IMG/VR virus record: IMGVR_UViG_3300042455_000321
Location: 27,068-91,067 of that record
From: a virus
DNA: 64,000 nucleotides
Strand: one strand, 5' to 3'
Positions 1-64,000 of the stretch are shown one piece after another. Below the pieces are notes generated by a model that worked only from the letters and a program-made list of their open reading frames with translations, made no database searches and was not told the origin of the DNA. Each line of letters starts with the position of its first letter. Position 1 is the stretch's first letter. The position numbers and the translations under genes are program-made.

Positions 1-81
1 ATCACAATAGGTAGATGGGTTGGCTTTATGCTATTAATCTTTATAGGTGTAATTTTTGTATTTAAAAAACTATTAAAATGA
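1..81 (+). CDS. C-terminal end of a small membrane protein (partial, holin candidate)
   Basis: The window opens inside a reading frame. Frame 1 is open from base 1 to the TGA at 79-81 and encodes 26 residues: a hydrophobic stretch (GFMLLIFIGVIFVF) followed by a short basic tail (KKLLK). The stop overlaps the lysozyme start as ATGA, so the two are translationally coupled. A one-helix protein directly before a lysozyme suggests a holin, but the N-terminus lies outside the window, so this is inference. Confidence 0.5.
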   Translation: MTIGRWVGFMLLIFIGVIFVFKKLLK

Positions 82-521
82 TAATTTCAAACAAATTAAG
101 AGAATTAGTAAAGCACTTTGAGGGTTGCAAATTGACTTCGTATGTATGTTCAGCTGGGCATAATACTATTGGGTACGGAAATACTTTTTATGAGAACGGA
201 GTAAAGGTAAAGCCAGGAGATAAGATTACTCAACAAAGAGCAGAGGAGTTGTTAGATGTTATCTTGATTAAATTCGTTCAGCAAACTAATGAGCTTATAA
301 AATCAAATGTAAATCAAAATCAAAGAGATGCACTTACGGACTTTGCATATAACTGTGGAGTAGGTAATTTAAAAAGCTCAACATTGCTTAAGTTGGTTAA
401 TGCTAATCCAAATGATCCAGAAATAAGAGCACAATTTATGCGTTGGAATAAAGGTGGAGGAAAGGTTTTAAACGGACTTACACGAAGAAGAGAAGCCGAA
501 GCTAACTTATACTTTTCATAA
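78..521 (+). CDS. Endolysin, GH24 (T4-type) lysozyme
   Basis: 147 aa, the usual size for a phage GH24 lysozyme, which cleaves the MurNAc-GlcNAc bond of peptidoglycan at lysis. The catalytic motif of this family, E-8aa-(D/C)-5aa-T, is present exactly: E15, C24 and T30, within FEGCKLTSYVCSAGHNTIGYG-type sequence. This is the cysteine variant known from phage 21-type enzymes. The conserved helix around RDALTDFAYNCGVGN and the C-terminal GLTRRREAEANLY segment also match the family. There is no signal peptide, so export would depend on a holin; the coupled membrane protein upstream fits that. A second, unrelated endolysin (GH19) lies at 45.7-46.3 kb. Confidence 0.92.
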   Translation: MIISNKLRELVKHFEGCKLTSYVCSAGHNTIGYGNTFYENGVKVKPGDKITQQRAEELLDVILIKFVQQTNELIKSNVNQNQRDALTDFAYNCGVGNLKSSTLLKLVNANPNDPEIRAQFMRWNKGGGKVLNGLTRRREAEANLYFS

Positions 522-536
522 CTAAATACAACTACG

Positions 537-1520
537 ATGACAAAAAAACAAATCATTATTGAATTAAGACAAGAGTTCCCTAATACACCGGTTAGGCAAT
601 TCGCAAGGATAGTTTATAATAAAAATAAGCATCTATTTAATGATTGGAAAGGGTGCTATACTCAATGCTTAAAAGCTCTTGGTAAGGCTGGAGAAAAATC
701 AAGAACGAACAATAAATCTGCCGAGCCATTAAATCCAGAAAATCCATACCAATTCCCTAAAAGCGAAGCAGTAGAGAATATCCCTATTAAACTACCTTTG
801 GCTAATAACAACATTCTTGTTATATCCGATATTCATGTTCCTTACCACGATATCCAGGCGTTAACTTGTGCTTTTAATTATGGCCGAGATAAGAAAGTAA
901 ATACCATTGTAATAAATGGGGACTTAATTGACTTCTATCAAATTAGTCGCTTCCTTAAAGACCCAAGAAAAAAGAGCTTGGCTTACGAGATAGATGTTTG
1001 CAAAAACTTTTTACAAGTATTAAGAGCTACATTCCCTACTCAAGATATTTACTGGATGCTTGGCAACCACGATGTTCGCTTCAACCATTGGATGATGGCT
1101 AAAGCTCCGGAATTATTAGATATAGCTAATGCTTCATTGGAGTCAATACTTGGCTTAAATGAGCTAAAAATACGTTTAATTGAGGACACTAAATTGGTTA
1201 AGGCCGGAAAGTTATTTATTCATCATGGACACTTATTGATGAGAGGTGCTTTCAGTCCGGTAAATGCTGCTCGTGGAGCTTATGTAAAGGCCAAACAAAG
1301 TATCTTAATTGGGCACGTTCACAAAGTAAGTGAACATACAGAAACAAATTTAAGTGGAGATATTACTACAACTTGGAGTACCGGTTGCTTATGTGAGTTA
1401 AATCCAGATTATGTCCCATTTGCTAATAATTATTCGCACGGATTTGCACATATTTTAGTTGATAGCAATGGGAATTTCAAAGTTGAAAATAAAAGGATTT
1501 TTAAAGGGGAAATTTTGTAA
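537..1520 (+). CDS. Calcineurin-like metallophosphoesterase with N-terminal helical region
   Basis: 327 aa. The metal-binding motifs of the calcineurin-like phosphoesterase family appear in order: SDIH (97-100), GDLID (128-132), GNHD (176-179), then HHGH and finally GHVH near residue 260. Residues 1-60 form a separate basic region (QFARIVYNKNKHLF) that could bind DNA. Such proteins are common in phage replication regions; the substrate (DNA ends, a nucleotide or a phosphoprotein) cannot be read from sequence. The gene follows the lysozyme by 15 bases. A distant second member of the same superfamily lies at 11770-12831. Confidence 0.85.
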   Translation: MTKKQIIIELRQEFPNTPVRQFARIVYNKNKHLFNDWKGCYTQCLKALGKAGEKSRTNNKSAEPLNPENPYQFPKSEAVENIPIKLPLANNNILVISDIHVPYHDIQALTCAFNYGRDKKVNTIVINGDLIDFYQISRFLKDPRKKSLAYEIDVCKNFLQVLRATFPTQDIYWMLGNHDVRFNHWMMAKAPELLDIANASLESILGLNELKIRLIEDTKLVKAGKLFIHHGHLLMRGAFSPVNAARGAYVKAKQSILIGHVHKVSEHTETNLSGDITTTWSTGCLCELNPDYVPFANNYSHGFAHILVDSNGNFKVENKRIFKGEIL

Positions 1521-1528
1521 ATTTATAT

Positions 1529-2137
1529 ATGGCATATTTATATAGACATATAAGATTGGACAAAAACGAGCCATTTTATATTGGCATTGGTAGTGATTTG
1601 CATTATAAAAGAGCTTATCAAACAAAAAGTAGAAATAAGCATTGGCATAATATTGTTTCTAAAACTGAATATGATATTGAAATTTTAATAGATAATATAA
1701 CTTGGGAAGAGGCTTGTAAAAAAGAAGTTGAGTTTATTAAACTATATGGAAGAAAAGATTTGAATTCTGGTATATTAACTAATTTAACAGATGGTGGAGA
1801 GGGTACAATAAATGTTATTGTAAATGAAACTACAAGGAATTTAATTGGTATCAAAAGTAGAAATTTAATTAGAACTCAAAATCATTGTAACAATATTAGT
1901 AAAGCTAAAAAAGGAAAGCAATTTAGCGAAGATCATAAGAAAAAATTATCAATGGCAAGAAAAGGATTAACTGCTGAAAAAGTGCATAATTCAGTACTTG
2001 TATTAAATGCAACAACTGGTATATTTTATTATTCAATAAATGAAGCTGCAAAATCACAAAATGTAAATCCTGCAACATTAAGAGAAAAGTTAAGAGGTAT
2101 TAGTAAAGTAAATAATAGTAATTTTATAATTGTTTAG
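1529..2137 (+). CDS. GIY-YIG homing endonuclease (free-standing)
   Basis: 202 aa. The N-terminal domain has the two halves of the GIY-YIG signature (YLYRHIRL ... PFYIGIG), a KRAY arginine, a downstream catalytic-type glutamate (EEACKKEVEFIKLYG) and the LTDGGEG turn typical of phage members. Then come a NUMOD3 DNA-binding motif (ISKAKKGKQFSEDHKKKLS) and a C-terminal NUMOD1-like helical domain (SINEAAKSQNVNPATLREKL). Such enzymes cut a phage-specific site and spread their own gene. This stretch is visibly more AT-rich than its neighbours, as expected for a recent arrival. It starts 8 bases after the phosphoesterase, and no intron is evident. Confidence 0.88.
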   Translation: MAYLYRHIRLDKNEPFYIGIGSDLHYKRAYQTKSRNKHWHNIVSKTEYDIEILIDNITWEEACKKEVEFIKLYGRKDLNSGILTNLTDGGEGTINVIVNETTRNLIGIKSRNLIRTQNHCNNISKAKKGKQFSEDHKKKLSMARKGLTAEKVHNSVLVLNATTGIFYYSINEAAKSQNVNPATLREKLRGISKVNNSNFIIV

Positions 2138-2139
2138 TC

Positions 2140-2373
2140 ATGGCTGAAGAATTAGAGGATCAAATCAACGAGGAAGAGGAAATCCAATGGGTAGTAGATG
2201 AAACTACTGCTTCCGAATACATAAACACATTCTGTTATGCTCTTGCTACAATGGAGCAGCTTAATGTAATGACAAAAGATGATAGAGAAGTTATAGATAA
2301 TATCAAAGCTAAATCATTACGCATAGTTGAGAAATTTGTTAATGAAACTTACTTTGAGCTCTTTGATGATTAA
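2140..2373 (+). CDS. Small acidic hypothetical protein
   Basis: 77 aa, starting 2 bases after the homing endonuclease stop. Strongly acidic N-terminus (EELEDQINEEEE), then predicted helices. Not recognised. A hairpin with a short T run follows at 2385, so it probably ends the first transcription unit. Confidence 0.6.
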   Translation: MAEELEDQINEEEEIQWVVDETTASEYINTFCYALATMEQLNVMTKDDREVIDNIKAKSLRIVEKFVNETYFELFDD

Positions 2374-2384
2374 CAAATAAGAGC

Positions 2385-2408
2385 AATTGCATATGATAAT
2401 GCAATTTT
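2385..2408 (+). terminator. Rho-independent terminator candidate
   Basis: Perfect 8-bp inverted repeat AATTGCAT / ATGCAATT (2385-2392 and 2399-2406), loop of 6, followed by TTTTAAA. It lies 12 bases after the preceding stop codon. The stem is AT-rich, so strength is uncertain. Confidence 0.5.
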
Positions 2409-2577
2409 AAATATAATTTATATCCAAAAGAATATAGAATTCCTAACTGCACCAGCTTTTAGGACTTTTTTTGTCACTATTCTACAAATAATTGCATGAA
2501 TTTTCCCAAAAGTTAGTGTTATAAACCATTAATTTACAATAAGTTAGAAAATAATTAAAAATAATTCACAAAAAATG
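2409..2577. other. Intergenic spacer
   Basis: Part of a 275-base gap without a gene (2374-2648). It holds AT-rich sequence and, at 2561-2572, the string ATAATTCACAAA, which recurs at 9461-9472 at nearly the same distance before another early promoter. Nothing else recognised. Confidence 0.4.
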
Positions 2578-2608
2578 TTTGTTATTTTGAATAGTTTATT
2601 TATCTTTG
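2578..2608 (+). promoter_or_regulatory. Bacteroidetes housekeeping promoter
   Basis: TTTG at 2578-2581, 19 bases, then TATCTTTG at 2601-2608. This is an exact match to the known Bacteroidetes -33/-7 form (TTTG-N19..21-TAnnTTTG). It lies 40 bases before the first gene of the small-protein cluster starting at 2649. Confidence 0.8.
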
Positions 2609-2648
2609 CTATACCAAAGCAATGATGCAGAGGTTAAAACTTTAAACT

Positions 2649-2861
2649 ATGAACATCAACAAAAAACTTTTTAATGAAATGAAAGAATATTTATTAGATG
2701 GTGGCATCATGCAAAATGATGTTGCTGGATATCAAATATTAATTAGAAAGCAAGATGGAATAAAAATTTTTTACGATAGCATTAAAGACAAGTATAGACA
2801 GTTTAAAAATGAAGATGCTTTTTTTAGAGCAGCATATAGAACTTATCAAAGAGGTTATTAA
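2649..2861 (+). CDS. Hypothetical protein, first gene of an early cluster
   Basis: 70 aa, not recognised. Mixed helix/strand with several aromatic residues and a basic C-terminus (YRTYQRGY). It is the first gene after the 2578 promoter and starts in the AAACTATG context common here. Confidence 0.6.
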   Translation: MNINKKLFNEMKEYLLDGGIMQNDVAGYQILIRKQDGIKIFYDSIKDKYRQFKNEDAFFRAAYRTYQRGY

Positions 2862-2920
2862 TTATAACAACCTCACGATGTATAGGCAAATCGTATATTC
2901 TTAACTTTAAAAAAACAACT

Positions 2921-3064
2921 ATGAACAAATTAACTATCCTTTCAACATTCCTTTCAGTAGGTTTAATTCAAAACGATTATGTATTGTATGGTTGCACTTT
3001 AGTTTGTGTTACTATTTTAGCAGCTTTATTTATTAACGCTTATAAAAACGAGAACAATGGATAA
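2921..3064 (+). CDS. Small membrane protein
   Basis: 47 aa. Hydrophobic N-terminus (ILSTFLSVGLI) and a second hydrophobic stretch (LYGCTLVCVTILAALFI) followed by a polar tail, so one or two membrane helices. Preceded by ACAACTATG. Its stop overlaps the next start (ATGGATAA), which supports translation. Function unknown. Confidence 0.5.
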   Translation: MNKLTILSTFLSVGLIQNDYVLYGCTLVCVTILAALFINAYKNENNG

Positions 3065-3293
3065 TTTAACTAACTGGCTCGTAGAAACTAAACCAACAAA
3101 CAAATATTTAGCTTGGTTGTTATTAACTCTTTTAAGAGATACAGACACTATCAATCCGATACATAAAAAGTGGGTTTATAAAACTGCAATAGATTATTTA
3201 AGATTGCCTAATAAACCTTACTCGGATAGAAACCATGACTGGCATCAAGATTGTATTAAATTAATAAACGCTTATCGCAACTCAATCAAATAA
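3057..3293 (+). CDS. Hypothetical protein
   Basis: 78 aa, rich in tryptophan and charged residues (NHDWHQDCIKLINAYRN). It overlaps the preceding gene by 8 bases. Not recognised. Confidence 0.55.
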   Translation: MDNLTNWLVETKPTNKYLAWLLLTLLRDTDTINPIHKKWVYKTAIDYLRLPNKPYSDRNHDWHQDCIKLINAYRNSIK

Positions 3294-3295
3294 CT

Positions 3296-3544
3296 ATGTA
3301 CACTAAAACACAATTAACACCAAAAGAGCAACAAGCTGCATTTGACCATGCAAAAACTATAATACACCTTTTAATGCAAAGTGAAAAATTAAGAACTTCA
3401 TTAACTTTTGAACAAGCTAAAGAATGTGCGAAATGGATAACATTAGAAATAATGGAAGAATTAGAGGAAAACTTTGACAATAAAAAAGGGAATAAGAGAT
3501 ATGATTATTTTGCAGAAGTAGATAAATATATTGATTGCTTTTAA
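3296..3544 (+). CDS. Hypothetical protein
   Basis: 82 aa, predicted all-helical, 2 bases after the previous stop. Its start region (3292-3307) is identical over 16 bases to that of the gene at 3556, giving both the N-terminus MYTK(T/E)QL. The two may be diverged relatives or share a copied start. Function unknown. Confidence 0.6.
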   Translation: MYTKTQLTPKEQQAAFDHAKTIIHLLMQSEKLRTSLTFEQAKECAKWITLEIMEELEENFDNKKGNKRYDYFAEVDKYIDCF

Positions 3545-3555
3545 ATTAAAAAACT

Positions 3556-3825
3556 ATGTACACTAAAGAACAACTACACAAAGATTTATTAAAAGATTTA
3601 AGAGCTCATGACTATTCCTATATGTATAGCGAATCGGAAGAGGTATGGTTAAAAGCAAAGCAAACAAGATTTGATATACAATTCCGTATTCTTAACTTGG
3701 TTATAATGCATAACTATAACAGAGAGCACTTGCTTAACGAATGCTTGGGCTTATTTACTCCTCAATATTTAGAGGGGTTAGCACATAGAGAAATCAATAA
3801 ATTCTTTAACATTTTAAACCAATAA
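3556..3825 (+). CDS. Hypothetical protein
   Basis: 89 aa, helical, starting MYTKEQL like its upstream neighbour. Not recognised. Spaced 11 bases from the previous stop and 2 from the next start, so part of one operon. Confidence 0.6.
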   Translation: MYTKEQLHKDLLKDLRAHDYSYMYSESEEVWLKAKQTRFDIQFRILNLVIMHNYNREHLLNECLGLFTPQYLEGLAHREINKFFNILNQ

Positions 3826-3827
3826 CT

Positions 3828-4043
3828 ATGCAACAAATTACCTACAAAGGCTTTCCAGTAACTTTTAATGCTTACTACCAGCCAGAAGAAAAACAAACAC
3901 TTGAGCATCCAGGTATTCAAGCTCATTATATTATTGAGGAATTAGCTATATTTGGTATTGACCCTTATGAATTATTAGGGGATAGAAGATACAATTTACT
4001 TATAGCTGAAATTAATGACCTTTTAATGAATGACAATGGATAG
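3828..4043 (+). CDS. Hypothetical protein
   Basis: 71 aa with TYKGFPVTFNAYYQPEE at the N-terminus, a compact beta-type start, then helices. Not recognised. It overlaps the next gene by 14 bases. Confidence 0.55.
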   Translation: MQQITYKGFPVTFNAYYQPEEKQTLEHPGIQAHYIIEELAIFGIDPYELLGDRRYNLLIAEINDLLMNDNG

Positions 4044-4233
4044 AAGATTATCACGATTAGAGGAAATAGCTACAATATTTGAAGCATCTCTAAAATCCGA
4101 AGAAATAGACAATATGCTACACGATTTTTATGTAGATTTGAAATTAAAATGTAAACAAGAAAATATTAAACTATCCATTTATTATGCAGACAACACCGAA
4201 GGAGTTAAAATTGAAGAACCACGAGTTAATTAA
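4030..4233 (+). CDS. Hypothetical protein
   Basis: 67 aa. Two starts are possible: ATG 4030 or ATG 4036, two codons apart (MTMDRRLSRLEE). Not recognised. Its 3' end overlaps the DnaA-like gene by 50 bases if that gene starts at 4184. Confidence 0.5.
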   Translation: MTMDRRLSRLEEIATIFEASLKSEEIDNMLHDFYVDLKLKCKQENIKLSIYYADNTEGVKIEEPRVN

Positions 4234-4531
4234 ACTTAAAGCTCAAATTAAAGAATTAAGAAACAATTTAAAGGCTAACAAAGACCAGGTTATTAAAACT
4301 GCAATCATGGGAGTTTGTAAGGACTATAAAATAAGCTACGAAGATATGATGAGTGGAAGCAGAAGAAGAACAGTAGTATTGCCGAGAATGGTTTTAATGT
4401 ATAAACTATATCAAACCGGCTTCACAATGACCGAAGTAGGTGCTATATTCAACCGAGATCATACTACTGTTTTAAACGCTATTAGGAAGATTGAAGCACA
4501 AAAAGACCTTTATGATGATATTATTTTATAA
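4184..4531 (+). CDS. DnaA domain-IV-like DNA-binding protein
   Basis: 115 aa. The C-terminal half carries the DnaA signature: FNRDHTTVLNAIRKIE matches the DnaA-box-binding helix-turn-helix motif (RDHTTVLHA-type) of the initiator's domain IV, preceded by CKDYKISYEDMMSGSRRR as in DnaA. The AAA+ part is absent; residues 1-45 are lysine-rich and probably coiled. It could bind DnaA boxes and recruit, mimic or block the host initiator. A second protein of this type is at 12834-13223. The exact start is uncertain because of the overlap with the previous gene. Confidence 0.8.
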   Translation: MQTTPKELKLKNHELIKLKAQIKELRNNLKANKDQVIKTAIMGVCKDYKISYEDMMSGSRRRTVVLPRMVLMYKLYQTGFTMTEVGAIFNRDHTTVLNAIRKIEAQKDLYDDIIL

Positions 4532-4537
4532 ACAAAT

Positions 4538-4568
4538 TTTGTTAATTAAAAAACTTTACTTATTTTTG
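4538..4568 (+). promoter_or_regulatory. Bacteroidetes housekeeping promoter
   Basis: TTTG at 4538-4541, 19 bases, TATTTTTG at 4561-4568; matches TTTG-N19-TAnnTTTG. It lies 40 bases before the ERF gene at 4608, the same distance as for the promoter at 2578. Confidence 0.75.
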
Positions 4569-4607
4569 TAAAACTTCTGGCAGGAGTTATAAAAGCCAAC
4601 TACAACT

Positions 4608-5147
4608 ATGAACAAATTATCAAAAATTCAGTTTGAACTGAAAGCCCCAAAAAACCAATTTAATAATTTTGGTAATTACAAGTACAGAAACTGCGAGGAT
4701 ATTCTTGAAGCAGTTAAGCCATTATTAGCTAAGCATGAATGTACTTTAACTTTGTCCGATGAAATAAAAGAAATTGGTGGTATTATTTATGTAGAAGCTG
4801 AAGCACTATTAATTGATTTAGAAACTTCATCTTCATATAAAGTAACTGCATGTGCCGGTATTGATCCTAATAAAAGAGGAATGGATATTGCACAAAGTTT
4901 CGGAGCATCATCTTCTTACGCTCGTAAATATGCCTTAAATGGTTTATTCCTTATTGATGATACTAAAGATGCAGATGCTACTAACACTCATGGCAAAGAT
5001 GAGCCAGTAGGTATTGATGCTGAATTAGTTAATAAACTTGCTAAATGTAAGGATATTACAGAATTGCAAATGCTATACTCTACAAAAGAAGATTGGAGTA
5101 ATGCAGAGAAAACTTTATTTACTAATCGCAAAAAATCTTTAAAATAA
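4608..5147 (+). CDS. erf: ERF-family single-strand annealing protein (first copy)
   Basis: 179 aa. Matches the Erf family of phage recombinases, which coat single-stranded DNA and pair complementary strands. Seen: FNNFGNYKYRNCEDILEAV near the N-terminus, a central beta region, then the family's GMDIAQSFGASSSYARKYAL segment and LIDDTKDADAT. The next gene, a YqaJ nuclease, starts at the overlapping TAATG, the classic annealing protein plus exonuclease pair. A second, divergent Erf protein with its own nuclease is at 9609-10828. Confidence 0.9.
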   Translation: MNKLSKIQFELKAPKNQFNNFGNYKYRNCEDILEAVKPLLAKHECTLTLSDEIKEIGGIIYVEAEALLIDLETSSSYKVTACAGIDPNKRGMDIAQSFGASSSYARKYALNGLFLIDDTKDADATNTHGKDEPVGIDAELVNKLAKCKDITELQMLYSTKEDWSNAEKTLFTNRKKSLK

Positions 5148-5785
5148 TGTTTGAACAAGACAATTGGATGAGCAGTAGGCTGGGAAAGTTTACTGCTTCC
5201 GAAATAGGAAACTTACTTACAGAAAGTAAAAAGAAAGATGAGGTATTTGGTGCAACTGCTAAAACCTACATTCATAGAAAAATACACGAGATATTAAGTG
5301 GCGAAGTTAAGCAGCTTCCTCAAATGAGTTCACTTGAATGGGGGAAATCTTTAGAGAACGAAGCTATATTAGTTTACGAAGCTCAAACCGGTTATAAAGT
5401 AGAAAACTTGGGTGGGGCTAATCCTAAATTCTTTGAATTTGGCGAAAGAGCCGGAGGCAGTCCAGACGGATTGATTGAAAGCGACAAAGGTCAAGGGGTG
5501 TTAGAAGTTAAATGTCCATATACCGGAGAAACTATGATTGATTACTTGTTATTTAATTCTGGTGCTGATTTACTTGCTTATAATAAGAATTACTATGCTC
5601 AAGTACAGTTTAACATGGTATGCACAAACACAAATTGGGCGAATTGGGTTGCTTATGATCCGAGAATAAATATGCTTAAAATAGTGCATATTGATAGAGA
5701 TAATGATTTCTGCGAGAAGCTAATTGAAAAGGTAGAACTTGCTACAATCTATGTAAATAACATTTTAAATATAATCAATGGGTAA
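5147..5785 (+). CDS. YqaJ-like phage exonuclease (PD-(D/E)XK)
   Basis: 212 aa. YqaJ/lambda-exonuclease-type nuclease that resects DNA for the annealing protein just upstream. Seen: the N-terminal RLGKFTASEIGNLL motif that starts YqaJ domains, WGKSLENEAI with the early glutamates, and the catalytic core GGSPDGLI ... GVLEVKCP (Asp, then E-x-K). It shares the TAATG junction with the Erf gene. Length is normal for the family. Confidence 0.88.
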   Translation: MFEQDNWMSSRLGKFTASEIGNLLTESKKKDEVFGATAKTYIHRKIHEILSGEVKQLPQMSSLEWGKSLENEAILVYEAQTGYKVENLGGANPKFFEFGERAGGSPDGLIESDKGQGVLEVKCPYTGETMIDYLLFNSGADLLAYNKNYYAQVQFNMVCTNTNWANWVAYDPRINMLKIVHIDRDNDFCEKLIEKVELATIYVNNILNIING

Positions 5786-6134
5786 CTATAAAATAACTCC
5801 TCCGGTCGGAACTTTGCACGTTTACGTTGATGGCAGATTGGTCAAAAGCAAAGTACATAATACAAGATACAATCGCGAATGCTATGCAACTGGCATGATT
5901 GTTAAATATACAGATAGCATTATAGATTTCGTTTTTAACGATGGCATAAGAGAAATACACATGTTTACTTATGATCCTAAAGCAGCCATAATAAAACGAG
6001 TTCACGAAATACCGAGCTATTTTAAAGATGGCATTGAATATTTTGATGACGCTAAATTCTGCCAATGGTATAATCTTGGAGATGCAATACCTAATAAATT
6101 AATCTTACAACCAGCTTCACTTTCACTAAAATAA
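5778..6134 (+). CDS. Hypothetical protein
   Basis: 118 aa, mainly beta in appearance (GTLHVYVDGRLVKSKVH). It overlaps the nuclease gene by 8 bases, so it belongs to the recombination operon. Not recognised. Confidence 0.55.
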   Translation: MGNYKITPPVGTLHVYVDGRLVKSKVHNTRYNRECYATGMIVKYTDSIIDFVFNDGIREIHMFTYDPKAAIIKRVHEIPSYFKDGIEYFDDAKFCQWYNLGDAIPNKLILQPASLSLK

Positions 6135-6140
6135 ATAACT

Positions 6141-6266
6141 ATGAAACAAGAAATTAAAAAATGGATTACATCTTTATTATTAAAATGGGCATTTGATATT
6201 TGCCCAGAAGGAAAATTTAAAACTAAATTTGCTTTGTTTATTCAAAGTGATATTATGAACCTTTAA
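6141..6266 (+). CDS. Small hypothetical protein
   Basis: 41 aa, starts in the AACTATG context 6 bases after the previous stop. Amphipathic or membrane-associated helix (WITSLLLKWAFDI) then a basic stretch. Not recognised. Confidence 0.4.
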   Translation: MKQEIKKWITSLLLKWAFDICPEGKFKTKFALFIQSDIMNL

Positions 6267-6282
6267 AAACAAATAAACTATG
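6262..6282 (+). repeat. 21-bp intergenic direct repeat, copy 1
   Basis: Bases 6262-6282 are identical to 6622-6642. Each copy runs from the end of one small gene through the ATG of the next (TTTAAAAACAAATAAACTATG). It lies where the left gene set gives way to the set that uses the AACGTATTAT promoter. Confidence 0.7.
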
Positions 6283-6474
6283 GAAAAAAGATTTATAGTA
6301 AGAGATTTTAAAACTAAACATTTAATTGATTATTCTGGATATATACTTGATGATGATGATGATGTATATGTATTCGATTTATATGCTGAATTTGATACTA
6401 TTGAAGATGCAGAAAGATTTATTGATGGTCAAGAGGGTACATTTCAAATAGAAGCAATATATATTTCTCATTAA
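6280..6474 (+). CDS. Small acidic hypothetical protein
   Basis: 64 aa, very acidic, with a run of six aspartates (LDDDDDDVYVF) and an alpha/beta pattern ending in IEDAERFIDGQEGTFQIEAI. Not recognised. The start lies in repeat copy 1. Confidence 0.55.
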   Translation: MEKRFIVRDFKTKHLIDYSGYILDDDDDVYVFDLYAEFDTIEDAERFIDGQEGTFQIEAIYISH

Positions 6475-6483
6475 CTTTTAACT

Positions 6484-6636
6484 ATGACAGAAATAATAAT
6501 TTTTGCAGCTGTAATGCTTCTAACTTTACCTTTGATGTTGTGTATTTTTTGGTGGCTTTATACTGATAAAGAACAAGATGAAATTGACAATGAAATTCTT
6601 AACTCATTTATTGATGAATGTTTTAAAAACAAATAA
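6484..6636 (+). CDS. Small membrane protein
   Basis: 50 aa: one strong membrane helix (IIIFAAVMLLTLPLMLCIFWWL) followed by an acidic cytoplasmic-type tail. Starts in the AACTATG context. Function unknown. Confidence 0.5.
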   Translation: MTEIIIFAAVMLLTLPLMLCIFWWLYTDKEQDEIDNEILNSFIDECFKNK

Positions 6637-6642
6637 ACTATG
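6622..6642 (+). repeat. 21-bp intergenic direct repeat, copy 2
   Basis: Second copy of the repeat at 6262-6282. It covers the end of the membrane protein gene and the start codon of the gene at 6640. Confidence 0.7.
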
Positions 6643-6885
6643 ACAGGGATAAATTACTTAAGTCAATTATCAAGCAATATGCAACAACATTGGCTACGAG
6701 AGGTAGCTGAATTAGATAACCCTATATCGTATCTTACTTCTGATTACGATGAATTTGAACACTTCTTAGGCATCTTTGATTGGTCAGATTCTATTATGGG
6801 TTACTCATTCTGGTCAGGGTTTTATAATAAGATTGTTAACGAGGCTAACTTAGAGATAGCATTAAACAAATATGAAAATGGCTAA
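6640..6885 (+). CDS. Hypothetical protein
   Basis: 81 aa, tryptophan- and aspartate-rich (IFDWSDSIMGYSFWSGFYN). Not recognised. It overlaps the next gene by 14 bases. Confidence 0.55.
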   Translation: MTGINYLSQLSSNMQQHWLREVAELDNPISYLTSDYDEFEHFLGIFDWSDSIMGYSFWSGFYNKIVNEANLEIALNKYENG

Positions 6886-7195
6886 CCCAATAACTAAAAT
6901 CAAAGCAGTAAAGGATTTCGTACAAGATATCCTAAATGATTATCCTCAAGCAAGAGAGAGTGATAACTATCTATCTGCTGTTGTATGGCACAAACAAGTA
7001 AGGGCTACAACACAAGGTGATGTAACCTTTGAGAACTTCTTAACTATGTATAGCAATGGGTTGTTAGCATCGTCTGATAGTATAACAAGGGCTGCTCGTA
7101 AGTTAAAAGAAACTAACCCTAAATATAGGGGTAAGAACTATGACAACAGAAAACAATTAGAAGTAGAAACAAGAATGAATATTAATAAACTTTAA
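6872..7195 (+). CDS. Hypothetical phage protein, possible DNA-binding
   Basis: 107 aa; ATG 6872 or ATG 6878 (MANPITK) may be the start. The C-terminal segment SDSITRAARKLKETNPKYRGKNYDNR resembles a short motif seen in many phage proteins of unknown function, with a helix followed by R-G-K-x-Y. Basic and helical, so DNA or polymerase binding is possible but not shown. Confidence 0.6.
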   Translation: MKMANPITKIKAVKDFVQDILNDYPQARESDNYLSAVVWHKQVRATTQGDVTFENFLTMYSNGLLASSDSITRAARKLKETNPKYRGKNYDNRKQLEVETRMNINKL

Positions 7196-7205
7196 AACTA
7201 AACAA

Positions 7206-7457
7206 ATGGCAAAGAAAAGAAAAGTATTTGAGATTGATGCAGAAAACATTATGCTTCAGAAATTATCTGACTTCAAAGAGGAGCTATATGAGAGAGTACC
7301 TACTGATATCTATGAACTTATAAAGCATGATACTATAAATAGTCTTATTGAACTATGCTACAAAGCAGGGTTTCAAGATGGGGCTATAGATATAGGAGAG
7401 ATGATACAAGACATTATTAAAGGAGAGGTTGAAGGACCTAACGTAAACCCTAATTAA
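7206..7457 (+). CDS. Hypothetical protein
   Basis: 83 aa, basic start (MAKKRKVFEID), otherwise acidic and helical. Not recognised. Part of the tight run of small genes between 6.6 and 8.1 kb. Confidence 0.55.
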   Translation: MAKKRKVFEIDAENIMLQKLSDFKEELYERVPTDIYELIKHDTINSLIELCYKAGFQDGAIDIGEMIQDIIKGEVEGPNVNPN

Positions 7458-7458
7458 T

Positions 7459-7668
7459 ATGAGACAACTAATATACTGGGAAGTAGAACACCTACTCAAA
7501 ATGGCTAATATATCTAACCCTGAGGTAACCCATAGAATAACAGATAACATCTGTAAGATAGCCAAAGAACACTACGAAGGCAAAGAAGATGAGTCTAATG
7601 TAGTAAGAAAGGGTAGATGGTACGATAAGATTGTACCAAGATGGTTTGATAACGAAAGTAAATTCTAA
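7459..7668 (+). CDS. Hypothetical protein
   Basis: 69 aa, one base after the previous stop. Helical, ends in a basic and aromatic stretch (KGRWYDKIVPRWFDN). Not recognised. Confidence 0.55.
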   Translation: MRQLIYWEVEHLLKMANISNPEVTHRITDNICKIAKEHYEGKEDESNVVRKGRWYDKIVPRWFDNESKF

Positions 7669-7670
7669 TT

Positions 7671-7862
7671 ATGAAAAAAATAACACAAACATTTTTAGTT
7701 TTATTATTCTCAATAATAGCATCACTTATTGTACCTATATTTGGACATTGGTACTACAAACATACAGGTATCGAACCTATTGGATTTTATTTTATATCAG
7801 GATTTGGAGGTTTTGCATTTGCTTTATTTAGAATTTTTCAAATATGGGACACTAAATTTTAA
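7671..7862 (+). CDS. Small membrane protein with two predicted helices
   Basis: 63 aa: hydrophobic stretches FLVLLFSIIASLIVPIFG and GFYFISGFGGFAFALF, separated by a short polar loop. Could be a holin-like or superinfection-related protein, but nothing specific supports either. An overlapping frame at 7631-7831 is a shadow of this gene. Confidence 0.55.
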   Translation: MKKITQTFLVLLFSIIASLIVPIFGHWYYKHTGIEPIGFYFISGFGGFAFALFRIFQIWDTKF

Positions 7863-7864
7863 CT

Positions 7865-8101
7865 ATGGAACTATACGTTAAGATACACGACGCAGAAATA
7901 ATAGACAACAAGATTGTAATTAACAAGATAGTCATTGTTGATGAGTCAGGAAAGATAATAAGAGAAGCACAAATGAATGATAAATTATTAGAATTACTAA
8001 AAGATATTCACACAAATACAAGATACCAAGAAATTAAAAACTTATGGAAGAAAGAGTTTGGTGATGAGCCAAACCTTTCGTCCCTATTAACTATCAGATA
8101 A
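7865..8101 (+). CDS. Hypothetical protein
   Basis: 78 aa, two bases after the previous stop. N-terminal beta strands (IIDNKIVINKIVIVDESGK) then helices. Not recognised. It is the last gene before the first AACGTATTAT motif. Confidence 0.5.
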   Translation: MELYVKIHDAEIIDNKIVINKIVIVDESGKIIREAQMNDKLLELLKDIHTNTRYQEIKNLWKKEFGDEPNLSSLLTIR

Positions 8102-8103
8102 TT

Positions 8104-8113
8104 AACGTATTAT
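8104..8113 (+). promoter_or_regulatory. Phage promoter motif AACGTATTAT (first copy)
   Basis: AACGTATTAT followed by AATATTG, just after the stop of the previous gene. It is the leftmost of about eleven copies found between 8.1 and 61.2 kb and the only one upstream of the sigma-factor gene. It could let the sigma factor raise its own expression. Confidence 0.55.
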
Positions 8114-8122
8114 AATATTGAC

Positions 8123-8191
8123 ATGAAAAATACAATCATTGTCGAAATCCAAGTAATTAGTGACGTTAAGTTTGAAGAAGGTTGTGGATAA
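8123..8191 (+). CDS. Very small reading frame, doubtful
   Basis: 22 codons from an ATG 10 bases after the promoter motif (MKNTIIVEIQVISDVKFEEG). A leader peptide is possible. Its last nine bases are also a perfect DnaA box, so the open frame may be incidental. Confidence 0.2.
   Translation: MKNTIIVEIQVISDVKFEEGCG
8183..8191 (-). promoter_or_regulatory. DnaA box
   Basis: TGTGGATAA on the plus strand is the exact complement of the consensus DnaA box TTATCCACA. A second match (TTATTCACA) is at 61671-61679, at the other end of the AACGTATTAT unit. Both lie in intergenic control regions. Confidence 0.5.
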
Positions 8192-8220
8192 GTATTAACC
8201 TAATGGTTAAACAATGTGCA

Positions 8221-8228
8221 TATCTTTG
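8221..8228 (+). promoter_or_regulatory. Bacteroidetes -7 element
   Basis: TATCTTTG, 18 bases before the ATG at 8246. No TTTG at the right distance upstream, so it is a half-match only. It argues against the in-frame ATG at 8216, which would lie inside the element. Confidence 0.4.
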
Positions 8229-8245
8229 TTATAAACTTTAAAACT

Positions 8246-8620
8246 ATGGGCAGTAGACCTCAAAGAAAGAAAGAGTACGTACGCTTTAGTATGAACCCTG
8301 ACAATTATAGAATTGTTTTGGGTGGCATTCTATACTTTGAAGTAGAATGTAATGATGAGTCTACCCCTGACTTAGGGCTAGAAGGTATAGAAGGGTTAGA
8401 TAGTAAATGCTGGATGGATATGGCAATCAAAATGGAATCTATCATAGCTATCAAACCAACTGGCTCATTAGAATCTGAAATCACCCATGGTAAAGCTTCA
8501 ATAGTATTAGATAGTGGTCCTTGGGAAACTATATCTACTAATATACCATACGAATATATGTGTGCTATATGGGAAGATTACCTAGCAGGACCAATTAAAA
8601 CAATATATCGTGGGCAATAG
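8246..8620 (+). CDS. Hypothetical protein
   Basis: 124 aa with the start at 8246 (AAACTATGGGC context); the in-frame ATG at 8216 lies in promoter-like sequence and is less likely. Basic N-terminus (GSRPQRKKEYVRF), then an acidic beta-rich body. Not recognised. It overlaps the sigma-factor gene by 11 bases. Confidence 0.6.
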   Translation: MGSRPQRKKEYVRFSMNPDNYRIVLGGILYFEVECNDESTPDLGLEGIEGLDSKCWMDMAIKMESIIAIKPTGSLESEITHGKASIVLDSGPWETISTNIPYEYMCAIWEDYLAGPIKTIYRGQ

Positions 8621-9464
8621 CTTCAAATCAATATCTGTAAACCCTACTAACGTAGACTTTGACAATGATTACTCGTTGTCAATACTACTTAATGACCCTA
8701 TCTTTAAAAGAAAGGCAGCCCAAATGAAGAATGAAGAAGCTATGGAGCTATTCAAACTTTATAAGTCAACAGGTGAGTTAAAGTATAGAGATAAGATTGT
8801 TGAGGGTTACATGAAGCTAATGCTATATGTTGCTATTAAGTATTGGCAACCTGGGTTTTTAGTAAGTGACTTATTACAAGAAGCCGTTATGGGTTTCATG
8901 TTAGGGATAGACAAGTATAACAATGAGAAGTATTCAGAGTTTGGAAAGGCTAAGCTATCATCTTATTGCTTCTTCTATAGCAGGAAATACATAATAGACT
9001 TTATAGAAAAGAATAAATGTATAGTAAAGATTACCTACTCACCGTTAAGAGCATCACAAAAACTTAAGAAGATGATGGACACAGCAGTAGCTGTAATGGA
9101 GTTGGACGAAAGAATGATACCTTTAGATGTTGTATTAAAACAAAACGTAACTATGGAAATGGCAGCAGCACTCGGTGCACTATCTGCGACAACTGCAATC
9201 GTATCAACAAATAACCACGACGAGATAGACTTTGTATCCGATGGTGGTATATACTCTTATGAGATGTATAGCGTAACAGAATACGCTATTACATTTGAGC
9301 ATATCAATACCCTTAATGAAAAGGCAAAAGACTTATTACTATCTAAGTATAACCTGATAGAACAGACGTTTGATGATATGTGTAGTAAACACAAAGTATC
9401 TACGTCAAGTGGCAACAAGTTTGTAAAAGAAACTATAGCCCACTTAAAAAAATCTTTAAAATAA
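8610..9464 (+). CDS. Phage-encoded sigma factor (sigma-70 region 2)
   Basis: 284 aa from a GTG at 8610, inside the end of the previous gene. Residues 58-140 follow sigma-70 region 2: YRDKIVEGYMKLMLYVAIKYW (region 2.1), DLLQEAVMGFMLGIDKYN (2.1/2.2, compare the DLIQEG.GL..AI.KF pattern) and AKLSSYCFFYSRKYIIDFI (2.3/2.4). The C-terminal 55 residues are helical and basic and may hold a region-4-like domain, less clearly. It would redirect host core polymerase to phage promoters; the AACGTATTAT motif repeated before the virion genes is the natural target. The start is uncertain: an in-frame ATG at codon 39 is an alternative, but it would remove only sequence upstream of region 2. Confidence 0.8.
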   Translation: MGNSFKSISVNPTNVDFDNDYSLSILLNDPIFKRKAAQMKNEEAMELFKLYKSTGELKYRDKIVEGYMKLMLYVAIKYWQPGFLVSDLLQEAVMGFMLGIDKYNNEKYSEFGKAKLSSYCFFYSRKYIIDFIEKNKCIVKITYSPLRASQKLKKMMDTAVAVMELDERMIPLDVVLKQNVTMEMAAALGALSATTAIVSTNNHDEIDFVSDGGIYSYEMYSVTEYAITFEHINTLNEKAKDLLLSKYNLIEQTFDDMCSKHKVSTSSGNKFVKETIAHLKKSLK

Positions 9465-9476
9465 TTCACAAATAAA

Positions 9477-9508
9477 TTTGGAAATGTTAATTTAAAATAC
9501 TACCTTTG
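9477..9508 (+). promoter_or_regulatory. Bacteroidetes housekeeping promoter
   Basis: TTTG at 9477-9480, 20 bases, TACCTTTG at 9501-9508. Exact match to the Bacteroidetes form. It is preceded by ATAATTCACAAA (9461-9472), also found before the promoter at 2578. Transcription would start about 9513 and give a roughly 95-base structured leader before the gene at 9609. Confidence 0.8.
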
Positions 9509-9521
9509 CTTTGGTAAAGGC

Positions 9522-9578
9522 GAGGTAGTCACTACGAGTGTGGGCTCACAACCCAATAGAGCGAAGCTATTCTACCTC
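9522..9578 (+). ncRNA. Structured leader RNA (cis-regulatory candidate)
   Basis: GAGGTAG (9522-9528) pairs perfectly with CTACCTC (9572-9578). Enclosed are AATAG/CTATT (9555-9559, 9567-9571) and a GTGTGGGCTCAC-type hairpin, so a three-way fold is possible. It lies right after the promoter and 30 bases before the second Erf gene. It matches no riboswitch class I can name. Confidence 0.45.
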
Positions 9579-9608
9579 TCAATTTATAACAACTAAAACA
9601 ACAACACA

Positions 9609-10031
9609 ATGACAAATCTGTACAAGGCCCTTGCGGCATTCCAACAAGAAGTCCCTGTGATTCACAAGGCGACTCAAGGTTATGGTTACAGCTACGCTGA
9701 CCTACCTGCAATTTTCTCAATCATCAACCCATTAATGAAAAAGCATGGGTTAGGGTTTACGCAGATGATGACAGACATCGGATTGCAAACTACTATCTTC
9801 CATTGCGAGAGTGGTGAAGCTATTAGTTCAACTGCAACTATTCCTCAAGGCGTTCAGCTTAAAGGTATGAATGACTTCCAAGTATTAGGCTCTGCTATTA
9901 CCTACATTCGTAGATATGCATTGTCATCAGCACTTGGGTTAGTTACCGATAAAGATACTGACGCATCTGGCGAACAAACATCTGCACCACGTCAAGCAAG
10001 TTTTAACCCTAAAAAAGACCTTTCATTCTAA
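9609..10031 (+). CDS. erf: ERF-family single-strand annealing protein (second copy)
   Basis: 140 aa, shorter than the first copy but clearly the same family: YGYSYADLPAIFSIINPLMKK at the N-terminus (compare Erf 'y.y.dl..v...i.p.l..hgl'), then KGMNDFQVLGSAITYIRRYAL and LGLVTDKDTDAS. The two copies are too different for a recent duplication, which suggests separate origins. The stop overlaps the next start (TAATG) and the next gene is again a nuclease. Confidence 0.88.
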   Translation: MTNLYKALAAFQQEVPVIHKATQGYGYSYADLPAIFSIINPLMKKHGLGFTQMMTDIGLQTTIFHCESGEAISSTATIPQGVQLKGMNDFQVLGSAITYIRRYALSSALGLVTDKDTDASGEQTSAPRQASFNPKKDLSF

Positions 10032-10828
10032 TGGCAAATCAATTATTTATGGACTGGTTGAACTCACCTGAGTTCCGCCTTTCCTTCTCGACCGCTAAAA
10101 ACTTATTAGACTCCCCTGCTAAATTCCAATGGGAGATAACAAACAAACTAATGTACGAACCTGATGAGCCTACCGAGGCTATGAGATTAGGTACTCTTAT
10201 CCATACATTAGTGTTAGAGCCACATGAGTTCGGTACTAAGTTTGTTATTCAACCTGACTTTGGTAGAACTAAACCTGAGTTAGAAAAGAAAGAACATTTC
10301 TTTCAAGAGAACAAAGGAAAGATTATTGTTAAGGATAAAGAAGTAGATAAAGCTGAGCGTTGTATTAAGTATATCCCTGACCACGTTATGGATATCATTA
10401 ACGCTGGCAAGACTGAGTTTGTTATTAATCAACCCATAGCTAACGTGCCTTTCAAGGGTATCATAGATTGCTATAACGAAGGTGTTATAGAGGTTAAAAC
10501 TACAAGCGAGTCATCTGCTGATAAGTTGATTGCTTCTTTCTTTAACCTTAAGTATCCTATGCAGGCTGCTATCTATAGCGTACTTGCTAAGAAAGAGTTT
10601 GGGTTAGATTACTATCCTAATACTACTTACTTGATTATCCAAACGGTAGCACCTTATAGAAGCTATTTTATAAAAGCTGATAAGGATTACCACTTGTATG
10701 GTCAGAAGTTATTGGATGTTGCATTAACAATTTATCACCACGTAAAAAAAGAAGGCTTATGGGATAAAGGTTGGGATATCCAATCAATCGGATTACCTGC
10801 ATGGGCATCAAAACAAATTGAAGAATAA
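10031..10828 (+). CDS. PD-(D/E)XK exonuclease, exodeoxyribonuclease VIII-like
   Basis: 265 aa. Resembles the RecE/exonuclease VIII nuclease domain family found next to annealing proteins. Seen: SFSTAKNLLDSPAKF at the start, MRLGTLIHTLVLEP with the family histidine, and the catalytic FKGIIDCYNEGVIEVKTT (Asp, then E-V-K). Downstream YPMQAAIYS gives the late glutamine helix. Directly coupled to the second Erf gene. It differs from the YqaJ-type nuclease at 5147, so the window holds two different annealing/nuclease pairs. Confidence 0.85.
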   Translation: MANQLFMDWLNSPEFRLSFSTAKNLLDSPAKFQWEITNKLMYEPDEPTEAMRLGTLIHTLVLEPHEFGTKFVIQPDFGRTKPELEKKEHFFQENKGKIIVKDKEVDKAERCIKYIPDHVMDIINAGKTEFVINQPIANVPFKGIIDCYNEGVIEVKTTSESSADKLIASFFNLKYPMQAAIYSVLAKKEFGLDYYPNTTYLIIQTVAPYRSYFIKADKDYHLYGQKLLDVALTIYHHVKKEGLWDKGWDIQSIGLPAWASKQIEE

Positions 10829-10946
10829 CAGCCCGAAGTACAAGGGAACTCGAAGCACAGGCGTGGCATACCATAAGAACTGCTCGCTCCTAATCGTTGG
10901 TAGGCTTTGTTGGCAACTCAAAGGTGTATAGATAAAAGTTGCAAAT
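10829..10946 (+). other. Untranslated stretch before the tRNA-like cluster
   Basis: No open frame of note. Several short complementary pairs are visible, such as CTTTG/CAAAG and TACCA/TGGTA, suggesting structured RNA. I could not fold it into a known class. Confidence 0.3.
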
Positions 10947-11025
10947 AGTCAGGTGGCGGGATTGGTAGCCGCATTAATGGGCAGTAAATCCATTAAAATT
11001 TATAGGTTCGAGTCCTGTCCTGACT
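10947..11025 (+). tRNA. tRNA-like gene with an over-long anticodon stem
   Basis: 79 bases. Acceptor AGTCAGG / CCTGACT (7 bp), D arm GCGG ... CCGC with the GATTGGTAG loop, and T arm ATAGG-TTCGAGT-CCTGT. The anticodon arm can form 8 bp (TTAATGGG/TCCATTAA, one G-T) closing the loop CAGTAAA. Read normally the anticodon would be GTA (Tyr), but base 33 would be A instead of the near-universal T. It may be degenerate or serve another role. The acceptor stem is the same as in the next tRNA-like gene. Confidence 0.55.
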
Positions 11026-11040
11026 ACTAAAATAAAAATT

Positions 11041-11142
11041 ATGAAAAACGAAAAATATTGGAATGGATTTATATTAGGTTTCTTTATTGGTGGAATAATA
11101 GGAATATTCACATTAAGTTTAATTATAAAAGGAACATTATAA
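11041..11142 (+). CDS. Mini membrane protein between tRNA-like genes
   Basis: 33 aa: polar MKNEKYWNG, then a glycine-rich membrane helix (FILGFFIGGIIGIFTLSLII) and a basic end. Starts with ATT ATG after the first tRNA-like gene. Too short to be sure of, but composition is that of a real membrane peptide. Confidence 0.4.
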   Translation: MKNEKYWNGFILGFFIGGIIGIFTLSLIIKGTL

Positions 11143-11147
11143 AAAAT

Positions 11148-11258
11148 AGTCAGGTGGCGGAATTGGTAGACGCTACTAGAGCAAATGCCGAAGGTCTCCT
11201 TGGTGCACCAAGCAATGTCAACTCTTGAGACCATACAGGTTCGAATCCTGTCCTGACT
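11148..11258 (+). tRNA. tRNA-like gene, 111 bases, Leu-type body, anticodon unresolved
   Basis: Acceptor AGTCAGG / CCTGACT, a leucine-type D arm (GGCGGAATTGGTAGACGC) and T arm ACAGG-TTCGAAT-CCTGT are all clear. The part between D and T arms is about 25 bases too long for a normal tRNA-Leu. It contains GGTCTC ... GAGACC (6 bp) enclosing CTTGG-TGCA-CCAAG. I could not place a 5-bp anticodon stem with a 7-base loop and T33. It may hold an insertion or be a non-decoding tRNA-like RNA. Confidence 0.5.
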
Positions 11259-11261
11259 ACA

Positions 11262-11357
11262 AAGTGGTAATAGACGAAAATGAAATTCCTGCTGTGATGT
11301 TAACTTAATCAGCACATTCAGAAGTAGAAATGAACAACCGCAAATTGTTCGCCACTT
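11262..11357 (+). ncRNA. Cloverleaf-like structured RNA
   Basis: AAGTGG (11262-11267) pairs with CCACTT (11352-11357). Inside are TGCTG/CAGCA (11290-11294, 11310-11314) and GAACAA-CCGCAAA-TTGTTC (11332-11350), a stem with a 7-base loop in the position of a T arm. This resembles a broken or tRNA-mimicking cloverleaf in the 101-base gap between two tRNA-like genes. It lacks the TTC T-loop consensus. Confidence 0.35.
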
Positions 11358-11359
11358 CA

Positions 11360-11428
11360 GCCAAGTAGTGTAATGGTAACACTCCACCATTGTAGGTGGG
11401 AGACGCAGGTTCGATCCCTGTCTTGGCA
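11360..11428 (+). tRNA. tRNA-like gene, possible tRNA-Thr(TGT) with a 6-base anticodon loop
   Basis: Acceptor GCCAAG / CTTGGC (6 bp; the seventh pair is mismatched), D arm GTGT-AATGGTA-ACAC, T arm GCAGG-TTCGATC-CCTGT. The anticodon stem CCACC/GGTGG is perfect but closes only six bases (ATTGTA). With T as base 33 the anticodon reads TGT (Thr). CTC/GAG pairs extend the stem past a bulge. This is the most tRNA-like of the three, yet still abnormal. Confidence 0.6.
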
Positions 11429-11467
11429 CTAAAACCTTTCGGAGTATGGGTTAACCGAGTATATAAT

Positions 11468-11710
11468 ATGAGTACAACGTATGAGATGAGAGAAGGACAA
11501 GGGTCTTTATTCATCAACGAAAAGAAAACGTCAGACAAACAACCTGACTACAATGGTAATGTTCTTATCAATGGAAAGAAAATGCAAATGGCAGGTTGGA
11601 AAAAACAATCCAAGTCTGGCTCTACATTCTTATCAATCCAAATTAGCGAACCAAGAGAAGCATCTACTACATCGGCTAAGCCTGCTGTAAGCGATGACTT
11701 ACCATTTTAA
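11468..11710 (+). CDS. SSB-like / DUF736-type single-strand DNA-binding protein
   Basis: 80 aa from the ATG at 11468; an upstream in-frame ATG (11396) lies inside the tRNA-like gene and is rejected. The segment GSLFINEKKTSDKQPDYNG ... WKKQSKSGSTFLSIQIS follows the short phage family around DUF736. The protein ends in SDDLPF, the acidic-hydrophobic tip by which SSB proteins bind partner enzymes. It lies between recombination and replication genes, which fits coating of single-stranded DNA. Confidence 0.75.
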   Translation: MSTTYEMREGQGSLFINEKKTSDKQPDYNGNVLINGKKMQMAGWKKQSKSGSTFLSIQISEPREASTTSAKPAVSDDLPF

Positions 11711-11716
11711 CTAATC

Positions 11717-11756
11717 GGTCCACGGCTCTCGCTTAAGTGTGGGAGCTTGTTGGACC
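11717..11756 (+). promoter_or_regulatory. Hairpin between two genes
   Basis: GGTCCA (11717-11722) pairs with TGGACC (11751-11756), with an inner GCTC/GAGC. It lies 6 bases after one stop and 13 before the next ATG. There is no T run, so it is more likely an RNA-stability or translation-control element than a terminator. Confidence 0.4.
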
Positions 11757-11769
11757 ACTAACCCAGACC

Positions 11770-12831
11770 ATGAAAGAACAAGATATAAAATTAGCTATCG
11801 AACAAGAGTGTGATGCAGTAGGTATACCTATAACATCGGTTAAGCATTATTGGTATAAAGGTGAACACTTTTCTATCAATGCTCTTAACCCATACGATAG
11901 GGCTACTTCATTCTTGCAATCCATAGAAAAGATTTGTGAGACCTACCTTAAAGGTGGTATACGCAAACCCAAAGTAATCAAACAACTTGACACACCTGTA
12001 GCCATTAAGGTAACCCTTAGTGATATGCACGTAGGTCTTGAACCTAACCCTAAGAATGGTGGTATGTTTGAATACTCTTACAACAGAGATATATTCTACC
12101 ACAACATTGACTATGTCTATAGTCGAATACTTCATCATTACAACAGCAACGGCACTTTTGATTTGTTGATAATTGATGACTTAGGTGATGGGCTAGATGG
12201 TTACGAGGGCAAGACAACTCGAGGTGGTCATGACTTAGAACAGAACATGAGTTCTACTGAAGCGTTTGAAACCTTCGTGTCTGCTAAGCTTTCTTTAATA
12301 GAAAGATGTATAGATGAAGGCGTTGCTAACAAGTTCCTAATTAGAAACGTATGCAACGATAACCACGCTGGTAGCTTTGCTTCTATATCTAATATGGCTA
12401 TCAAGATGATACTTGACCGAGTATATGAAGAGTCGGTAGTTGATTTCTATATCCTTGAGAAGTTCATGAGTCACTTCACCTATGGCGACCATGCATTTAT
12501 TATTACCCATGGTAAGGACAATAAGTACATGTTCAAAGGATTGCCATATCAATTGAATGATAAGACCGTAGCGTTCATTAACGAATACATTGACCACTTC
12601 GGTATAGATAACAAGTTCATTCATCTTGAGAAAGGCGACCTACATAGGATAGGATATGATAGAACTAAGAAGTTTGATTATAGAAACTTCATGAGTTTTG
12701 CTCCCCCCTCTGCTTGGGTTCAGCATAATTTTGGAGATGGGTATTGTGGGTTCTCTATCCAGATTATCCCTAAGTATAGTGGGGAGATATCCCATACAGA
12801 TTACTATTTTGATTTAACTAAAAAGAAATAA
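11770..12831 (+). CDS. Calcineurin-like metallophosphoesterase (second)
   Basis: 353 aa from ATG 11770; the longer frame would need a GTG inside the preceding hairpin. Motifs: LSDMH (84-87), DLGDGLDG (137-144), then CNDNH near 195-200 in place of the usual GNHD, and THGKDN further on. The divergent third motif still supplies Asn and His. A fold of this type at a phage replication locus suggests nucleic-acid end processing; the substrate is unknown. It is 2 bases from the next gene. It is much more diverged than the family member at 537-1520. Confidence 0.75.
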   Translation: MKEQDIKLAIEQECDAVGIPITSVKHYWYKGEHFSINALNPYDRATSFLQSIEKICETYLKGGIRKPKVIKQLDTPVAIKVTLSDMHVGLEPNPKNGGMFEYSYNRDIFYHNIDYVYSRILHHYNSNGTFDLLIIDDLGDGLDGYEGKTTRGGHDLEQNMSSTEAFETFVSAKLSLIERCIDEGVANKFLIRNVCNDNHAGSFASISNMAIKMILDRVYEESVVDFYILEKFMSHFTYGDHAFIITHGKDNKYMFKGLPYQLNDKTVAFINEYIDHFGIDNKFIHLEKGDLHRIGYDRTKKFDYRNFMSFAPPSAWVQHNFGDGYCGFSIQIIPKYSGEISHTDYYFDLTKKK

Positions 12832-12833
12832 CA

Positions 12834-13223
12834 ATGGAAGAAATATTAGAGTCGTTTAAAGAAGACCCAAAGGTTTATATTTGTACTGAATGTCATAGAC
12901 CATACTTTACTAAAAGAAAGTCGCTTGATGCAGAAACAGTAACAAAATCTATCAGTAAGTATTACGGTGGTATTGATTTGAGAGAAAAGACTAGAAGACA
13001 AACCCATGTAATAGCTAGACAAATGGCTTTTAAAATTCTCCATAGTTATACATCGATGTCCCTTAAAGAGTGTGCTGACTATTACAAACCTGCAACCCAA
13101 GACCATACTACTGCCCTTCATGGCATAAGAATTATAAGTGATAGGATTAAGTACGAAGACAAAATTGCAGATGATTATAACAATATTATAGAACTAATAA
13201 TTAAAGACCATGACCTCAATTAA
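12834..13223 (+). CDS. DnaA domain-IV-like protein with N-terminal zinc-knuckle-like motif
   Basis: 129 aa. C-terminal half: SMSLKECADYYKPATQDHTTALHGIR matches the DnaA-box-binding helix-turn-helix (xDHTTxLH). N-terminus has YICTECHRPYFTKRK, a Cys-x2-Cys-His pattern that could bind a metal, though a full four-ligand set is not obvious. No ATPase domain. It lies just upstream of the primase-helicase, so it may guide the helicase to an origin or interfere with host DnaA. Confidence 0.75.
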   Translation: MEEILESFKEDPKVYICTECHRPYFTKRKSLDAETVTKSISKYYGGIDLREKTRRQTHVIARQMAFKILHSYTSMSLKECADYYKPATQDHTTALHGIRIISDRIKYEDKIADDYNNIIELIIKDHDLN

Positions 13224-13341
13224 TGACACAGCTAGACGCATAGAAGAAATATGCAAACAGCTAGAACGCCACGCTAAGATAGAGCAAGACCTCAAAAGAG
13301 AGATAAGAGAACTAATGTTAAAACTTAAACTTAAATTATAA
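13210..13341 (+). CDS. Small coiled-coil protein
   Basis: 43 aa, almost entirely charged heptad-like helix (RRIEEICKQLERHAKIEQD). It overlaps the previous gene by 14 bases, and its stop overlaps the next start (TAATG). This tight fit on both sides supports translation. Function unknown. Confidence 0.5.
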   Translation: MTSINDTARRIEEICKQLERHAKIEQDLKREIRELMLKLKLKL

Positions 13342-13670
13342 TGTCTGAAAATAAGTCAGCCGTATCGGCTTTGGCACGCGCTTTGATATATACTAAACTA
13401 GCAAGTGAATACTTTGACTTCTTTATTGTAGAAAGCGGTGTTAAGTTTGATGATAAACACTTCATCAAAACCAATAGCAATAAGTTAAAAGCAGTACTCA
13501 GAGACATGGGCATGGTGGTATCACCTAGCGTAAGAGATGCTTACGTTAAAGATATGGACAACGCACCAGCCGTAGACTCTATAGCTAACATCTATCTTAC
13601 TTTATCTGAGGCCAACAGAGTAGTATTAGAAGATTACGCAGAGGAACTTTTAAAAGGTCAAAAGAAATAG
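13341..13670 (+). CDS. Hypothetical protein
   Basis: 109 aa, alpha-helical with a central FDDKHFIKTNSNKLKAVLRDMG segment. Not recognised. It ends the operon before a strong terminator at 13698. Confidence 0.55.
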   Translation: MSENKSAVSALARALIYTKLASEYFDFFIVESGVKFDDKHFIKTNSNKLKAVLRDMGMVVSPSVRDAYVKDMDNAPAVDSIANIYLTLSEANRVVLEDYAEELLKGQKK

Positions 13671-13697
13671 GATTTACAACAACACAACTCAAATCAA

Positions 13698-13718
13698 GGG
13701 GGACATTCGTCCCCTTTT
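13698..13718 (+). terminator. Rho-independent terminator
   Basis: GGGGAC (13699-13704), loop ATTC, GTCCCC (13709-13714), then TTTT. Strong GC stem in AT-rich sequence, 28 bases after a stop codon and 12 before the primase-helicase ATG. It may attenuate rather than fully stop transcription, since I see no promoter between it and the next gene. Confidence 0.8.
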
Positions 13719-13729
13719 AAATCTGTACC

Positions 13730-15577
13730 ATGTATAAAGAATTAGTATTAAAATCACTTCACAATAGGAACACAATCGTTCCAATAAACGAAATTACCTA
13801 TGAGCCTAGAGACTACGAAGCCTATCAAAGTCTTTTTCAATATAGTGCAGATATCCACGAGTACGTTCACCTACAAGGTGGTGTTAGTGGATTCAATGGG
13901 AAACTTTACACCAATAGCATATACCTGGACATCGACAATGCCACTAATGGCGCTGAAGCACGGAATAGCTTAATCAAACTTATCCGTTACCTTAACTCTG
14001 AATACAAAATCCACCCTGATGATTTAAAGATATACTTTAGTGGCAACAAGGGTTACCACGTAGAGATACCAGAAATTATGTTAGGGGAGATTAAAGGTTC
14101 AGAGGTACTTAACCAATTCGTTAAGGACTTCGTAATGAAGATTAAAGTAGGTAGCCAAGTAGCTGACATTGATACGGCTATCTATGATGCTACGCGTATC
14201 TTCAGATTGGTTAACTCTAAGAACATGAAGTCAGGGTTATTCAAGATACCAATAGGTTACGATGAGGTTATGGAACTTGGTGATACTGGCGTTAGAGAAT
14301 TGGCTAAAGTACCACGCACCGATTGGAAACTATCTAAGACCTACAACCCTAAGTTCAATCAAAAGTTAGCTGACCTATGGGAGTCAGTTGCTCAACGTGA
14401 TGCTGTTGTAGATTTAGGCGTAGAGAATATGGATAGCTTCTTTGCCCCTGCAACAGAAGGTGGACGTAATACCAAATACTTTGCTCAAGCGACTATGTTG
14501 TTGGAGAAAGGTTTATATCCTGATGCTGTGTACCAAATCGTACAGAACGCTAATCAATTATCTGGCAACCCTATCCCTGATGCAGAGATGCAGTTGATTA
14601 TGCGTCATGCCCAAGAGAAGCTAAGACGTAAAGGCTCAAGCAAGAAGGCTATGTTCAAACCACTTAGTGATTTATTACCTGAATGGGAACAAGAACAACT
14701 TGATGAGACCAACCCTATATGGACAGGGTTCAAGCGTATTGACGAGGATATGAAAGGAAAGCTTCGTGGTAAGCTAATCGTTGTAGCAGGTTACGCAGGT
14801 TCTAAGAAGTCTTTATTCTGTCAGCAAGTATTGTTACAGAACATTAGAGAAGGCAAGCAAGTAGGTCTATATAGTTCTATGGAGATGAGTTCATCTACCG
14901 TATTAGACAGAACTATATCCCAATCATTTAATAATAAAGATTACCAAGGCTCGGTTAGTGAGGCAGTAAGAAAAGCTTACCAAGCAGAGAAACAAGCAGC
15001 ACGCGAGTTCATTCAGAAGAACATTGTAGAGATGTATGGTAGTCGCCTTATGGTATCTTCCGATGGCTCTATGGATAGTAGCCATTACCGACAAGCATTG
15101 ATAGATACTCGTGAGCGTTTAGGTCGTGTAGACTTATTGGTAGTTGATGGGTTGTCTATGATGAATGGTGGTGAGAGCGAATTAGCAGCAGCAAACAAAC
15201 ATACCAAGGAACTTAAGGAGTTAGCTATTGAGTTCAACATAGCTGTCTTTCTTATCGTTCATGCGTCAAGAGGTGAGGCGTTAGATGCTCGTGACTTGCG
15301 CAATAAGATTAGAGGTAGCGAGAAAGTAATTGACAATAGTGATTGTGCTATTTATTTATCCCAAATTGTAGACCAAGAGAAGACATTAGATAACTTGACA
15401 GAGTATAGTAAAGACCAAGGTTATATTAGATGCTACAATAAGCGTGGGTCTGGTAACTATACCAATGTGGTATATGACTTTGACCAAAAGACTTTGCTTA
15501 TGACAGAGAGCGATACCGACCCAAGGACTGTAGAGGTTAAGGGAAAGAAAGGTAGTAGTGATGATGGGTGGTTATAG
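13730..15577 (+). CDS. Primase-helicase fusion: AEP-type primase plus DnaB-like helicase
   Basis: 615 aa. Residues 1-240 look like an archaeo-eukaryotic primase: catalytic YLDID (65-69), the SGNKGYHVEIP motif (104-114) and YDATRIFRLVNSKN (152-165). Residues 330-590 are a RecA-fold DnaB-type helicase: Walker A GYAGSKKS (354-361), YSSMEMSSS (381-389) as in DnaB motif 1a, Walker B LLVVDGLSMM (469-478), then the VHASRG region. It would unwind the fork and lay primers as one polypeptide, like T7 gp4 but with an unrelated primase. The P-loop has Lys where Gly normally precedes the catalytic Lys. No DNA polymerase gene is visible nearby, so the host enzyme may be used. Confidence 0.85.
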   Translation: MYKELVLKSLHNRNTIVPINEITYEPRDYEAYQSLFQYSADIHEYVHLQGGVSGFNGKLYTNSIYLDIDNATNGAEARNSLIKLIRYLNSEYKIHPDDLKIYFSGNKGYHVEIPEIMLGEIKGSEVLNQFVKDFVMKIKVGSQVADIDTAIYDATRIFRLVNSKNMKSGLFKIPIGYDEVMELGDTGVRELAKVPRTDWKLSKTYNPKFNQKLADLWESVAQRDAVVDLGVENMDSFFAPATEGGRNTKYFAQATMLLEKGLYPDAVYQIVQNANQLSGNPIPDAEMQLIMRHAQEKLRRKGSSKKAMFKPLSDLLPEWEQEQLDETNPIWTGFKRIDEDMKGKLRGKLIVVAGYAGSKKSLFCQQVLLQNIREGKQVGLYSSMEMSSSTVLDRTISQSFNNKDYQGSVSEAVRKAYQAEKQAAREFIQKNIVEMYGSRLMVSSDGSMDSSHYRQALIDTRERLGRVDLLVVDGLSMMNGGESELAAANKHTKELKELAIEFNIAVFLIVHASRGEALDARDLRNKIRGSEKVIDNSDCAIYLSQIVDQEKTLDNLTEYSKDQGYIRCYNKRGSGNYTNVVYDFDQKTLLMTESDTDPRTVEVKGKKGSSDDGWL

Positions 15578-15618
15578 TGCATGAAATTTTCCAAAAATAA
15601 ATCACAAGATATTAACAT

Positions 15619-15846
15619 ATGAAACAACAAACAGCAGTAGAATACTTATTTGAAAAGCTTTGGGAAGAACCAAAGGATAAGCTAACTTGGCACACTATAT
15701 TAGAGAAGGCTAAAGAGAAAGAAAAGGAACAGCATAATGAGACAGCAGAAGATTGGTGGCATAAAGCAGCAGCTTATATAATTTCAATAAGTGAGCCTAA
15801 AAATCAAAGCTTTGATAAATATTATGAAGAAAGATTTAATAATTAA
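15619..15846 (+). CDS. Small hypothetical phage protein
   Basis: 75 aa: TAVEYLFEKLWEE ... ILEKAKEKEKEQ, a short protein type frequent in Bacteroidetes phage replication regions, helical and charged. Role unknown. Confidence 0.6.
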   Translation: MKQQTAVEYLFEKLWEEPKDKLTWHTILEKAKEKEKEQHNETAEDWWHKAAAYIISISEPKNQSFDKYYEERFNN

Positions 15847-15848
15847 CT

Positions 15849-16097
15849 ATGTGGACACAGACAACAACTAACGACAACCTGGATATACAGGAGGACACTA
15901 TAGTCCAATCAGTAATTGAGCAATACTTCCAACGCTCTCAACTAGGTATTAAAAAATATAATACCACGCTTGATAGAAATGACTTATCTTTGCATGAGTG
16001 GTTGGAGCACCTTAAGCAAGAGCTGATGGACGCAACGCTGTATATACAAAAGCTACAAAAAGAAATTGATGATAGTGGAAAAGAAAAGAATCCATAA
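15849..16097 (+). CDS. Hypothetical protein
   Basis: 82 aa. The segment RSQLGIKKYNTTLDRNDLSLHEWLEHLKQELMD belongs to a small phage family with a conserved G-x-x-KY-xx-L and WL-xx-xxE-x-x-DA helix pair. Function unknown. It overlaps the RusA gene by 32 bases. Confidence 0.6.
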   Translation: MWTQTTTNDNLDIQEDTIVQSVIEQYFQRSQLGIKKYNTTLDRNDLSLHEWLEHLKQELMDATLYIQKLQKEIDDSGKEKNP

Positions 16098-16476
16098 AAT
16101 ATTCATTCACGAACTGCCAAACAAAGTTCAACAGTCTAAACGCAAGGTTGCGTACATTAGTTGGAACACGCTGTTCTCTAGTCCTCACCACACGGTCAGG
16201 ACTAAACTTGTTAATGAGATGAAAAAGATTATTGAACCCTATTTGGCTTCACTAGTTTTGCTTAACCCTCCTGTTGCAATCCACTTGAAGTATTACTGTA
16301 ACAGAACTGCATATGACATTGATAATAAGACCATTTGGTTTAAAATTATAATGGACGTATTGAAAGGTTGGAAGCTGGAAGATGACACCGTAAAGTTTGT
16401 CAAGTCGGTATCTATTGAAGCTATAGTCCACAAAAACAAAATTGACTCAATGGAAATAATAATAACTGAACTATAA
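16066..16476 (+). CDS. rusA: RusA-family Holliday junction resolvase
   Basis: 136 aa. RusA enzymes cut four-way junctions with paired aspartates. Seen: AYDIDNKTIWFKIIMDVLKGW, holding the D-x-DN-xx-K-xx-xD-xL core (about 83-103), and EDDTVKFV with the further aspartates. N-terminal HELPNKVQQSKRK matches the RusA start. ATG 16066 overlaps the previous gene; a later start would also keep the core. With two annealing systems upstream, branched DNA should be common in infection. Confidence 0.85.
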   Translation: MMIVEKKRIHKIFIHELPNKVQQSKRKVAYISWNTLFSSPHHTVRTKLVNEMKKIIEPYLASLVLLNPPVAIHLKYYCNRTAYDIDNKTIWFKIIMDVLKGWKLEDDTVKFVKSVSIEAIVHKNKIDSMEIIITEL

Positions 16477-16706
16477 TGGGAAAAGTATATATGGTAGATG
16501 TAGCTTGCGAGCTACCCAACAAGGAGAAAAAGACCTTTGAAAAGATGGTTATGGACGAAGAGCTATTAAATAGCGACCATAATAAAGCTAGGATTATAGC
16601 CCTAATCTATGAAAGAAAGTCTAAAAAGTACTTTGATAACTTCCATAAGGTTAAGATGAAAATAACCAAAATCAAGGAAATTAAGGGTATTTTAGAAGAC
16701 TTTTAA
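16476..16706 (+). CDS. Hypothetical protein
   Basis: 76 aa, basic and helical, sharing the TAATG junction with rusA. Not recognised. The next promoter motif overlaps its stop codon. Confidence 0.55.
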   Translation: MGKVYMVDVACELPNKEKKTFEKMVMDEELLNSDHNKARIIALIYERKSKKYFDNFHKVKMKITKIKEIKGILEDF

Positions 16707-16715
16707 ACGTATTAT
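16706..16715 (+). promoter_or_regulatory. Phage promoter motif AACGTATTAT
   Basis: TTAAACGTATTATATAAC, 19 bases before the ATG at 16734. The same extended string precedes the gene at 27820. It heads the operon of internal virion proteins. Confidence 0.75.
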
Positions 16716-16733
16716 ATAACATAATAACGAATT

Positions 16734-18374
16734 ATGGCATTTACTCCAGAACAAATAGCAAAAGCTTTTGCAGGTGCTCAAGGTGATATATATGAGGTCT
16801 TTCAACAAAGAGCTAACCAAGAAGCTAAGCAAACTCAATTAGAAAGAGCTTATGCTAAACAACAATTAGACGCTGAAAGAAAGGAAAGAGCTGAAAGAAA
16901 CGCAGCTTTAAATGATGTATTGACTGCTCAAAGAAACGCTAATTTAGCTACTGGTACTAAGTTAGATGAGTTGTATAACCAAAAAAGCATGGAGATATAC
17001 CAAGATGCTTTTAACGCAGAAAATGCTCAATTATATAAAGATAACTTACCTCTTTGGAAACAACAAGTTATCCCAAAACTTACAGCTTTAAAAAGCCAAG
17101 AAGAAAGTGTTGCATCTGGGTTAAAAAAAGTTGACGAGTATATTGCTAAAAAGAACCAAGAATTAGGAGGGGCTTTGAATGTTCCTGCTGTAAGAAATGC
17201 AATCATTGACGGGTTGGCATTTGACGCTAACAATAAAGTTACAGGTTCTTTAAATGCAGAAGATGCCACGTTAGATGCAATATTATCAGGTCACTATGAC
17301 TTTAAAAATAAAAAACCAATAGATAGTGGTGCTGACTCAGCTGAATATGCTGCTGACTTTTACGACCCTACTAGAACTGAAAACCTGGTTATTACTAAGT
17401 TTAAGCCAGATATGGTTCAACCTATCCCTGTAAAGTATAGACAAAATGGTATTCTTATGAATGATATTTATAAGATGCCTTCTTATTATAAAGTAGTTGA
17501 GGGACAGAAAGACCCTGTATTAGACGTTGTTTCTATTAAAGGTAAAGATGGTGGTGAATATACTGTTGCTTCTGAAAATATGAAACAATTACTAACCAAA
17601 GAACCTATTTCCAGAATGGCAATTCAACACCATGCAAGAATGTTGAAAGACACACCTGAAGGTCAAGAAGCTTTTACAAACTTAGACAAAAATCAATTTA
17701 ATGATTACGTTATAGCTGACTTTTCTAAAAAGCTACCTAAACCTTTCAAAGAAGAAACAAGAGTTGACCCTAATGATAAAGAGTTGTTTGATAGAATGAC
17801 AGCTAGAGCTAGAGGTGATAAAGAAGATAAAACAAAAGATAGCTTAGACTATTTGATGTCTTTATATGGTAAATCATACCCGCAAATAGGTAATTACCCT
17901 ACTCCAAGTAAAGCAAACTACTCAGAACAAAACCTACCTTCTGGGGTTGACATGGGTAAACTTCATGATATAACTTCTAAATCTGGTTCAGACTTATTAA
18001 AAGACGCAAGTAACATTTCTTTCAAAATATGGAAAGATGAAACTACTGGCCAAGATTACTTCTCAGTTGAAGAAACTAAAGGTGCTAACTCTGTACAAAC
18101 AGCATTATCTAAAGAAGCTGATAGAAAGGGTTGGAAGAAAGGACACTTCTATAAAGTTCCAAGTGTAGATTGGTATTTTAATTTCCCTTCTACAAGTGGC
18201 AGAACAGATACTAGAACAATGGAGAAAACAAGTAGAGATGTTAAAGCTGGTTCTACTGCCCCTGTTACTACAACAGCTGCAAGTGTTACTACTGCTGCAC
18301 CTTCTGGTGTAAACTGGGCAAAAAAACAAAAAGATGCTGAAGAAGCAAAAGCAAAAGCAAAAGTTAAAAAATAA
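16734..18374 (+). CDS. Internal/ejected virion protein candidate (546 aa)
   Basis: Not recognised by family. Residues 1-170 are alanine-, glutamine- and charge-rich and probably coiled coil (EAKQTQLERAYAKQQLDAERK); the middle is globular; the C-terminus is low complexity (APVTTTAASVTT, then EEAKAKAKAKVKK). It is the first gene behind a phage promoter motif in an operon with two giant proteins, which is how internal head or ejection proteins are arranged in short-tailed phages. That role is inferred from position and composition. Confidence 0.55.
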   Translation: MAFTPEQIAKAFAGAQGDIYEVFQQRANQEAKQTQLERAYAKQQLDAERKERAERNAALNDVLTAQRNANLATGTKLDELYNQKSMEIYQDAFNAENAQLYKDNLPLWKQQVIPKLTALKSQEESVASGLKKVDEYIAKKNQELGGALNVPAVRNAIIDGLAFDANNKVTGSLNAEDATLDAILSGHYDFKNKKPIDSGADSAEYAADFYDPTRTENLVITKFKPDMVQPIPVKYRQNGILMNDIYKMPSYYKVVEGQKDPVLDVVSIKGKDGGEYTVASENMKQLLTKEPISRMAIQHHARMLKDTPEGQEAFTNLDKNQFNDYVIADFSKKLPKPFKEETRVDPNDKELFDRMTARARGDKEDKTKDSLDYLMSLYGKSYPQIGNYPTPSKANYSEQNLPSGVDMGKLHDITSKSGSDLLKDASNISFKIWKDETTGQDYFSVEETKGANSVQTALSKEADRKGWKKGHFYKVPSVDWYFNFPSTSGRTDTRTMEKTSRDVKAGSTAPVTTTAASVTTAAPSGVNWAKKQKDAEEAKAKAKVKK

Positions 18375-18385
18375 AAATCACTTTA

Positions 18386-21300
18386 ATGCAAGATAAAATA
18401 GTTATTAATGGCGTTGTATTAAATGACGATGACCAAGATTTAATTAACCAAGCATATATTGACCAATATGGTAAGTTAGATTACGAGAGTCCTGATTTTA
18501 ACAATAGAATGGACGCTCTTGCAAAAGACTACATGGGTTGGAAGAAAGGCGAGTTAGATAAAAGTTCCTCTAAATTAATTAATTCATCTTGGACAGATTT
18601 AAAAACCCAAGCAAGCCCACAATACCATAATGCTTTAATGCATCTTTCTGGTATGCCTATATCTTCATTAAATCAACCTATAGAGTATACAGCACCAGAA
18701 GTTAAAGTTACTGCAGAGAAAAAGAAAAGATTTGTTGGTCCAGTTGAAGAGGTAGATTATAGCCCTCAAAGAGAGTTTAAATTTGAGCCTGAGATTGCAG
18801 AAGCCAATAAACAAGAACAATATGACCCATTTACCAAATACGCTGGTGATTTCTTAGTTAAAACAGCAGGTAAAGTTTGGCAAGGTATTGGTTCTTTTCT
18901 ATCTGATGTTGGTAGAGCAAAAGCTGAATTACAAAAAAATCAAGAGTCATTAGAAGACTACGATGTACAAGAAGCTGTTAGCAAGATAAACAAAGCAGAG
19001 AAAGGTATATTTACTAAGCCAGCAGAGAGAGTTAAGCAAGAGTTTATTAAAGACGTTGAACAAGTACCTATTATTGATGAGAAGACTGGTAGTGTTAGCC
19101 CTAAAGGTTTTGCTCAAGGCATAACAGGGATTGCATCTACTATTGCCCCATACACTATTCCTGTTGAGGGTATCGGTGCTTTAACTGCTGATATAGCTAC
19201 TAGCAAATTAGGAAGATGGGGTATTAATTTAACTAGCAATTTTATGAATCAGTTTCCTAAAGTATTCTACCTAACAAAAGGTGAGTCTTTAGAACAAGCT
19301 GATAAGATGGGGCTATCTGAAGAAGATGCTCATAAGTTTGCTACAGCTAATGGTTTGGCAACAACATTTGCCTTTTCTCTTCCTGGGTCTTTCCTTAATT
19401 TAAACCCATACAAGAATACATTATCTAAGTTTATACTTAACCCTAAGAACTTGTCTACAACTAGACAAATGTTAAATTTTGGTACAGGAGCTGCAATGAG
19501 TGGTACTTCAGGTGCATTAGCAACCGTAGGGGAGAAAGTAGCAAAAGACTTGTACGCTGAAAATAGAATACCTATGCAAGGTGATTTAGTAACTGCCAAG
19601 TTACCTAATAACCAAGTTGTAAAAGAAAAGATTACAGGCGTATTTGAAGATGGTACTTATAAAGTAGGTGATTTGGATATACCTTTTCAAGCTGCTGATA
19701 TACAATTAGAGCCAGAAGAGTACTTATCAAAAGAAGCAATGAAAGAGTATGGTAAAAGCTTCTTGTCTATGGCCGCACTCCATGGGTTAATGGATTATAA
19801 AGGTGCTGGTAGAATGTTCAAAAACAACAACAGTTACTATACAAATACTGTTGCTGATATGGCTTCTCCTAAGAACTTTGCCAATAGTGTAACGCAAATA
19901 TCAAGAGAGATAAATAGTGGAGTTGTATCGCCAGAACAAGGAAGAAAAGCAATTTCATTATTAAACAAAATACAACCATATGTTACAGATGCTATGGTAT
20001 CTATGGAAAACAACCCTAGATTTAATAAAAAGTATTTTGGTAACTATGTGTTTGCTTCAGCAGAAAGAGAAGACTTAATCAACAAAAGAAACCAAGCTGC
20101 TAAGCAAATGTCTACAAGCTTATCAGAAGGAGAAGAAGTTCAAGTAAGAGACAACAACGGAAAAGTTATTACAAGCAATGCTACTGTTGAGTCTATTAAT
20201 GAAGGACCTGATGGTAATATCCAATTTAAAGTATCTGGTATTGATGCACCTGTAAGTGCAGAGAACATTATACCTGTAAGAAATACAGAAGCTGCCGATA
20301 AGATGGAGGCAATTTCTAATCAAATAAATACTGTATCTCGAGATATTAAAAAGATACAAGATGGCAATGCATTTAGAGGTAGATTAGTTACTTCTAATGA
20401 AGTTGTACAAAAGGCTTCTGATGCTTCACCTGACGGAAGATTAAAACCTTTCCAAGTTAGGTCTATGGCTGAAATTCCATTAGGGTTTTTCTCCGAAGTT
20501 GCTAACCCATTAAGATTTGAAAACGACCCTATTGTTAAGAAACATATCAAAGATATAGAGTCTGGAAGTTTAAAGGTTACTGGAGAAGAAACAACAATGC
20601 CAATTGTTTTAGATGAGAATGGCAATATAATTGATGGCCGTAAGAGAGTTGCTCAAGCTATCGTTGAAGCAAGAAGAGGTAGATTAGGTAACGTAGATAA
20701 TTCTTTTGAAGTATTAAGACCTATTACATTTGCTGAAGCAGCTAAGAATGTATCGGATATGCATGACTCAGACCCTGAAGTGCAAAGACAATACTGGGAT
20801 AACATAAAAGTTCCTGGTACTCCTGAAGCTGCTACTCAATTAGGCGTAGAGGAAATACCTGTTGACATGAACATTAAACAGGCTACAAGTAAAGTATTCC
20901 AAGATACTAAAACAAAGATTGCTGATAACGATGAAGACGTTGATGCTACTGACGTATTAGATGGCAATGTAGAAGGTGCTTTTATTGATGAGGCTACTAA
21001 TACTACAGTAACAGCTGCTGAAAAGATTAAGACGTTTTTAGAATATTATAATACACTACCAGAGTCAGAGAAAGTAAAAGCTTTAAATGATTTTGTTAAA
21101 ACCCTAAACTCTACTGTAGATGCTAATGGCAGAAAGGTATATGGGAAGAACCCAGAGTTTGAAGCTTTTAAAGCTGCTGTAGACTTCTTGAGAAAAATGG
21201 GCGTACCTAAAGAAGATTTAGCTAGCGCACTTCATAATGGGTTATTACCTAGTTATAATGACCAAGGAAGAGTTGAAGGATACATTAATGGTGCATTAAA

Positions 21301-22084
21301 GATAATGGAAAGAAAAGGTATGTTAAAAGATGACGTTATTACCTTTGCTGACATTGAAACAAAAAGACAAGCTGAGGCAAAAGCAGCTGAAGAAAAAAAG
21401 TTAAGAGAAGAAAAAAGAAATAGCAATAAAGAAATGAAGCTTAACCAATTTGCTGAAAGAGTAGCAAGTAAAGGTAAGTTAGCATTTGCTAAAAATAAAG
21501 CTGAACAAGATTACTATAATAGAAACAAAGCAGAGATAGATAGAAGAGCAGAGATAGTAAAAGAAGCTAAGAAACAACAAGCAGAGAAAGAAGCTAGAAC
21601 TGAAGAAGGATTTGAAGTTGTAGGTCAAGTAGAAGGTAAACCTGTTGCTGCGGTAGAAGTTGTAGAAGAAGTTAAAACTGAAGAGCCACAAAAAGAAACT
21701 ATAGTTGGGGCTAACGTATTAGGTAAGGACGCTACAGGTGCAGAAGTAAAAGGCCAAGTAATAAATGAAATGGCTAATGGTGACTTGATAGTTAAGACTG
21801 ACTCAGGTAATGTAATTATTAAGAGTGGGGACATTTTAGAGATAGGTGGTAAAACAGCTATTATCCCTGATGAGATTACTGTTGCTACAGAAGAACAGCC
21901 ATTTGAATTTGAAAGTGATATGGAAGAGCAAACTACAGAAACTGAAGCAGCTAAACCAGAGTACACCCAGAAAGCTAAAGAAGCTGAGTTTACAAGACCA
22001 GAGAATATGAAAGACGTTAAAGACTTATTTGACCAACTACGTAGACTTAAGTTGCTTGAATCTAAAGGAAAAGATTGTTTATAA
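18386..22084 (+). CDS. Giant internal virion protein with ParB-like domain (1232 aa)
   Basis: Seen in order: charged N-terminus; hydrophobic, glycine-rich stretch around residues 245-300 (GITGIASTIAPYTIPVEGIG); two short beta modules with DGTYKVGDLDIPF and DGNIQFKVSGIDAPV patterns; a ParB/sulfiredoxin-like segment near 738-760 (MPIVLDENGNIIDGRKRVAQA), the nucleotide-binding motif of ParB-type domains; a lysine/glutamate-rich coiled region near 990-1080; and a third beta module near 1110-1160. Such multidomain 'polyvalent' proteins are injected with phage DNA and act early in the host. Operon position supports that; activity is unknown. Confidence 0.65.
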   Translation: MQDKIVINGVVLNDDDQDLINQAYIDQYGKLDYESPDFNNRMDALAKDYMGWKKGELDKSSSKLINSSWTDLKTQASPQYHNALMHLSGMPISSLNQPIEYTAPEVKVTAEKKKRFVGPVEEVDYSPQREFKFEPEIAEANKQEQYDPFTKYAGDFLVKTAGKVWQGIGSFLSDVGRAKAELQKNQESLEDYDVQEAVSKINKAEKGIFTKPAERVKQEFIKDVEQVPIIDEKTGSVSPKGFAQGITGIASTIAPYTIPVEGIGALTADIATSKLGRWGINLTSNFMNQFPKVFYLTKGESLEQADKMGLSEEDAHKFATANGLATTFAFSLPGSFLNLNPYKNTLSKFILNPKNLSTTRQMLNFGTGAAMSGTSGALATVGEKVAKDLYAENRIPMQGDLVTAKLPNNQVVKEKITGVFEDGTYKVGDLDIPFQAADIQLEPEEYLSKEAMKEYGKSFLSMAALHGLMDYKGAGRMFKNNNSYYTNTVADMASPKNFANSVTQISREINSGVVSPEQGRKAISLLNKIQPYVTDAMVSMENNPRFNKKYFGNYVFASAEREDLINKRNQAAKQMSTSLSEGEEVQVRDNNGKVITSNATVESINEGPDGNIQFKVSGIDAPVSAENIIPVRNTEAADKMEAISNQINTVSRDIKKIQDGNAFRGRLVTSNEVVQKASDASPDGRLKPFQVRSMAEIPLGFFSEVANPLRFENDPIVKKHIKDIESGSLKVTGEETTMPIVLDENGNIIDGRKRVAQAIVEARRGRLGNVDNSFEVLRPITFAEAAKNVSDMHDSDPEVQRQYWDNIKVPGTPEAATQLGVEEIPVDMNIKQATSKVFQDTKTKIADNDEDVDATDVLDGNVEGAFIDEATNTTVTAAEKIKTFLEYYNTLPESEKVKALNDFVKTLNSTVDANGRKVYGKNPEFEAFKAAVDFLRKMGVPKEDLASALHNGLLPSYNDQGRVEGYINGALKIMERKGMLKDDVITFADIETKRQAEAKAAEEKKLREEKRNSNKEMKLNQFAERVASKGKLAFAKNKAEQDYYNRNKAEIDRRAEIVKEAKKQQAEKEARTEEGFEVVGQVEGKPVAAVEVVEEVKTEEPQKETIVGANVLGKDATGAEVKGQVINEMANGDLIVKTDSGNVIIKSGDILEIGGKTAIIPDEITVATEEQPFEFESDMEEQTTETEAAKPEYTQKAKEAEFTRPENMKDVKDLFDQLRRLKLLESKGKDCL

Positions 22085-22099
22085 TAAAAACTATATAAA

Positions 22100-22600
22100 A
22101 TGATAAAACCAGTACAACTACCTAAAGAAGTAGTAGCAGAATTAACCCCAAGAATATGTGATGAACATAAAGCTTTTTATTTCTATAAAGCAGCAGCTAA
22201 CTGGTGTTTTGAGAAAGGATATATGAAAGCAGGAGCGTTCTTCCAACACGAGTCTAAAGAAGAATTAGAACACTCTGAGATACTTGAAAAGTTTATCCGT
22301 GATTGGAATGTTATCCCTGAATTAGATGCTATTGAGCAGCCTCCTTTGGAGTTTGATGGCTTAGTAGATATTCTTGAGCAAGCATACGAAATGGAGTATA
22401 AACTTTATGAAGATTACGAAGACTCTAGCAAAGCAGTCTTTAAAATTGGAGACCTATGCGCTTTTGATTTGTTACAACAGTTTAGGACAATTCAAAAAGA
22501 TAGCGTAGCTTTGTATAGCGATTTCTTAAATAAATTAGAATTGATAGACGCTACTGACAAATTCCAATTATTCTACTTCGAAAACAAACACTTTAAGTAA
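22100..22600 (+). CDS. Ferritin, bacterial FtnA type
   Basis: 166 aa, the normal length of bacterial non-haem ferritin, which oxidises Fe(II) and stores it in a 24-subunit shell. Aligned by eye to E. coli FtnA, the ferroxidase residues are all present: E22, E55 and H58 (in KEELEHSEIL), E99 (in AYEMEYKL) and Q132 (in FRTIQKDSV). The AANWC and FLNKLELI segments also match. Some extra metal (C-site) residues of FtnA differ. It sits between two giant virion proteins on the same strand, 15 bases after one and overlapping the start of the other (TAATGG), so it is co-transcribed with virion genes. Confidence 0.88.
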   Translation: MIKPVQLPKEVVAELTPRICDEHKAFYFYKAAANWCFEKGYMKAGAFFQHESKEELEHSEILEKFIRDWNVIPELDAIEQPPLEFDGLVDILEQAYEMEYKLYEDYEDSSKAVFKIGDLCAFDLLQQFRTIQKDSVALYSDFLNKLELIDATDKFQLFYFENKHFK

Positions 22601-25600
22601 TGGATTGTATCTATACATACAAAGGGCAAACGTATTCTTATGCCGACCTAATTAAAAAATTATCAGAAAAAGACCTTGCTTCTTTAAAGGAAAGAGGTCT
22701 TATTTCTGTTGATAGCAAAACATTTGAAGGTTCTTTATCTTCACCTACTATATTTAAAGACATTGACAATGCTATAGCTGGAGAAAACTATGGCGTTGTT
22801 ACTACTGATAAAGATGGTAATGTAGTTACTACTGAGTCTATCAAGGGTTCTAAAGGAAGCTTTGACGAAACAGGGGTTAAGAAATTTGCTAATGACGTCA
22901 ATGACATCTACAGAGAAAACAATAAGACTGCACCAGGTGTTAAGGTAGTTGTTGCTGACGCTAAGACATTTAATGAAGTCCATAAAGAATACTATGATGG
23001 GGTTGAAGCTTCTGAATATGATGAGGCTTTCTACGACCCTAATACCAAAACTATGTATATCAATGCGTCTCAAGCATCATTAGACGCACCTCTCCATGAG
23101 TCAACCCATATATGGTTTAAGTTCATAGAGAAAAGAAGCCCAAGAATATTTCAGGCTGGTATTAATATTGCAAAAGCATCATCTCAATATAACAAGTATA
23201 TCAAGTATAAACAAGCTTATGATATGCTTAGGGCTAAATATCAATTTGAGAAAAAATCAGATGCTGAAGCTAAGACTCTTGCAATGGAGCAAGCAAAAAA
23301 TCAAGTTGTATTAAGCAAAGCTGATAACTATCTTTATGAGTATTTTGATATTACATTAGGTAGTGGTATAGAAGGAGAAAACAATTTAGCAAGCGAAATA
23401 CTTTCAAGAGAGACAGAAAAGGCGTTTAAAACAAAATCAAATAATGAGTTTTCAAAATGGTATACTACTATGATTGAAAGCTTTGTTGATAAGAAAGGAT
23501 TTAAAGGATTAACATACAATCAAGTAAGTAATTTATCTTTAAAAGATTTTACTTCTAAATTGGCTGATGAAGTATCTGGAGGTATTAGAACTAAGAGTGG
23601 TAAAGCTAGAATGGCGACTACTAAACTTATTGAAGATAAAACACCTGCACAAATAGCTGCAGAACAACAACGAAACCAAAACAAGTCACCACAACAAGGT
23701 AGAGGTGCAGCTAAAAAAGAAACTAAACCTGAACCTATATATTCTACTGATGTAATTGATATATTAAATCAATCAAATAAAGGTAAGGCTATATTAAAGA
23801 AAGCTGAAGATTTGTTTGAACAATCAGGGTTACTACAAGAATATGCAGAGAACGAAGGGTTAAGCATGAACAACTTAACACCTCAAGATGTTAGTTCATT
23901 AACTGAACAAATATTAGGTGATATAATGGTAGGTAACCTTAGAGTACCAGCTGAATTTGCTGGTTCTAATTCTATTGGTACATTAAGCACAAGAAGAGGT
24001 AGTATGCCTTCTGGTTTAGTTGGAGACGCATTTAAAGAGTTAGGTGATGGCTTGTCTAAATCAAGCGGTAAAGACGTTTCAGGCAAACAAATCAAATCAA
24101 GATTAACAAACGAGGTTAAGCCTACTACCGCTGAAAAAATTCCGTTTGCAAAAGCTAAAGCAGCATATGAAACAGAAAATATTGATAGTGGAATAAAGAG
24201 TGAAGAGGAACAAATTATTGATAAAATTGTTGAGCTTCAAGATTTATTAAACGTAGAGGACCTTTCCCCTGAAAATAAAAAAGCCATCAGAAATGAAATT
24301 AATGAGCTTGTTAAAAAACAGCAAGCAATTTCTGAAAATCAAGGTAAAGTTTATAAAGGTTCTGGTGACATTGAAGCATTGCCTTCTTCTGAGAAACCTT
24401 TAAAGAAGATATCTGATAGAGAAGAAGATGTTGTTGGAGATGTTGTTAATATTAGAACTGACGAAAAGAAATTAGCTAAGAGACAAATCAATTTAAAAAA
24501 TTGGTTATTACCTGCTGATAGAAAATTACCAATGTCAGCATTGTCTGAGTTGGAAAAGGCTCAAGGTATGAAAGCATACTATGAGAGAACCGATATTGAA
24601 TTATTGAATACTTTAAAGAATGAAATGTCAGAATACATTGGTGAATTAAACCAAGGTAAAACTGAACCAGACCCTATGGGTACAGCTGAAGGTTTATCTA
24701 AAGTTATTGATAATGCATTGAAAGGTGATAGAGCTGCATTTGATTTACTTAGCCCTAAATTAAAAACTACTGTAGATTTAATGAGGTCTAATATAGATAA
24801 CGCATCTGAGTTCATTATGGGCACAGGTTGGTTAAGTGCTGCTGAGTTATCTGAGTATCAAAAAAACCTAGGTACTTATGTAGCTAGATTATATGATAAA
24901 TATACAACCCCTAATGTACCTGTATCTAAGAAAGTTAAAGATAGAATAATATCTAAAATACCTGGACTAAGAGTATTAGTTAAAGAAGATAAGCCAATAG
25001 CAAATGCACAATGGGTTAAAGACTTATCTCCAGAGCAAATAAAAAATGCTATTGATGGGTTCCAAACATGGGTTAAGAATGGTTATTCTGATACAGCTGC
25101 TGATATCAATGCTGGAACAGGTTTTAGACAAAGAGCAATAGATTTGCAAGGTTTAAAAGATAAATTAACTGCTGAAACCCAAAAGAAAATAGATGCAGAG
25201 ACTGCTATGAATAGTGGGGAGGTTAAGAATAAAAATAAATGGCAAACTGAATACAATGAAATTATCAACAATATTGATAAATTAACTAAAGAGTATGAGG
25301 CTGAAGAAAATCAGTACAATAAAGACGTAATTGATGAAGCTAAAAGATTATATGAAGATGCTATCCAACATGTAGAGAAAGGTCAGTATATGGAGTCAGC
25401 TAATGGTTCTATAAACACTAAGCAATTCATGAAGAGAAAGGACTTGCCACAATGGTACAGAGAAGTTATTGGAGAAAGCAATAATGTATTTAAAAATTAC
25501 TTCTATACTATTGGTAGATTGCAAAACCTTGGTAACAAATTACAACTCCATAATAACATATTGGAGATGGGATTAGAAGCTGGATATATTGTAAAGGGTA

Positions 25601-27789
25601 ATGTAAGAGATAATAAATACAAGAACTATGTATTAGTAGGTGGAGAAAGTGCTTACCCTGGTGCTACAAAAAAAATGCAAGGACCTTTGTATGGGTATAA
25701 AATGGACCCATTGTTATACAAAGCTATGTTTGAAATGCCTTCGTTTACTATTGGTGATGAAACACTTCAATCTACATTAGCCCAAAAGATAGGTAATGTA
25801 TATATGGGTCAAGTAGACCTTGTTAATATGATGAAAGTAAGTTTAAACTTATCTTCTATTATTAGAAACTTTGAGTCATATTTTAAAGGTGCATTTATGT
25901 TGTCTGGTACTTATCCTGATTTAATCAGAATGACTACTTCAATGGCAAAAAAAGGAAGCAACTTTTTAGTTGATGGTACATTGTATTATGAGAACAGAAG
26001 CGCTGAACAAAAAGGGAAAACAGAGGGCTATATTAAAGGATTAGCCCAAGATGCTTTACAAGATGGTGCTATTACTTCTATTAGTGAAGATGCAATAAAC
26101 CAATGGGTTAAAGTATTAAACTCAGATAACAAGTTTGATGATGCTCTTAAAATAGGCAACACAGATGCTTTATATAAACAATTCTATAACTCTATGGGTT
26201 ATATGGCTAAAGCTGCTGTTAAAGGTATGCAGAAGCTGTTTATATTAGGGGACGTTGCACCTAAGATGGTACAATATGAGATAAGAAGAAACACTATATC
26301 TTTGGATATATATGGTAAGAACTTCTATGAGTTGAACGAGAAACAAATGAAAGCCGTTAGAGAAGCTGCTTCATTAGATGTTAAAGAAGACTTTGCAACC
26401 CCTTCAAGAGCAGCTGAATTTGGTAAGTTTAGAGGTGTCGGTACGTTTGCTAGATACCGATATGAAATGTATCGTACAATGTATAATACTGCACGTCAAG
26501 TAGCAGGATATGATTTAGATAAAAGCTACAAGCATATTAAGTTTTCTGATGATAAATTAGAAAATCAAGATATGATTAACAAGTTAGCTAGAAACAAAAG
26601 AAGAACTAAGATGATTGGTGCTGCTACATTTAGTGGTGCATTACAAGGTACTTATGCTTTAATGAGTGGTATATTCAACTCTAGCAAAGAAGAGGACCAA
26701 ATGAAACAGAATGGTGTAATTACTAACTCTGGCCTTGGTGAAACTAATCTTATGTATGAGATGTATGCTAATGCTAAAGCTGTTTTAAATGGTGATGCGT
26801 CAATGAGACAAACCGTTCAATTAGTTTTACCTGATTACCTATACGATAAAAGTATTGAGTATACATATGACCCTAAGACCAAGAAGATGACAGTATTAAA
26901 CCTTAGCCAAAACGACCAGTTTGCTGTTGTTACCGATTGGTTGAGAGGTTTAATGTATGATAAGTCTCCTTCCGATAGACCATATGCTGACTATAAAGGG
27001 GTAGGTAACAGGTCTATTGATGTAGTATCTGACCAATTATTAACATTTGGTGGTGCTCCTGTATTGTTACTTACTGCTTTTAAAGCTGCTAACGATAAAA
27101 AGACAGCTAATGAATCTCAATCAGAAGGTTTAATTAATAAAACCTATGTGAATGGTAAAAACTTTGTTCAAGGTGTATTACCAGGTGACATGAGTACTTA
27201 TACTAAAAATGCTGAAATGGCTAAGTATGCTAATGAAGAGTGGGTTGATGCTGCTGGTAATACAATTAATGATATGATTGTTAGCGGGTTCAGAGGTAAA
27301 AAGATGGAGATTAATGTATATGGTTCATTGTCTGGTAGAATTAGAAAAGAACATAAAAGAGCAAGTGATGCTATTATAATGGCTAATGAAGAAGTAGATA
27401 AGATTTTAAATTTAGCTGCAACTAGATATAAGAAAGAAGACGGTAGCCGTGTTAATAGTTTCTATGAAATACCAAGCTTTGACCAAAAGCAAGCTATATT
27501 AGAAGACAAGGATATAAAAGAACAATTAGATAAGCAAAAAGAAATTCTTAACAAACTATTGAGAGCAACTGTAAAAGCTAATAAAATGTATTACAATGCT
27601 GCTAAGAAGTTCTCATTTAGCAAAGAAGAATTAGATACATTGTTTAAAGATGCTAATAGTAATAGGGTTGATGTAGGTAAAATCAAAGGTGATATATTGT
27701 TTGATGAAGACTACATGAACATATTGCAACGCTCTGAAAAAGAGATAGATACATTAGATTTTGGTTCAATGCTTTATAGCTTAGATTAA
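22600..27789 (+). CDS. Giant internal virion protein with HExxH metallopeptidase-like motif (1729 aa)
   Basis: The largest plus-strand gene. Near the N-terminus a zincin signature HESTH (166-170) follows YINASQASLDAPL, resembling phage-borne metallopeptidase-like domains in polyvalent proteins. The middle is rich in lysine, asparagine and glutamate and probably largely coiled. The C-terminal third has conserved-looking globular segments (NLSSIIRNFESYFKG; FATPSRAAEFGKFRGVGTF) and a weakly hydrophobic helix (AATFSGALQGTYALMSG). By size and operon position it corresponds to the large ejection protein of short-tailed phages (T7 gp16-like in role). Proteolysis is untested. Confidence 0.65.
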   Translation: MDCIYTYKGQTYSYADLIKKLSEKDLASLKERGLISVDSKTFEGSLSSPTIFKDIDNAIAGENYGVVTTDKDGNVVTTESIKGSKGSFDETGVKKFANDVNDIYRENNKTAPGVKVVVADAKTFNEVHKEYYDGVEASEYDEAFYDPNTKTMYINASQASLDAPLHESTHIWFKFIEKRSPRIFQAGINIAKASSQYNKYIKYKQAYDMLRAKYQFEKKSDAEAKTLAMEQAKNQVVLSKADNYLYEYFDITLGSGIEGENNLASEILSRETEKAFKTKSNNEFSKWYTTMIESFVDKKGFKGLTYNQVSNLSLKDFTSKLADEVSGGIRTKSGKARMATTKLIEDKTPAQIAAEQQRNQNKSPQQGRGAAKKETKPEPIYSTDVIDILNQSNKGKAILKKAEDLFEQSGLLQEYAENEGLSMNNLTPQDVSSLTEQILGDIMVGNLRVPAEFAGSNSIGTLSTRRGSMPSGLVGDAFKELGDGLSKSSGKDVSGKQIKSRLTNEVKPTTAEKIPFAKAKAAYETENIDSGIKSEEEQIIDKIVELQDLLNVEDLSPENKKAIRNEINELVKKQQAISENQGKVYKGSGDIEALPSSEKPLKKISDREEDVVGDVVNIRTDEKKLAKRQINLKNWLLPADRKLPMSALSELEKAQGMKAYYERTDIELLNTLKNEMSEYIGELNQGKTEPDPMGTAEGLSKVIDNALKGDRAAFDLLSPKLKTTVDLMRSNIDNASEFIMGTGWLSAAELSEYQKNLGTYVARLYDKYTTPNVPVSKKVKDRIISKIPGLRVLVKEDKPIANAQWVKDLSPEQIKNAIDGFQTWVKNGYSDTAADINAGTGFRQRAIDLQGLKDKLTAETQKKIDAETAMNSGEVKNKNKWQTEYNEIINNIDKLTKEYEAEENQYNKDVIDEAKRLYEDAIQHVEKGQYMESANGSINTKQFMKRKDLPQWYREVIGESNNVFKNYFYTIGRLQNLGNKLQLHNNILEMGLEAGYIVKGNVRDNKYKNYVLVGGESAYPGATKKMQGPLYGYKMDPLLYKAMFEMPSFTIGDETLQSTLAQKIGNVYMGQVDLVNMMKVSLNLSSIIRNFESYFKGAFMLSGTYPDLIRMTTSMAKKGSNFLVDGTLYYENRSAEQKGKTEGYIKGLAQDALQDGAITSISEDAINQWVKVLNSDNKFDDALKIGNTDALYKQFYNSMGYMAKAAVKGMQKLFILGDVAPKMVQYEIRRNTISLDIYGKNFYELNEKQMKAVREAASLDVKEDFATPSRAAEFGKFRGVGTFARYRYEMYRTMYNTARQVAGYDLDKSYKHIKFSDDKLENQDMINKLARNKRRTKMIGAATFSGALQGTYALMSGIFNSSKEEDQMKQNGVITNSGLGETNLMYEMYANAKAVLNGDASMRQTVQLVLPDYLYDKSIEYTYDPKTKKMTVLNLSQNDQFAVVTDWLRGLMYDKSPSDRPYADYKGVGNRSIDVVSDQLLTFGGAPVLLLTAFKAANDKKTANESQSEGLINKTYVNGKNFVQGVLPGDMSTYTKNAEMAKYANEEWVDAAGNTINDMIVSGFRGKKMEINVYGSLSGRIRKEHKRASDAIIMANEEVDKILNLAATRYKKEDGSRVNSFYEIPSFDQKQAILEDKDIKEQLDKQKEILNKLLRATVKANKMYYNAAKKFSFSKEELDTLFKDANSNRVDVGKIKGDILFDEDYMNILQRSEKEIDTLDFGSMLYSLD

Positions 27790-27798
27790 ACGTATTAT
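27789..27798 (+). promoter_or_regulatory. Phage promoter motif AACGTATTAT
   Basis: TTAAACGTATTATATAGAC overlapping the stop of the 1729-aa gene and 22 bases before the ATG at 27820. Sequence and spacing nearly repeat the copy at 16706. Confidence 0.75.
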
Positions 27799-27819
27799 AT
27801 AGACAAATAAACACATAAT

Positions 27820-28569
27820 ATGAGTTTTTTAGATAAATTAATTGACAAAGGTATAGACCCAGTAAGTTTAGGGACAGGTTTGTTCCAGGGCATTGCTGGT
27901 GTGGTTGGTAATATAAAAGCAAAAAAGCAATATAACCAAGCTGAAGAAGCCCATAAACTCGCTATGGGTGGAAGACCAAGTTTCCAAATATCTCCTGAAA
28001 TCAAACAAAGATTAGCTATGGAGCAGGCTCAGTATAATGCTGAAGACCAATCTGTAAAACAAGCTAGAGCAGCACAAGAACAAGCATTAGCTAACTATAT
28101 GGGAACTGCTCAAAGAAATGCTTCTAGCGGTAGTCAAGCTTTAGCTACAGCTGGTGAAGTTGCAGGTAATACAATGCAAGGTGCGGCTAGATTAGGTGCT
28201 CAACAGTTTCAAAACCAATTACAAAAAGGTCAAACTTTAGGCCAAGCTCAAAACGCTATGGCACAACAAAGAATGTTGAAATATGAAGATGCTTTAGCTG
28301 CTAATCAAGAAAAGCAAGCTTTTGAACTTGGTAAAATGCAAGCGTATAGACAAGATATTAATGACTCTAATAAAAATATTTTTGGTGCTTTACCTGGCGT
28401 TTTAGGTGGATTAAGTGGATTGTTTAGTAGAAACATGAAACAAGTTGACATTCCAGGAATAAGTTCAATTTCAAAACCTAGACCATTTGATGTAAGTTAC
28501 CAAGGACCTCAGCGTTCTTACCCAGGATTTGGGAATCAGAAAGTAAATTTTTCTGGATTTGGTGATTAA
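27820..28569 (+). CDS. Small internal/ejection protein candidate
   Basis: 249 aa. Glycine-rich N-terminal hydrophobic segment (VSLGTGLFQGIAGVVGNI), long alanine/glutamine-rich helix (residues 60-190: AQEQALANYMGTAQRNASSGSQ...), then a second glycine-rich stretch (GALPGVLGGLSGLF) and a loose proline-rich tail. This layout resembles small ejection proteins of podoviruses (T7 gp14 or P22 gp7 in role). It has its own phage promoter motif and ends at a strong terminator. The function is inferred from layout and position. Confidence 0.6.
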   Translation: MSFLDKLIDKGIDPVSLGTGLFQGIAGVVGNIKAKKQYNQAEEAHKLAMGGRPSFQISPEIKQRLAMEQAQYNAEDQSVKQARAAQEQALANYMGTAQRNASSGSQALATAGEVAGNTMQGAARLGAQQFQNQLQKGQTLGQAQNAMAQQRMLKYEDALAANQEKQAFELGKMQAYRQDINDSNKNIFGALPGVLGGLSGLFSRNMKQVDIPGISSISKPRPFDVSYQGPQRSYPGFGNQKVNFSGFGD

Positions 28570-28575
28570 ATAATT

Positions 28576-28599
28576 AACCCCTCTTTATGAGGGGTTTTT
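28576..28599 (+). terminator. Terminator between convergent operons
   Basis: AACCCCTC (28576-28583), loop TTTAT, GAGGGGTT (28589-28596), then TTTC TTTT. It is 6 bases after the last plus-strand gene and 4 bases before the 3' end of the minus-strand operon, so it may stop both. Confidence 0.88.
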
Positions 28600-28602
28600 C
28601 TT

Positions 28603-31600
28603 TTAGTGTCCAGAGCTCTGCTTAACTTCTAATCTTATACCTTGTAGGTTAATTTGCTGATTTGTAGGGAAGTTTAATTGTACCCAAGGAGTTTTAGTTC
28701 TTATTCTATCTCCTACTATGTTTTGAGTATCATACTCTGTATTGGTAGTAGCGTTATTGCTCAATCTATTTCTATACACAGAGCTAAACATTTCTCCTTC
28801 TCTCATAGCGTAGTTGCCATCGCTAATCAAACTAATCTGGGTTAAGTTATTATTTACATTGGTAGAGTTGTCTCTAGCATATATAACTGTACTTGTAGTT
28901 GTTAATTGACCCATTAAGATTACTGATAATGGTTCTATTGTAGCAGGGTATGTACCTATGCTATATGGAGCAGCTATCCAAGCGCCTGTTGTAGCTTGAT
29001 TAAACACACCAGTAGTATTGTCAAATTCTTTATATAGTTTCAACCCAGTTGTACCGTATTGAGAACCAATAGAGAATACATCATCACCTACTCTTATCCA
29101 TTGGTCAGGATTATCTTCATATCCACCTATCCAAGTATTAGCTTGCCAGTTATATACATAAGATACATTCTTGTTTCCTATGTATTGATTAATATGATTA
29201 TCTCCACAGTTACCAGGATATTGTTTACCTGTTATACTTGGGTTAGGGCAAGTAACAAACAACTCATATGTGTATGGGTTAATACCACATTTAATATTAG
29301 CTGCACTATTAGCGCTATCATCAAATGGTAAGTTTCTAAATACTTGATTCCAAAGGAAGCCTGCTTTTTGTTGGCTAATAGGAGAAGCCCCATCTCCAGC
29401 AAACTGTATTATTTCCCTATTAAGGGCGTCTGCCCAGAAAACAATACCTTTGTACCCTACAACGCTTTGAGGGCTAATGCAACCCCAAAGATTAGTAAGT
29501 GGGAGTATTGTACCAAGTACACCTGCAGATGATGTTAACGCAGGGGTTTGGTCAGCAGAATATATTTGTTGTTGTCCTATTAATGCTATATAACTACCAG
29601 AGTTACATAACACCAACATACGTCCACCTTGGTTAGCTTCTTTGCTAGACAAGAATATAGTAGTAATTGGACCTGATGATTGGTCTACAGATGTTTCATC
29701 TAATGCGTCAAATGTAGATAACCCATTTACATTAGAGTTAGGTAATTTAACATTAGACCATCTAATAGAATTGGTTAATTGTTTTTGACCTATATTATCT
29801 ATAGGTGCAATTCTGCCAAAGTCATGTATCCAATTGATTTGATTTATTTCATAACGTGCTTTACTCAACATCATTTGAGAACCACCTTGCGCATCTCTTG
29901 ATTGAGTATATGTGTCTCCAAATAATTGACTTCCGCTTATATTAAATGGAGTTCCAAAAGTAGTAGAACTTGTTATTTCTCCAAACATTGCTACTTCATA
30001 TTCTGAAGGAGTTGTTAATACAGGGGTATAAATACTTACAAATATTTCTTCTTGAAATCTTCTGACTGGGTAGCTAAAGCTAGCACCTGTCCATGGAGAT
30101 GGAGCTGAAGAGTCTAAAAATATTTGATTTATTTGTGCAGATATATAATTCAACATTGTTGCTCTATCTGCCCCTAATATAACGTATCCATCTATTGCAT
30201 TTATAACTGGATAAGTTAATGTTACAGGAGTTAAAGAACCAGTTGGTTTTATATTTAATTCACATAAATCACCAGCCGTATAGCTATATCCTAATCCATC
30301 TTTATAAAGTGATGACAAAGGAATTGCTAACCCATAATATTCTAATTTTGTTGAAGTTTCATTTTGGTCATAAACCAATACACCATCAGCATTTTTATAA
30401 GCAAAACGCATCATGTCTGGCATGAAAGAAATAAAATTAGATGCCTTAGTATTTTTTGCAACACATATAGAATAATAGTTAGCCCAACTAGGTATTACTC
30501 CACCAGCTTGCGTTATAGTAGTATCAAAATCTACATACTCTAAAAGTTGTTTATTTACTGGTTCATATGTAGGTACATTAATAGAGTTAATTTTTTTAAC
30601 TCCAGATTTTCTTAAAGCACTATCGTAATACTGAATACCATACTCATATGAAGAGTTAGGATAAAATGCTCTTTGTTTTAAACCTGATGCATAAGCAGCT
30701 GCATTTAAAACAATACAGTTTTGACCTACACTATTACTTAATGGGTATATAAATTCATCTCCAGTTGTGCCTAATACTACATTAGCTGCAAACTCATTTA
30801 ATTCTTTTAATATATTTAATCGGATTCCTCTAGCAGGAGTATTATAAACATCTTCTAGTTTAGGGTCTCCAGTTTCATTTAATTTAATTAATGACTTCTC
30901 AGATATGTAATGGGGCAATTCAATTAAATTACCACTATACCCATCAATAGACTTACTTAAAGTCAATGTTCCATCAGGAGCAACAGTTGCAGGATTTGAT
31001 TGCTCAAATATTATAGTACCACAATCTACAGGAAACCCATAGTTTACGCCATTAACATAATCTCTTGTTATAATACAACAATAATAAAATCCTGTAGAAG
31101 CTCCTTGGTTTCTTACCATTAATAAAGTTGGAGTACCCCCAAGTATTGGTCCGTTATTTCCTGCTGGTGAACTACCCCAAGATACTTGTGCACTTGTAGG
31201 TGCTGTATATAGTCCTGTAGTTACATCTGCAGGGATATCTGGAGGTGTTGCTGGTGTATTATAACCTTCAAGATTATTTGCCAAGAATAGTCTATTAGAG
31301 GCTAATTCTAAAGCTTTAGAAGTTATAGGTAAACTATCAAATTGTTTAAAAGCTTCTGTAGATGATAAGGTATATTGTATATTTGTACCATTCCAATTTT
31401 GATAGGTAATAAATATAAATGGAGCACCTGGGTCATTATGGTCTGCTACTAACTGAGCATCAGTATAACTAACTGGACCAAATCCAAAGTTATAAGTTCT
31501 TGAAGTTTGGTCATATTTATCAAACACCCTAATTACTTGATATGATGCAGTCTCTAAATTAATAGCAACAAATTCTATTTTCTTCCAATTATCAGGAATA

Positions 31601-32508
31601 ACCTGTGCTTTATCTAAATCTATTGTAACTATATTAGAGCTATAAGATAGTGCAGTTATTTCTTCTTGTCTAGCTGACAAAGAAGTTACACTATAAGGAG
31701 CTAATACAGATATAAAGTTGTCCTCATTGGTTATTCTATAAGTAAACTGATAGTTATTCTTTTGTATAATAATAGGGTCAGTTGCACTACTTCCTCTAAC
31801 ACTTGTTAAAGGTACGTGACCTGGCTCTGTAATTAAAGATAACTCTTCAAAAGAAGGTTTATTAGTATAGTAATCTTTATTTACATCAACATATCTAATG
31901 TTGTTTCTATTATCAGTAAATATCAATTGATTGCCACTAACCCTAGCAGATATAAAGTCAGTAGGTAAAAACCCTAAATCATCTATCCCTGAATTATTAA
32001 CCCATTCTCCATTTAATAATACAGATGATTGGCTTGGCTTGATTGTAGTTATTTTAGAACCTGAAGCATCATATTGTAAAGCCACTTTTACTATATAAGA
32101 GTTAGCAGTTTCAATAGGATTGCCATATTGAGGTGTATAAATAAATAAGTAAATGTATCTTGTATTGCTACTTAACGACTCTGTGTCATCAGTTGCATAC
32201 CCAATACATTTAGCACCATCTTTGTCATAACCCCTAACGTAGTTTCTATTACTAACAAATGGGTTTAACCCAGGCATCGAAGTAAATAAACTTGTCCAAT
32301 CTGTATTACCTGCAAATGGTTCTATAACACCTGCATCTCCACCTGTATTATAACTTTCCATACCACCACCTTGTCCATCACTAGGGCCTAATAAAGAACC
32401 CAAAGAAAAATGGACATTCATAGCAGAAGAATACGACTCCTTGTCTTGAAGATGGGGAGCCGTATCAGTATCTAAACCTTTCGTAAAAAGTTTTGTAATT
32501 TGAGCCAT
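28603..32508 (-). CDS. Large tail protein (tail hub / muzzle-type candidate, 1301 aa)
   Basis: Starts MAQITKLFTKGLDTDTAPH. A G-x-D-x-D-x-x-P opening followed by YSSAMNVHF is seen in large tail or 'stabilisation' proteins of Bacteroidetes phages. The rest is beta-rich with many short serine/threonine strands and no transmembrane part. It is the last gene of the minus-strand operon, after the fibre genes. It may form the tail nozzle or cover the tail tip. The family link rests on my recognition of the N-terminal pattern and on gene order. Confidence 0.55.
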   Translation of the reverse strand: MAQITKLFTKGLDTDTAPHLQDKESYSSAMNVHFSLGSLLGPSDGQGGGMESYNTGGDAGVIEPFAGNTDWTSLFTSMPGLNPFVSNRNYVRGYDKDGAKCIGYATDDTESLSSNTRYIYLFIYTPQYGNPIETANSYIVKVALQYDASGSKITTIKPSQSSVLLNGEWVNNSGIDDLGFLPTDFISARVSGNQLIFTDNRNNIRYVDVNKDYYTNKPSFEELSLITEPGHVPLTSVRGSSATDPIIIQKNNYQFTYRITNEDNFISVLAPYSVTSLSARQEEITALSYSSNIVTIDLDKAQVIPDNWKKIEFVAINLETASYQVIRVFDKYDQTSRTYNFGFGPVSYTDAQLVADHNDPGAPFIFITYQNWNGTNIQYTLSSTEAFKQFDSLPITSKALELASNRLFLANNLEGYNTPATPPDIPADVTTGLYTAPTSAQVSWGSSPAGNNGPILGGTPTLLMVRNQGASTGFYYCCIITRDYVNGVNYGFPVDCGTIIFEQSNPATVAPDGTLTLSKSIDGYSGNLIELPHYISEKSLIKLNETGDPKLEDVYNTPARGIRLNILKELNEFAANVVLGTTGDEFIYPLSNSVGQNCIVLNAAAYASGLKQRAFYPNSSYEYGIQYYDSALRKSGVKKINSINVPTYEPVNKQLLEYVDFDTTITQAGGVIPSWANYYSICVAKNTKASNFISFMPDMMRFAYKNADGVLVYDQNETSTKLEYYGLAIPLSSLYKDGLGYSYTAGDLCELNIKPTGSLTPVTLTYPVINAIDGYVILGADRATMLNYISAQINQIFLDSSAPSPWTGASFSYPVRRFQEEIFVSIYTPVLTTPSEYEVAMFGEITSSTTFGTPFNISGSQLFGDTYTQSRDAQGGSQMMLSKARYEINQINWIHDFGRIAPIDNIGQKQLTNSIRWSNVKLPNSNVNGLSTFDALDETSVDQSSGPITTIFLSSKEANQGGRMLVLCNSGSYIALIGQQQIYSADQTPALTSSAGVLGTILPLTNLWGCISPQSVVGYKGIVFWADALNREIIQFAGDGASPISQQKAGFLWNQVFRNLPFDDSANSAANIKCGINPYTYELFVTCPNPSITGKQYPGNCGDNHINQYIGNKNVSYVYNWQANTWIGGYEDNPDQWIRVGDDVFSIGSQYGTTGLKLYKEFDNTTGVFNQATTGAWIAAPYSIGTYPATIEPLSVILMGQLTTTSTVIYARDNSTNVNNNLTQISLISDGNYAMREGEMFSSVYRNRLSNNATTNTEYDTQNIVGDRIRTKTPWVQLNFPTNQQINLQGIRLEVKQSSGH

Positions 32509-32520
32509 TAAAAAGCTTTA

Positions 32521-33984
32521 TTAGTTGTCAAATAATTGCAAGTATTTAATACCTAAACCTGGTATATAAACTCTTATTTTTTGATTAGATGGAGTATTTG
32601 CTGGCGTACCATCAATTAATGCATCGTCAACATAAAATTCAGGGTCAGGATTATTTGCATTATGAACACCAATTGCCTTAGCTACACCTGGGTTATAACC
32701 ACCTAGTTTATATGTTCCATTAGTTTCATTAATATCAACACCATAGTTTGTACTACCTAATCTGTAAGCGTCATTAGATGTATTCATAATTAAACCAGCA
32801 CCTGCACTTTCGCTTAAAGTATAAACTTGATTTAATAAATCTATTTTTAAACCAAAATTATTTGTGTCATTGCCCATAAAGAAAGTCTCGTTTATGATGT
32901 CAATTTTTAATAATCTATGGTTAGTAGCACCACCTAATATACTAATACCAGTTGATGGAAATAAAGTTAATCCTCTATCGTATGTTGCATCTCCTAAGAA
33001 AATACCATTTGACGCAGAGTTAATACTTAAACCTCTTGGGAAAGAAGCATCACCTAAAAATATAATTTTAGTAGTATTGTTGTAACTCAATTGCATTTCA
33101 TTAGTACCAAATCTACCAATTGCAGATGAAGTTAATGTCATACCTGAAGAGTTAGACGTAAACCCTGCAAATAAAGAAGTTGCTGTATAGTCAAACTTAA
33201 CTGTTGAGCTTCCTAAATAACCAGTTGTATCTGCTAATATAAGACCTACATTTGTACTGTAATTACCTAATTTGTAAGTTGGCGCTACCGTATCAATACG
33301 AAGACCTTTAGTTGCAATTGCATCACCTAATGCATATACTGAGTTATTACCATCAATAGAAAGTTGTTTTCTTGTATCTAAATCTCCAACAAGATGAATG
33401 TTCCCATTAAGGTCTAATCTAATACCTTTGTTAGCTGCTCCTTTCTTAGTAGAAACCGTTTGAACTTTATCATCTACAGTAAATATAACATCGTTACCTA
33501 CAGAGTCAGTATCACCACATTGGAAATATGGACCAGAAGAAGTAGAGTTGTTTGCAACAAAGCTACCACCTACCATTTTAATTTCATTAGTAGTTTGTTG
33601 TAATAAACTTTGAATAAAGTTAGAACCATCACTATATGGAAAATATCCTGCAGCAATTGCAGTTAATACACCAAACTCTAATATGTTCCAATATCCATTG
33701 CTACCTGCTGGAAAGAAAATAGCTGATACTGGAGTTAAGTTCCAAAAGTAAAGACCATTATTAGCAACTGTAGCATCTTCTGTTACAATAGCTAATTGAG
33801 AGCTTTCATTGTTTAGAACACTTAATGTTCCTGTATTTTCAGTTACTTGTGCTCCATTTTGAGAGAACAAAAGTTTAACTTCATCTTGAATACCTTTCAA
33901 TGAGGTATCAGTCCATTCTACTTTACCAGAAGGAGTTTGTTTTGCGTTAGTAATTAAATTACTTAAAGTATCTAAAGTTGCCAT
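32521..33984 (-). CDS. Tail fibre/spike with tandem beta repeats
   Basis: 487 aa. Residues 1-100 are an anchor-type domain shared with the proteins at 33991 and 41624 (SLKGIQDEV, LYFWNLTP, FFPAGSNGYW; compare NGLKDIQDDI and NGLKMLQQSI). From about 190 to 450 there are tandem repeats of roughly 20 residues of the form GLxID...YxLGd (e.g. KGLRIDTVAPTYKLGN, GLKIDLLNQVYTLSE, GVDINETNGTYKLGG), expected to form a beta-helix or triple-stranded fibre. The C-terminus (DDALIDGTPANTPSNQ...YIPGLGIKYLQLF) looks like a fixed cap. Confidence 0.7.
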   Translation of the reverse strand: MATLDTLSNLITNAKQTPSGKVEWTDTSLKGIQDEVKLLFSQNGAQVTENTGTLSVLNNESSQLAIVTEDATVANNGLYFWNLTPVSAIFFPAGSNGYWNILEFGVLTAIAAGYFPYSDGSNFIQSLLQQTTNEIKMVGGSFVANNSTSSGPYFQCGDTDSVGNDVIFTVDDKVQTVSTKKGAANKGIRLDLNGNIHLVGDLDTRKQLSIDGNNSVYALGDAIATKGLRIDTVAPTYKLGNYSTNVGLILADTTGYLGSSTVKFDYTATSLFAGFTSNSSGMTLTSSAIGRFGTNEMQLSYNNTTKIIFLGDASFPRGLSINSASNGIFLGDATYDRGLTLFPSTGISILGGATNHRLLKIDIINETFFMGNDTNNFGLKIDLLNQVYTLSESAGAGLIMNTSNDAYRLGSTNYGVDINETNGTYKLGGYNPGVAKAIGVHNANNPDPEFYVDDALIDGTPANTPSNQKIRVYIPGLGIKYLQLFDN

Positions 33985-33990
33985 ATTTTA

Positions 33991-34422
33991 TTAAGGTGTT
34001 ACAGTTATAGTTTTTACAGAAGCATCTGGCTTTACATATTTCAATGAGCCACCTTGGTAAAACAAGACAACCCCATTTGATTTTGCAGCAGGAGTAGTTG
34101 TTACAGTTGGGATATAACCATTTGTAGCTTGTAGATACCAAAACCCACCATCGTTAGCAGCTACAATTAAATCGCCATTAGCTGGCCCTGTAGCTTGCCA
34201 AGTGTAAAGTCCAACACCCAAAACTAATGCGCTTTGAGAGTTGTTCTTGCCTTGTGCACTTAAAGCTATAGTAGTAGGTACTACAACCATACCACGAGCA
34301 CGAAGTTCTTCAGCAATGTCGTCTTGTATGTCTTTCAACCCATTAGTACCAGACCAAGACACCGTATTGCTAGGTGTCTGGTCGGCATTAAAGATTTTAT
34401 TAAGTAAAGTTAGAATTGTCAT
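33991..34422 (-). CDS. Short tail-fibre anchor protein
   Basis: 143 aa, essentially the shared N-terminal domain alone: QTPSNTVSWSGTNGLKDIQDDI, LRARGMVVVPTTIAL, VGLYTWQATGPANGDLIVAANDGGFWYL, then a short beta tail. It starts 20 bases after a phage promoter motif. Probably an adaptor or short fibre, and evidence that the domain is a module that can stand alone. Confidence 0.6.
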   Translation of the reverse strand: MTILTLLNKIFNADQTPSNTVSWSGTNGLKDIQDDIAEELRARGMVVVPTTIALSAQGKNNSQSALVLGVGLYTWQATGPANGDLIVAANDGGFWYLQATNGYIPTVTTTPAAKSNGVVLFYQGGSLKYVKPDASVKTITVTP

Positions 34423-34441
34423 TATTCCTATTATTTAGTAT

Positions 34442-34451
34442 ATAATACGTT
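34442..34451 (-). promoter_or_regulatory. Phage promoter motif, proximal of a pair
   Basis: Minus-strand AACGTATTATATACT, 20 bases before the ATG at 34422. Confidence 0.75.
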
Positions 34452-34463
34452 TATATTACCTAT

Positions 34464-34473
34464 ATAATACGCT
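34464..34473 (-). promoter_or_regulatory. Phage promoter motif variant, distal of a pair
   Basis: Minus-strand AGCGTATTATATAGG, 22 bases upstream of the proximal copy, with A to G at its second position. It lies in the gap after the gene ending at 34478. A tandem arrangement is unique in the window. Confidence 0.6.
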
Positions 34474-34477
34474 TTAC

Positions 34478-34807
34478 TTAGATAACTTCAGCTCCTGGAA
34501 CAAAGGTTAAATTTAATTGAACAGCAGCCCAATCAAGAATCCAAGCGTTGCTTCCGTCCCATTCTGGGTATTGGTCAGGACCTAAAGTTAAGTTACCTTG
34601 GGTTAAAGTTGCACCACCCATTGCAGGAGTTGGAGTAGGGTCAGTAGCTCCTTCAACTGGAGTGGTTACTGGTGCTGCTCCTAACAAGCTGTAATAGAAT
34701 GTTGCAGAGTTTTCTAAGTTGTCATTTACAGAGATTAAGTTTAATACTACTGCTTCGTCTGTTTGTCCGTTTGTCCAGATTGCTACTGGCTCGATTGCTT
34801 TTTGCAT
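34478..34807 (-). CDS. Small fibre-associated protein
   Basis: 109 aa, beta-rich with a proline/threonine linker (EGATDPTPTPAMGG). The start MQKAIEPVAIWTNGQTDEAVVLNL suggests a compact beta-sandwich. It follows the giant fibre gene by 23 bases; it may be a fibre chaperone or tip. Not recognised. Confidence 0.5.
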   Translation of the reverse strand: MQKAIEPVAIWTNGQTDEAVVLNLISVNDNLENSATFYYSLLGAAPVTTPVEGATDPTPTPAMGGATLTQGNLTLGPDQYPEWDGSNAWILDWAAVQLNLTFVPGAEVI

Positions 34808-34830
34808 TTTTATTTGATTTTAAGGGTTTA

Positions 34831-37800
34831 TTAATCTACTTGATTTACTGTTAATATAGCTGATGCTGCACTTGGTGGTGGAGAACCTGCTGGATAGTAT
34901 TCTATTGATACTCTTGTGTGGTCTGAAGTTGACCATACCAATTGATAAAAATCTCCTGGTGCTGCTTCTACAAAGTAATTCCAAGCTGCTATGATTGTAC
35001 CTGGTGTACCTCCGTGAGAGTTAGGTACTGATACAAAACCAGCTGTTGCAGGAATGTCATCAGAAGTAGTATTACCATTCTTTCTTAACCAAATTGTAAC
35101 ATCTTTTATTTGTCCGTCTGTATTTTGCAATTGTAAGCTGAATTGGATATTATAGAAACCACCATTGCTCATTAAGATATAAGTACGGTCTCCAAATGGG
35201 TCAGCTACTACACTTATTCCGTGACCACTAATATCTGGTGTCGTAAACTTAACCCCATAGCCTGTATTGCTAGAAGCAGCTGTTTGAGTTGTATCTTCTT
35301 GGAAAGCACCAAATGATTTAGTTGTAGGTGATGGTATTGCTTGGGTTGATAAAGTACCTGCGCTATCTGCTACCACCATTCTAGTTCCAGAACCAGCTAA
35401 TGTATTAGCTTGAACATTACCTGAAGCATATACCTTTAATAGATTATCATTACCATAGAAACCTAAACCTAAATAATTGCTAGAACTAAAATCAGATGAA
35501 TGATTGTATATAATTGTTGCACTATTGTTATTGGAATTAGCTTTTCCTAGTAAGTAAGCTAATGATGTACCAGAAGATAAATCGCTTTTTAATGCATTTA
35601 TAGCCCAAGAATAATAGTCAAAAAATGCAACACTATTAGCACCACTTGTAAATCTAACTGTTCCATTAACATCTAATTTGTACCCAGCGTCTGTTGATGT
35701 ACCTATTAGTACATTACCAGTTCCTGCTATTCTAACTTTTTCTACATCATAAGGAGCAAAAGTAAATGCACTTCCTCTAAATTGAAATATTTTATAAGCA
35801 CTTGTATCTCTATTAAATGCTAACTGATAAACATAATCTGCATCTGTATTTAATTCCCAAGAAGTAGATACTTCTTTAACTGTTAATCTACCTACAGCGC
35901 TTGCTGTTCCTATGCCTACATTGCCATTAGAGTTGATACGCATACGCTCAACTCCACCACCTGCATTAAATGTTATTTTACCTCCCCCATAATTTTGTGT
36001 TATAGAAAGGATTTCATTACCAGCATCTTGTTGAATTGACGCTTGACCACCAATGCCTAAATTAGTTACATATGTAGAAGGATAACTTACAGAAAATCTT
36101 TGATAATTAGAGGTAAATACTTCTAATTGTCCATTAGGACTTGTTGTACCAATTCCTACACCCCAAGATGAACCTTGAGTTATACTTAATTTATTAATAC
36201 CATAATTAGAATCATAAATGTGATAATTATAACTACCACCAAGCATACCAGAATACCAATATGTGTTAAAACCTTCTCTATAGTTAATAGCAGTCGCATA
36301 ACCACTTCCCCCTCTTTCTATAGTGTATACCGCTTGACCTGCACTATATAATCTAGCATCAGCACCATTAACATCTAATTTGTAACCAGCGTCTGTAGTG
36401 GTATTTATAAGTACATTTCCAGAATTTGCTACAGCAAATGGATACGTTCCTTGTGTTATATTATTAATTTGTAAAGTACCACCAGCTGAACTATATATTG
36501 CATATTTGTTTCCTGTAGATGTAGAATTTAAATATATAGAAGCTATATTACTATTTGCAATACTCAAAGTAGTTTCTGTTCCTGATACTGCATTAAATCC
36601 GCCTGAAGCACCTATACCTACATTACCACTCGTAGTTATACGCATTCTTTCTGTAGGAATAAAATTTGTATTTGGCGTTAAACCGCTGTCGGTATAAAAT
36701 CTCATTACACCTCCATCTAAATTAATATTAGTAGCAGTAGTTTTATCACTATACCAATATCCAGAATTATTGTAATAAGATTCACCAGCAATATACTTAG
36801 AACCACCTGCTTGGATAGAACCTATATATATACCACTTCCATCTGCATAATCTTTAAATTTAGCATTCCAAAAAGGAGAAGGAGTCATACCTATAGTTAA
36901 AGAACCACTAATTGTACCTTGACCATTTACTTGTAATTTTTCTCCAGAATCTGTAGTAGTACCTATAAGTATATTACCAGTAGGTGTTATACGCATTCTT
37001 TCAGATATTGAACCATATGACGTATAAAACTTAAGATTAGCTACATTTATTCCAATGCCTTGTCCGTCTGATTCTAAACCTGCCCAAGCATTAGCATATG
37101 CACCATCTGTAGTTCCAAATCTTAATGAACCCCAAGTTCCAGCATTTGTTGTGCTTCTTATAGAAATATCACCATCTGTTATTTGTAACTTTTCAAATGG
37201 ATTTGAAGTTCCTATACCAACATTCCCTCCAGATGGATTTAATGAAAGAGGGAAAGCAGCATTATTATCATATTTTAAAGATTGCAACCAAGTTCCATAG
37301 GGACCTGATGCATATTGTCCTATAGCTAAACCTATATCAGAACCCCAAAAATAAGCAGCTGCATTAGCTCTAGTTATAGTATCTGATTGTAATCCTCTAT
37401 ATACATCTAATTTTGCTGTAGGGCTTGTTGTACCTATACCTACGTTTCCACCTGATGTAACTATAAAACGAGGAGTAAATGACGAATCAAATACTTTAAA
37501 TCCACTATCGTCTGCACCAATATACATATAACCTGCACTTGTAGCAGTTCTTTCTAATTTTAATTGAGCAGAACCACTTTGTACAGCTATTGTACTATAA
37601 TCCAAACCTGTTGCTGAAATTTTTCCTGCAACATTTATAAGATTACTGCCTTCAGATATAATACTACTACCGATAGTAGTAGAACCAGTAAACTTAGGGA
37701 TATAATTAGTAGTACCACTACCTGTTATACCATATGAAGATATACTATTAGAAGTAATAACTTGAGCTGCATATCTTTGTACTTGTACCGTATCAAAAGA

Positions 37801-40401
37801 GTTTACCAATGATACTTGCCAGCCAGTAGCAAAGTCTTTTGTGTAATTAAACCCAACTTGGATATCTGTAACTCCTATTTGAGGATAATACCAAGTATCA
37901 GTTGTTTCTCCAATCCATACACAATTAGACGAACCATCATTACCCCATCTTACTCTTAATTGATTTCCTGCATCAGTAAGGTTAGTAGCAAATACATTGT
38001 ACCAATCTCCTCCACTATAATTGTAACCACCTATCTGTAATTCATAAGATAACCCTGTATAGTATTGATATATTTTAACTGTAAAATACATCATTGTAGA
38101 GCTATTATATGTAGCGACTGGAAGCTTAATTTTAATAGCACCAGTAGTATTACCGTAACTTGTATATGCTCCACCTTCTGGGCTAGTGATTCTTGTATTG
38201 CTTGAATCTATATAGCTATTAGATTGAGTTAATCCATTAACATTTAATTTAGTTCCATTATCTACTGTTGTATTAATTAATATGTTACCAGAACCTCCAT
38301 TAATGGTCATAAAATTTAATGAACCATATCCTGTATTATTGAATATAAATCCATAAGCATTGTAATATTGATAGCCACCATTTGCATATGTTCTTGTTTG
38401 CCAAGAACCAATAGTTGAAGTATTATGACCAAAATATAAATAGTTGCTATATGTAATACCTGCACTTCCATTAATGTCTAACGAAGTAGTTGGATTGTTT
38501 GTTCCTATACCTACATTGCCAGCAGCGTCAATACGCATACGCTCAGTATTAGCAGTTCCTAACGCAATAGTATTATTAGTAGGTCTAAATATAAACGCAT
38601 CAGCAGTAGGTGCAGATTGATTAGAACGGAATATGTGCAAATCTGAACGACTTGCTCCTGCTACATCAAGAAGATATGCAGGGCTTGACGTACCTATACC
38701 TACATTAGTTCCATTATCATATAACAAACTATTAGTCAAACTAGAACTACTTGACCATTTAGATACATAGTTAGTAGTACCAGAACCTGTAACTGTACCA
38801 GTAGGTATAGATTGAGTAGATAATGTACCTGAACCATCTGCTACTACCATACGAGTACCAGAACCAGATAAAGAATTTAATGTAGTTGTAGGTATAACAT
38901 AATATGATGAGTCTGTTAAACGAGCATACTCATTACCTATAGTACCATTTGAGTCAGTTAAATAAAAACTTAATATACCTCTTGTAGATGAGTTTGCACC
39001 CCAAGCTCCTACCTGTGTAACGCTTGAACCTTGATATGCAAATTGACCACCTGTTTGATTTGTAGTTACAGCACTTGTTGTAATTACTGCGCCATTAAAT
39101 CTACCATTACCATTAACGTCTAGTTTAAAACCTGCATCTGTAGTAGTGCCAATTAGTACATTACCATTCCCTCTAATAACCATATTAACAGGAGTGCCAT
39201 ACATACCAGTAAAATACAAATCTGTTGTTGAACCAGATGATAAAGCTTGTGCAGTTTGAAAATATGTAATACCTCCAAAAGGCAATAATCTTATTATAGA
39301 TGAATTATCTCTAATAAATAATGAAGGATTAGAAGGCTGATATATATCTAAATTTCCTTGAGGATTTGTTGTGCCTATACCTACATTACCACCTAATGGA
39401 TTTAATAATAAATTATAATAAGTTGTATTAGATATGTTTCTTGATTGGATATATCCTAAATATGTACTGTCTACACCTATATCAAGTATGCCATCACCAC
39501 CTGATAAGTTAGAAAGAACAACAGCTCCTGATGGAGTAGTAGAACTATAACTTTGAGATGATTTATCTACTTGTAATTTAGATACAGGATTTGTTGTTCC
39601 TATACCTATATTAGCAGCAGAAGTAATACGCATAGCTTCAGTTCCTGATGTCAATGTTTCATCAGATACATTAACTTTGAATACTAAAAACCCACCTGGA
39701 AATGTGTTACCTGCTAATATATAATTTATGTTATTATTACCAAATTGTAATATACCATTAGCTGAAGCGTCAGACCTTAATGAAGTATAATACGAACCAG
39801 GATATGCACTACTTGCAACATACATACTATTAAAAACCCTACCGCTACCAATAACATCTAATTTATATCCAGCATCTGTAGAAGAACCAATAAGTAAATT
39901 ACCAGCAGCTGAAAGTCTCATTCTTTCTAAGCTAAATGTAGTAAATACAGTACTTGAAGAATTAACATTGTTAATTAATAACTCATTTGATATATATCCA
40001 ATATAACCCAATCTAGTTCCAGATTGTGTAAAGTCTATAATGTTAGTATTACTATCTGTTCTTTCTATTGTTAACCAAGCACTTGTTCCTGTTCCTGATA
40101 TGTGTAATTTAGAAACTGGAATTGTTGTCCCTATACCTACATTGCCAGAGCTTGTAAGTCGCATTTTTTCAGCGCCACCTGCTTGGAAAAGCAAATCAGA
40201 GCCAGAACTAAACAGACCCATTGCATAACCACCATTACCATTAAAGAATATACCGTGGTTTTGTCCAACATACATATCTGTTGAAAAGTATGAAGTACCA
40301 ATAACGTCTAATCTATTAGTAGGGGTAGTTGTTCCTACCCCTAAGTTACCAGTAAAGTTGGCATCAATGCCTAATATTGTACTTAAAAATTTATATGACA
40401 T
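34831..40401 (-). CDS. Giant repetitive tail fibre (1856 aa) with jelly-roll-like tip
   Basis: About 17 copies of a motif GN(V/I/L)xIGTTxPxxKLDV spaced roughly 50-150 residues apart (e.g. GNVGIGTTTPTNRLDV-type, GNVLIGTTTDAGYKLDV), with intervening serine/glycine/tyrosine-rich beta segments. Repeats with SGTRMVVADGSGTLSTQ occur near the middle and end. The last 150 residues (FYNIQFSLQLQNTD ... IWLRKNG ... AAWNYFVEAAPGDFYQLVWS) resemble the C1q/TNF-like jelly-roll tips of phage receptor-binding proteins. It begins MSYKFL, like the neighbouring fibre at 40407. It is probably the main host-recognition fibre; such repeats allow length change by recombination. Confidence 0.8.
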   Translation of the reverse strand: MSYKFLSTILGIDANFTGNLGVGTTTPTNRLDVIGTSYFSTDMYVGQNHGIFFNGNGGYAMGLFSSGSDLLFQAGGAEKMRLTSSGNVGIGTTIPVSKLHISGTGTSAWLTIERTDSNTNIIDFTQSGTRLGYIGYISNELLINNVNSSSTVFTTFSLERMRLSAAGNLLIGSSTDAGYKLDVIGSGRVFNSMYVASSAYPGSYYTSLRSDASANGILQFGNNNINYILAGNTFPGGFLVFKVNVSDETLTSGTEAMRITSAANIGIGTTNPVSKLQVDKSSQSYSSTTPSGAVVLSNLSGGDGILDIGVDSTYLGYIQSRNISNTTYYNLLLNPLGGNVGIGTTNPQGNLDIYQPSNPSLFIRDNSSIIRLLPFGGITYFQTAQALSSGSTTDLYFTGMYGTPVNMVIRGNGNVLIGTTTDAGFKLDVNGNGRFNGAVITTSAVTTNQTGGQFAYQGSSVTQVGAWGANSSTRGILSFYLTDSNGTIGNEYARLTDSSYYVIPTTTLNSLSGSGTRMVVADGSGTLSTQSIPTGTVTGSGTTNYVSKWSSSSSLTNSLLYDNGTNVGIGTSSPAYLLDVAGASRSDLHIFRSNQSAPTADAFIFRPTNNTIALGTANTERMRIDAAGNVGIGTNNPTTSLDINGSAGITYSNYLYFGHNTSTIGSWQTRTYANGGYQYYNAYGFIFNNTGYGSLNFMTINGGSGNILINTTVDNGTKLNVNGLTQSNSYIDSSNTRITSPEGGAYTSYGNTTGAIKIKLPVATYNSSTMMYFTVKIYQYYTGLSYELQIGGYNYSGGDWYNVFATNLTDAGNQLRVRWGNDGSSNCVWIGETTDTWYYPQIGVTDIQVGFNYTKDFATGWQVSLVNSFDTVQVQRYAAQVITSNSISSYGITGSGTTNYIPKFTGSTTIGSSIISEGSNLINVAGKISATGLDYSTIAVQSGSAQLKLERTATSAGYMYIGADDSGFKVFDSSFTPRFIVTSGGNVGIGTTSPTAKLDVYRGLQSDTITRANAAAYFWGSDIGLAIGQYASGPYGTWLQSLKYDNNAAFPLSLNPSGGNVGIGTSNPFEKLQITDGDISIRSTTNAGTWGSLRFGTTDGAYANAWAGLESDGQGIGINVANLKFYTSYGSISERMRITPTGNILIGTTTDSGEKLQVNGQGTISGSLTIGMTPSPFWNAKFKDYADGSGIYIGSIQAGGSKYIAGESYYNNSGYWYSDKTTATNINLDGGVMRFYTDSGLTPNTNFIPTERMRITTSGNVGIGASGGFNAVSGTETTLSIANSNIASIYLNSTSTGNKYAIYSSAGGTLQINNITQGTYPFAVANSGNVLINTTTDAGYKLDVNGADARLYSAGQAVYTIERGGSGYATAINYREGFNTYWYSGMLGGSYNYHIYDSNYGINKLSITQGSSWGVGIGTTSPNGQLEVFTSNYQRFSVSYPSTYVTNLGIGGQASIQQDAGNEILSITQNYGGGKITFNAGGGVERMRINSNGNVGIGTASAVGRLTVKEVSTSWELNTDADYVYQLAFNRDTSAYKIFQFRGSAFTFAPYDVEKVRIAGTGNVLIGTSTDAGYKLDVNGTVRFTSGANSVAFFDYYSWAINALKSDLSSGTSLAYLLGKANSNNNSATIIYNHSSDFSSSNYLGLGFYGNDNLLKVYASGNVQANTLAGSGTRMVVADSAGTLSTQAIPSPTTKSFGAFQEDTTQTAASSNTGYGVKFTTPDISGHGISVVADPFGDRTYILMSNGGFYNIQFSLQLQNTDGQIKDVTIWLRKNGNTTSDDIPATAGFVSVPNSHGGTPGTIIAAWNYFVEAAPGDFYQLVWSTSDHTRVSIEYYPAGSPPPSAASAILTVNQVD

Positions 40402-40406
40402 TAAGT

Positions 40407-41618
40407 TTATTTTTGTATTACTACTAAATATTGATTAGTTGATGGAGCTACACTAAAGCTTACAGATATTTGATTTGCATTTACAATAGCTAAATCTGTC
40501 ATAACCTGTGCGCCTGAAGCGTAATCATATAACTGAATCAATACTCGAGCTGAGTTTAAGTTGTGGGTAACGGTAAAAGTTGTATTTGTACCATCACCTA
40601 CTAAAGCATAGAAAGCTCCAACTGTAGCAGCAACATAAGTAGCTAACTTTAAAGGAGTAACTATTCTTGTATCATCTAGCCCAGTATTAGTTTCTGCTTG
40701 GGTAGCAATTTCTGCAAGACCTTGACTTGTCTCTGTAGCAACTACAGAAGCTAAACCTTGAGGAGTTACAGCAGCAGTACTTAATGTTTGACCTTGAGTC
40801 TCAACACCAGTAGCATAACGAGTAATACCTACAATAGTAGTAGTAGCTTGTTGTTGGTTAGTTTCTAAGAATATCCATTCGCTAGAGTTAGTAGTAGATG
40901 CGTTATCTTGGTTTGCAATAATAACATCACCAACTGCTAACGTAACAGAAGGAGAAACACCACTTGGTGTACCAGCTACAGTTACATACCAATAGTCACC
41001 TTTCTTAGTACCACCAGCACCAACAGGTAAGGTAGCATTTGTTGCATCATATCCACCTTCTAAGTTACCTAAGCTACCTACAGTTGTATCAACATAGTTT
41101 TTAACTGCAAGAGTAGTAGGAATATTAGTATTTAAAGGATTGGTAAAGTCAGTAACTACAGATACATTTGAAGGAGTACCAGTAGAACCAGATAAGTTAC
41201 CAATTACCGTTAAAGTAGGAACATCTTGTATCTTAGCAAATGTAACATTCTTATCTAAGATTTTAATAGTAGTTACAGCATCTGTATTCAACTTAGCAGT
41301 AGTAACCCCTAAGTCTTTAATGCGTACGTTATTACTACCATCTACTTCAATAGTAGTATTATCTGGGTTAAAGTTTAAAGTAACAGCACCAGATGTACCA
41401 CCACCAGAAAGACCAGTACCAGCATTTACTGCGGTAATGTCGCCTGATGCGATATCAATCCAAGTAGAACCGTTGTACATAAACAACAAGTTACTTGAAG
41501 TGTTATAATACAACTGGCCACTTACAGGGCTTAAAGGTGGCGTTGATTGTTTTTCAATTACTACATTGAGTAATTGGTTCTGTGTCAAATCGACGTTGGT
41601 GAGAAATTTGTATGACAT
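40407..41618 (-). CDS. Tail fibre protein
   Basis: 403 aa. N-terminus MSYKFLTNVDLTQNQLLN as in the giant fibre. Middle has GQLYYNTSSNLLFMYNGSTW (a fibre-shaft module common in phages) and GGYDATNATLPVG. Residues 280-340 (VGITRYATGVETQGQ, TPQGLASVV, TPLKLATYV) are typical phage side-fibre repeats. The C-terminal domain (FTVTHNLNSARVLIQLYD ... VIQK) is shared with the protein at 41624 (WTITHNLNSFPSVTTVD). Confidence 0.75.
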   Translation of the reverse strand: MSYKFLTNVDLTQNQLLNVVIEKQSTPPLSPVSGQLYYNTSSNLLFMYNGSTWIDIASGDITAVNAGTGLSGGGTSGAVTLNFNPDNTTIEVDGSNNVRIKDLGVTTAKLNTDAVTTIKILDKNVTFAKIQDVPTLTVIGNLSGSTGTPSNVSVVTDFTNPLNTNIPTTLAVKNYVDTTVGSLGNLEGGYDATNATLPVGAGGTKKGDYWYVTVAGTPSGVSPSVTLAVGDVIIANQDNASTTNSSEWIFLETNQQQATTTIVGITRYATGVETQGQTLSTAAVTPQGLASVVATETSQGLAEIATQAETNTGLDDTRIVTPLKLATYVAATVGAFYALVGDGTNTTFTVTHNLNSARVLIQLYDYASGAQVMTDLAIVNANQISVSFSVAPSTNQYLVVIQK

Positions 41619-41623
41619 AATTT

Positions 41624-42379
41624 TTAGTTTAAATATGCTTTGCCATCTACTGGCGCGCTAAAGTTTACAATTAATTGGTTTACGTTTGTATATGATAAAT
41701 CTCCTACTATCTGTACGTTTGAAATATCAACTGTAGTAACAGAAGGAAAAGAGTTTAAGTTATGAGTTATAGTCCAAGTAGAACTAGGAGTTGTTTGAGT
41801 GTAAATGTAAGTTGGGTTATTAACTGGGTGGGATTGTACCCATTCCCTTGTAGCTAATGTACCACTCTCATTTGGTATTCTTATGTTTCTACCAGATGTA
41901 GCTGTCTCAGCATACACATTAATAGAATAAGTACCAGTATCAAAAACAATAGAACCAGAGTTCTCAACAGTAAACAACTCAGACATTACCTCGTCGTTTG
42001 CTATTAGCTTTGCTGCTATAATATCATTTGTAGTACTATTACCATTATTGGTTACTTGTTGTAAGTTACCTACATTTGACATAGACTCCGATGTCCATAC
42101 ACCACCATCTGCCGCAGGAAATATAGTAGTTCCATTTGGTGTCCCAGTAGCGTTCCATCTAAAAAACCCACCACCTATAACATAACATACAGGAGTATTG
42201 TTAAATGTTTGTGATTGTAATACTGTAGTATTAGGAACAGTAACAATCCCTCTCTCACGAAGAGTAGAGATGATTGACTGTTGTAGCATTTTTAACCCAT
42301 TTGCACCTATCCAACTGACAAGTCCTCTTGGGTTATTATCTGCTTGGTCAACTATAGCATTTAATTGGTTTATATTCAT
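41624..42379 (-). CDS. Tail fibre protein with shared anchor and tip domains
   Basis: 251 aa. N-terminal anchor domain as at 32521 and 33991 (NPRGLVSWIGANGLKMLQ, LRERGIVTVPNTTVL, GGGFFRWNATGTPNG), middle ENSGSIVFDTGTYSINVYA, and a C-terminal THNLNS domain as in the fibre at 40407. It thus combines modules of both neighbours. It lies directly after the neck proteins, so it may attach fibres to the tail. Confidence 0.65.
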   Translation of the reverse strand: MNINQLNAIVDQADNNPRGLVSWIGANGLKMLQQSIISTLRERGIVTVPNTTVLQSQTFNNTPVCYVIGGGFFRWNATGTPNGTTIFPAADGGVWTSESMSNVGNLQQVTNNGNSTTNDIIAAKLIANDEVMSELFTVENSGSIVFDTGTYSINVYAETATSGRNIRIPNESGTLATREWVQSHPVNNPTYIYTQTTPSSTWTITHNLNSFPSVTTVDISNVQIVGDLSYTNVNQLIVNFSAPVDGKAYLN

Positions 42380-42381
42380 AT

Positions 42382-43308
42382 CTATTCTCTTGTTCTACCG
42401 AATGCTCTGTAAACTGCACGTGCAATATCAGTAGTAGTAAGTACGTCGTTTTTAGCTCTTAATAATCTTAATTCATTATCATATAATTGCTTGAATGCTC
42501 CACCTTCTCTAATACCATTACGTTTAGTAATAGCCATTTTGTAACTAATGTAAGCTTCAACAACTACTTGTGCTTTCTTAGGCAACATACTCATAGAGTC
42601 AACATTACCAATACCAACATAGCATAAATATAATTCTTTTCCAGGGAAATGCCAAGGGCAAGTAATGATACCTTTTTCTACGTTAATATTAATAGAATCA
42701 ATTCTGTTTCCATCTCCAAACCCAAAAGCTCTACCTTTGTTTTGTCCCCACTCATTATATAAGTCAGAGAAGAAGAAAGGTATAAATCCTTGATAAGGCA
42801 AGTATTGATTATAAGTAGGAATGTTTGTTACATTGTTAGCTGGTAATTCTGGTGTAACTCTTTCTTGTGTTGTAAAGTCATCAAGATAAAAATCAGTATT
42901 CCAAAAGTCAGCAGGGTCACACTCTGGGCCTAACCAATTAACCCATTCTCCAGATGTATTCATTTCACCTGGGACTTCACTAAACTCACTTGGGTTATAT
43001 TGAGCAATACCATCTGTATAAGGGAAAGGCATTAACCCAGTACGAACACCTACAGGTCTCCAAAATTGTCCAACTCTAATACCAGCACTTACATAATCAG
43101 AATAGTCACTAGGTAAATCCCACCAGTCCTGGCAATCTCTAATAAGTATTTTATGCTGTACTAAGTTCATAGATGTATATGACATTTCTCTTACAGCTTC
43201 TGCTGCAAATGCCAACACCTTTGCGTAGCTATGAACAGTCTTCCCGTTCTTGAATAGCCACGCATTTACAATTTCATCTATTGATACAAAAGCTCCGTTT
43301 GGTGTCAT
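42382..43308 (-). CDS. Head-tail connector / tail ring protein candidate
   Basis: 308 aa. Helical N-terminus (SIDEIVNAWLFKNGKTVHSYAKVLAFAAEAVREM), central beta part, then GIITCPWHFPGKELYLCYVG and LPKKAQVVVEAYISYKMAITKRNG with a C-terminal helix. This order (helix, beta barrel, LP-x-xxxxxxxxAYIxYKxA) matches tail-tube or gp4-like ring proteins of short-tailed Bacteroidetes phages. Position between neck and fibre genes agrees. Confidence 0.6.
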   Translation of the reverse strand: MTPNGAFVSIDEIVNAWLFKNGKTVHSYAKVLAFAAEAVREMSYTSMNLVQHKILIRDCQDWWDLPSDYSDYVSAGIRVGQFWRPVGVRTGLMPFPYTDGIAQYNPSEFSEVPGEMNTSGEWVNWLGPECDPADFWNTDFYLDDFTTQERVTPELPANNVTNIPTYNQYLPYQGFIPFFFSDLYNEWGQNKGRAFGFGDGNRIDSININVEKGIITCPWHFPGKELYLCYVGIGNVDSMSMLPKKAQVVVEAYISYKMAITKRNGIREGGAFKQLYDNELRLLRAKNDVLTTTDIARAVYRAFGRTRE

Positions 43309-43314
43309 TTGTTA

Positions 43315-43962
43315 TTATTTTATATAATTTTCTGGTGATGCTTCTAAAGACTCATCTCTTATTGTTCTAGGCTCAGCTAAGAAGATTTGTGCACACGCTT
43401 GAATAGCTTGTTCTTCTAACTCAGGAGAAAGAGGTAATGGGTCATTAGGTCCTAATGTAGATAAGTCAGCAACTGCTAACTTAACATCAATAGTATACAA
43501 ACCATCTCCAATTAAATCTCTGTATATTGTTAATTTTCTTCCGTCCCATACATAAGGTACTCTACCTAATAAAGAATTGATTTCTTTGATTTGTTGAAGT
43601 ATATAGTATTGGCCAGAAGGAATAGGAATAAACTCTGCCTCTGGATAGTTACTTGGATACACACTAAATACTCCCATTTTCTCTGGAAGATACATAGGTG
43701 TTACAGGTAACAATGCAGAACAAGTATCATTTAACCCTTGTGTCAATTGAATGTTTTCGTATGTACCTAACATAACGCCATCAGGTATAGTCATACCATC
43801 TACGTTATAAGTCATATTAAACATCTCAACTTTTAATAATCTATTTATTGCTGACTCTAATTGCTTTTCAATCTCAGCATCTTTAACCCTATCACGATTG
43901 CTTGGGTAACCACCAGATAGTATTCTTCTTACTCTTTCTATTAATTGGCTTTTAGTTGTCAT
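43315..43962 (-). CDS. Neck/ring protein candidate
   Basis: 215 aa. Helical start (SQLIERVRRILSGGYPSNRDRVKDAEIEKQLESAINRLL), a beta middle with YVWDGRKLTIYRD and a C-terminal helix pair around SPELEEQAIQACAQIFL. This fold order is common to head-completion proteins. It shares an overlap with the upstream gene's stop (position 43962). Confidence 0.55.
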   Translation of the reverse strand: MTTKSQLIERVRRILSGGYPSNRDRVKDAEIEKQLESAINRLLKVEMFNMTYNVDGMTIPDGVMLGTYENIQLTQGLNDTCSALLPVTPMYLPEKMGVFSVYPSNYPEAEFIPIPSGQYYILQQIKEINSLLGRVPYVWDGRKLTIYRDLIGDGLYTIDVKLAVADLSTLGPNDPLPLSPELEEQAIQACAQIFLAEPRTIRDESLEASPENYIK

Positions 43963-44936
43963 TATACAGATTGTAATTGTTGAACTGCCAATGCTTGTAC
44001 TTCTTGAGCGGACAAGTTTACGCCTATATAAGGTAAAGAACGAGCAACTAATTCAACCCAATATACTTGGTCGAACTGAGGGTCTAAAGCTGGTATAGCT
44101 TGTAGCACAGCTGCATTAGTTGGTGTACCACCTGTTAATGTAATAGTTGGTGGATATTTATAACCATACCCAGGGTTAGTAATTGTTACTGATGTAATAA
44201 CACCACCTGTAATAGCACAAGTAGCAGTTGCTGCAACACCGTTAGGAACTGCATTGCCATCAGCATCAACTGGTGCAGATATTGCAATAGTTGGAGCTAC
44301 TGTATAACCAGAACCACCATAGTTAATATTGATTTGTTTAATTTGACCTTGCGGTAAAATAGTTAAGCTATTACCAGCGGTTGTGTACTTAAACGCAACA
44401 TCTTGTGGCATAGCTATATATTGAACTTCTGCTTGATAAGGAGCAGGAAGTTGAGTTCTTGGATATAACTGCATTGTATCGCCTTCAAATACAAATACTT
44501 GATTAGCAGCATCTACAGGATAAAGGGTTGATTTTAATACATCTACAATCTCTGAATTAAGATATTGGTCGATATTGTATATATTGCCAGAAGCATCTAC
44601 TTTCATCATTCCAATAAAGTGTCCTAAGTCTGTAATATTATAAGTAGGTTGACCAGTATTATAAAGATATATAACCCCAGTTGGGCTAGTTGTTTTTAGT
44701 ACTTTTCTTCTAAAGCTACTTAAGGCATCTAATGTTAATTGAGAAGAACCATAATCAGGATTAGGTGCACCATTCTTAATACCAGATGCAGTTTGAGGTA
44801 ATCCCCAATAGTAATTCCATAAATCAACTTGCCCAGAAGAAAGCGCTTGAGCAACCTCATCTGGAGATAAATAACCTCTACGGTTCTTATCGGCAATAAA
44901 GTTTATGAAATTGTATAAGTCTTGACCGTTTTGCAT
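43962..44936 (-). CDS. Neck/ring protein candidate with inserted beta module
   Basis: 324 aa. N-terminal helix (DLYNFINFIADKNRRGYLSPDEVAQALSSGQVDLWNYYWG), a beta core, and at about 200-290 two repeats of GGSGYTVAPTIAIS / NPGYGYKYPPTITLTGG, a surface beta module found in phage structural proteins. C-terminal helix NLSAQEVQALAVQQLQ. It is the first gene after a phage promoter motif. Confidence 0.55.
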   Translation of the reverse strand: MQNGQDLYNFINFIADKNRRGYLSPDEVAQALSSGQVDLWNYYWGLPQTASGIKNGAPNPDYGSSQLTLDALSSFRRKVLKTTSPTGVIYLYNTGQPTYNITDLGHFIGMMKVDASGNIYNIDQYLNSEIVDVLKSTLYPVDAANQVFVFEGDTMQLYPRTQLPAPYQAEVQYIAMPQDVAFKYTTAGNSLTILPQGQIKQININYGGSGYTVAPTIAISAPVDADGNAVPNGVAATATCAITGGVITSVTITNPGYGYKYPPTITLTGGTPTNAAVLQAIPALDPQFDQVYWVELVARSLPYIGVNLSAQEVQALAVQQLQSV

Positions 44937-44938
44937 TT

Positions 44939-44964
44939 AAACGTATTTATCATATAATACGTTT
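44939..44964 (-). promoter_or_regulatory. Phage promoter motif within an inverted repeat
   Basis: Minus-strand AACGTATTATATGAT (44954-44963), 18 bases before the ATG at 44936. Together with the sequence at 44939-44947 it forms AAACGTATT ... AATACGTTT, a 9-bp inverted repeat, unique among the promoter copies. Confidence 0.7.
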
Positions 44965-44965
44965 T

Positions 44966-45505
44966 TTATACTATCCCAATCAGTCTCATTATTGGCTTTC
45001 TTAACATAAATAACAGAATAGCTGCCAAGCCAATATATAGTTTAAATATAATAGAACCTTTTCTTTTGGACTCATTTTCTAACTCATATATCTTTCTAGA
45101 TTGGTTAGAACAAGAGTCAATAAGTATAGCTTCTTTTGCCCTATCCACTACAACGTGGGTTGTTTGCTTATTAATGGTCCTTGTAGGCACTTGACCTAAC
45201 CATTTAACCCAAAGGTTACCATTTTCTAAATACACGCTAAAATCGTTTACTATGGTGTCTAAATAGCACTCCATAGGCATGTTAACTTTAAAACTGTCGT
45301 GGATAACTGTATCCTTATAAATTATTGTATCTTTAAATATTTCTTCCGTAATTGTGTCATTAACGCATTCTCCATTGAGGATAACTTGCTTCTTAACTTC
45401 GGCATAATATTTGGGATTGCTAAGCACTCTCTTAACAGGGCTACAAGAATATAACACGCCAATAATAGCGCCCAGTAAGAATATATAAATAGCTTTAGTA
45501 CCCAT
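44966..45505 (-). CDS. Unimolecular spanin (u-spanin) candidate
   Basis: 179 aa. N-terminal lipoprotein signal with lipobox LYSC (Cys21) after a hydrophobic stretch (IYIFLLGAIIGV), a periplasmic domain rich in beta strands, then a C-terminal membrane helix (GSIIFKLYIGLAAILLFML) and basic end. A lipidated N-terminus plus an inner-membrane C-terminus is the defining layout of u-spanins (as in phage T1 gp11), which fuse inner and outer membranes in the last lysis step. Next to the holin candidate and GH19 endolysin. Confidence 0.75.
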   Translation of the reverse strand: MGTKAIYIFLLGAIIGVLYSCSPVKRVLSNPKYYAEVKKQVILNGECVNDTITEEIFKDTIIYKDTVIHDSFKVNMPMECYLDTIVNDFSVYLENGNLWVKWLGQVPTRTINKQTTHVVVDRAKEAILIDSCSNQSRKIYELENESKRKGSIIFKLYIGLAAILLFMLRKPIMRLIGIV

Positions 45506-45508
45506 AAT

Positions 45509-45691
45509 TTATTTCTTTCTTTTAAGGTTCTTTTTAATTTGGATAACATAGTTAATTATAGCAAGTATGGATACAATAACACCTAATATAAATGTTACAT
45601 TAGTCTTGTCTAGGTTAGCAGCTACATTTAAAAACAAGCTTGCTAATAACCAATAATGGTTAGTTGAAGAGTCATGATTAGATACTTCCAT
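45509..45691 (-). CDS. Holin candidate
   Basis: 60 aa: polar N-terminus, hydrophobic stretch YWLLASLFLNVAANL, strong membrane helix VTFILGVIVSILAIINYVIQI and a basic tail KKNLKRKK. Small size, basic C-terminus and position between endolysin and spanin fit a holin. It shares a one-base junction with the endolysin gene. Confidence 0.6.
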   Translation of the reverse strand: MEVSNHDSSTNHYWLLASLFLNVAANLDKTNVTFILGVIVSILAIINYVIQIKKNLKRKK

Positions 45692-46284
45692 TAGAGTAAA
45701 ATCTTTTTATAGTCATTAAATCTTTCCAATCTGTCAGCAAGTCCATGAGTTCCACCATTAACTCTTGATGTAATTTTAATCAATGTTTTATCATCACGTA
45801 AGTTATCTGTATCAGCAATTTTACTCAAACCATTTTTATTCCAAAACCATATAGCACTTAACCCTGCATATTTATCATCAGCTACTTGGTCAGGATTGCT
45901 TAATATAGTTGGTTCTTTTGCCCATTCACTAAATGCTTTATAATTATCTTTTCCTGTTAATTGAATATAACCACGACCTTTATATTTCCAACCATCTTTA
46001 CTTGCTTCATCTCCATTACCCATACGATTAGCATAAACCCTAGAAGCAATCTTCTCTGGTTGTCTATGATATCCTTCAGCAGATGCTGCAGTAAAGTATT
46101 TAGGAAACACTTTTAACAAAGATTCTTTGCTATAGTTTAAGTTTTCTGATTTGAATTTAAACCCACCAGACTCATGAGCTGCTTGCGCTAAGAAATGCGC
46201 TGCTCTTAATGGTGTATTAATTTCATGAGAAACCATATCATCTATAAGGGTCTGAGGAACAAGACCTTTCAATTTATCAAACAT
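45691..46284 (-). CDS. Endolysin, GH19 chitinase-like
   Basis: 197 aa. GH19 muramidase/chitinase-type fold: AAHESGGF with the catalytic Glu38, SENLNYSKESLL with the second Glu (47), ASRVYANRMGNG, GWKYKGRGYIQLTGKDNY and the late NGGTHGLADRLERF helix. No signal peptide, so it depends on the holin beside it. It has its own phage promoter motif 20 bases upstream. Confidence 0.9.
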   Translation of the reverse strand: MFDKLKGLVPQTLIDDMVSHEINTPLRAAHFLAQAAHESGGFKFKSENLNYSKESLLKVFPKYFTAASAEGYHRQPEKIASRVYANRMGNGDEASKDGWKYKGRGYIQLTGKDNYKAFSEWAKEPTILSNPDQVADDKYAGLSAIWFWNKNGLSKIADTDNLRDDKTLIKITSRVNGGTHGLADRLERFNDYKKILL

Positions 46285-46303
46285 TCTATCTAATTATGAC
46301 AAT

Positions 46304-46313
46304 ATAATACGTT
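46304..46313 (-). promoter_or_regulatory. Phage promoter motif AACGTATTAT
   Basis: Minus-strand AACGTATTATATTGTC, 20 bases before the endolysin ATG and directly after the T run of the terminator at 46314, so the lysis cassette is insulated from capsid transcription. Confidence 0.78.
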
Positions 46314-46383
46314 AAAAGCCCCCTATAAAGGAGGCTTTAACATATTAAGTTGGTGATACCTAATCGCCCCCTAAAAAGAGGGC
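46314..46383 (-). terminator. Terminator region with two hairpins
   Basis: On the minus strand AAAGCC ... GGCTTT with inner CCT/AGG (46315-46338) is followed by TTTTAA. A second hairpin, GCCC ... GGGC (46366-46383), lies closer to the upstream stop codon. Together they end transcription from the capsid side. Confidence 0.8.
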
Positions 46384-46407
46384 TATAGGATTTACACAAC
46401 ACAACAA

Positions 46408-47292
46408 CTACTTCTTAGGCATTGGTTTTTTAATACCAACACCATCTACTAATCTAACTAATTCAGCATGAACTTCTTTACCTATTTTATTACTTGTAAC
46501 AAAATTTGTATAAGCTGTAATTGCTCCTTCATCTTCAGTAGAAACTAATTTAACAATTTCTCCTTTAGTGTCAGACCATTTCAATCTGCTGTCTTCTTTA
46601 GATATAAATATTATTTTTTTATCTAATGCTAATGAACAATATGATTCAATATCAAATGATTCATCTTCCATTCTATCTAAGAAATCAAATGGGTCTTCAT
46701 GAGCAAAGTTTTCTATATTAAATCTAATTTCTTCTTCTGTTTCATCTATATCAAAACCTAAGATAGAAGCATAACGAGCTAAATCTTTAGAGTCTAATGC
46801 CATTGCTTTTCTAACAGCTTCAAGACGAGATTTCATTTCATTACGTGCTTCTTTAGCTTCTGCTTCAAAGTCTACTTTTTCTAATATTGCTTTAACTGTA
46901 GTATCTCTATTTGGGTTAGCTGCATTGAAAGAAGCCAATTCTAAATATTGATATAACTCATCATCTTTAGAATTACCAATAGTTAATACCATATAACCAC
47001 CATTCTCTTGTGGTTTAACCCACTCTCTACGAATAGTTCTTGACTCTGGATTACCAAACATATCTAATCCACCAACCATACCAACTTCAACCCAATCAGA
47101 TTTAATAGGGTCAAATGTTCTTGACATAGGAGGGATTAATAATGTAGCTTTGTAAACTGGAACTCCATCGTCAGAAAAAGGGTCTTCATAAGTTTCTAAA
47201 AAACGATAGGTTACTTTTGTTCCCCTTGGAGGAAGCTTTGGAAATAATTCTGGGCTAATATCATTATAGATGCCCATTCTTCTTAGTGCCAT
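46408..47292 (-). CDS. Structural or head-associated protein of unknown role
   Basis: 294 aa. Beta-rich N-terminus (YRFLETYEDPFSDDGVPVYKATLLIPP), acidic helical middle, C-terminus with KKIIFISKEDSRLKWSDTKGEIVKL. Not recognised. Position after the capsid gene, separated by a terminator but without an obvious own promoter, suggests a virion or assembly protein. Confidence 0.5.
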   Translation of the reverse strand: MALRRMGIYNDISPELFPKLPPRGTKVTYRFLETYEDPFSDDGVPVYKATLLIPPMSRTFDPIKSDWVEVGMVGGLDMFGNPESRTIRREWVKPQENGGYMVLTIGNSKDDELYQYLELASFNAANPNRDTTVKAILEKVDFEAEAKEARNEMKSRLEAVRKAMALDSKDLARYASILGFDIDETEEEIRFNIENFAHEDPFDFLDRMEDESFDIESYCSLALDKKIIFISKEDSRLKWSDTKGEIVKLVSTEDEGAITAYTNFVTSNKIGKEVHAELVRLVDGVGIKKPMPKK

Positions 47293-47337
47293 GTGTATGT
47301 GTTTTTGTGTGTGTAAGATTTATTGTTATTAAAATAA

Positions 47338-47355
47338 GGGGGTATTGCTACCCCC
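47338..47355 (-). terminator. Terminator after the capsid gene
   Basis: Minus-strand GGGGGTA-GCAA-TACCCCC (7-bp perfect stem, GNRA-type tetraloop) then TTATTTT, 19 bases after the capsid stop. A strong stem here would cap and stabilise the capsid mRNA as well as reduce read-through. Confidence 0.85.
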
Positions 47356-47373
47356 TGTATCTTAATTAGTTGA

Positions 47374-48819
47374 CTATGCTACTGCATTACCAACTTGGAT
47401 TTTAGCGAATTTGCTTGGTGCAAATACTTCTAATCCCATGTTTGAAGTCCAAGTAGTTGTTAAGTTCATCTCTTGGTTAGTAGGAGTAGGAGCAAGACCA
47501 CCAGTCATGATTTCAGCAGTTTCAGAAGAACCTTGACCAGGAGTTGGTTGAGGTAAATATCTGTAACGGAAGTAATCAACCATTCCACCACCTACAGTTT
47601 TTACTTTACCCATTGGTAAGAAGTAAGCAGATGCTTGAACAGTAGAACCAGTATAGTTCATAACTTCTTGGTTTGATAATACTTTAAACGCTTTTAAGTT
47701 GAAAGTAAATCCACCATGCATGAATTTCTCAGCTTCTAAGTCAATTTGACGACCATTAACTGTTAATACACCAGAGTTAATACCTGATTTGTAATAACCA
47801 TTAGTTGGATTTGGAGCTGTGATTGTTTGACCAGCACTTGGTAAGTTTTTCAAGAAGTCAGAAATAGTTGCAACAGTTGCATTAGAACCAGCAATCATAT
47901 ATTCAAATGGAGCACGGTTAGCAATTAATTGAGCTTCGATAGAAGTCAAATCAGCTAAAGTGAAAACATTTCTAGTTGCAGTATCACCTGTGATACCGTA
48001 GTTGCTGATATAGCTATCCATACCACGAGTAGTTTGGTAAGCATATTGTTGAGGGTCAGTTACTGCTTGACCAGCGAAAGTTGATGCAGAAGCTTCACCT
48101 AACCACATAGCCAAAGAGATATCACCACGGTGTTTTTGTAAACCTTGAATCATCTCATAAGGTAAGATGTATGGTTTTCCGTTGATTTCAATCTCAACTT
48201 TAGACATGTTTTGAACGTCAGTAATTTGCAATGCATTACGGAAAATTTGAGTTTGGTTACCCAATTTACCAACTAACCAACGACGAGCTTGTGGTCTGTC
48301 AGAACCTTCAACTTGAGCATTAGAGAATGCAGAAGCTACAGTTGCATTAGCAACAGCGAAAGAAGCACCAGTTACAGAAGCAACAGTAATTGTGTTAGAA
48401 CCATTTTTAGAAGTTACACGAACAACACCGTTTGCACAACGTAATAAGTCACCAGCTACAACGAAATCATAAGAAGCTGCATCTAAAACTAAGTTTCCAC
48501 CAGCTGCAGAAGAATAACCAGTAACAATGTTAATTGGTTTGTATAATTTGTCATTGAAGAAAGAGTAGTAAGTTGGCATAGAAGTAGCTTCTTTTTTACC
48601 AGCTAACCACATGAAATCTAACCACTCAGCGTCATCTTGAATATCTACTAATTGTTTGTAGATATCACGTTGGTCTAAAAGTGAAGTAGATTGGATTAAA
48701 GATGCAGTATTAGTACCATTTACTGTACCACCAGTTCTATTCGCGGATACGTAAGGTTTGTCGGTTGCTCCTGTAGAGCCATTGAACTGTTGTCCAGTCC
48801 AGTTATTAGTATATGCCAT
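47374..48819 (-). CDS. Major capsid protein
   Basis: 481 aa. Called from position (terminase, portal, scaffold-like, this gene), length typical of HK97-fold capsid proteins, and composition: alanine/threonine-rich without long charged runs. A basic-free N-terminal arm is followed by alternating alpha/beta, a QGLQKHRGDISLAMWLGEAS helix and the late KTVGGGMVDYFRYRYLP ... TTTWTSNMGLEVFAPSKFAKIQVGN beta strands. The strong hairpin directly downstream fits a highly expressed gene. No direct family signature that I can name. Confidence 0.75.
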   Translation of the reverse strand: MAYTNNWTGQQFNGSTGATDKPYVSANRTGGTVNGTNTASLIQSTSLLDQRDIYKQLVDIQDDAEWLDFMWLAGKKEATSMPTYYSFFNDKLYKPINIVTGYSSAAGGNLVLDAASYDFVVAGDLLRCANGVVRVTSKNGSNTITVASVTGASFAVANATVASAFSNAQVEGSDRPQARRWLVGKLGNQTQIFRNALQITDVQNMSKVEIEINGKPYILPYEMIQGLQKHRGDISLAMWLGEASASTFAGQAVTDPQQYAYQTTRGMDSYISNYGITGDTATRNVFTLADLTSIEAQLIANRAPFEYMIAGSNATVATISDFLKNLPSAGQTITAPNPTNGYYKSGINSGVLTVNGRQIDLEAEKFMHGGFTFNLKAFKVLSNQEVMNYTGSTVQASAYFLPMGKVKTVGGGMVDYFRYRYLPQPTPGQGSSETAEIMTGGLAPTPTNQEMNLTTTWTSNMGLEVFAPSKFAKIQVGNAVA

Positions 48820-48850
48820 TTTTTAGCGTTTTATTTTGTTATTTAATTTA

Positions 48851-50020
48851 TTAATATCCGAAAGGCTTACCATCTATAGATTTAATAACAAATGCATTGT
48901 TCTTTTGAGGAGCAACATATCCATCATCATTTCTAGTATTTTTTAGCTCATCAAACAATCGTTTTTCTCCTGCGCTTTTACCTGAGTTAAATAAAGCCTT
49001 TTCTACTGCTCCTGGGTTATTAGCATAAGCCCAAACCCTTTGCCATTTTGCTACATCGACTTGGCCATCGTCTTTCACAAATTTAGAAAAGAACTTTTGT
49101 TGGTCTAAGGTTTCGCCTAAGAAATCAGCACTTTTGTCAATTTCAAATCTTACTTTGTTCTCTTGGTCTCCAAACTCTACAAGTCTGCTCGTCTCGAATT
49201 GCTTGTACTCTGGAGTTTGAGTAAAGTAGTTTTTAAAATCTTCAACTTGTTTTTGTGCTTCCAATTGTTGAAGTTCTAATTGCTTTTTGAACTGCTCCAC
49301 TTCATTAGGTCTGGTAGGCGGTTGATATTCAGCTTGCTGTTGTTTTAACCCATCTCGGATATCTTGAGCAGCTAATTTCATCATTAACTTACCAGCTCTT
49401 GAATCTTCGCTATTCAAATCGCTGATGTTAAAGTCTTTCTGAAGTTTCATTTGGAATATCAAGTCTCTATCGTCTTCGCTAAGATTCTTATATTGACTAT
49501 CAATTTGCATACGAATAATGTCTGCATCACTTATTGCATCATAATCCGTATGGGTTGTAATTAGGAACTCATCTAATGCATCATTCTTGTAAGCTTCATA
49601 AAGCTTTTTAAAATAAGCATCATCTTTAACTCCTAACTTTTCAAATGGGTCGAACTCTTCAGTTTGACTTGACGCTGCTGTTTCAGCAGTATCTTGTTTA
49701 TAATTTTCAGGTACAAGTTTTAAAACACCATCATCTTGGGTTTGTTCAGCTTGAGCCTGAGGTTGTTCCTGTACTTGTTCTTGTGGTTGTTGTTCTTCAT
49801 AATATTCTTCTTGCCTGTCGTAAAGACCACCTTCAGAATTTATTGATTTAATTTTCCAACCAGAAGTTTGTTCTTGAAACTCGTTTTGCGGTTGAGATTG
49901 TTCTTGTACTTGTTCTTGTTGAATTGGTTGAGCTACTTCTTGAGGAGCTTGACTAGTTTCAACAGGAGCAGAGTTCTGAACATCTTGCTCTACTTGTTGT
50001 TCTTGTACTTGGTTTTCCAT
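48851..50020 (-). CDS. Capsid scaffold-like protein
   Basis: 389 aa. Residues 1-110 are extremely glutamine/glutamate/proline-rich (QEQVQEQSQPQNEFQEQ); the rest is acidic helical with NLSEDDRDLIFQMKLQKDF and a coiled region (EQFKKQLELQQLEAQKQVEDF). Such a low-complexity acidic protein between portal and capsid genes is the usual place and look of a scaffold. It has a phage promoter motif 26 bases upstream. Confidence 0.7.
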   Translation of the reverse strand: MENQVQEQQVEQDVQNSAPVETSQAPQEVAQPIQQEQVQEQSQPQNEFQEQTSGWKIKSINSEGGLYDRQEEYYEEQQPQEQVQEQPQAQAEQTQDDGVLKLVPENYKQDTAETAASSQTEEFDPFEKLGVKDDAYFKKLYEAYKNDALDEFLITTHTDYDAISDADIIRMQIDSQYKNLSEDDRDLIFQMKLQKDFNISDLNSEDSRAGKLMMKLAAQDIRDGLKQQQAEYQPPTRPNEVEQFKKQLELQQLEAQKQVEDFKNYFTQTPEYKQFETSRLVEFGDQENKVRFEIDKSADFLGETLDQQKFFSKFVKDDGQVDVAKWQRVWAYANNPGAVEKALFNSGKSAGEKRLFDELKNTRNDDGYVAPQKNNAFVIKSIDGKPFGY

Positions 50021-50045
50021 ATGTTGTTTTGTGTGTGTTGATAAT

Positions 50046-50055
50046 ATAATACGTT
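50046..50055 (-). promoter_or_regulatory. Phage promoter motif AACGTATTAT
   Basis: Minus-strand AACGTATTATATTATC, 26 bases before the scaffold ATG; it drives scaffold and capsid genes. Confidence 0.78.
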
Positions 50056-50059
50056 ATTA

Positions 50060-52648
50060 TTAAGCCTGTTGTAAATATTGCTCCATCATTCTTCTTCTAA
50101 TATCAGTTGGAGATTCTTCAACTTGCTCTTCTTCCATAGGCATTTCTTGTTGTTGACCCATAGCTTCTTCCATTCCCATTCCCATTTGAGCGCCTGGTTG
50201 TGCCATAGCTTGCTCTTCTGGTGTTGGTTCATCTGCAAAGTTTATATCAGCTCCACTTAAATCTAATGGCTGTCCACCTGCTGTTTCTGGTGCAACCCTA
50301 GATTCTAATTCTGCTGGAACATCAATTTCTCCCATGTTCTCCATCTTATCGTCTTGCAATAACTTAGTTTTATTATCTCTAATATTAGCTGCATCTCTTT
50401 CTTTCGCTTGAACAAATGAAGACTCAACTCTACCAGTTGCTGCAATTCTTTCTCTTTCTAAATCAAACTGACCACGTAATTCAATTAGTTTAGCTTCCAT
50501 TTCTGCTTTAGCTTGTACTAACTGAATATCAATCTGAGCTTGTAACTGAGCAGTTTGTTGTTTAGCTTGTTCAGCAGCCATTGCAGATTGCTGTTGAATC
50601 TGACCATTTTGCTGTTGCATTTGTAAAGCTTCTTGTTGTTTTCTTTCCATGTTCTTACGAACTTTATAAGCTAAGAACAATTCAGCTTGTTTTATATTCT
50701 GTATGTTGTTTAATCTAATAACATCACTAATGTCTAATTGACCTTGTTGTAATGCTACTTTAATTAACTCATCTAATTTAGCTTTTTCTTCTGCTGTAGG
50801 TTTATCAACAATAGAAATGCCAAATGTGTATTTAGTAATATCTGGAGAAACTTTTAATAAATCGACTGTTCCTCTTCCTAATGATTCAGCTATAGCATCT
50901 CCATTAGTTGTTCTAACTATATCTTGTATTCTAATGATAATAGCTTCAGATAATGACTGGGTAATTTGTTTGTCTGAATAGATAATATCGCTAAGTGCGT
51001 TATTAGTACCAGATGCTGCTAACTGAGCAACAGTAGTCAATAACTTAGGGTTAGGAGTAGAGCCATCTGTTAATTCATTTAACCCAAGTGTTTGACGTAT
51101 CATGTCAAGGTTTTGGTTAATTAAATTCCAGTATTCAGCTATAGCTCCACCTGTTCCACCTTGTAATTCTTGTATTGCTGGAGGATTTGGTCTACCATCA
51201 AATGTAGTAGAACGACTTACTAATACCCCACGTTGTAAATACAAATCAATAATATCAGATGGTTTCATTGTTTGTCCACCACCAGATAAACTAACTTCTT
51301 CTAATGCTGCTAGGTTAATGTTAAAACCTTTAGGTACAGATGTATTTAATTCATGCTGTAATCTATAGTAAGCTAATTGTATTGCATCAGCGTAAGGAAT
51401 AATAGCTTCCATACGGCTGAATGTTTTCATATCAAAAAAGTCACAAGCATTTATGTGGTAACTTGATTTAGCACGAGCCATATTAACTGGGTCGCGTTTA
51501 ATATCGTATTGCTTTCCGTAGTCAAATATGATGTCCGTACCAACAATCCATTTAGCCCTATATACACCTTGTACTTGCTTTCTTTTATATTTATCTTTCT
51601 TGTTATTATAGTCATCATATGAAGCTCTTCCAAAAATAGTATTTCCTCTTCTGTCAATTCGTTCTTCACGAACTAACTCATCAGCAGATATAATTTCTAA
51701 ATCTAAAACTTGTACTTTACCTCTATTCCAAAAGTCAGAATAACTACCATAGTAAGCATTACCTACTGGGGTAGATGGTCTCCATTGGTTTGTAGAAGCA
51801 TATTTGTAAATCATCTCAATGTCTTCATTGGTTAATTCACCATTAGACATTTGAATAACTTGCGCTACTGGAACTTCTAATATTTCTCCTGCATATCTTA
51901 AATCTCTAAAGTCAGGATATGTACAATAGCTTAATATTAATCTTCTTGGGTCAACTCTTCTAAATCCTACTAACTCACCATCTCTGTAATCTTTATATGC
52001 AGATACACCATAGTCAAACAAATCTTGTAAAGTTTGTCTGCGTTGGCTTTCATAATCATTTTGGCTAAATGTTAATTCAATTGCTTGTTCTGCTTCCATA
52101 GCAGTTTTATGACGCAGCCCAATCTCATATATTTTAATACCATCAATATCCTCTGGTTCTCCTTCTCCTGGTTGTATAGGAGCTGGTATTTCAGCTTGTT
52201 CTCCCATGACTTCTTTTTGAAGTTCTCTCATAGAGGCCTTCATCTTCATCATAGTAATTTGCTGTTCTAATTCTGTTTGTGCTAATGGGTCAATTGGGTC
52301 TATTTGAACGTCCCAATTTTGTTTTTCTAATAACCCTAAAGCTATTCTTCTAAACTTAGGAATAATAGGAAGTACCGACCAATCTACTACTAATGTGTTA
52401 TTTGTAGGGTCTTGGTCAGGAGTTAATACCTTTTTGTATCGGTCGATTGTTTGAGAACCACGCGCATAGGTTTTAACCCATTCGTATTTGTCTCGGCTTC
52501 TCCAACCTATTGAACCAAATGGAGTATCCCCATAAGCCGAATATGCAGCTCTACAATACTGTAATAAAAAAGGTTTCTCGGTTTTTCTTTTTGGGTCAAT
52601 ATTTTCGTCTGGAAAATTTACACCGACACTTGATACTATTTCTGCCAT
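50060..52648 (-). CDS. Portal protein
   Basis: 862 aa, long as in large podovirus-type portals. N-terminus includes RSRDKYEWVKTYARGSQ, then the crown/clip-type core with RVDPRRLILSYC, a stretch LAALEEVSLSGGGQTMKPSDIIDLYLQRGVL, the wing-helix region ATDGS-like NELTDGSTPNPKLLTTVAQLAASGTNNAL and a C-terminal glutamine-rich coiled tail (KRMERKQQEALQMQQQNGQIQQQ) typical of portal barrels. It lies directly downstream of the large terminase. Confidence 0.8.
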   Translation of the reverse strand: MAEIVSSVGVNFPDENIDPKRKTEKPFLLQYCRAAYSAYGDTPFGSIGWRSRDKYEWVKTYARGSQTIDRYKKVLTPDQDPTNNTLVVDWSVLPIIPKFRRIALGLLEKQNWDVQIDPIDPLAQTELEQQITMMKMKASMRELQKEVMGEQAEIPAPIQPGEGEPEDIDGIKIYEIGLRHKTAMEAEQAIELTFSQNDYESQRRQTLQDLFDYGVSAYKDYRDGELVGFRRVDPRRLILSYCTYPDFRDLRYAGEILEVPVAQVIQMSNGELTNEDIEMIYKYASTNQWRPSTPVGNAYYGSYSDFWNRGKVQVLDLEIISADELVREERIDRRGNTIFGRASYDDYNNKKDKYKRKQVQGVYRAKWIVGTDIIFDYGKQYDIKRDPVNMARAKSSYHINACDFFDMKTFSRMEAIIPYADAIQLAYYRLQHELNTSVPKGFNINLAALEEVSLSGGGQTMKPSDIIDLYLQRGVLVSRSTTFDGRPNPPAIQELQGGTGGAIAEYWNLINQNLDMIRQTLGLNELTDGSTPNPKLLTTVAQLAASGTNNALSDIIYSDKQITQSLSEAIIIRIQDIVRTTNGDAIAESLGRGTVDLLKVSPDITKYTFGISIVDKPTAEEKAKLDELIKVALQQGQLDISDVIRLNNIQNIKQAELFLAYKVRKNMERKQQEALQMQQQNGQIQQQSAMAAEQAKQQTAQLQAQIDIQLVQAKAEMEAKLIELRGQFDLERERIAATGRVESSFVQAKERDAANIRDNKTKLLQDDKMENMGEIDVPAELESRVAPETAGGQPLDLSGADINFADEPTPEEQAMAQPGAQMGMGMEEAMGQQQEMPMEEEQVEESPTDIRRRMMEQYLQQA

Positions 52649-52676
52649 CTCAGCAATTAAGTTTAATTTACATTAG

Positions 52677-52686
52677 ATAATACGTT
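52677..52686 (-). promoter_or_regulatory. Phage promoter motif AACGTATTAT
   Basis: Minus-strand TATAACGTATTATCTAA, overlapping the last bases of the terminase gene and 28 bases before the portal ATG. Confidence 0.78.
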
Positions 52687-54700
52687 ATAAATACTTCCCA
52701 AATAGGCGGTTAGTACCTTTTGACTTATAAAAACTAAAGTAGTCTTCTATCCTTTCAGTTTTAACTTCTTTTCTTTTAGGGTTAAATTGTGGGTTATACA
52801 TCATCATTAATGCATACCCTACAGCCATAGCTACGTCATACTCAGTCGTGTCATCTGGACTAAACCCTAACCAATCCTCCAGTATCTGCTCGTACCAAAT
52901 ATTATCTATGTTATCATTGATATATTGGTCCGTTAGTTCAGCTATGTATATATTGTTTGAAAGGGTAGCTGCAATACCTGGTTTATCTTTTCCTGGAACT
53001 TTAAAACAAAAGTCTGTATAACCCCTTTTTTCAAAGTAATGGAGTATCCCTGGCTTGTTGTTCTCTATAAGTGCTTGGCAACCATAATAATGAAGAGCCA
53101 TCAAACAATCCTCATAAAATACTTCTGGGCTAGGACGTGCAACATATAACAATACAGGAGCATTATCAGCATCTGTTTGTCTTAATGGATTAGACTTTTT
53201 CATTATACATAAAGCCCCATTAGACATTCTTGACTCATGACCTTTACTTACATTCACATGGTCATAAGGGTCAATACCCCCACAATACATATGTTTGTTT
53301 TGAGCAAATGCAATATCCCCTTTTCTAGTCACATTGTTAACTTGGTCAGGAAACTCTATTATCTGGAATTTACCATTTGGGTTTTCATGGAATGTAACAG
53401 TACCGTCACGTTTCATATCGTCCCATTGTAAGTTACCAGTAACTACTTTTTTCTTAGCCCACTTAAGTATATCTAACCTATCGTTTAAAAGAATAGGATT
53501 AAATACGCAAGTTGATGCATCTGTTTGAAACGCTTCTTTTTCATCTAATGGTTCTTTTCTTTTTGCAGAAGATAAAGCTCTTGGGTCATTCTGTAATGCT
53601 TTTCTTTCTTCTAATATATCCATACGCGCTAATTCTTTATTAGCGTTTCCAAATTTATCTATATGACGAGTTTCATCAGCAGGAGTAAAAAACTTATACA
53701 TACCTGACTGGGTTCTTCTTCCTTCTTTTGTATTTTGGTCAGACCCTTTCCACATCTGTAGATAAGGTTTGCCACCAGCTTCCATTTCCTCTACTGTTGT
53801 AGTATGGAGAGACTTGCCTATAATACGCCCTTCATCGTCCATTAAACAATACTTAACTACGTTCCATCTTCTATTGATATCTACAAGAGTTGTTTTACCT
53901 GCTTCATCGGCTATATAGAAACCTAGCTTCTGTCCATCATAAGCACCTTCTGTTGACGATTTAAAGTCTATTCCTGACATTAACTCTTCGCCATCTATAT
54001 CTACCTTACCACTTTGGAATTTAAGCCCTGTAGCAGGAACTTTACCTGTGTTAGGCATATCTGATACTGGCTTAAAAAAAGAAGGCAACTTTCTAAATGG
54101 GTTAACTATTGCTTTCCTAAATACCGACTTAGCATCGTCATCTGTTTTAGATTGGATACCTGTCCAAAAGTTTTCTGACCTAGTTGTTTGTTCTAATGCA
54201 ATAGCACCTGCTCTGTAGGTTTTGCCACTACGACGTTTAGTGGTTTCACATAACCCAAATGCGTTTTCATCTTCTACGGTATATTGCCATGCATAAAAGA
54301 AATCTCTATCTACCTTTCTATATTTAGGCAACCCAATATCAAGGTGATAACAAGAAAGGTAAAACCAATGTGTGCCTGTTATATAGGTAGGTTTATTATT
54401 ATTCATAAACCAATGGCCACCTATTCTACGTATCCAGCAATACTCTTTAAATTCTTTTAAATCTGGGTGGATATATCTAGGGTCTTGCTTTTGCTTTTCT
54501 GCTTCTTCTTTTTCCCATATTGGAAACTTTTCCCAACGCTTGTCTATTTCCCAATAGCAATTGTCATATTTAATTGCTCGCCTTTCAACACCTACATCTT
54601 GGTAGTCACCAGTATATGGATTGTATACATATCCTTCTTTAGGAAGGTTACATATCAACCCTTGTATGTTTTCTGATTTACCACCTACATTCTTTATCAT
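52685..54700 (-). CDS. terL: Terminase large subunit
   Basis: 671 aa, the packaging motor. ATPase: Walker A-like TTKRRSGKT (153-161) and Walker B GFYIADEAGK (260-269, Asp265-Glu266), followed by a coupling motif (HTTTVEE). Nuclease: GGIDPYDH near residue 470 gives the first acidic residue of the RNase H-like domain, with further acidic residues in EDCL and DVAMAVGYALM. It overlaps the small gene upstream by 4 bases (54697-54700). Confidence 0.9.
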   Translation of the reverse strand: MIKNVGGKSENIQGLICNLPKEGYVYNPYTGDYQDVGVERRAIKYDNCYWEIDKRWEKFPIWEKEEAEKQKQDPRYIHPDLKEFKEYCWIRRIGGHWFMNNNKPTYITGTHWFYLSCYHLDIGLPKYRKVDRDFFYAWQYTVEDENAFGLCETTKRRSGKTYRAGAIALEQTTRSENFWTGIQSKTDDDAKSVFRKAIVNPFRKLPSFFKPVSDMPNTGKVPATGLKFQSGKVDIDGEELMSGIDFKSSTEGAYDGQKLGFYIADEAGKTTLVDINRRWNVVKYCLMDDEGRIIGKSLHTTTVEEMEAGGKPYLQMWKGSDQNTKEGRRTQSGMYKFFTPADETRHIDKFGNANKELARMDILEERKALQNDPRALSSAKRKEPLDEKEAFQTDASTCVFNPILLNDRLDILKWAKKKVVTGNLQWDDMKRDGTVTFHENPNGKFQIIEFPDQVNNVTRKGDIAFAQNKHMYCGGIDPYDHVNVSKGHESRMSNGALCIMKKSNPLRQTDADNAPVLLYVARPSPEVFYEDCLMALHYYGCQALIENNKPGILHYFEKRGYTDFCFKVPGKDKPGIAATLSNNIYIAELTDQYINDNIDNIWYEQILEDWLGFSPDDTTEYDVAMAVGYALMMMYNPQFNPKRKEVKTERIEDYFSFYKSKGTNRLFGKYL

Positions 54701-55272
54701 TTCTTCTTCATTTGAGCAGCTATGTATTCTGGAGTAAATTTCCTTGACTCATCAAACTCGTCCATAGCATCGGTATCCCCAGAGAATAACTTGTTATATA
54801 ATGCCTCTATCTTATTAATCATTTCGTCCATTTGATTAATAAGTTTGTTTTTAATTTCTACTGCCTTTAATATATCTATTTCCTTGCCACCTTCCTGGTC
54901 CTCAATTCTTTTATTAACCCTTTCAGCATATTCTTCAAATGTTGCCTCTAATGAACAAATAAGCGTCCATACACGGCTATTGATAACATACCTTGTAAAG
55001 TTAAGCATCAACTCAAAGTTAGGTTTTTCTGTTAAACCTACTGTTTGCTTAGCCCATTCTTTTCTTCTAGTTATATCACTAAACTCTTTTACAGCTGGGG
55101 AGTTATAGTCATAAACCCAAGCCATGTATTGTATTTGTTTATTTATATCTTTTGTAAAGCTTTGTTTTGGCAATATATCATTTAACCTAGGATACGCAGC
55201 AATCATATCTTGGGTATTAGGGTCTATAACCATTTTAGCTATTTGCTGTTTAGTATATCTACTCATAGCCAT
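54697..55272 (-). CDS. Terminase small subunit candidate
   Basis: 191 aa, all-helical, with a DNA-binding-type N-terminus (SRYTKQQIAKMVIDPNTQDMIAAYPRLNDIL), a long coiled helix (KAVEIKNKLINQMDEMINKIEALYN) and a basic tail. Overlap with terL and size fit a small terminase. Not recognised directly. A second ATG two codons on is an alternative start. Confidence 0.55.
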   Translation of the reverse strand: MAMSRYTKQQIAKMVIDPNTQDMIAAYPRLNDILPKQSFTKDINKQIQYMAWVYDYNSPAVKEFSDITRRKEWAKQTVGLTEKPNFELMLNFTRYVINSRVWTLICSLEATFEEYAERVNKRIEDQEGGKEIDILKAVEIKNKLINQMDEMINKIEALYNKLFSGDTDAMDEFDESRKFTPEYIAAQMKKK

Positions 55273-55846
55273 AGATTAATTCTGAACTTAAAATCATTCT
55301 TTCCTTTCCATCTGGGAATCTATAATACGCTCTAAATTCTTCTTTAAAATGACATATAGTTTCTTTAGGTAGCTCTAATATTCCACCATTATATAAACCA
55401 CAACCTTTTCTTTTCTTTGAACTAATACTATCAGGTATAATAATAAGAGATGATTTAGGGTTTGCTTTTTCTTCTATATCTTCTAATACAACCCATCTAC
55501 CTACTCCTTCCCAATGGTCACCAACTTTTCTAGCCAATATCATATCTTCATCAGCTTCCCAAACAACTTCCCCATCATAATACTTTACATTAAGATATGT
55601 CCTATCATCACCATTTGTAAAGAACTGAGATGTAACTAAATAATGAATAACAACTGTTTCTCCTTTCTGCAAATCAAGTTTACATCTTCTTCCAACAGAA
55701 TGGACCACACCTTCTACGGTTGACCAATCCTCATGGTTATATGAGCCATCAATAAATAACTCAAGCCCACTTTCTGTTTTGATTTTTTCTTGTAATGCGT
55801 TAGGCAAGGTTATAAAAACCTTGTTACCTATTGGGTGTTTAATCAT
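55259..55846 (-). CDS. Possible double GroES-like co-chaperonin
   Basis: 195 aa that look like two GroES-type halves. First: NKVFITLP, ESGLELF, VEGVVHSVG, LQKGETVVIHYLV and, at the end, EDMILARK, in the order of GroES strands (core barrel, mobile loop, G-x-V-xx-VG, K-x-GD-xV-xF, ESDILA). Second: GRWVVLEDIEE, SSLIIIPDS, CGLYNGG, KEEFRAYYRF and MILSSELIYGYE. Phages such as T4 encode their own GroES for capsid folding, and this gene sits just before the terminase and capsid genes. The match is by pattern only. It is the first gene behind the promoter/operator at 55.88 kb. Confidence 0.5.
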   Translation of the reverse strand: MIKHPIGNKVFITLPNALQEKIKTESGLELFIDGSYNHEDWSTVEGVVHSVGRRCKLDLQKGETVVIHYLVTSQFFTNGDDRTYLNVKYYDGEVVWEADEDMILARKVGDHWEGVGRWVVLEDIEEKANPKSSLIIIPDSISSKKRKGCGLYNGGILELPKETICHFKEEFRAYYRFPDGKERMILSSELIYGYE

Positions 55847-55878
55847 TGTTGTGTGTGTTTGTGATTTGTTGTTATACG

Positions 55879-55903
55879 CAAAGATACGGAAGTTATCCGT
55901 ATC
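55879..55903 (-). promoter_or_regulatory. Minus-strand -7 element overlapping a palindromic operator
   Basis: Minus-strand TATCTTTG (55879-55886) is a Bacteroidetes -7 element 33 bases before the ATG at 55846; no good -33 is seen. Overlapping it, GATACGGA (55883-55890) and TCCGTATC (55896-55903) form an 8-bp inverted repeat. ATACGGA also occurs at 61682-61688, beside the other minus-strand promoter. A repressor or activator bound here could control the packaging operon. Confidence 0.6.
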
Positions 55904-55917
55904 CTGCGTATTTTAAT

Positions 55918-56124
55918 TTACTTTTTCTTAGCCATTGCCTTTCTTCCAGCCATAGCTTTTTTCATCATTCCAGCTTTGCCGTACTTTTTCATTCCGACTT
56001 TAGCTGCGATTGCTTTACCAATCTCTTTTGCTTTCTCTGCTGATTTACCTTTTTTCATGTACTCTTTAGCAGCGCCTTTAGCTAAGGCTTTGAATCCGAC
56101 TTTCATTTCTTTTTTCTTTTCCAT
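55918..56124 (-). CDS. Lysine-rich small DNA-binding-type protein
   Basis: 68 aa from the ATG at 56124; the open frame extends to 56211 but that would put the promoter motif at 56171 inside the gene. Lys/Ala-rich (ALAKGAAKEYMKKGKSAEKAKEIGKAIAAK), ending AGRKAMAKKK. Histone-like composition suggests nucleic-acid binding, perhaps packaged with the genome. Confidence 0.55.
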   Translation of the reverse strand: MEKKKEMKVGFKALAKGAAKEYMKKGKSAEKAKEIGKAIAAKVGMKKYGKAGMMKKAMAGRKAMAKKK

Positions 56125-56170
56125 ATTATTTACCTTGACCCCTATAAGTTTTAGGACGGGGTGTATGTTT

Positions 56171-56180
56171 ATTATACGTT
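56171..56180 (-). promoter_or_regulatory. Phage promoter motif variant AACGTATAAT
   Basis: Minus-strand AACGTATAATAAACATAC, one base different from the consensus, 46 bases before the start at 56124. Confidence 0.55.
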
Positions 56181-56228
56181 TTTTTTGGACTTCCTTTTTT
56201 TCTTCTTCCAAAATTTACTTTGTTTGAA

Positions 56229-57059
56229 TTACTTATTTGTTTTGCCACCTTTCATTGATTTAAAAATTTTCATTAATTGCTCTTTGGTGTGTTGTACTGG
56301 TGCGTTAGGATTAATATATGTTTTAGCAATATCTGCTAATTCTGGGTTCTTCTTAATTACATTCTCTCTCAAGTCTATAATCTGTTTACCATACAAAGGG
56401 TTTTTTTTCATATCAATCCCTTCTTCTGGTAAATCAACTCCATATATCTTAGCCATATTGTATCCATGATAACCTGCATCTGATTGTGGGTATATTCTAC
56501 CTAACCCATTATATGCTTGTATTTGTTGAGCTTCATCATTTAAACCTAATCTTTCAGCTACACCTTTCTTTTCCATCAATGCTCTAACTAACATATCAGC
56601 AGAATACTTTTTTTGATATTCATCAAAATCTTTTTTCTTTTCTGCTTCAGTTAACTTAGGAAGTTTAGATTCAATTGATGTAGGCACATCTTGTATATGG
56701 CCCAAATTAAAATCTTTATTACCTAATTGGCTTTCTTGTAAAGCTACAGCCAATGCAGTATATGGGTCATAGTTATATCTTTTAGCTGCATCTAATACAT
56801 GCTGAACTACATCTCTATTAAATTCACCTGATACTAAATCTTTATTAGGGTTAATTTCTTTTTGAGTAGTTGCTCTAACCTTTCTTAAATCTTCAATAGA
56901 TATTTTACCTTTCCCTAAAGGTTTAGATTCTGGGGCTTTAGCCAATTCATATACAGGGGTATCTACTTCTGTAGAACTAATATCTATTGTTCCAAGACTT
57001 GGCTTTGGCATATTTTTTAATAGTGCCTTTATTTGTTTAGGTGTTAACTTTGTTGCCAT
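56229..57059 (-). CDS. Virion lytic transglycosylase (SLT-like)
   Basis: 276 aa. The centre has an SLT/lysozyme-like core: AAKRYNYDPYTALAVALQESQLG with candidate catalytic Glu109, NLGHIQD and QIQAYNGLGRIYPQSDAGYHGYNMAKIYG. N-terminal 80 residues are a loose, lysine- and proline-rich region. Located among virion genes and away from the lysis cassette, so probably carried in the particle to open the wall during DNA entry. Confidence 0.65.
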   Translation of the reverse strand: MATKLTPKQIKALLKNMPKPSLGTIDISSTEVDTPVYELAKAPESKPLGKGKISIEDLRKVRATTQKEINPNKDLVSGEFNRDVVQHVLDAAKRYNYDPYTALAVALQESQLGNKDFNLGHIQDVPTSIESKLPKLTEAEKKKDFDEYQKKYSADMLVRALMEKKGVAERLGLNDEAQQIQAYNGLGRIYPQSDAGYHGYNMAKIYGVDLPEEGIDMKKNPLYGKQIIDLRENVIKKNPELADIAKTYINPNAPVQHTKEQLMKIFKSMKGGKTNK

Positions 57060-57252
57060 TTAAATTTAATGTATGGTTTGTACTAAGTTGAATATCATTT
57101 GAATCGTAATGGCGAACTCTTCCATCGTTCTTATTTGCCACCACCCATATTGTGTTTTGATGTATTCCATAGTCTATAATTAAGATTGCGATACCTTCTC
57201 CATGGGGAGTATCAACCCATATAGTAGATTGAAACTCGTGGATAGCCGTCAT
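57037..57252 (-). CDS. Hypothetical beta-rich protein
   Basis: 71 aa: HEFQSTIWVDTPHGEGIAILIIDYGIHQNTIWVV. Reads like a small SH3-type beta barrel. Overlaps the transglycosylase start by 23 bases. Not recognised. Confidence 0.55.
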   Translation of the reverse strand: MTAIHEFQSTIWVDTPHGEGIAILIIDYGIHQNTIWVVANKNDGRVRHYDSNDIQLSTNHTLNLNGNKVNT

Positions 57253-57255
57253 ATT

Positions 57256-57525
57256 TTACCATTTAACTTTGTTAGCCCAATAAGCAGCGCTCATTTTACC
57301 TTTATTAATATTCTTAGCATGACGAGCTTTAAAAGATGCTCTTCTTGCTTTTTCAGAAGCAGTCTTAGGAGCTTTACCAGCACCACTAACACCTTGTTGT
57401 CCAAAGCGGATAAGCTTAACCTTAGTGCCTTCTTTTGCTAATACAGCGTGGCTTTTCTTTGGGTGGTTTGGAGTTCTTTTAGGTTTGTTATAACCTGCAA
57501 ACTTTTCTTTTCCTTTATTAATCAT
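57256..57525 (-). CDS. Small basic phage protein
   Basis: 89 aa from ATG 57525, which follows the upstream stop as TAAGATG; the frame is open to 57576. Strongly basic: YNKPKRTPNHPKKSHAV, KVKLIRFGQQGVSG, ARRASFKARHAKNINKGKMSAAYWANKVKW. Proteins with a C-terminal ARRxSFxxRHxxNIxKGKxSAAYWA pattern are known from many phages without a defined role. Basic composition suggests packaging with DNA. Confidence 0.65.
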   Translation of the reverse strand: MINKGKEKFAGYNKPKRTPNHPKKSHAVLAKEGTKVKLIRFGQQGVSGAGKAPKTASEKARRASFKARHAKNINKGKMSAAYWANKVKW

Positions 57526-57526
57526 C

Positions 57527-57796
57527 TTATCTAAATTTTTTAGTTTTTTGTTTAATTGATTTAGGTTGGGATACAAACTGTTTTCCTTTCTTTGTACCTT
57601 CTGCCTTTGCTTTATTAGTTGCAGCCTTTTCTCCTTTACTTAAAGAAGACCAAGCTTTCTCTGGTAAGTATCTTTTCTTTCCTTCCGACTTTACTTCTTT
57701 AGATGAACCTTTTTTATTATTGGCATGAGTACCAGATGTCATCCACTTTTGTTCTGTCCAATCCTTTAAGGACTTTTGTGATTTTGCTATAGCCAT
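57527..57796 (-). CDS. DUF5872-type small basic protein
   Basis: 89 aa. LKDWTEQKWMTSG, KRYLPEKAWSSLSKGEKAATNKAKAEGTKKGKQFV follow the DUF5872 pattern found in phage and virus proteins of unknown function. Lys-rich. It is one of three or four neighbouring basic genes. Confidence 0.75.
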   Translation of the reverse strand: MAIAKSQKSLKDWTEQKWMTSGTHANNKKGSSKEVKSEGKKRYLPEKAWSSLSKGEKAATNKAKAEGTKKGKQFVSQPKSIKQKTKKFR

Positions 57797-57981
57797 TACT
57801 TATACCCTCCTCCTTTAGCTTTATATTCTTTAGCAAGCATTTGTGCTTTACGAGCAGACCATTGACCAGGATTACCACCTTTATTTCCTGCTTTAATTTT
57901 TTCAAACAAAGACTTTCTCATAGAAGGTTTAGTGTAGTTGCCTGCTTGGTTTACTTTTGATTTAGGTTTAGCTGTTGCCAT
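57796..57981 (-). CDS. Small basic phage protein
   Basis: 61 aa. NQAGNYTKPSMRKSLFEKIKAG, GGNPGQWSARKAQMLAKEYKAKGGGYK: a very conserved-looking short protein found beside DUF5872 genes in phages. Function unknown; probable nucleic-acid binding from composition. Shares a one-base junction with the next gene. Confidence 0.7.
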   Translation of the reverse strand: MATAKPKSKVNQAGNYTKPSMRKSLFEKIKAGNKGGNPGQWSARKAQMLAKEYKAKGGGYK

Positions 57982-57983
57982 AA

Positions 57984-58382
57984 TTAGTAATTATCAAATA
58001 TGTATTTACGTTTTATATATCTTGCTCGTCTCATTAAAGCACTATCCAATGAATTACTCATATCTTCAAATGCTTTTTTTAACCCTTCGTTATATCCAAA
58101 CAATTGGTTATTAGCAGTAATAGCTATACTCAATTGCTCTCTCAAGCTATCTATTTTATCAGACTCTGAAGTTTTGATAAATAAGAAAAGACTATCGATT
58201 TGATTTTTTTGAATATTAATTTTTTCATTGTAGTTGTAAAATTTAGTGTTAATATCATCTGCTTGGCTTTTTAATAAAAGCACTACAGTATCCCCATTAA
58301 TTATCTTTGTCTTTGGATACGATTGGCTTAAGCTCAAATGGCTCACCAATAGCATCATCATCAGTACCGTTAACTTTTTCAT
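57984..58382 (-). CDS. Exported coiled-coil protein
   Basis: 132 aa. Signal peptide-like start (MKKLTVLMMMLLVSHLSLSQS), no lipobox cysteine, then a helical domain with EKINIQKNQIDSLFLFI and a C-terminal basic RRARYIKRKY. Its first 86 bases lie within the gene at 58297 in another frame, an overlap like that of Rz/Rz1 spanin pairs, but the lipid-anchor cysteine of an o-spanin is missing. Confidence 0.55.
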   Translation of the reverse strand: MKKLTVLMMMLLVSHLSLSQSYPKTKIINGDTVVLLLKSQADDINTKFYNYNEKINIQKNQIDSLFLFIKTSESDKIDSLREQLSIAITANNQLFGYNEGLKKAFEDMSNSLDSALMRRARYIKRKYIFDNY

Positions 58383-58653
58383 TTAGCTTTTTATTTTCTT
58401 GTTTCAATTCAGTTACTACTTCTTTAAAGCTATCACAAGCTTTCTCTGCATGTTTCAATTCGCCCACACGCTTTTCAATAAAAGCACTATTCTTCTTTAC
58501 AGTTACCATAACCATAGAGTCCATATTCATATTATGCCAACCCTTTACTGGGTGAGGCCTAATAGCTTTCTGGGCTACAATAGAAGTTAACATTATAAAT
58601 ATTAACCCAAGTATTGTTAGAATAATTACTAATCCTATTTTATTTGGTTGCAT
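58297..58653 (-). CDS. Inner-membrane coiled-coil protein (i-spanin-like layout)
   Basis: 118 aa. N-terminal membrane anchor (IGLVIILTILGLIFIMLTSIVA) and a periplasmic coiled coil (HAEKACDSFKEVVTELKQENKKLNEKV), then an acidic tail. One N-terminal helix plus coiled coil is the i-spanin layout. A complete u-spanin candidate exists at 44966, so this may be a second system or a different membrane function. Confidence 0.55.
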   Translation of the reverse strand: MQPNKIGLVIILTILGLIFIMLTSIVAQKAIRPHPVKGWHNMNMDSMVMVTVKKNSAFIEKRVGELKHAEKACDSFKEVVTELKQENKKLNEKVNGTDDDAIGEPFELKPIVSKDKDN

Positions 58654-58942
58654 TGATAATGGCTTGTTGAGCTATGATGTTATAAATGATTGAATCTTTT
58701 TTGTCTACTGTCTTTTGAAGATTACGGTTATCTTCAATACAGTTATCTATCCCCTTGCTTGACCCAGCCTTCATATCCTTGTATACATATATAATACCAA
58801 ATACACAAAGAAAAGCTACCGCTGCAATAGGGTACTTTCTAAATTGGTTGAAACTAACAGGTAACTTAACAGCACCTGAAGCAGTATCAACTACTTTTTT
58901 AGTTGCTGTCTTCTTAGTTACTGGTTTCTTCGTTGTCGCCAT
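58640..58942 (-). CDS. Membrane protein with coiled-coil tail
   Basis: 100 aa from the ATG at 58942 (MATTKKPVTKKTATKK); the frame is open to 58987 but that would overlap the upstream gene far more. Lysine/threonine-rich N-terminus, one membrane helix (YPIAAVAFLCVFGIIYVY), short coiled coil. Not recognised. Confidence 0.5.
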   Translation of the reverse strand: MATTKKPVTKKTATKKVVDTASGAVKLPVSFNQFRKYPIAAVAFLCVFGIIYVYKDMKAGSSKGIDNCIEDNRNLQKTVDKKDSIIYNIIAQQAIINATK

Positions 58943-59195
58943 CAGTTCCGTTTTTCTTTCCAAAATATCCGTCAATAGCTTTCTCAACTACTTTTAAACC
59001 CAATAGGGCAGCAATCAATAAAGTTACTGAATATACTAAAGCTTCAGAAGGAGCTACGTGTTGCTCACTAAAGCTGTTATGGTATAGGGTTACACCTAAA
59101 AGAATACCTAAGAACAAAGCGATTAAACGCTTCATAGAAGGAGCATCTGGTTTGTCTAAAAAGAAACCTGCGATAAAGTTTATTAGTTTTTTCAT
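58914..59195 (-). CDS. Holin-like membrane protein
   Basis: 93 aa. Amphipathic start (KKLINFIAGFFLDKP), two membrane helices (LIALFLGILLGVTLY; ALVYSVTLLIAALLGLKVV) joined by a short loop, acidic C-terminus. Layout of a class II-type phage holin. With the candidate at 45509 the window holds two holin candidates on this strand. Confidence 0.6.
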   Translation of the reverse strand: MKKLINFIAGFFLDKPDAPSMKRLIALFLGILLGVTLYHNSFSEQHVAPSEALVYSVTLLIAALLGLKVVEKAIDGYFGKKNGTDGDNEETSN

Positions 59196-59208
59196 AGTTT
59201 TTAATTTT

Positions 59209-59232
59209 TAAAAAGGGGGAACTTAATCCCCC
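59209..59232 (-). terminator. Rho-independent terminator
   Basis: Minus-strand GGGGGA (complement of 59227-59232), 6-base loop, TCCCCC (59215-59220), then TTTTTAAAAATT. 8 bases after the stop of the gene at 59241. Confidence 0.85.
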
Positions 59233-59240
59233 TCTTATAA

Positions 59241-59387
59241 TTACTCAGCTTTGATTGCTTCAGCTTCTTGAGACTTGATAGCCTCGTTTAAGAAGTTTAC
59301 GATTGGAGCACCGTACTTCATTGGTAACTCTTGTAAGAAAGCATCTAAAGCTTTTAATTGTTCTTCGTTTAATACTACTTGTTTCAT
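59241..59387 (-). CDS. Small acidic helical protein
   Basis: 48 aa from ATG 59387 (MKQVVLNEEQLKALDAFLQEL); the longer frame to 59465 would run into the spike gene. Not recognised. Confidence 0.5.
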   Translation of the reverse strand: MKQVVLNEEQLKALDAFLQELPMKYGAPIVNFLNEAIKSQEAEAIKAE

Positions 59388-59419
59388 CGTGTATTGTGTT
59401 TTATGGTTAAAAAAAAAGT

Positions 59420-60751
59420 TTATGAAGTTACGCAATTTAATTTTAAATCTGCTTTTACCCAGCACTCAACCCCTGTTGAAGCATCAGGTTCTACAATAAA
59501 TTCTATTGTGTTTGCTGCATTGCTTAAAATAGTATAATTGCCAGATGTATGCTGTCCGTATTGTTTAATAACGGCTTGGTCTATTGTAACATTACCTATA
59601 CTGTCAACGCAAATTAAACCACCTATATATTCTACATAGTTACCATTAGATGAAGTAACTGCATTTGATACGGAAACAATTTTTAATTCAAAGAAATAAG
59701 ATGAGTTACTTAATAATTTAACTTGACTTTCTCCTTGAGAATTTAATAAAGGAAAATTTAAAGAACCATCTAGAAAATGGTAAAACAATTGAATGTCTTC
59801 TATTTGTACTTGACCTAAATCTGTTGAATTGTTTTCAAATGAATTAGCAACTACTCTTGAAAATTTATTTGTTACTAATGCTTTATTACCTTGAATTGTA
59901 ACTCCATATAGATTAGTTCCGCTAAATTCGTGATTAGCTGTTACATATACATTGCTTAAACTATCAAAATAGTCGCCACCTAATATAACAACACCAGAAG
60001 CATTTGCATCAGTAACAACGCTTGAAGCATTTACTGAAAATACATTACTAGTTTTTTGATTATACTCAAGGTCACTACCATTAATAACCACTACATTGGT
60101 TGGTGTATTTACACTATATATATTTAAATTATTTGGACCTATATCGTTATTTAAACCAAATAATAAAGAATTACTTATTCTTTCTCCTAAAGCATAATCT
60201 GGAGAAGAAACAATAGTAAAAATTTCATTATTTAAAAAACAGTTATTAATTAAAGTAGCACTACTTATATTTAAATTACCATTTGTATTAATAATAGTAT
60301 TGTCTGTAAAAATATAATTTACAGGATTTGCAAATATTGACCAGTCGCAATTAGTAATTACATTTTTATGAAATCCAGCATTTAAATTATAACTACCCAA
60401 AAAACTTGTAAGTACATTACCTTGTACACCATCTAAAACTATAGAAGTTCCATAAGCCATTAATGTTATTGCTGGCCCTGTTCCAACAGCAGTTATATCT
60501 ATATAAGTATATGTTGCATAACCATTGTAATCTCCAAATCTATAATTAGAGGTATCAAAGTTTAAATCCATACCTCTCTCTGTTCCAGAGTTTATAGTTT
60601 TTAATCTGTTACCAGCTAGCTGTAATGGAGTAGCATTACCTAATCCATCGGATATAGTTATAGCCGTTGAAGGGTCTAAGCTACCATTAGTGTTTATCTT
60701 TAATAAAGATTGATAAGTATTTTTTATCTGGGTTCCTGTTAATGTTGCCAT
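59420..60751 (-). CDS. Tail spike-like protein (beta-helix)
   Basis: 443 aa. N-terminal LTGTQIKNTYQSLLKINTNGSLDPS is a short anchor common in phage structural proteins of this group. Residues 130-330 are a ladder of N-x-x-I/V-x-x-N units (FHKNVITNCDWS, DNTIINTNGN, NNCFLNNEIF, NVYVTANHEFSGTN) expected for a right-handed parallel beta-helix. C-terminal beta domain ends LKLNCVTS. It may bind or cut surface polysaccharide; no catalytic residues can be assigned. Confidence 0.65.
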   Translation of the reverse strand: MATLTGTQIKNTYQSLLKINTNGSLDPSTAITISDGLGNATPLQLAGNRLKTINSGTERGMDLNFDTSNYRFGDYNGYATYTYIDITAVGTGPAITLMAYGTSIVLDGVQGNVLTSFLGSYNLNAGFHKNVITNCDWSIFANPVNYIFTDNTIINTNGNLNISSATLINNCFLNNEIFTIVSSPDYALGERISNSLLFGLNNDIGPNNLNIYSVNTPTNVVVINGSDLEYNQKTSNVFSVNASSVVTDANASGVVILGGDYFDSLSNVYVTANHEFSGTNLYGVTIQGNKALVTNKFSRVVANSFENNSTDLGQVQIEDIQLFYHFLDGSLNFPLLNSQGESQVKLLSNSSYFFELKIVSVSNAVTSSNGNYVEYIGGLICVDSIGNVTIDQAVIKQYGQHTSGNYTILSNAANTIEFIVEPDASTGVECWVKADLKLNCVTS

Positions 60752-60770
60752 TAGTTAATTTTTTATATTG

Positions 60771-60893
60771 TTAAGCTTCCCAATTGTTTGAGTCATTCTC
60801 CCAATTAAGTGTAACTAAATTCCATATGTTAGATATAATAGTAGAAGCAACATCTGCTGTATCTGTTATTATATTCCATATTACGTTTACCAT
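60771..60893 (-). CDS. Small tail-associated protein
   Basis: 40 aa, with two similar halves (NVIWNIITDTAD ... SNIWNLVTLNWENDSNNWE). It starts within the end of the spike-base-like gene (ATG overlapping its last codons), a tight coupling that supports translation. Not recognised. Confidence 0.4.
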   Translation of the reverse strand: MVNVIWNIITDTADVASTIISNIWNLVTLNWENDSNNWEA

Positions 60894-61180
60894 AAACCCA
60901 TAATGTTTGTAGCAGTAGAAGTAGAACTAACTTTCTTCACTTGAATAGGTAAGAAAGTACCAGCTACTACACTATTGAAAGTAACTAAGGTGTCAGTAGT
61001 ATCTTGTGCCATAACAACAATCAAGTTACCAGCACCACCAATGTACAATCCACCACAATATCCTGGCTGACCATTAGCTGATAAATCAACATTATATGCT
61101 ACTTGACCAGCAGTAGGTGTAGTATTCACAAAAAGCTTTGCTTGCCCTGCTTGGTAATTAGTATCTTTAGTAAAACTCAT
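60887..61180 (-). CDS. Spike-base-like structural protein
   Basis: 97 aa. PGYCGGLYIGGAGNLIVVMAQDTTDTLVTFNSVVAGTFLPIQVKKV... follows the small beta protein type found as spike base or decoration proteins (G-x-l-x-v-x-t-x-dG ... vtF-x-n-v-x-aG-x-x-lPi-x-v-x-xV). It has its own phage promoter motif and is the first virion gene of the minus strand. Confidence 0.65.
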   Translation of the reverse strand: MSFTKDTNYQAGQAKLFVNTTPTAGQVAYNVDLSANGQPGYCGGLYIGGAGNLIVVMAQDTTDTLVTFNSVVAGTFLPIQVKKVSSTSTATNIMGLW

Positions 61181-61198
61181 TTTAATTAATTTACAAAT

Positions 61199-61208
61199 AT
61201 AATACGTT
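61199..61208 (-). promoter_or_regulatory. Phage promoter motif AACGTATTAT (rightmost copy)
   Basis: Minus-strand AACGTATTATATTTG, 18 bases before the ATG at 61180 and overlapping the end of the RepL-like gene by two bases. Confidence 0.78.
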
Positions 61209-61629
61209 ATTTGAACTTAGATATTCTAACCCCATTAAACATTAGATTAGGATTAACCCTATACACATACTTCCTTTCTGTCTTGGCAATCACATTACGC
61301 TTTATTAGCTCCTTTACGCCATTATAATACCCTGTCTTACCAATGTTACCTATTATTGATTTAACGTCCGTATAATCGATATAAACTAGGTTATTGCCCT
61401 TCTCTAACTTAAACACTACATATGACAATAGCTGGTAGCCAATATAAGGCAACCCATAGATAGCCTTGGCGAACTCATCAGTATACACCTTGACAAAAGG
61501 TAAACTATCAATAGTTAGAAACCTATCATCTTCCATGACATCCATAACCTCACCATTGTCTACATCTACCAAACGCTTAACAGGTATCTTTTTGGCAACC
61601 CTGCGTATGCCTTTTAACTCATTGTCCAT
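61207..61629 (-). CDS. RepL-like winged-helix replication/transcription protein
   Basis: 140 aa from ATG 61629; the frame extends to a TTG at 61644, but the -7 element covers that part. The C-terminal half (YTDVKSIIGNIGKTGYYNGVKELIKRNVIAKTERKYVYRVNPNLMFNG) has the winged-helix pattern and the closing Y-x-xNPxxxFxG of RepL-type plasmid initiators. It may start replication at the adjacent AT-rich region with a DnaA box, or act as a switch for the minus-strand operon. Divergent from the 62179 gene. Confidence 0.65.
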   Translation of the reverse strand: MDNELKGIRRVAKKIPVKRLVDVDNGEVMDVMEDDRFLTIDSLPFVKVYTDEFAKAIYGLPYIGYQLLSYVVFKLEKGNNLVYIDYTDVKSIIGNIGKTGYYNGVKELIKRNVIAKTERKYVYRVNPNLMFNGVRISKFK

Positions 61630-61633
61630 AGCA

Positions 61634-61665
61634 CAAATGTACAACTACTTTTTCCGCTATACAAA
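61634..61665 (-). promoter_or_regulatory. Bacteroidetes promoter, minus strand
   Basis: Minus-strand TTTG (61662-61665), 20 bases, TACATTTG (61634-61641). Exact match. The predicted start point, 5-7 bases after the -7 element, falls at or next to the ATG at 61629, so the mRNA may be leaderless. Confidence 0.75.
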
Positions 61666-61690
61666 AATAATTATTCACATATACGGAAAA
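61650..61690. promoter_or_regulatory. Inverted repeat with DnaA box (operator/origin candidate)
   Basis: TTTTCCG (61650-61656) and CGGAAAA (61684-61690) form an interrupted inverted repeat, extendable by CTATA/TATA. Between them lie the -33 element and TTATTCACA (61671-61679), a DnaA box. The right arm contains ATACGGA, the half-site of the operator at 55883-55903. Confidence 0.5.
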
Positions 61691-62178
61691 CCTACTACGC
61701 CCCATAAGGGTTTGAACCACCTTACTTCTTATAATAAAAGAAGGAGGCACTAAGTGTACTAATGGAAGTTAGCTACATAAAGGTGGGGATGATATACATA
61801 CTTTGTCATGATGGTCCTTTTTGGGAAATTGGCTTTTTTTTAATGGGTACCTTTGTACTTTGTAATTTTTTTTTACTTATATAAATTGATTTTGAGTACC
61901 TTATATTGATTAACTAAAGGTAAAAAGCATATGGGACTATCTAAATACCTATAAATTACCCTTTTATATGCTTTGTGTAACTTATTAGTTTAGGTAATAC
62001 CTCATAACTCATTGATTATTAATACTTTTCTTTATTATAGTTACTTTTATAGTCGGGTAAATTGTTATTTTATAGGTACAAAATAACGCTATAATGTAGT
62101 ATTGACGCTATTTTAACTATTATTTTTTGTATAGTATCAATTCATTTTTTTAACTAACAAAACAAAAACAAAAAAATT
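61691..62178. other. Non-coding control region
   Basis: 488 bases without a convincing gene, between divergent transcription units. Contains a CTTCTT/AAGAAG hairpin (61725-61743), TACCTTTG (61848-61855) with only a weak upstream TTGG, runs of 8-9 T at about 61833 and 61867, and AT-rich DNA towards 62150. It could hold an origin; I saw no iterons. Confidence 0.4.
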
Positions 62179-62694
62179 ATGTCAACACAATTAAACACAC
62201 CGCAAAAAGCTAAAAACATTAAAGCTACTAACAAAAGCAAAGAAGCTATTAAACCTGTTAATAATAGCATGGCAAAAACAAATAAGAAAAAAGCCGCTAA
62301 AAAAGTACGTATAGTATTTTTAAATGAGGGAGTAACGGGGAAAAAGTTAGCCGAAATTAAGGGCATATCTTACGAAAATTACGCCACGGCTGAATTAACT
62401 TTGAGTGCACACCTTAAAAACATTTTAACACACGGCAAAGCGTTTTTAAATAGTTTTTCTAATTATAATGATAATACCTATAAATTGCCTTTAATATTAG
62501 ATAGTTTAACAGAAGAGCAAAAATATGTTACAAAGATAGAAAAAAATAAAGACGGGAGTACAAAACTTGATAAAAAAGGCAATATAGTACGTACGTTTAT
62601 ACTTGACAAAGACGGCAATAAAGTAAAAAGGTACTTTACTTATAAGCAAGTACAAAACTTTGTAGCTAATTACTACAAAAACTTAAGCAAGTAA
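62179..62694 (+). CDS. Lysine-rich hypothetical protein
   Basis: 171 aa. Residues 1-45 are Lys/Ala/Asn-rich and basic (KTNKKKAAKKVRIV), then a mixed domain with GVTGKKLAEIKGISYENYATAEL, a beta hairpin-type KNKDGSTKLDKKGNIVRTF and a helical end. GVTGKKLAEI may be a short helix-turn-helix. Not recognised. Base composition differs from the genes to the left. A perfect 12-bp inverted repeat follows. Confidence 0.55.
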   Translation: MSTQLNTPQKAKNIKATNKSKEAIKPVNNSMAKTNKKKAAKKVRIVFLNEGVTGKKLAEIKGISYENYATAELTLSAHLKNILTHGKAFLNSFSNYNDNTYKLPLILDSLTEEQKYVTKIEKNKDGSTKLDKKGNIVRTFILDKDGNKVKRYFTYKQVQNFVANYYKNLSK

Positions 62695-62699
62695 TAATA

Positions 62700-62729
62700 T
62701 ATAGGGCTATATTAATTTATAGCCCTATA
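62700..62729 (+). terminator. 12-bp perfect inverted repeat after the 62179 gene
   Basis: TATAGGGCTATA (62700-62711), loop TTAATT, TATAGCCCTATA (62718-62729). 5 bases after the stop. No T run, so it may act in either direction or stabilise the 3' end. Confidence 0.55.
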
Positions 62730-62826
62730 ATTGCCTTATAATAGTAGGTATTTTTAATATGTTCAATTCATATATAGGGCACTATAATATAGTTAATGTA
62801 ATTTATACAAAGTTATGCAATTTAAA

Positions 62827-63150
62827 AAAAATGTACGCCATATTGCCGTAAGGTAACAGCGAAATGATATAGTACATTTTTCAATTTTACGGGTAAAGTA
62901 ACTATAAAAGCGAAATGCTTTTTACTCCCGTAAGCCGTACAAAGTACGCTAATTGTTTTTATTAGTTTTGTTTTTATAGCCTACATTTATAGGGTATAAT
63001 TAAGCAAGTGCCGTTAATACGGCTTGTATGCAAATAGTTAGGTATTTAATATATCTTAATAGCTCAATGAGTACACAATAAAGGGTATTTATTTATAAGT
63101 TAGCGAAATGCTAATTAATAAATACAAGTAGCGAAATGCTATTTTATTGT
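62827..63150 (+). ncRNA. Array of GCGAAATGC hairpins (structured RNA or origin candidate)
   Basis: No gene lies in 62695-63345. GCGAAATG occurs four times (62859, 62910, 63103, 63131). Three copies are stem-loops with a GAAAT loop: AAAAGC/GCTTTT, TTAGC/GCTAA and TAGC/GCTA. Each is enclosed by a further stem: AAAAATGTAC/GTACATTTTT (62827-62881) around the first, TTACGGG/CCCGTAA (62887-62933) around the second, GTATTTATT/AATAAATAC (63085-63125) around the third, and ACAATAAA/TTTATTGT (63075-63150) around the third and fourth. CGTAC-AAA-GTACG (62936-62948) is a further hairpin. Direction is unknown. It fits no RNA class I can name. Confidence 0.55.
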
Positions 63151-63292
63151 TATATGGCTTATCCCATTAAGGTATCTTACAAATAATGTAAGGTATTCAA
63201 TATAATAAATATCTAATCAAGTAATTATTAATCATTTTATTTATTACAGAGCAAAGGTAGTAGTAATTTAGAATTGATAACAGCAATGTTAT

Positions 63293-63308
63293 GCGGTTCA
63301 TTTACCGC
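63293..63308. repeat. GC-rich hairpin
   Basis: GCGGT (63293-63297), 6-base loop, ACCGC (63304-63308), 38 bases before the next gene. Possibly part of its leader or an operator. Confidence 0.4.
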
Positions 63309-63345
63309 CTACTATCTCATTTTATAACTTTTAAAATATATAATC

Positions 63346-63606
63346 ATGAATAAAGATATCAATTTTCTTCAATCAAGAAGATATAAACCAATGAGCAAAA
63401 ATAATATCAAGCCCTTAACTTACGGCAATGTTAATAAAAGCTATACTAACGCTATTGATATTAACACAAACAGACAAATTAATCTTAATCAATTAATTGT
63501 CAATACCCATAATGCAATAAAAGATACTAAAAAGATAGTATCTAATACTATAATTAAAACTAATTATCACCGACAATCAAGGTCTACAATAGGATTAATA
63601 AAATAA
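63346..63606 (+). CDS. Hypothetical protein
   Basis: 86 aa, asparagine-, isoleucine- and lysine-rich (NINTNRQINLNQLIVNTHNAIKDTKK), ending with a basic RQSRSTIGLIK. Not recognised. Starts after a long AT-rich leader. Confidence 0.5.
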   Translation: MNKDINFLQSRRYKPMSKNNIKPLTYGNVNKSYTNAIDINTNRQINLNQLIVNTHNAIKDTKKIVSNTIIKTNYHRQSRSTIGLIK

Positions 63607-63641
63607 TAATACATAATCAATAACTCTTAAAACAAAACAAC

Positions 63642-63806
63642 ATGAGAGAAATCCAATTCCAAAACCGAACCGAGCAAGGCTTCCGTTTGGCTTACATGAA
63701 CCTAAAATCTAGGTACAGAAATGTAAAATTTGTTTGTAGTAATATCCACGGCTTACTAAGTGGGTATTTTATTGTTTCATCTTATAAAAAGTATAGCCAT
63801 GTTTAA
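63642..63806 (+). CDS. Small basic hypothetical protein
   Basis: 54 aa (MREIQFQNRTEQGFRLAYMNLK...). Starts after AACAAAACAACATG. It overlaps the next gene by 8 bases. Not recognised. Confidence 0.45.
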   Translation: MREIQFQNRTEQGFRLAYMNLKSRYRNVKFVCSNIHGLLSGYFIVSSYKKYSHV

Positions 63807-63978
63807 ACTTCATCACTTGCTTGCTGTGTTATCTTTATTGTTAATCGGAGGCTCAACAATTACAATGATACACGGGCAAACAATGACCGAGCTAATCATG
63901 TCCCTAATCGGTATGGTTGAGGGCGGTATTATCTTTCTTATCTACGCAAAGATAGATGAGAAGATAAATAGCAAATAG
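63799..63978 (+). CDS. Small membrane protein, two helices
   Basis: 60 aa from ATG 63799 (MFKLHHLLAVLSLLL); an upstream in-frame ATG (63760) would overlap the previous gene further. Helices HLLAVLSLLLIGGSTITMI and LIMSLIGMVEGGIIFLIY, then a lysine-rich end. Function unknown. Confidence 0.5.
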   Translation: MFKLHHLLAVLSLLLIGGSTITMIHGQTMTELIMSLIGMVEGGIIFLIYAKIDEKINSK

Positions 63979-64000
63979 CACTTTATTTTTCTCCACGTTC

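Follow-up and report, generated by a model that had tools for sequence, protein, structure and literature searches.

The reports nearest to the gene described here are those on the Dps proteins and Mn-catalases of 'Gratiaviridae' and other gut phages (PMC8008677) and on a particle protein of Vi01-like phages (PMC10892097). The former belong to the ferritin-like superfamily, occur in Bacteroides phages and are thought to cut iron and oxygen stress, but they are of other families, and the consulted part of that paper describes no linkage to virion cargo. The latter, gp217 of the Vi01-like phage Sajous1, was predicted to be ferritin-like, was found in particles by mass spectrometry and adjoins a tail gene; it differs in that the prediction comes from fold recognition only (22% identity) and in that Sajous1 is a myovirus of Enterobacteriaceae, and we set it beside our protein by description. 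A third line of work concerns polyvalent proteins, giant multidomain proteins with zincin-like HExxH, DarB-like and LPD domains that are predicted to be packaged and injected (PMC5512222), while phage crAss001 provides a structural precedent for large cargo proteins stored in head and tail (PMC10172136). The polyvalent proteins are similar to the neighbours of our gene, but the word ferritin is absent from the paper that describes them, and the ferritin of the present phage is a small gene of its own, tied in position to the giants. Phage ferritins of this kind are already present in databases as ferritin-named proteins of uncultured phages (A0A6J5MFB8 and A0A8D9C9X5), the first of which (UniProt/BFVD, named Ftn) is 42% identical to ours. 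In the open-access literature that we searched, there was no paper on a phage ferritin family, clade or gene context, and a paper on Tenacibaculum phage Larrie mentions ferritin for the host only. The present family differs from the prior reports in that it is a true FtnA-like ferritin, forms a phage-only clade and has a fixed cargo-operon context.

The window, by which we mean the whole 64,000-nucleotide stretch that was analysed, is the final 64 kb of a 91-kb IMG/VR record. Its main features are as follows.

16734..18374, plus strand: 546-aa protein upstream, comparable in place and length to flavophage virion proteins of ~500 aa
18386..22084, plus strand: upstream giant, 1232 aa, ending ...KGKDCL, with a ParB-like stretch MPIVLDENGNIIDGRKRVAQAI seen by eye only
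22100..22600, plus strand: ferritin gene, 166 aa, predicted helices A 9-39, B 42-68, C 88-116, D 119-146 and E 154-164
22598..22602, plus strand: TAATG, ferritin stop and start of the 1729-aa gene sharing one base (sequence)
22600..27789, plus strand: downstream giant, 1729 aa, beginning MDCIYTYKG, distant homologue of phi18:3 gp123 and Gundel_1 gp074
23095..23109, plus strand: HESTH, a zincin-like HExxH sequence motif, residues 166-170 of the 1729-aa protein
27820..28569, plus strand: 249-aa gene, last of the rightward operon, convergent with a tail gene (ORF call)
28603..32508, minus strand: virion structural protein, 1301 aa, phrog_14478
47374..48819, minus strand: major head protein, phrog_1328
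50060..52648, minus strand: portal protein, phrog_6547
52685..54700, minus strand: terminase large subunit, phrog_6681

The preliminary description had placed a 166-aa ferritin between genes for 1232-aa and 1729-aa proteins, overlapping the latter, and the ORF calls bear this out. The ferritin ORF begins with ATG after a 15-nt gap from the end of the 1232-aa ORF, and its stop codon shares one base with the start of the following gene. The same one-base overlap recurs in an 80%-identical relative (L003) and in L034-type loci, and it likely couples translation of the ferritin to that of the 1729-aa gene.

The source, a tailed phage, has its relatives among the flavophages (Elemovirus, Pervagoviridae and Pachyviridae). 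Its nearest terminases, at 25-30% identity, are those of Elemovirus, Maribacter phage Panino, Cellulophaga phages phi38:1 and phi18:3 and Tenacibaculum phage Gundel_1, and the terminase, portal, major head and tail genes lie at 28603-54700 on the strand opposite to the ferritin. Metagenome contigs can carry single-gene insertions from host DNA, and the preliminary description had named misassembly from the host as a danger. A second assembly of this phage (99.98% identical), however, has the ferritin locus too, diverged relatives keep it with the same layout, and the tree described below places the protein in a phage-only clade, which leaves host contamination or misassembly hardly conceivable. 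In the diverged phage G002/L003 the ferritin is 80% identical to that of the window and the downstream giant 27%; the 1301-aa structural protein is at 46%, the terminase at 81%, the portal at 75% and the major head protein at 76%. A recent swap of the ferritin, considered on account of its 80% against the 27-46% of its neighbours, was dropped, as terminase, portal and head protein are at 75-81% too. By these identities, the fast-diverging part is the giants and tail proteins.

That the protein has a ferritin fold, whose absence the preliminary description had counted as fatal to its reading, agrees with both profile and predicted structure. Pfam Ferritin (PF00210) matches with E=7.4e-20 and 71.8 bits against a cut-off of 24.5, and the AlphaFold2 model, computed from a 30-sequence alignment, is a five-helix (A-E) di-iron ferritin fold with a mean pLDDT of 95.5. 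Its top Foldseek structure is V. cholerae FtnA (3qz3; TM 0.90), with TM values of 0.86-0.91 against bacterial FtnA crystal structures in general, and the closest solved structures by sequence are FtnA of H. pylori, C. jejuni and enterobacteria. The model carries the maxi-ferritin trait of a four-helix bundle with a short fifth helix, unlike Dps. In Dps, the subunit has four helices without helix E, and the ligands lie at the dimer interface. Membership of Dps was ruled out on these grounds, since helix E is present and the ligands are intra-subunit; bacterioferritin and rubrerythrin, like Dps, were excluded by profile scores and fold. Against the NCBIfam FtnA equivalog model NF007638, the window ferritin scores 48.6 bits, below its cut-off of 178.

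The preliminary description had further credited the protein with all five ferroxidase residues of FtnA. These (E22, E55, H58, E99 and Q132) do align with the ferroxidase ligands of bacterial FtnA and, together with Y29, are invariant in 97/97 phage ferritins. Their codons are as follows.

22163..22165, plus strand: E22, ferroxidase ligand (FtnA alignment; 97/97 invariant)
22184-22186, plus strand: Y29, ferroxidase ligand (97/97 invariant)
22262-22264, plus strand: E55, ferroxidase ligand (FtnA alignment; 97/97 invariant)
22271-22273, plus strand: H58, ferroxidase ligand (FtnA alignment; 97/97 invariant)
22394-22396, plus strand: E99, ferroxidase ligand (FtnA alignment; 97/97 invariant)
22493-22495, plus strand: Q132, ferroxidase ligand (FtnA alignment; 97/97 invariant)

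The site is nevertheless not fully FtnA-like, as the phage ferritins have lost the third iron site, which E49, E126, E129 and E130 form in E. coli FtnA. I131, D134 and S135 of the window protein correspond to E126, E129 and E130; across the phage ferritins, position 131 is I, T, L, N or G (mostly Ile), 135 is S or A, and 54 and 134 are variable. The ferroxidase site of animal H-ferritin has Gln and a small residue (Ser or Ala) where FtnA has Gln and Glu. With the third iron site lost, the phage site resembles in its residues that of animal H-ferritin more closely, a pattern that makes simple di-iron ferroxidase chemistry the best guess. In overall sequence, similarity to animal H-ferritin is low, and searches by sequence and by fold place bacterial ferritins nearer. 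With the bacterial FtnA proteins (E. coli 1eum, V. cholerae 3qz3, H. pylori 3bve) the phage protein shares the five-helix subunit (TM 0.88-0.91) and the matching ligand series E, Y, E, H, E, Q; it differs from them in lacking the third iron site, in its phage-only clade and virion-cargo context, and in identity, which is at most 33% to bacterial FtnA from 80 genomes.

When the window protein alone was used as the query, scans of viral and genome contigs returned only two phages or none. The family was opened by query alignments, first with bacterial FtnA mixed in and then phage-only. The former gave ~58 further phage loci in IMG/VR, and the latter matched at least 234 IMG/VR stretches, 80 of which were retrieved. 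The phage ferritins are 38-55% identical to the window protein, apart from two outliers at 32-35%. Two maximum-likelihood trees split them from bacterial FtnA with support of 100/100, and on these trees, whose bacterial sampling is narrow (mainly Gammaproteobacteria and Campylobacterota, with no Bacteroidota ferritins included), the window ferritin belongs to a phage-only clade. Absence from cultured phages is judged from a tblastn search of 50,697 phage records, which gave no relative even at E<=10 (a complete lack of matches that is itself odd), and from profile searches of seven cultured relatives, which found no ferritin. As the cultured relatives examined are without it, the ferritin is dispensable for this virion type. 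T4-like and jumbo phages carry the same ferritin family (L071, L081, L047, L061 and related loci), close to genes for a recombinase, a helicase or a ribonucleotide reductase, or else a few genes ahead of the one for the major head protein.

The position of the ferritin in related phage contigs, which the preliminary description had suggested looking at, is conserved. A same-strand ORF of at least 800 aa adjoins the gene in 47 of 98 distinct ferritin loci, on both sides in 22 of them, against 44/417 size-matched genes of the same loci (Fisher p=2e-15, a value that treats related contigs as independent, which they are not). All ferritins flanked by such giants form one clade (support 96/98), in which only L207, which starts at a contig edge, lacks a giant neighbour. 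By sequence, the giants beside these ferritins, 69 in all, group into 23 families, or 10 when any local similarity is counted. A phrog_6681 terminase occurs in 18/22 records of the giant-flanked clade versus 1/18 (weak) of the records with other phage ferritins, 12/18 of which have a T4-type head protein. In G053, whose terminase is 60% identical to that of the window, the order is 503 aa, 1046 aa, ferritin (one-base overlap), 2019 aa and 276 aa. Among more distant terminase relatives (~33%), 12 contigs of 22-65 kb gave no ferritin match, so that at that depth the ferritin is optional, within the limits set by contigs that are fragments.

The operon had been assumed in the preliminary description to encode internal virion proteins, an assumption that profile homology to gp123 and synteny in relatives now support. 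The 1729-aa protein aligns over ~300 columns with gp123 of Cellulophaga phage phi18:3 (hhalign P=1.1e-7, probability 94%), whose annotation comes from experimental MS/MS of particles, and with gp074 of Tenacibaculum phage Gundel_1, annotated as structural (hhalign P=4.5e-11). In L046, the genes preceding the ferritin match gp097, gp098 and gp099 of phi38:1 in order, the gene following it is homologous to elemo gp18, and the ferritin is syntenic with the structural module gp097-gp101 of phi38:1. The zincin-like HExxH motif occurs in 27/69 flanking giants, often after an 'IxLN' strand; the giant directly after the ferritin in L034 (8492-12157) has a DarB-like antirestriction domain (phrog_10089, E=2e-17), and one flanking giant has a weak LPD38 domain. 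DarB-like antirestriction is a known co-injected type of defence. The neighbours of the ferritin are, then, giants with polyvalent-type domains or virion-protein homology, as membership of a cargo operon demands. The 1232-aa protein belongs to no Pfam or PHROG family and has detectable relatives only within its own group, and its position suggests that it is cargo; homology of this and the 546-aa protein to flavophage virion proteins was sought and none was detected. Both giant neighbours are probably packed into the particle. By eye, a ParB-like nuclease stretch can be seen in two upstream giants, LDENGNIIDGRKRVAQA (18386-22084) and LDSNGRIIDGKKRIAAA (L352:3530-6670); Pfam made no ParB call in the 1232-aa protein of the window.

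Between the window phage and G002/L003, the ferritin has a dN of 0.14 and a dS of 1.65 (ratio ~0.085), which together with its conserved position means that this is no chance ORF. The same ratio is 0.14 for terminase, 0.17 for portal and 0.22 for the major head protein, all higher than that of the ferritin; these estimates show purifying selection on the ferritin at least equal to that on the three virion core genes. On this computational evidence, the gene is a phage-lineage ferritin with a stable place in the cargo-type operon of one lineage of Bacteroidota-type tailed phages.

We suggest that the ferritin would be made late, in step with the giants by way of the overlapping start and stop codons. 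Such late co-expression is, from the arrangement of the genes, highly probable, and we are similarly confident that the protein is a working ferroxidase. It would oxidise and sequester Fe2+ with O2 or peroxide at the H-ferritin-like di-iron site. Less certainly, it would travel with the cargo, either packed in the head, with delivery in the form of subunits or small oligomers, or retained there as a cage; its physical presence in or on the particle has, in our estimate, an even chance. Packaged or incoming DNA and cargo enzymes would be shielded from Fenton damage, and the free iron of the infected cell would be controlled. A 24-subunit ferritin cage is too wide for a phage portal, so ejection would need unassembled subunits, while a cage kept in the head is possible. 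Taken together, a phage-lineage ferritin that oxidises iron and travels with the virion cargo is a reading for which we put the balance at the midpoint.

The main rival is an auxiliary iron detoxifier that is expressed from a late promoter, acts in the cytoplasm and never enters the particle, where it would mop up iron from host protein breakdown and limit oxidative damage to phage DNA before lysis. The ferritin fold and its intact ligands fit this equally well, as would the late-operon position taken alone. Sister ferritins are located outside virion operons, the T4-like and jumbo relatives lying near replication or other genes; a virion role is therefore not general to the family, and ferritin function needs no virion. 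The phage Dps proteins and Mn-catalases have been interpreted likewise (PMC8008677). A free-riding gene would, however, be expected to move, and one clade stays beside giant cargo genes even though these giants make up 23 sequence families, more than one locus shows the one-base overlap with the downstream giant, and the ferritin evolves as slowly as virion core genes. We therefore consider a purely cytoplasmic sink a serious contender whose chances, for the iron mopping as for the confinement to the cytoplasm, fall somewhat short of even.

The ends of the giants that face the ferritin carry a further regularity, for which the relevant codons in the window are the following.

22076-22078 and 22606-22608, plus strand: terminal Cys codons of the upstream and downstream giant, respectively (sequence)
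22457..22459, plus strand: C120 codon, start of helix D (alignment)

In all 25 two-giant loci (both giants of at least 500 aa), there is a Cys within the last six residues of the upstream giant and another within the first six residues of the downstream giant, although these ends are short homologous modules and the counts are not independent. The upstream giant typically ends ...LExxGLxxKxxxCP and the downstream one starts M..CKIxYxGxxYSYEEF. Other ORFs of the two-giant loci have a terminal Cys in 2/101 cases at the start and 18/101 at the end, and Cys makes up 0.5% of the residues in the longer ORFs of the window. In loci without a giant after the ferritin, a terminal Cys is present in 1/15 upstream giants, and in the ferritin-free isolates examined no Cys was found at the corresponding giant ends. 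In the ferritin itself, Cys120 is present in 43/48 members of the giant-linked clade versus 0/49 other phage ferritins.

A docking or redox link between the ferritin and the giants is possible from these patterns. In a more specific and unlikely version of the cargo reading, the ferritin in the ejected cargo would join both giants through cysteines, namely the C-terminal ...CP of the upstream giant, the N-terminal M..C of the downstream giant and its own Cys120, and iron or redox chemistry would lock or release the complex. If true, a cysteine-linked ferritin would be an iron-dependent switch in the particle, acting at assembly or entry. The facing cysteines (25/25), the clade-specific Cys120 and the tight coupling to the giant genes would also suit a ferritin fold kept as a scaffold or chaperone partner of the giants with iron chemistry secondary; the ligands, however, are invariant in 97/97, beyond what a purely structural role demands, which makes this decidedly improbable. 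Still further from what we expect is an iron-loaded particle ferritin serving as bait for host iron receptors. A Ferrojan Horse hypothesis of this type exists for marine phages, and mass spectrometry of Vi01-like particles is reported to have shown a ferritin-like protein (PMC10892097), but TonB and FeoB mutants were infected normally in that case (PMC10892097), and our ferritin gene sits with likely internal cargo, away from the tail-fibre genes (34831-41618); we give the bait very little chance.

Carriage or management of iron by phages has so far been argued mainly from hypothesis. Here there is a defined and widespread family with an intact ferroxidase site, long fixed in a virion-cargo operon, which suggests that redox or iron protection can be among the things that a phage stores alongside its DNA or delivers with it. 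Ferritin and giants are arranged alike in dozens of related uncultured viruses, so that carriage or control of iron by the particle is directly testable, with E55, H58, Q132, Cys120 and the terminal cysteines as residues for mutation. The phage-only clade without the third iron site also constitutes a natural set for comparing ferritin mechanisms.

Some further observations concern the genome at large. The 99.98% identical assembly (G001) exits the right end of the window and ~7.4 kb further on re-enters it at 6258, and another contig (G000) begins with a 165-base copy of window positions 6317-6481; these joins, at window 6258-6481 and the window end, point either to a genome that is circular or permuted or to a join made in assembly. 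The 1856-aa tail-fibre gene (34831-40401) contains many internal repeats of roughly 45-80 bases. Finally, three small proteins encoded at 44966-46284, between head and tail genes, share 95-99% identity with their counterparts in the diverged phage G002 and are more conserved than terminase or head protein.
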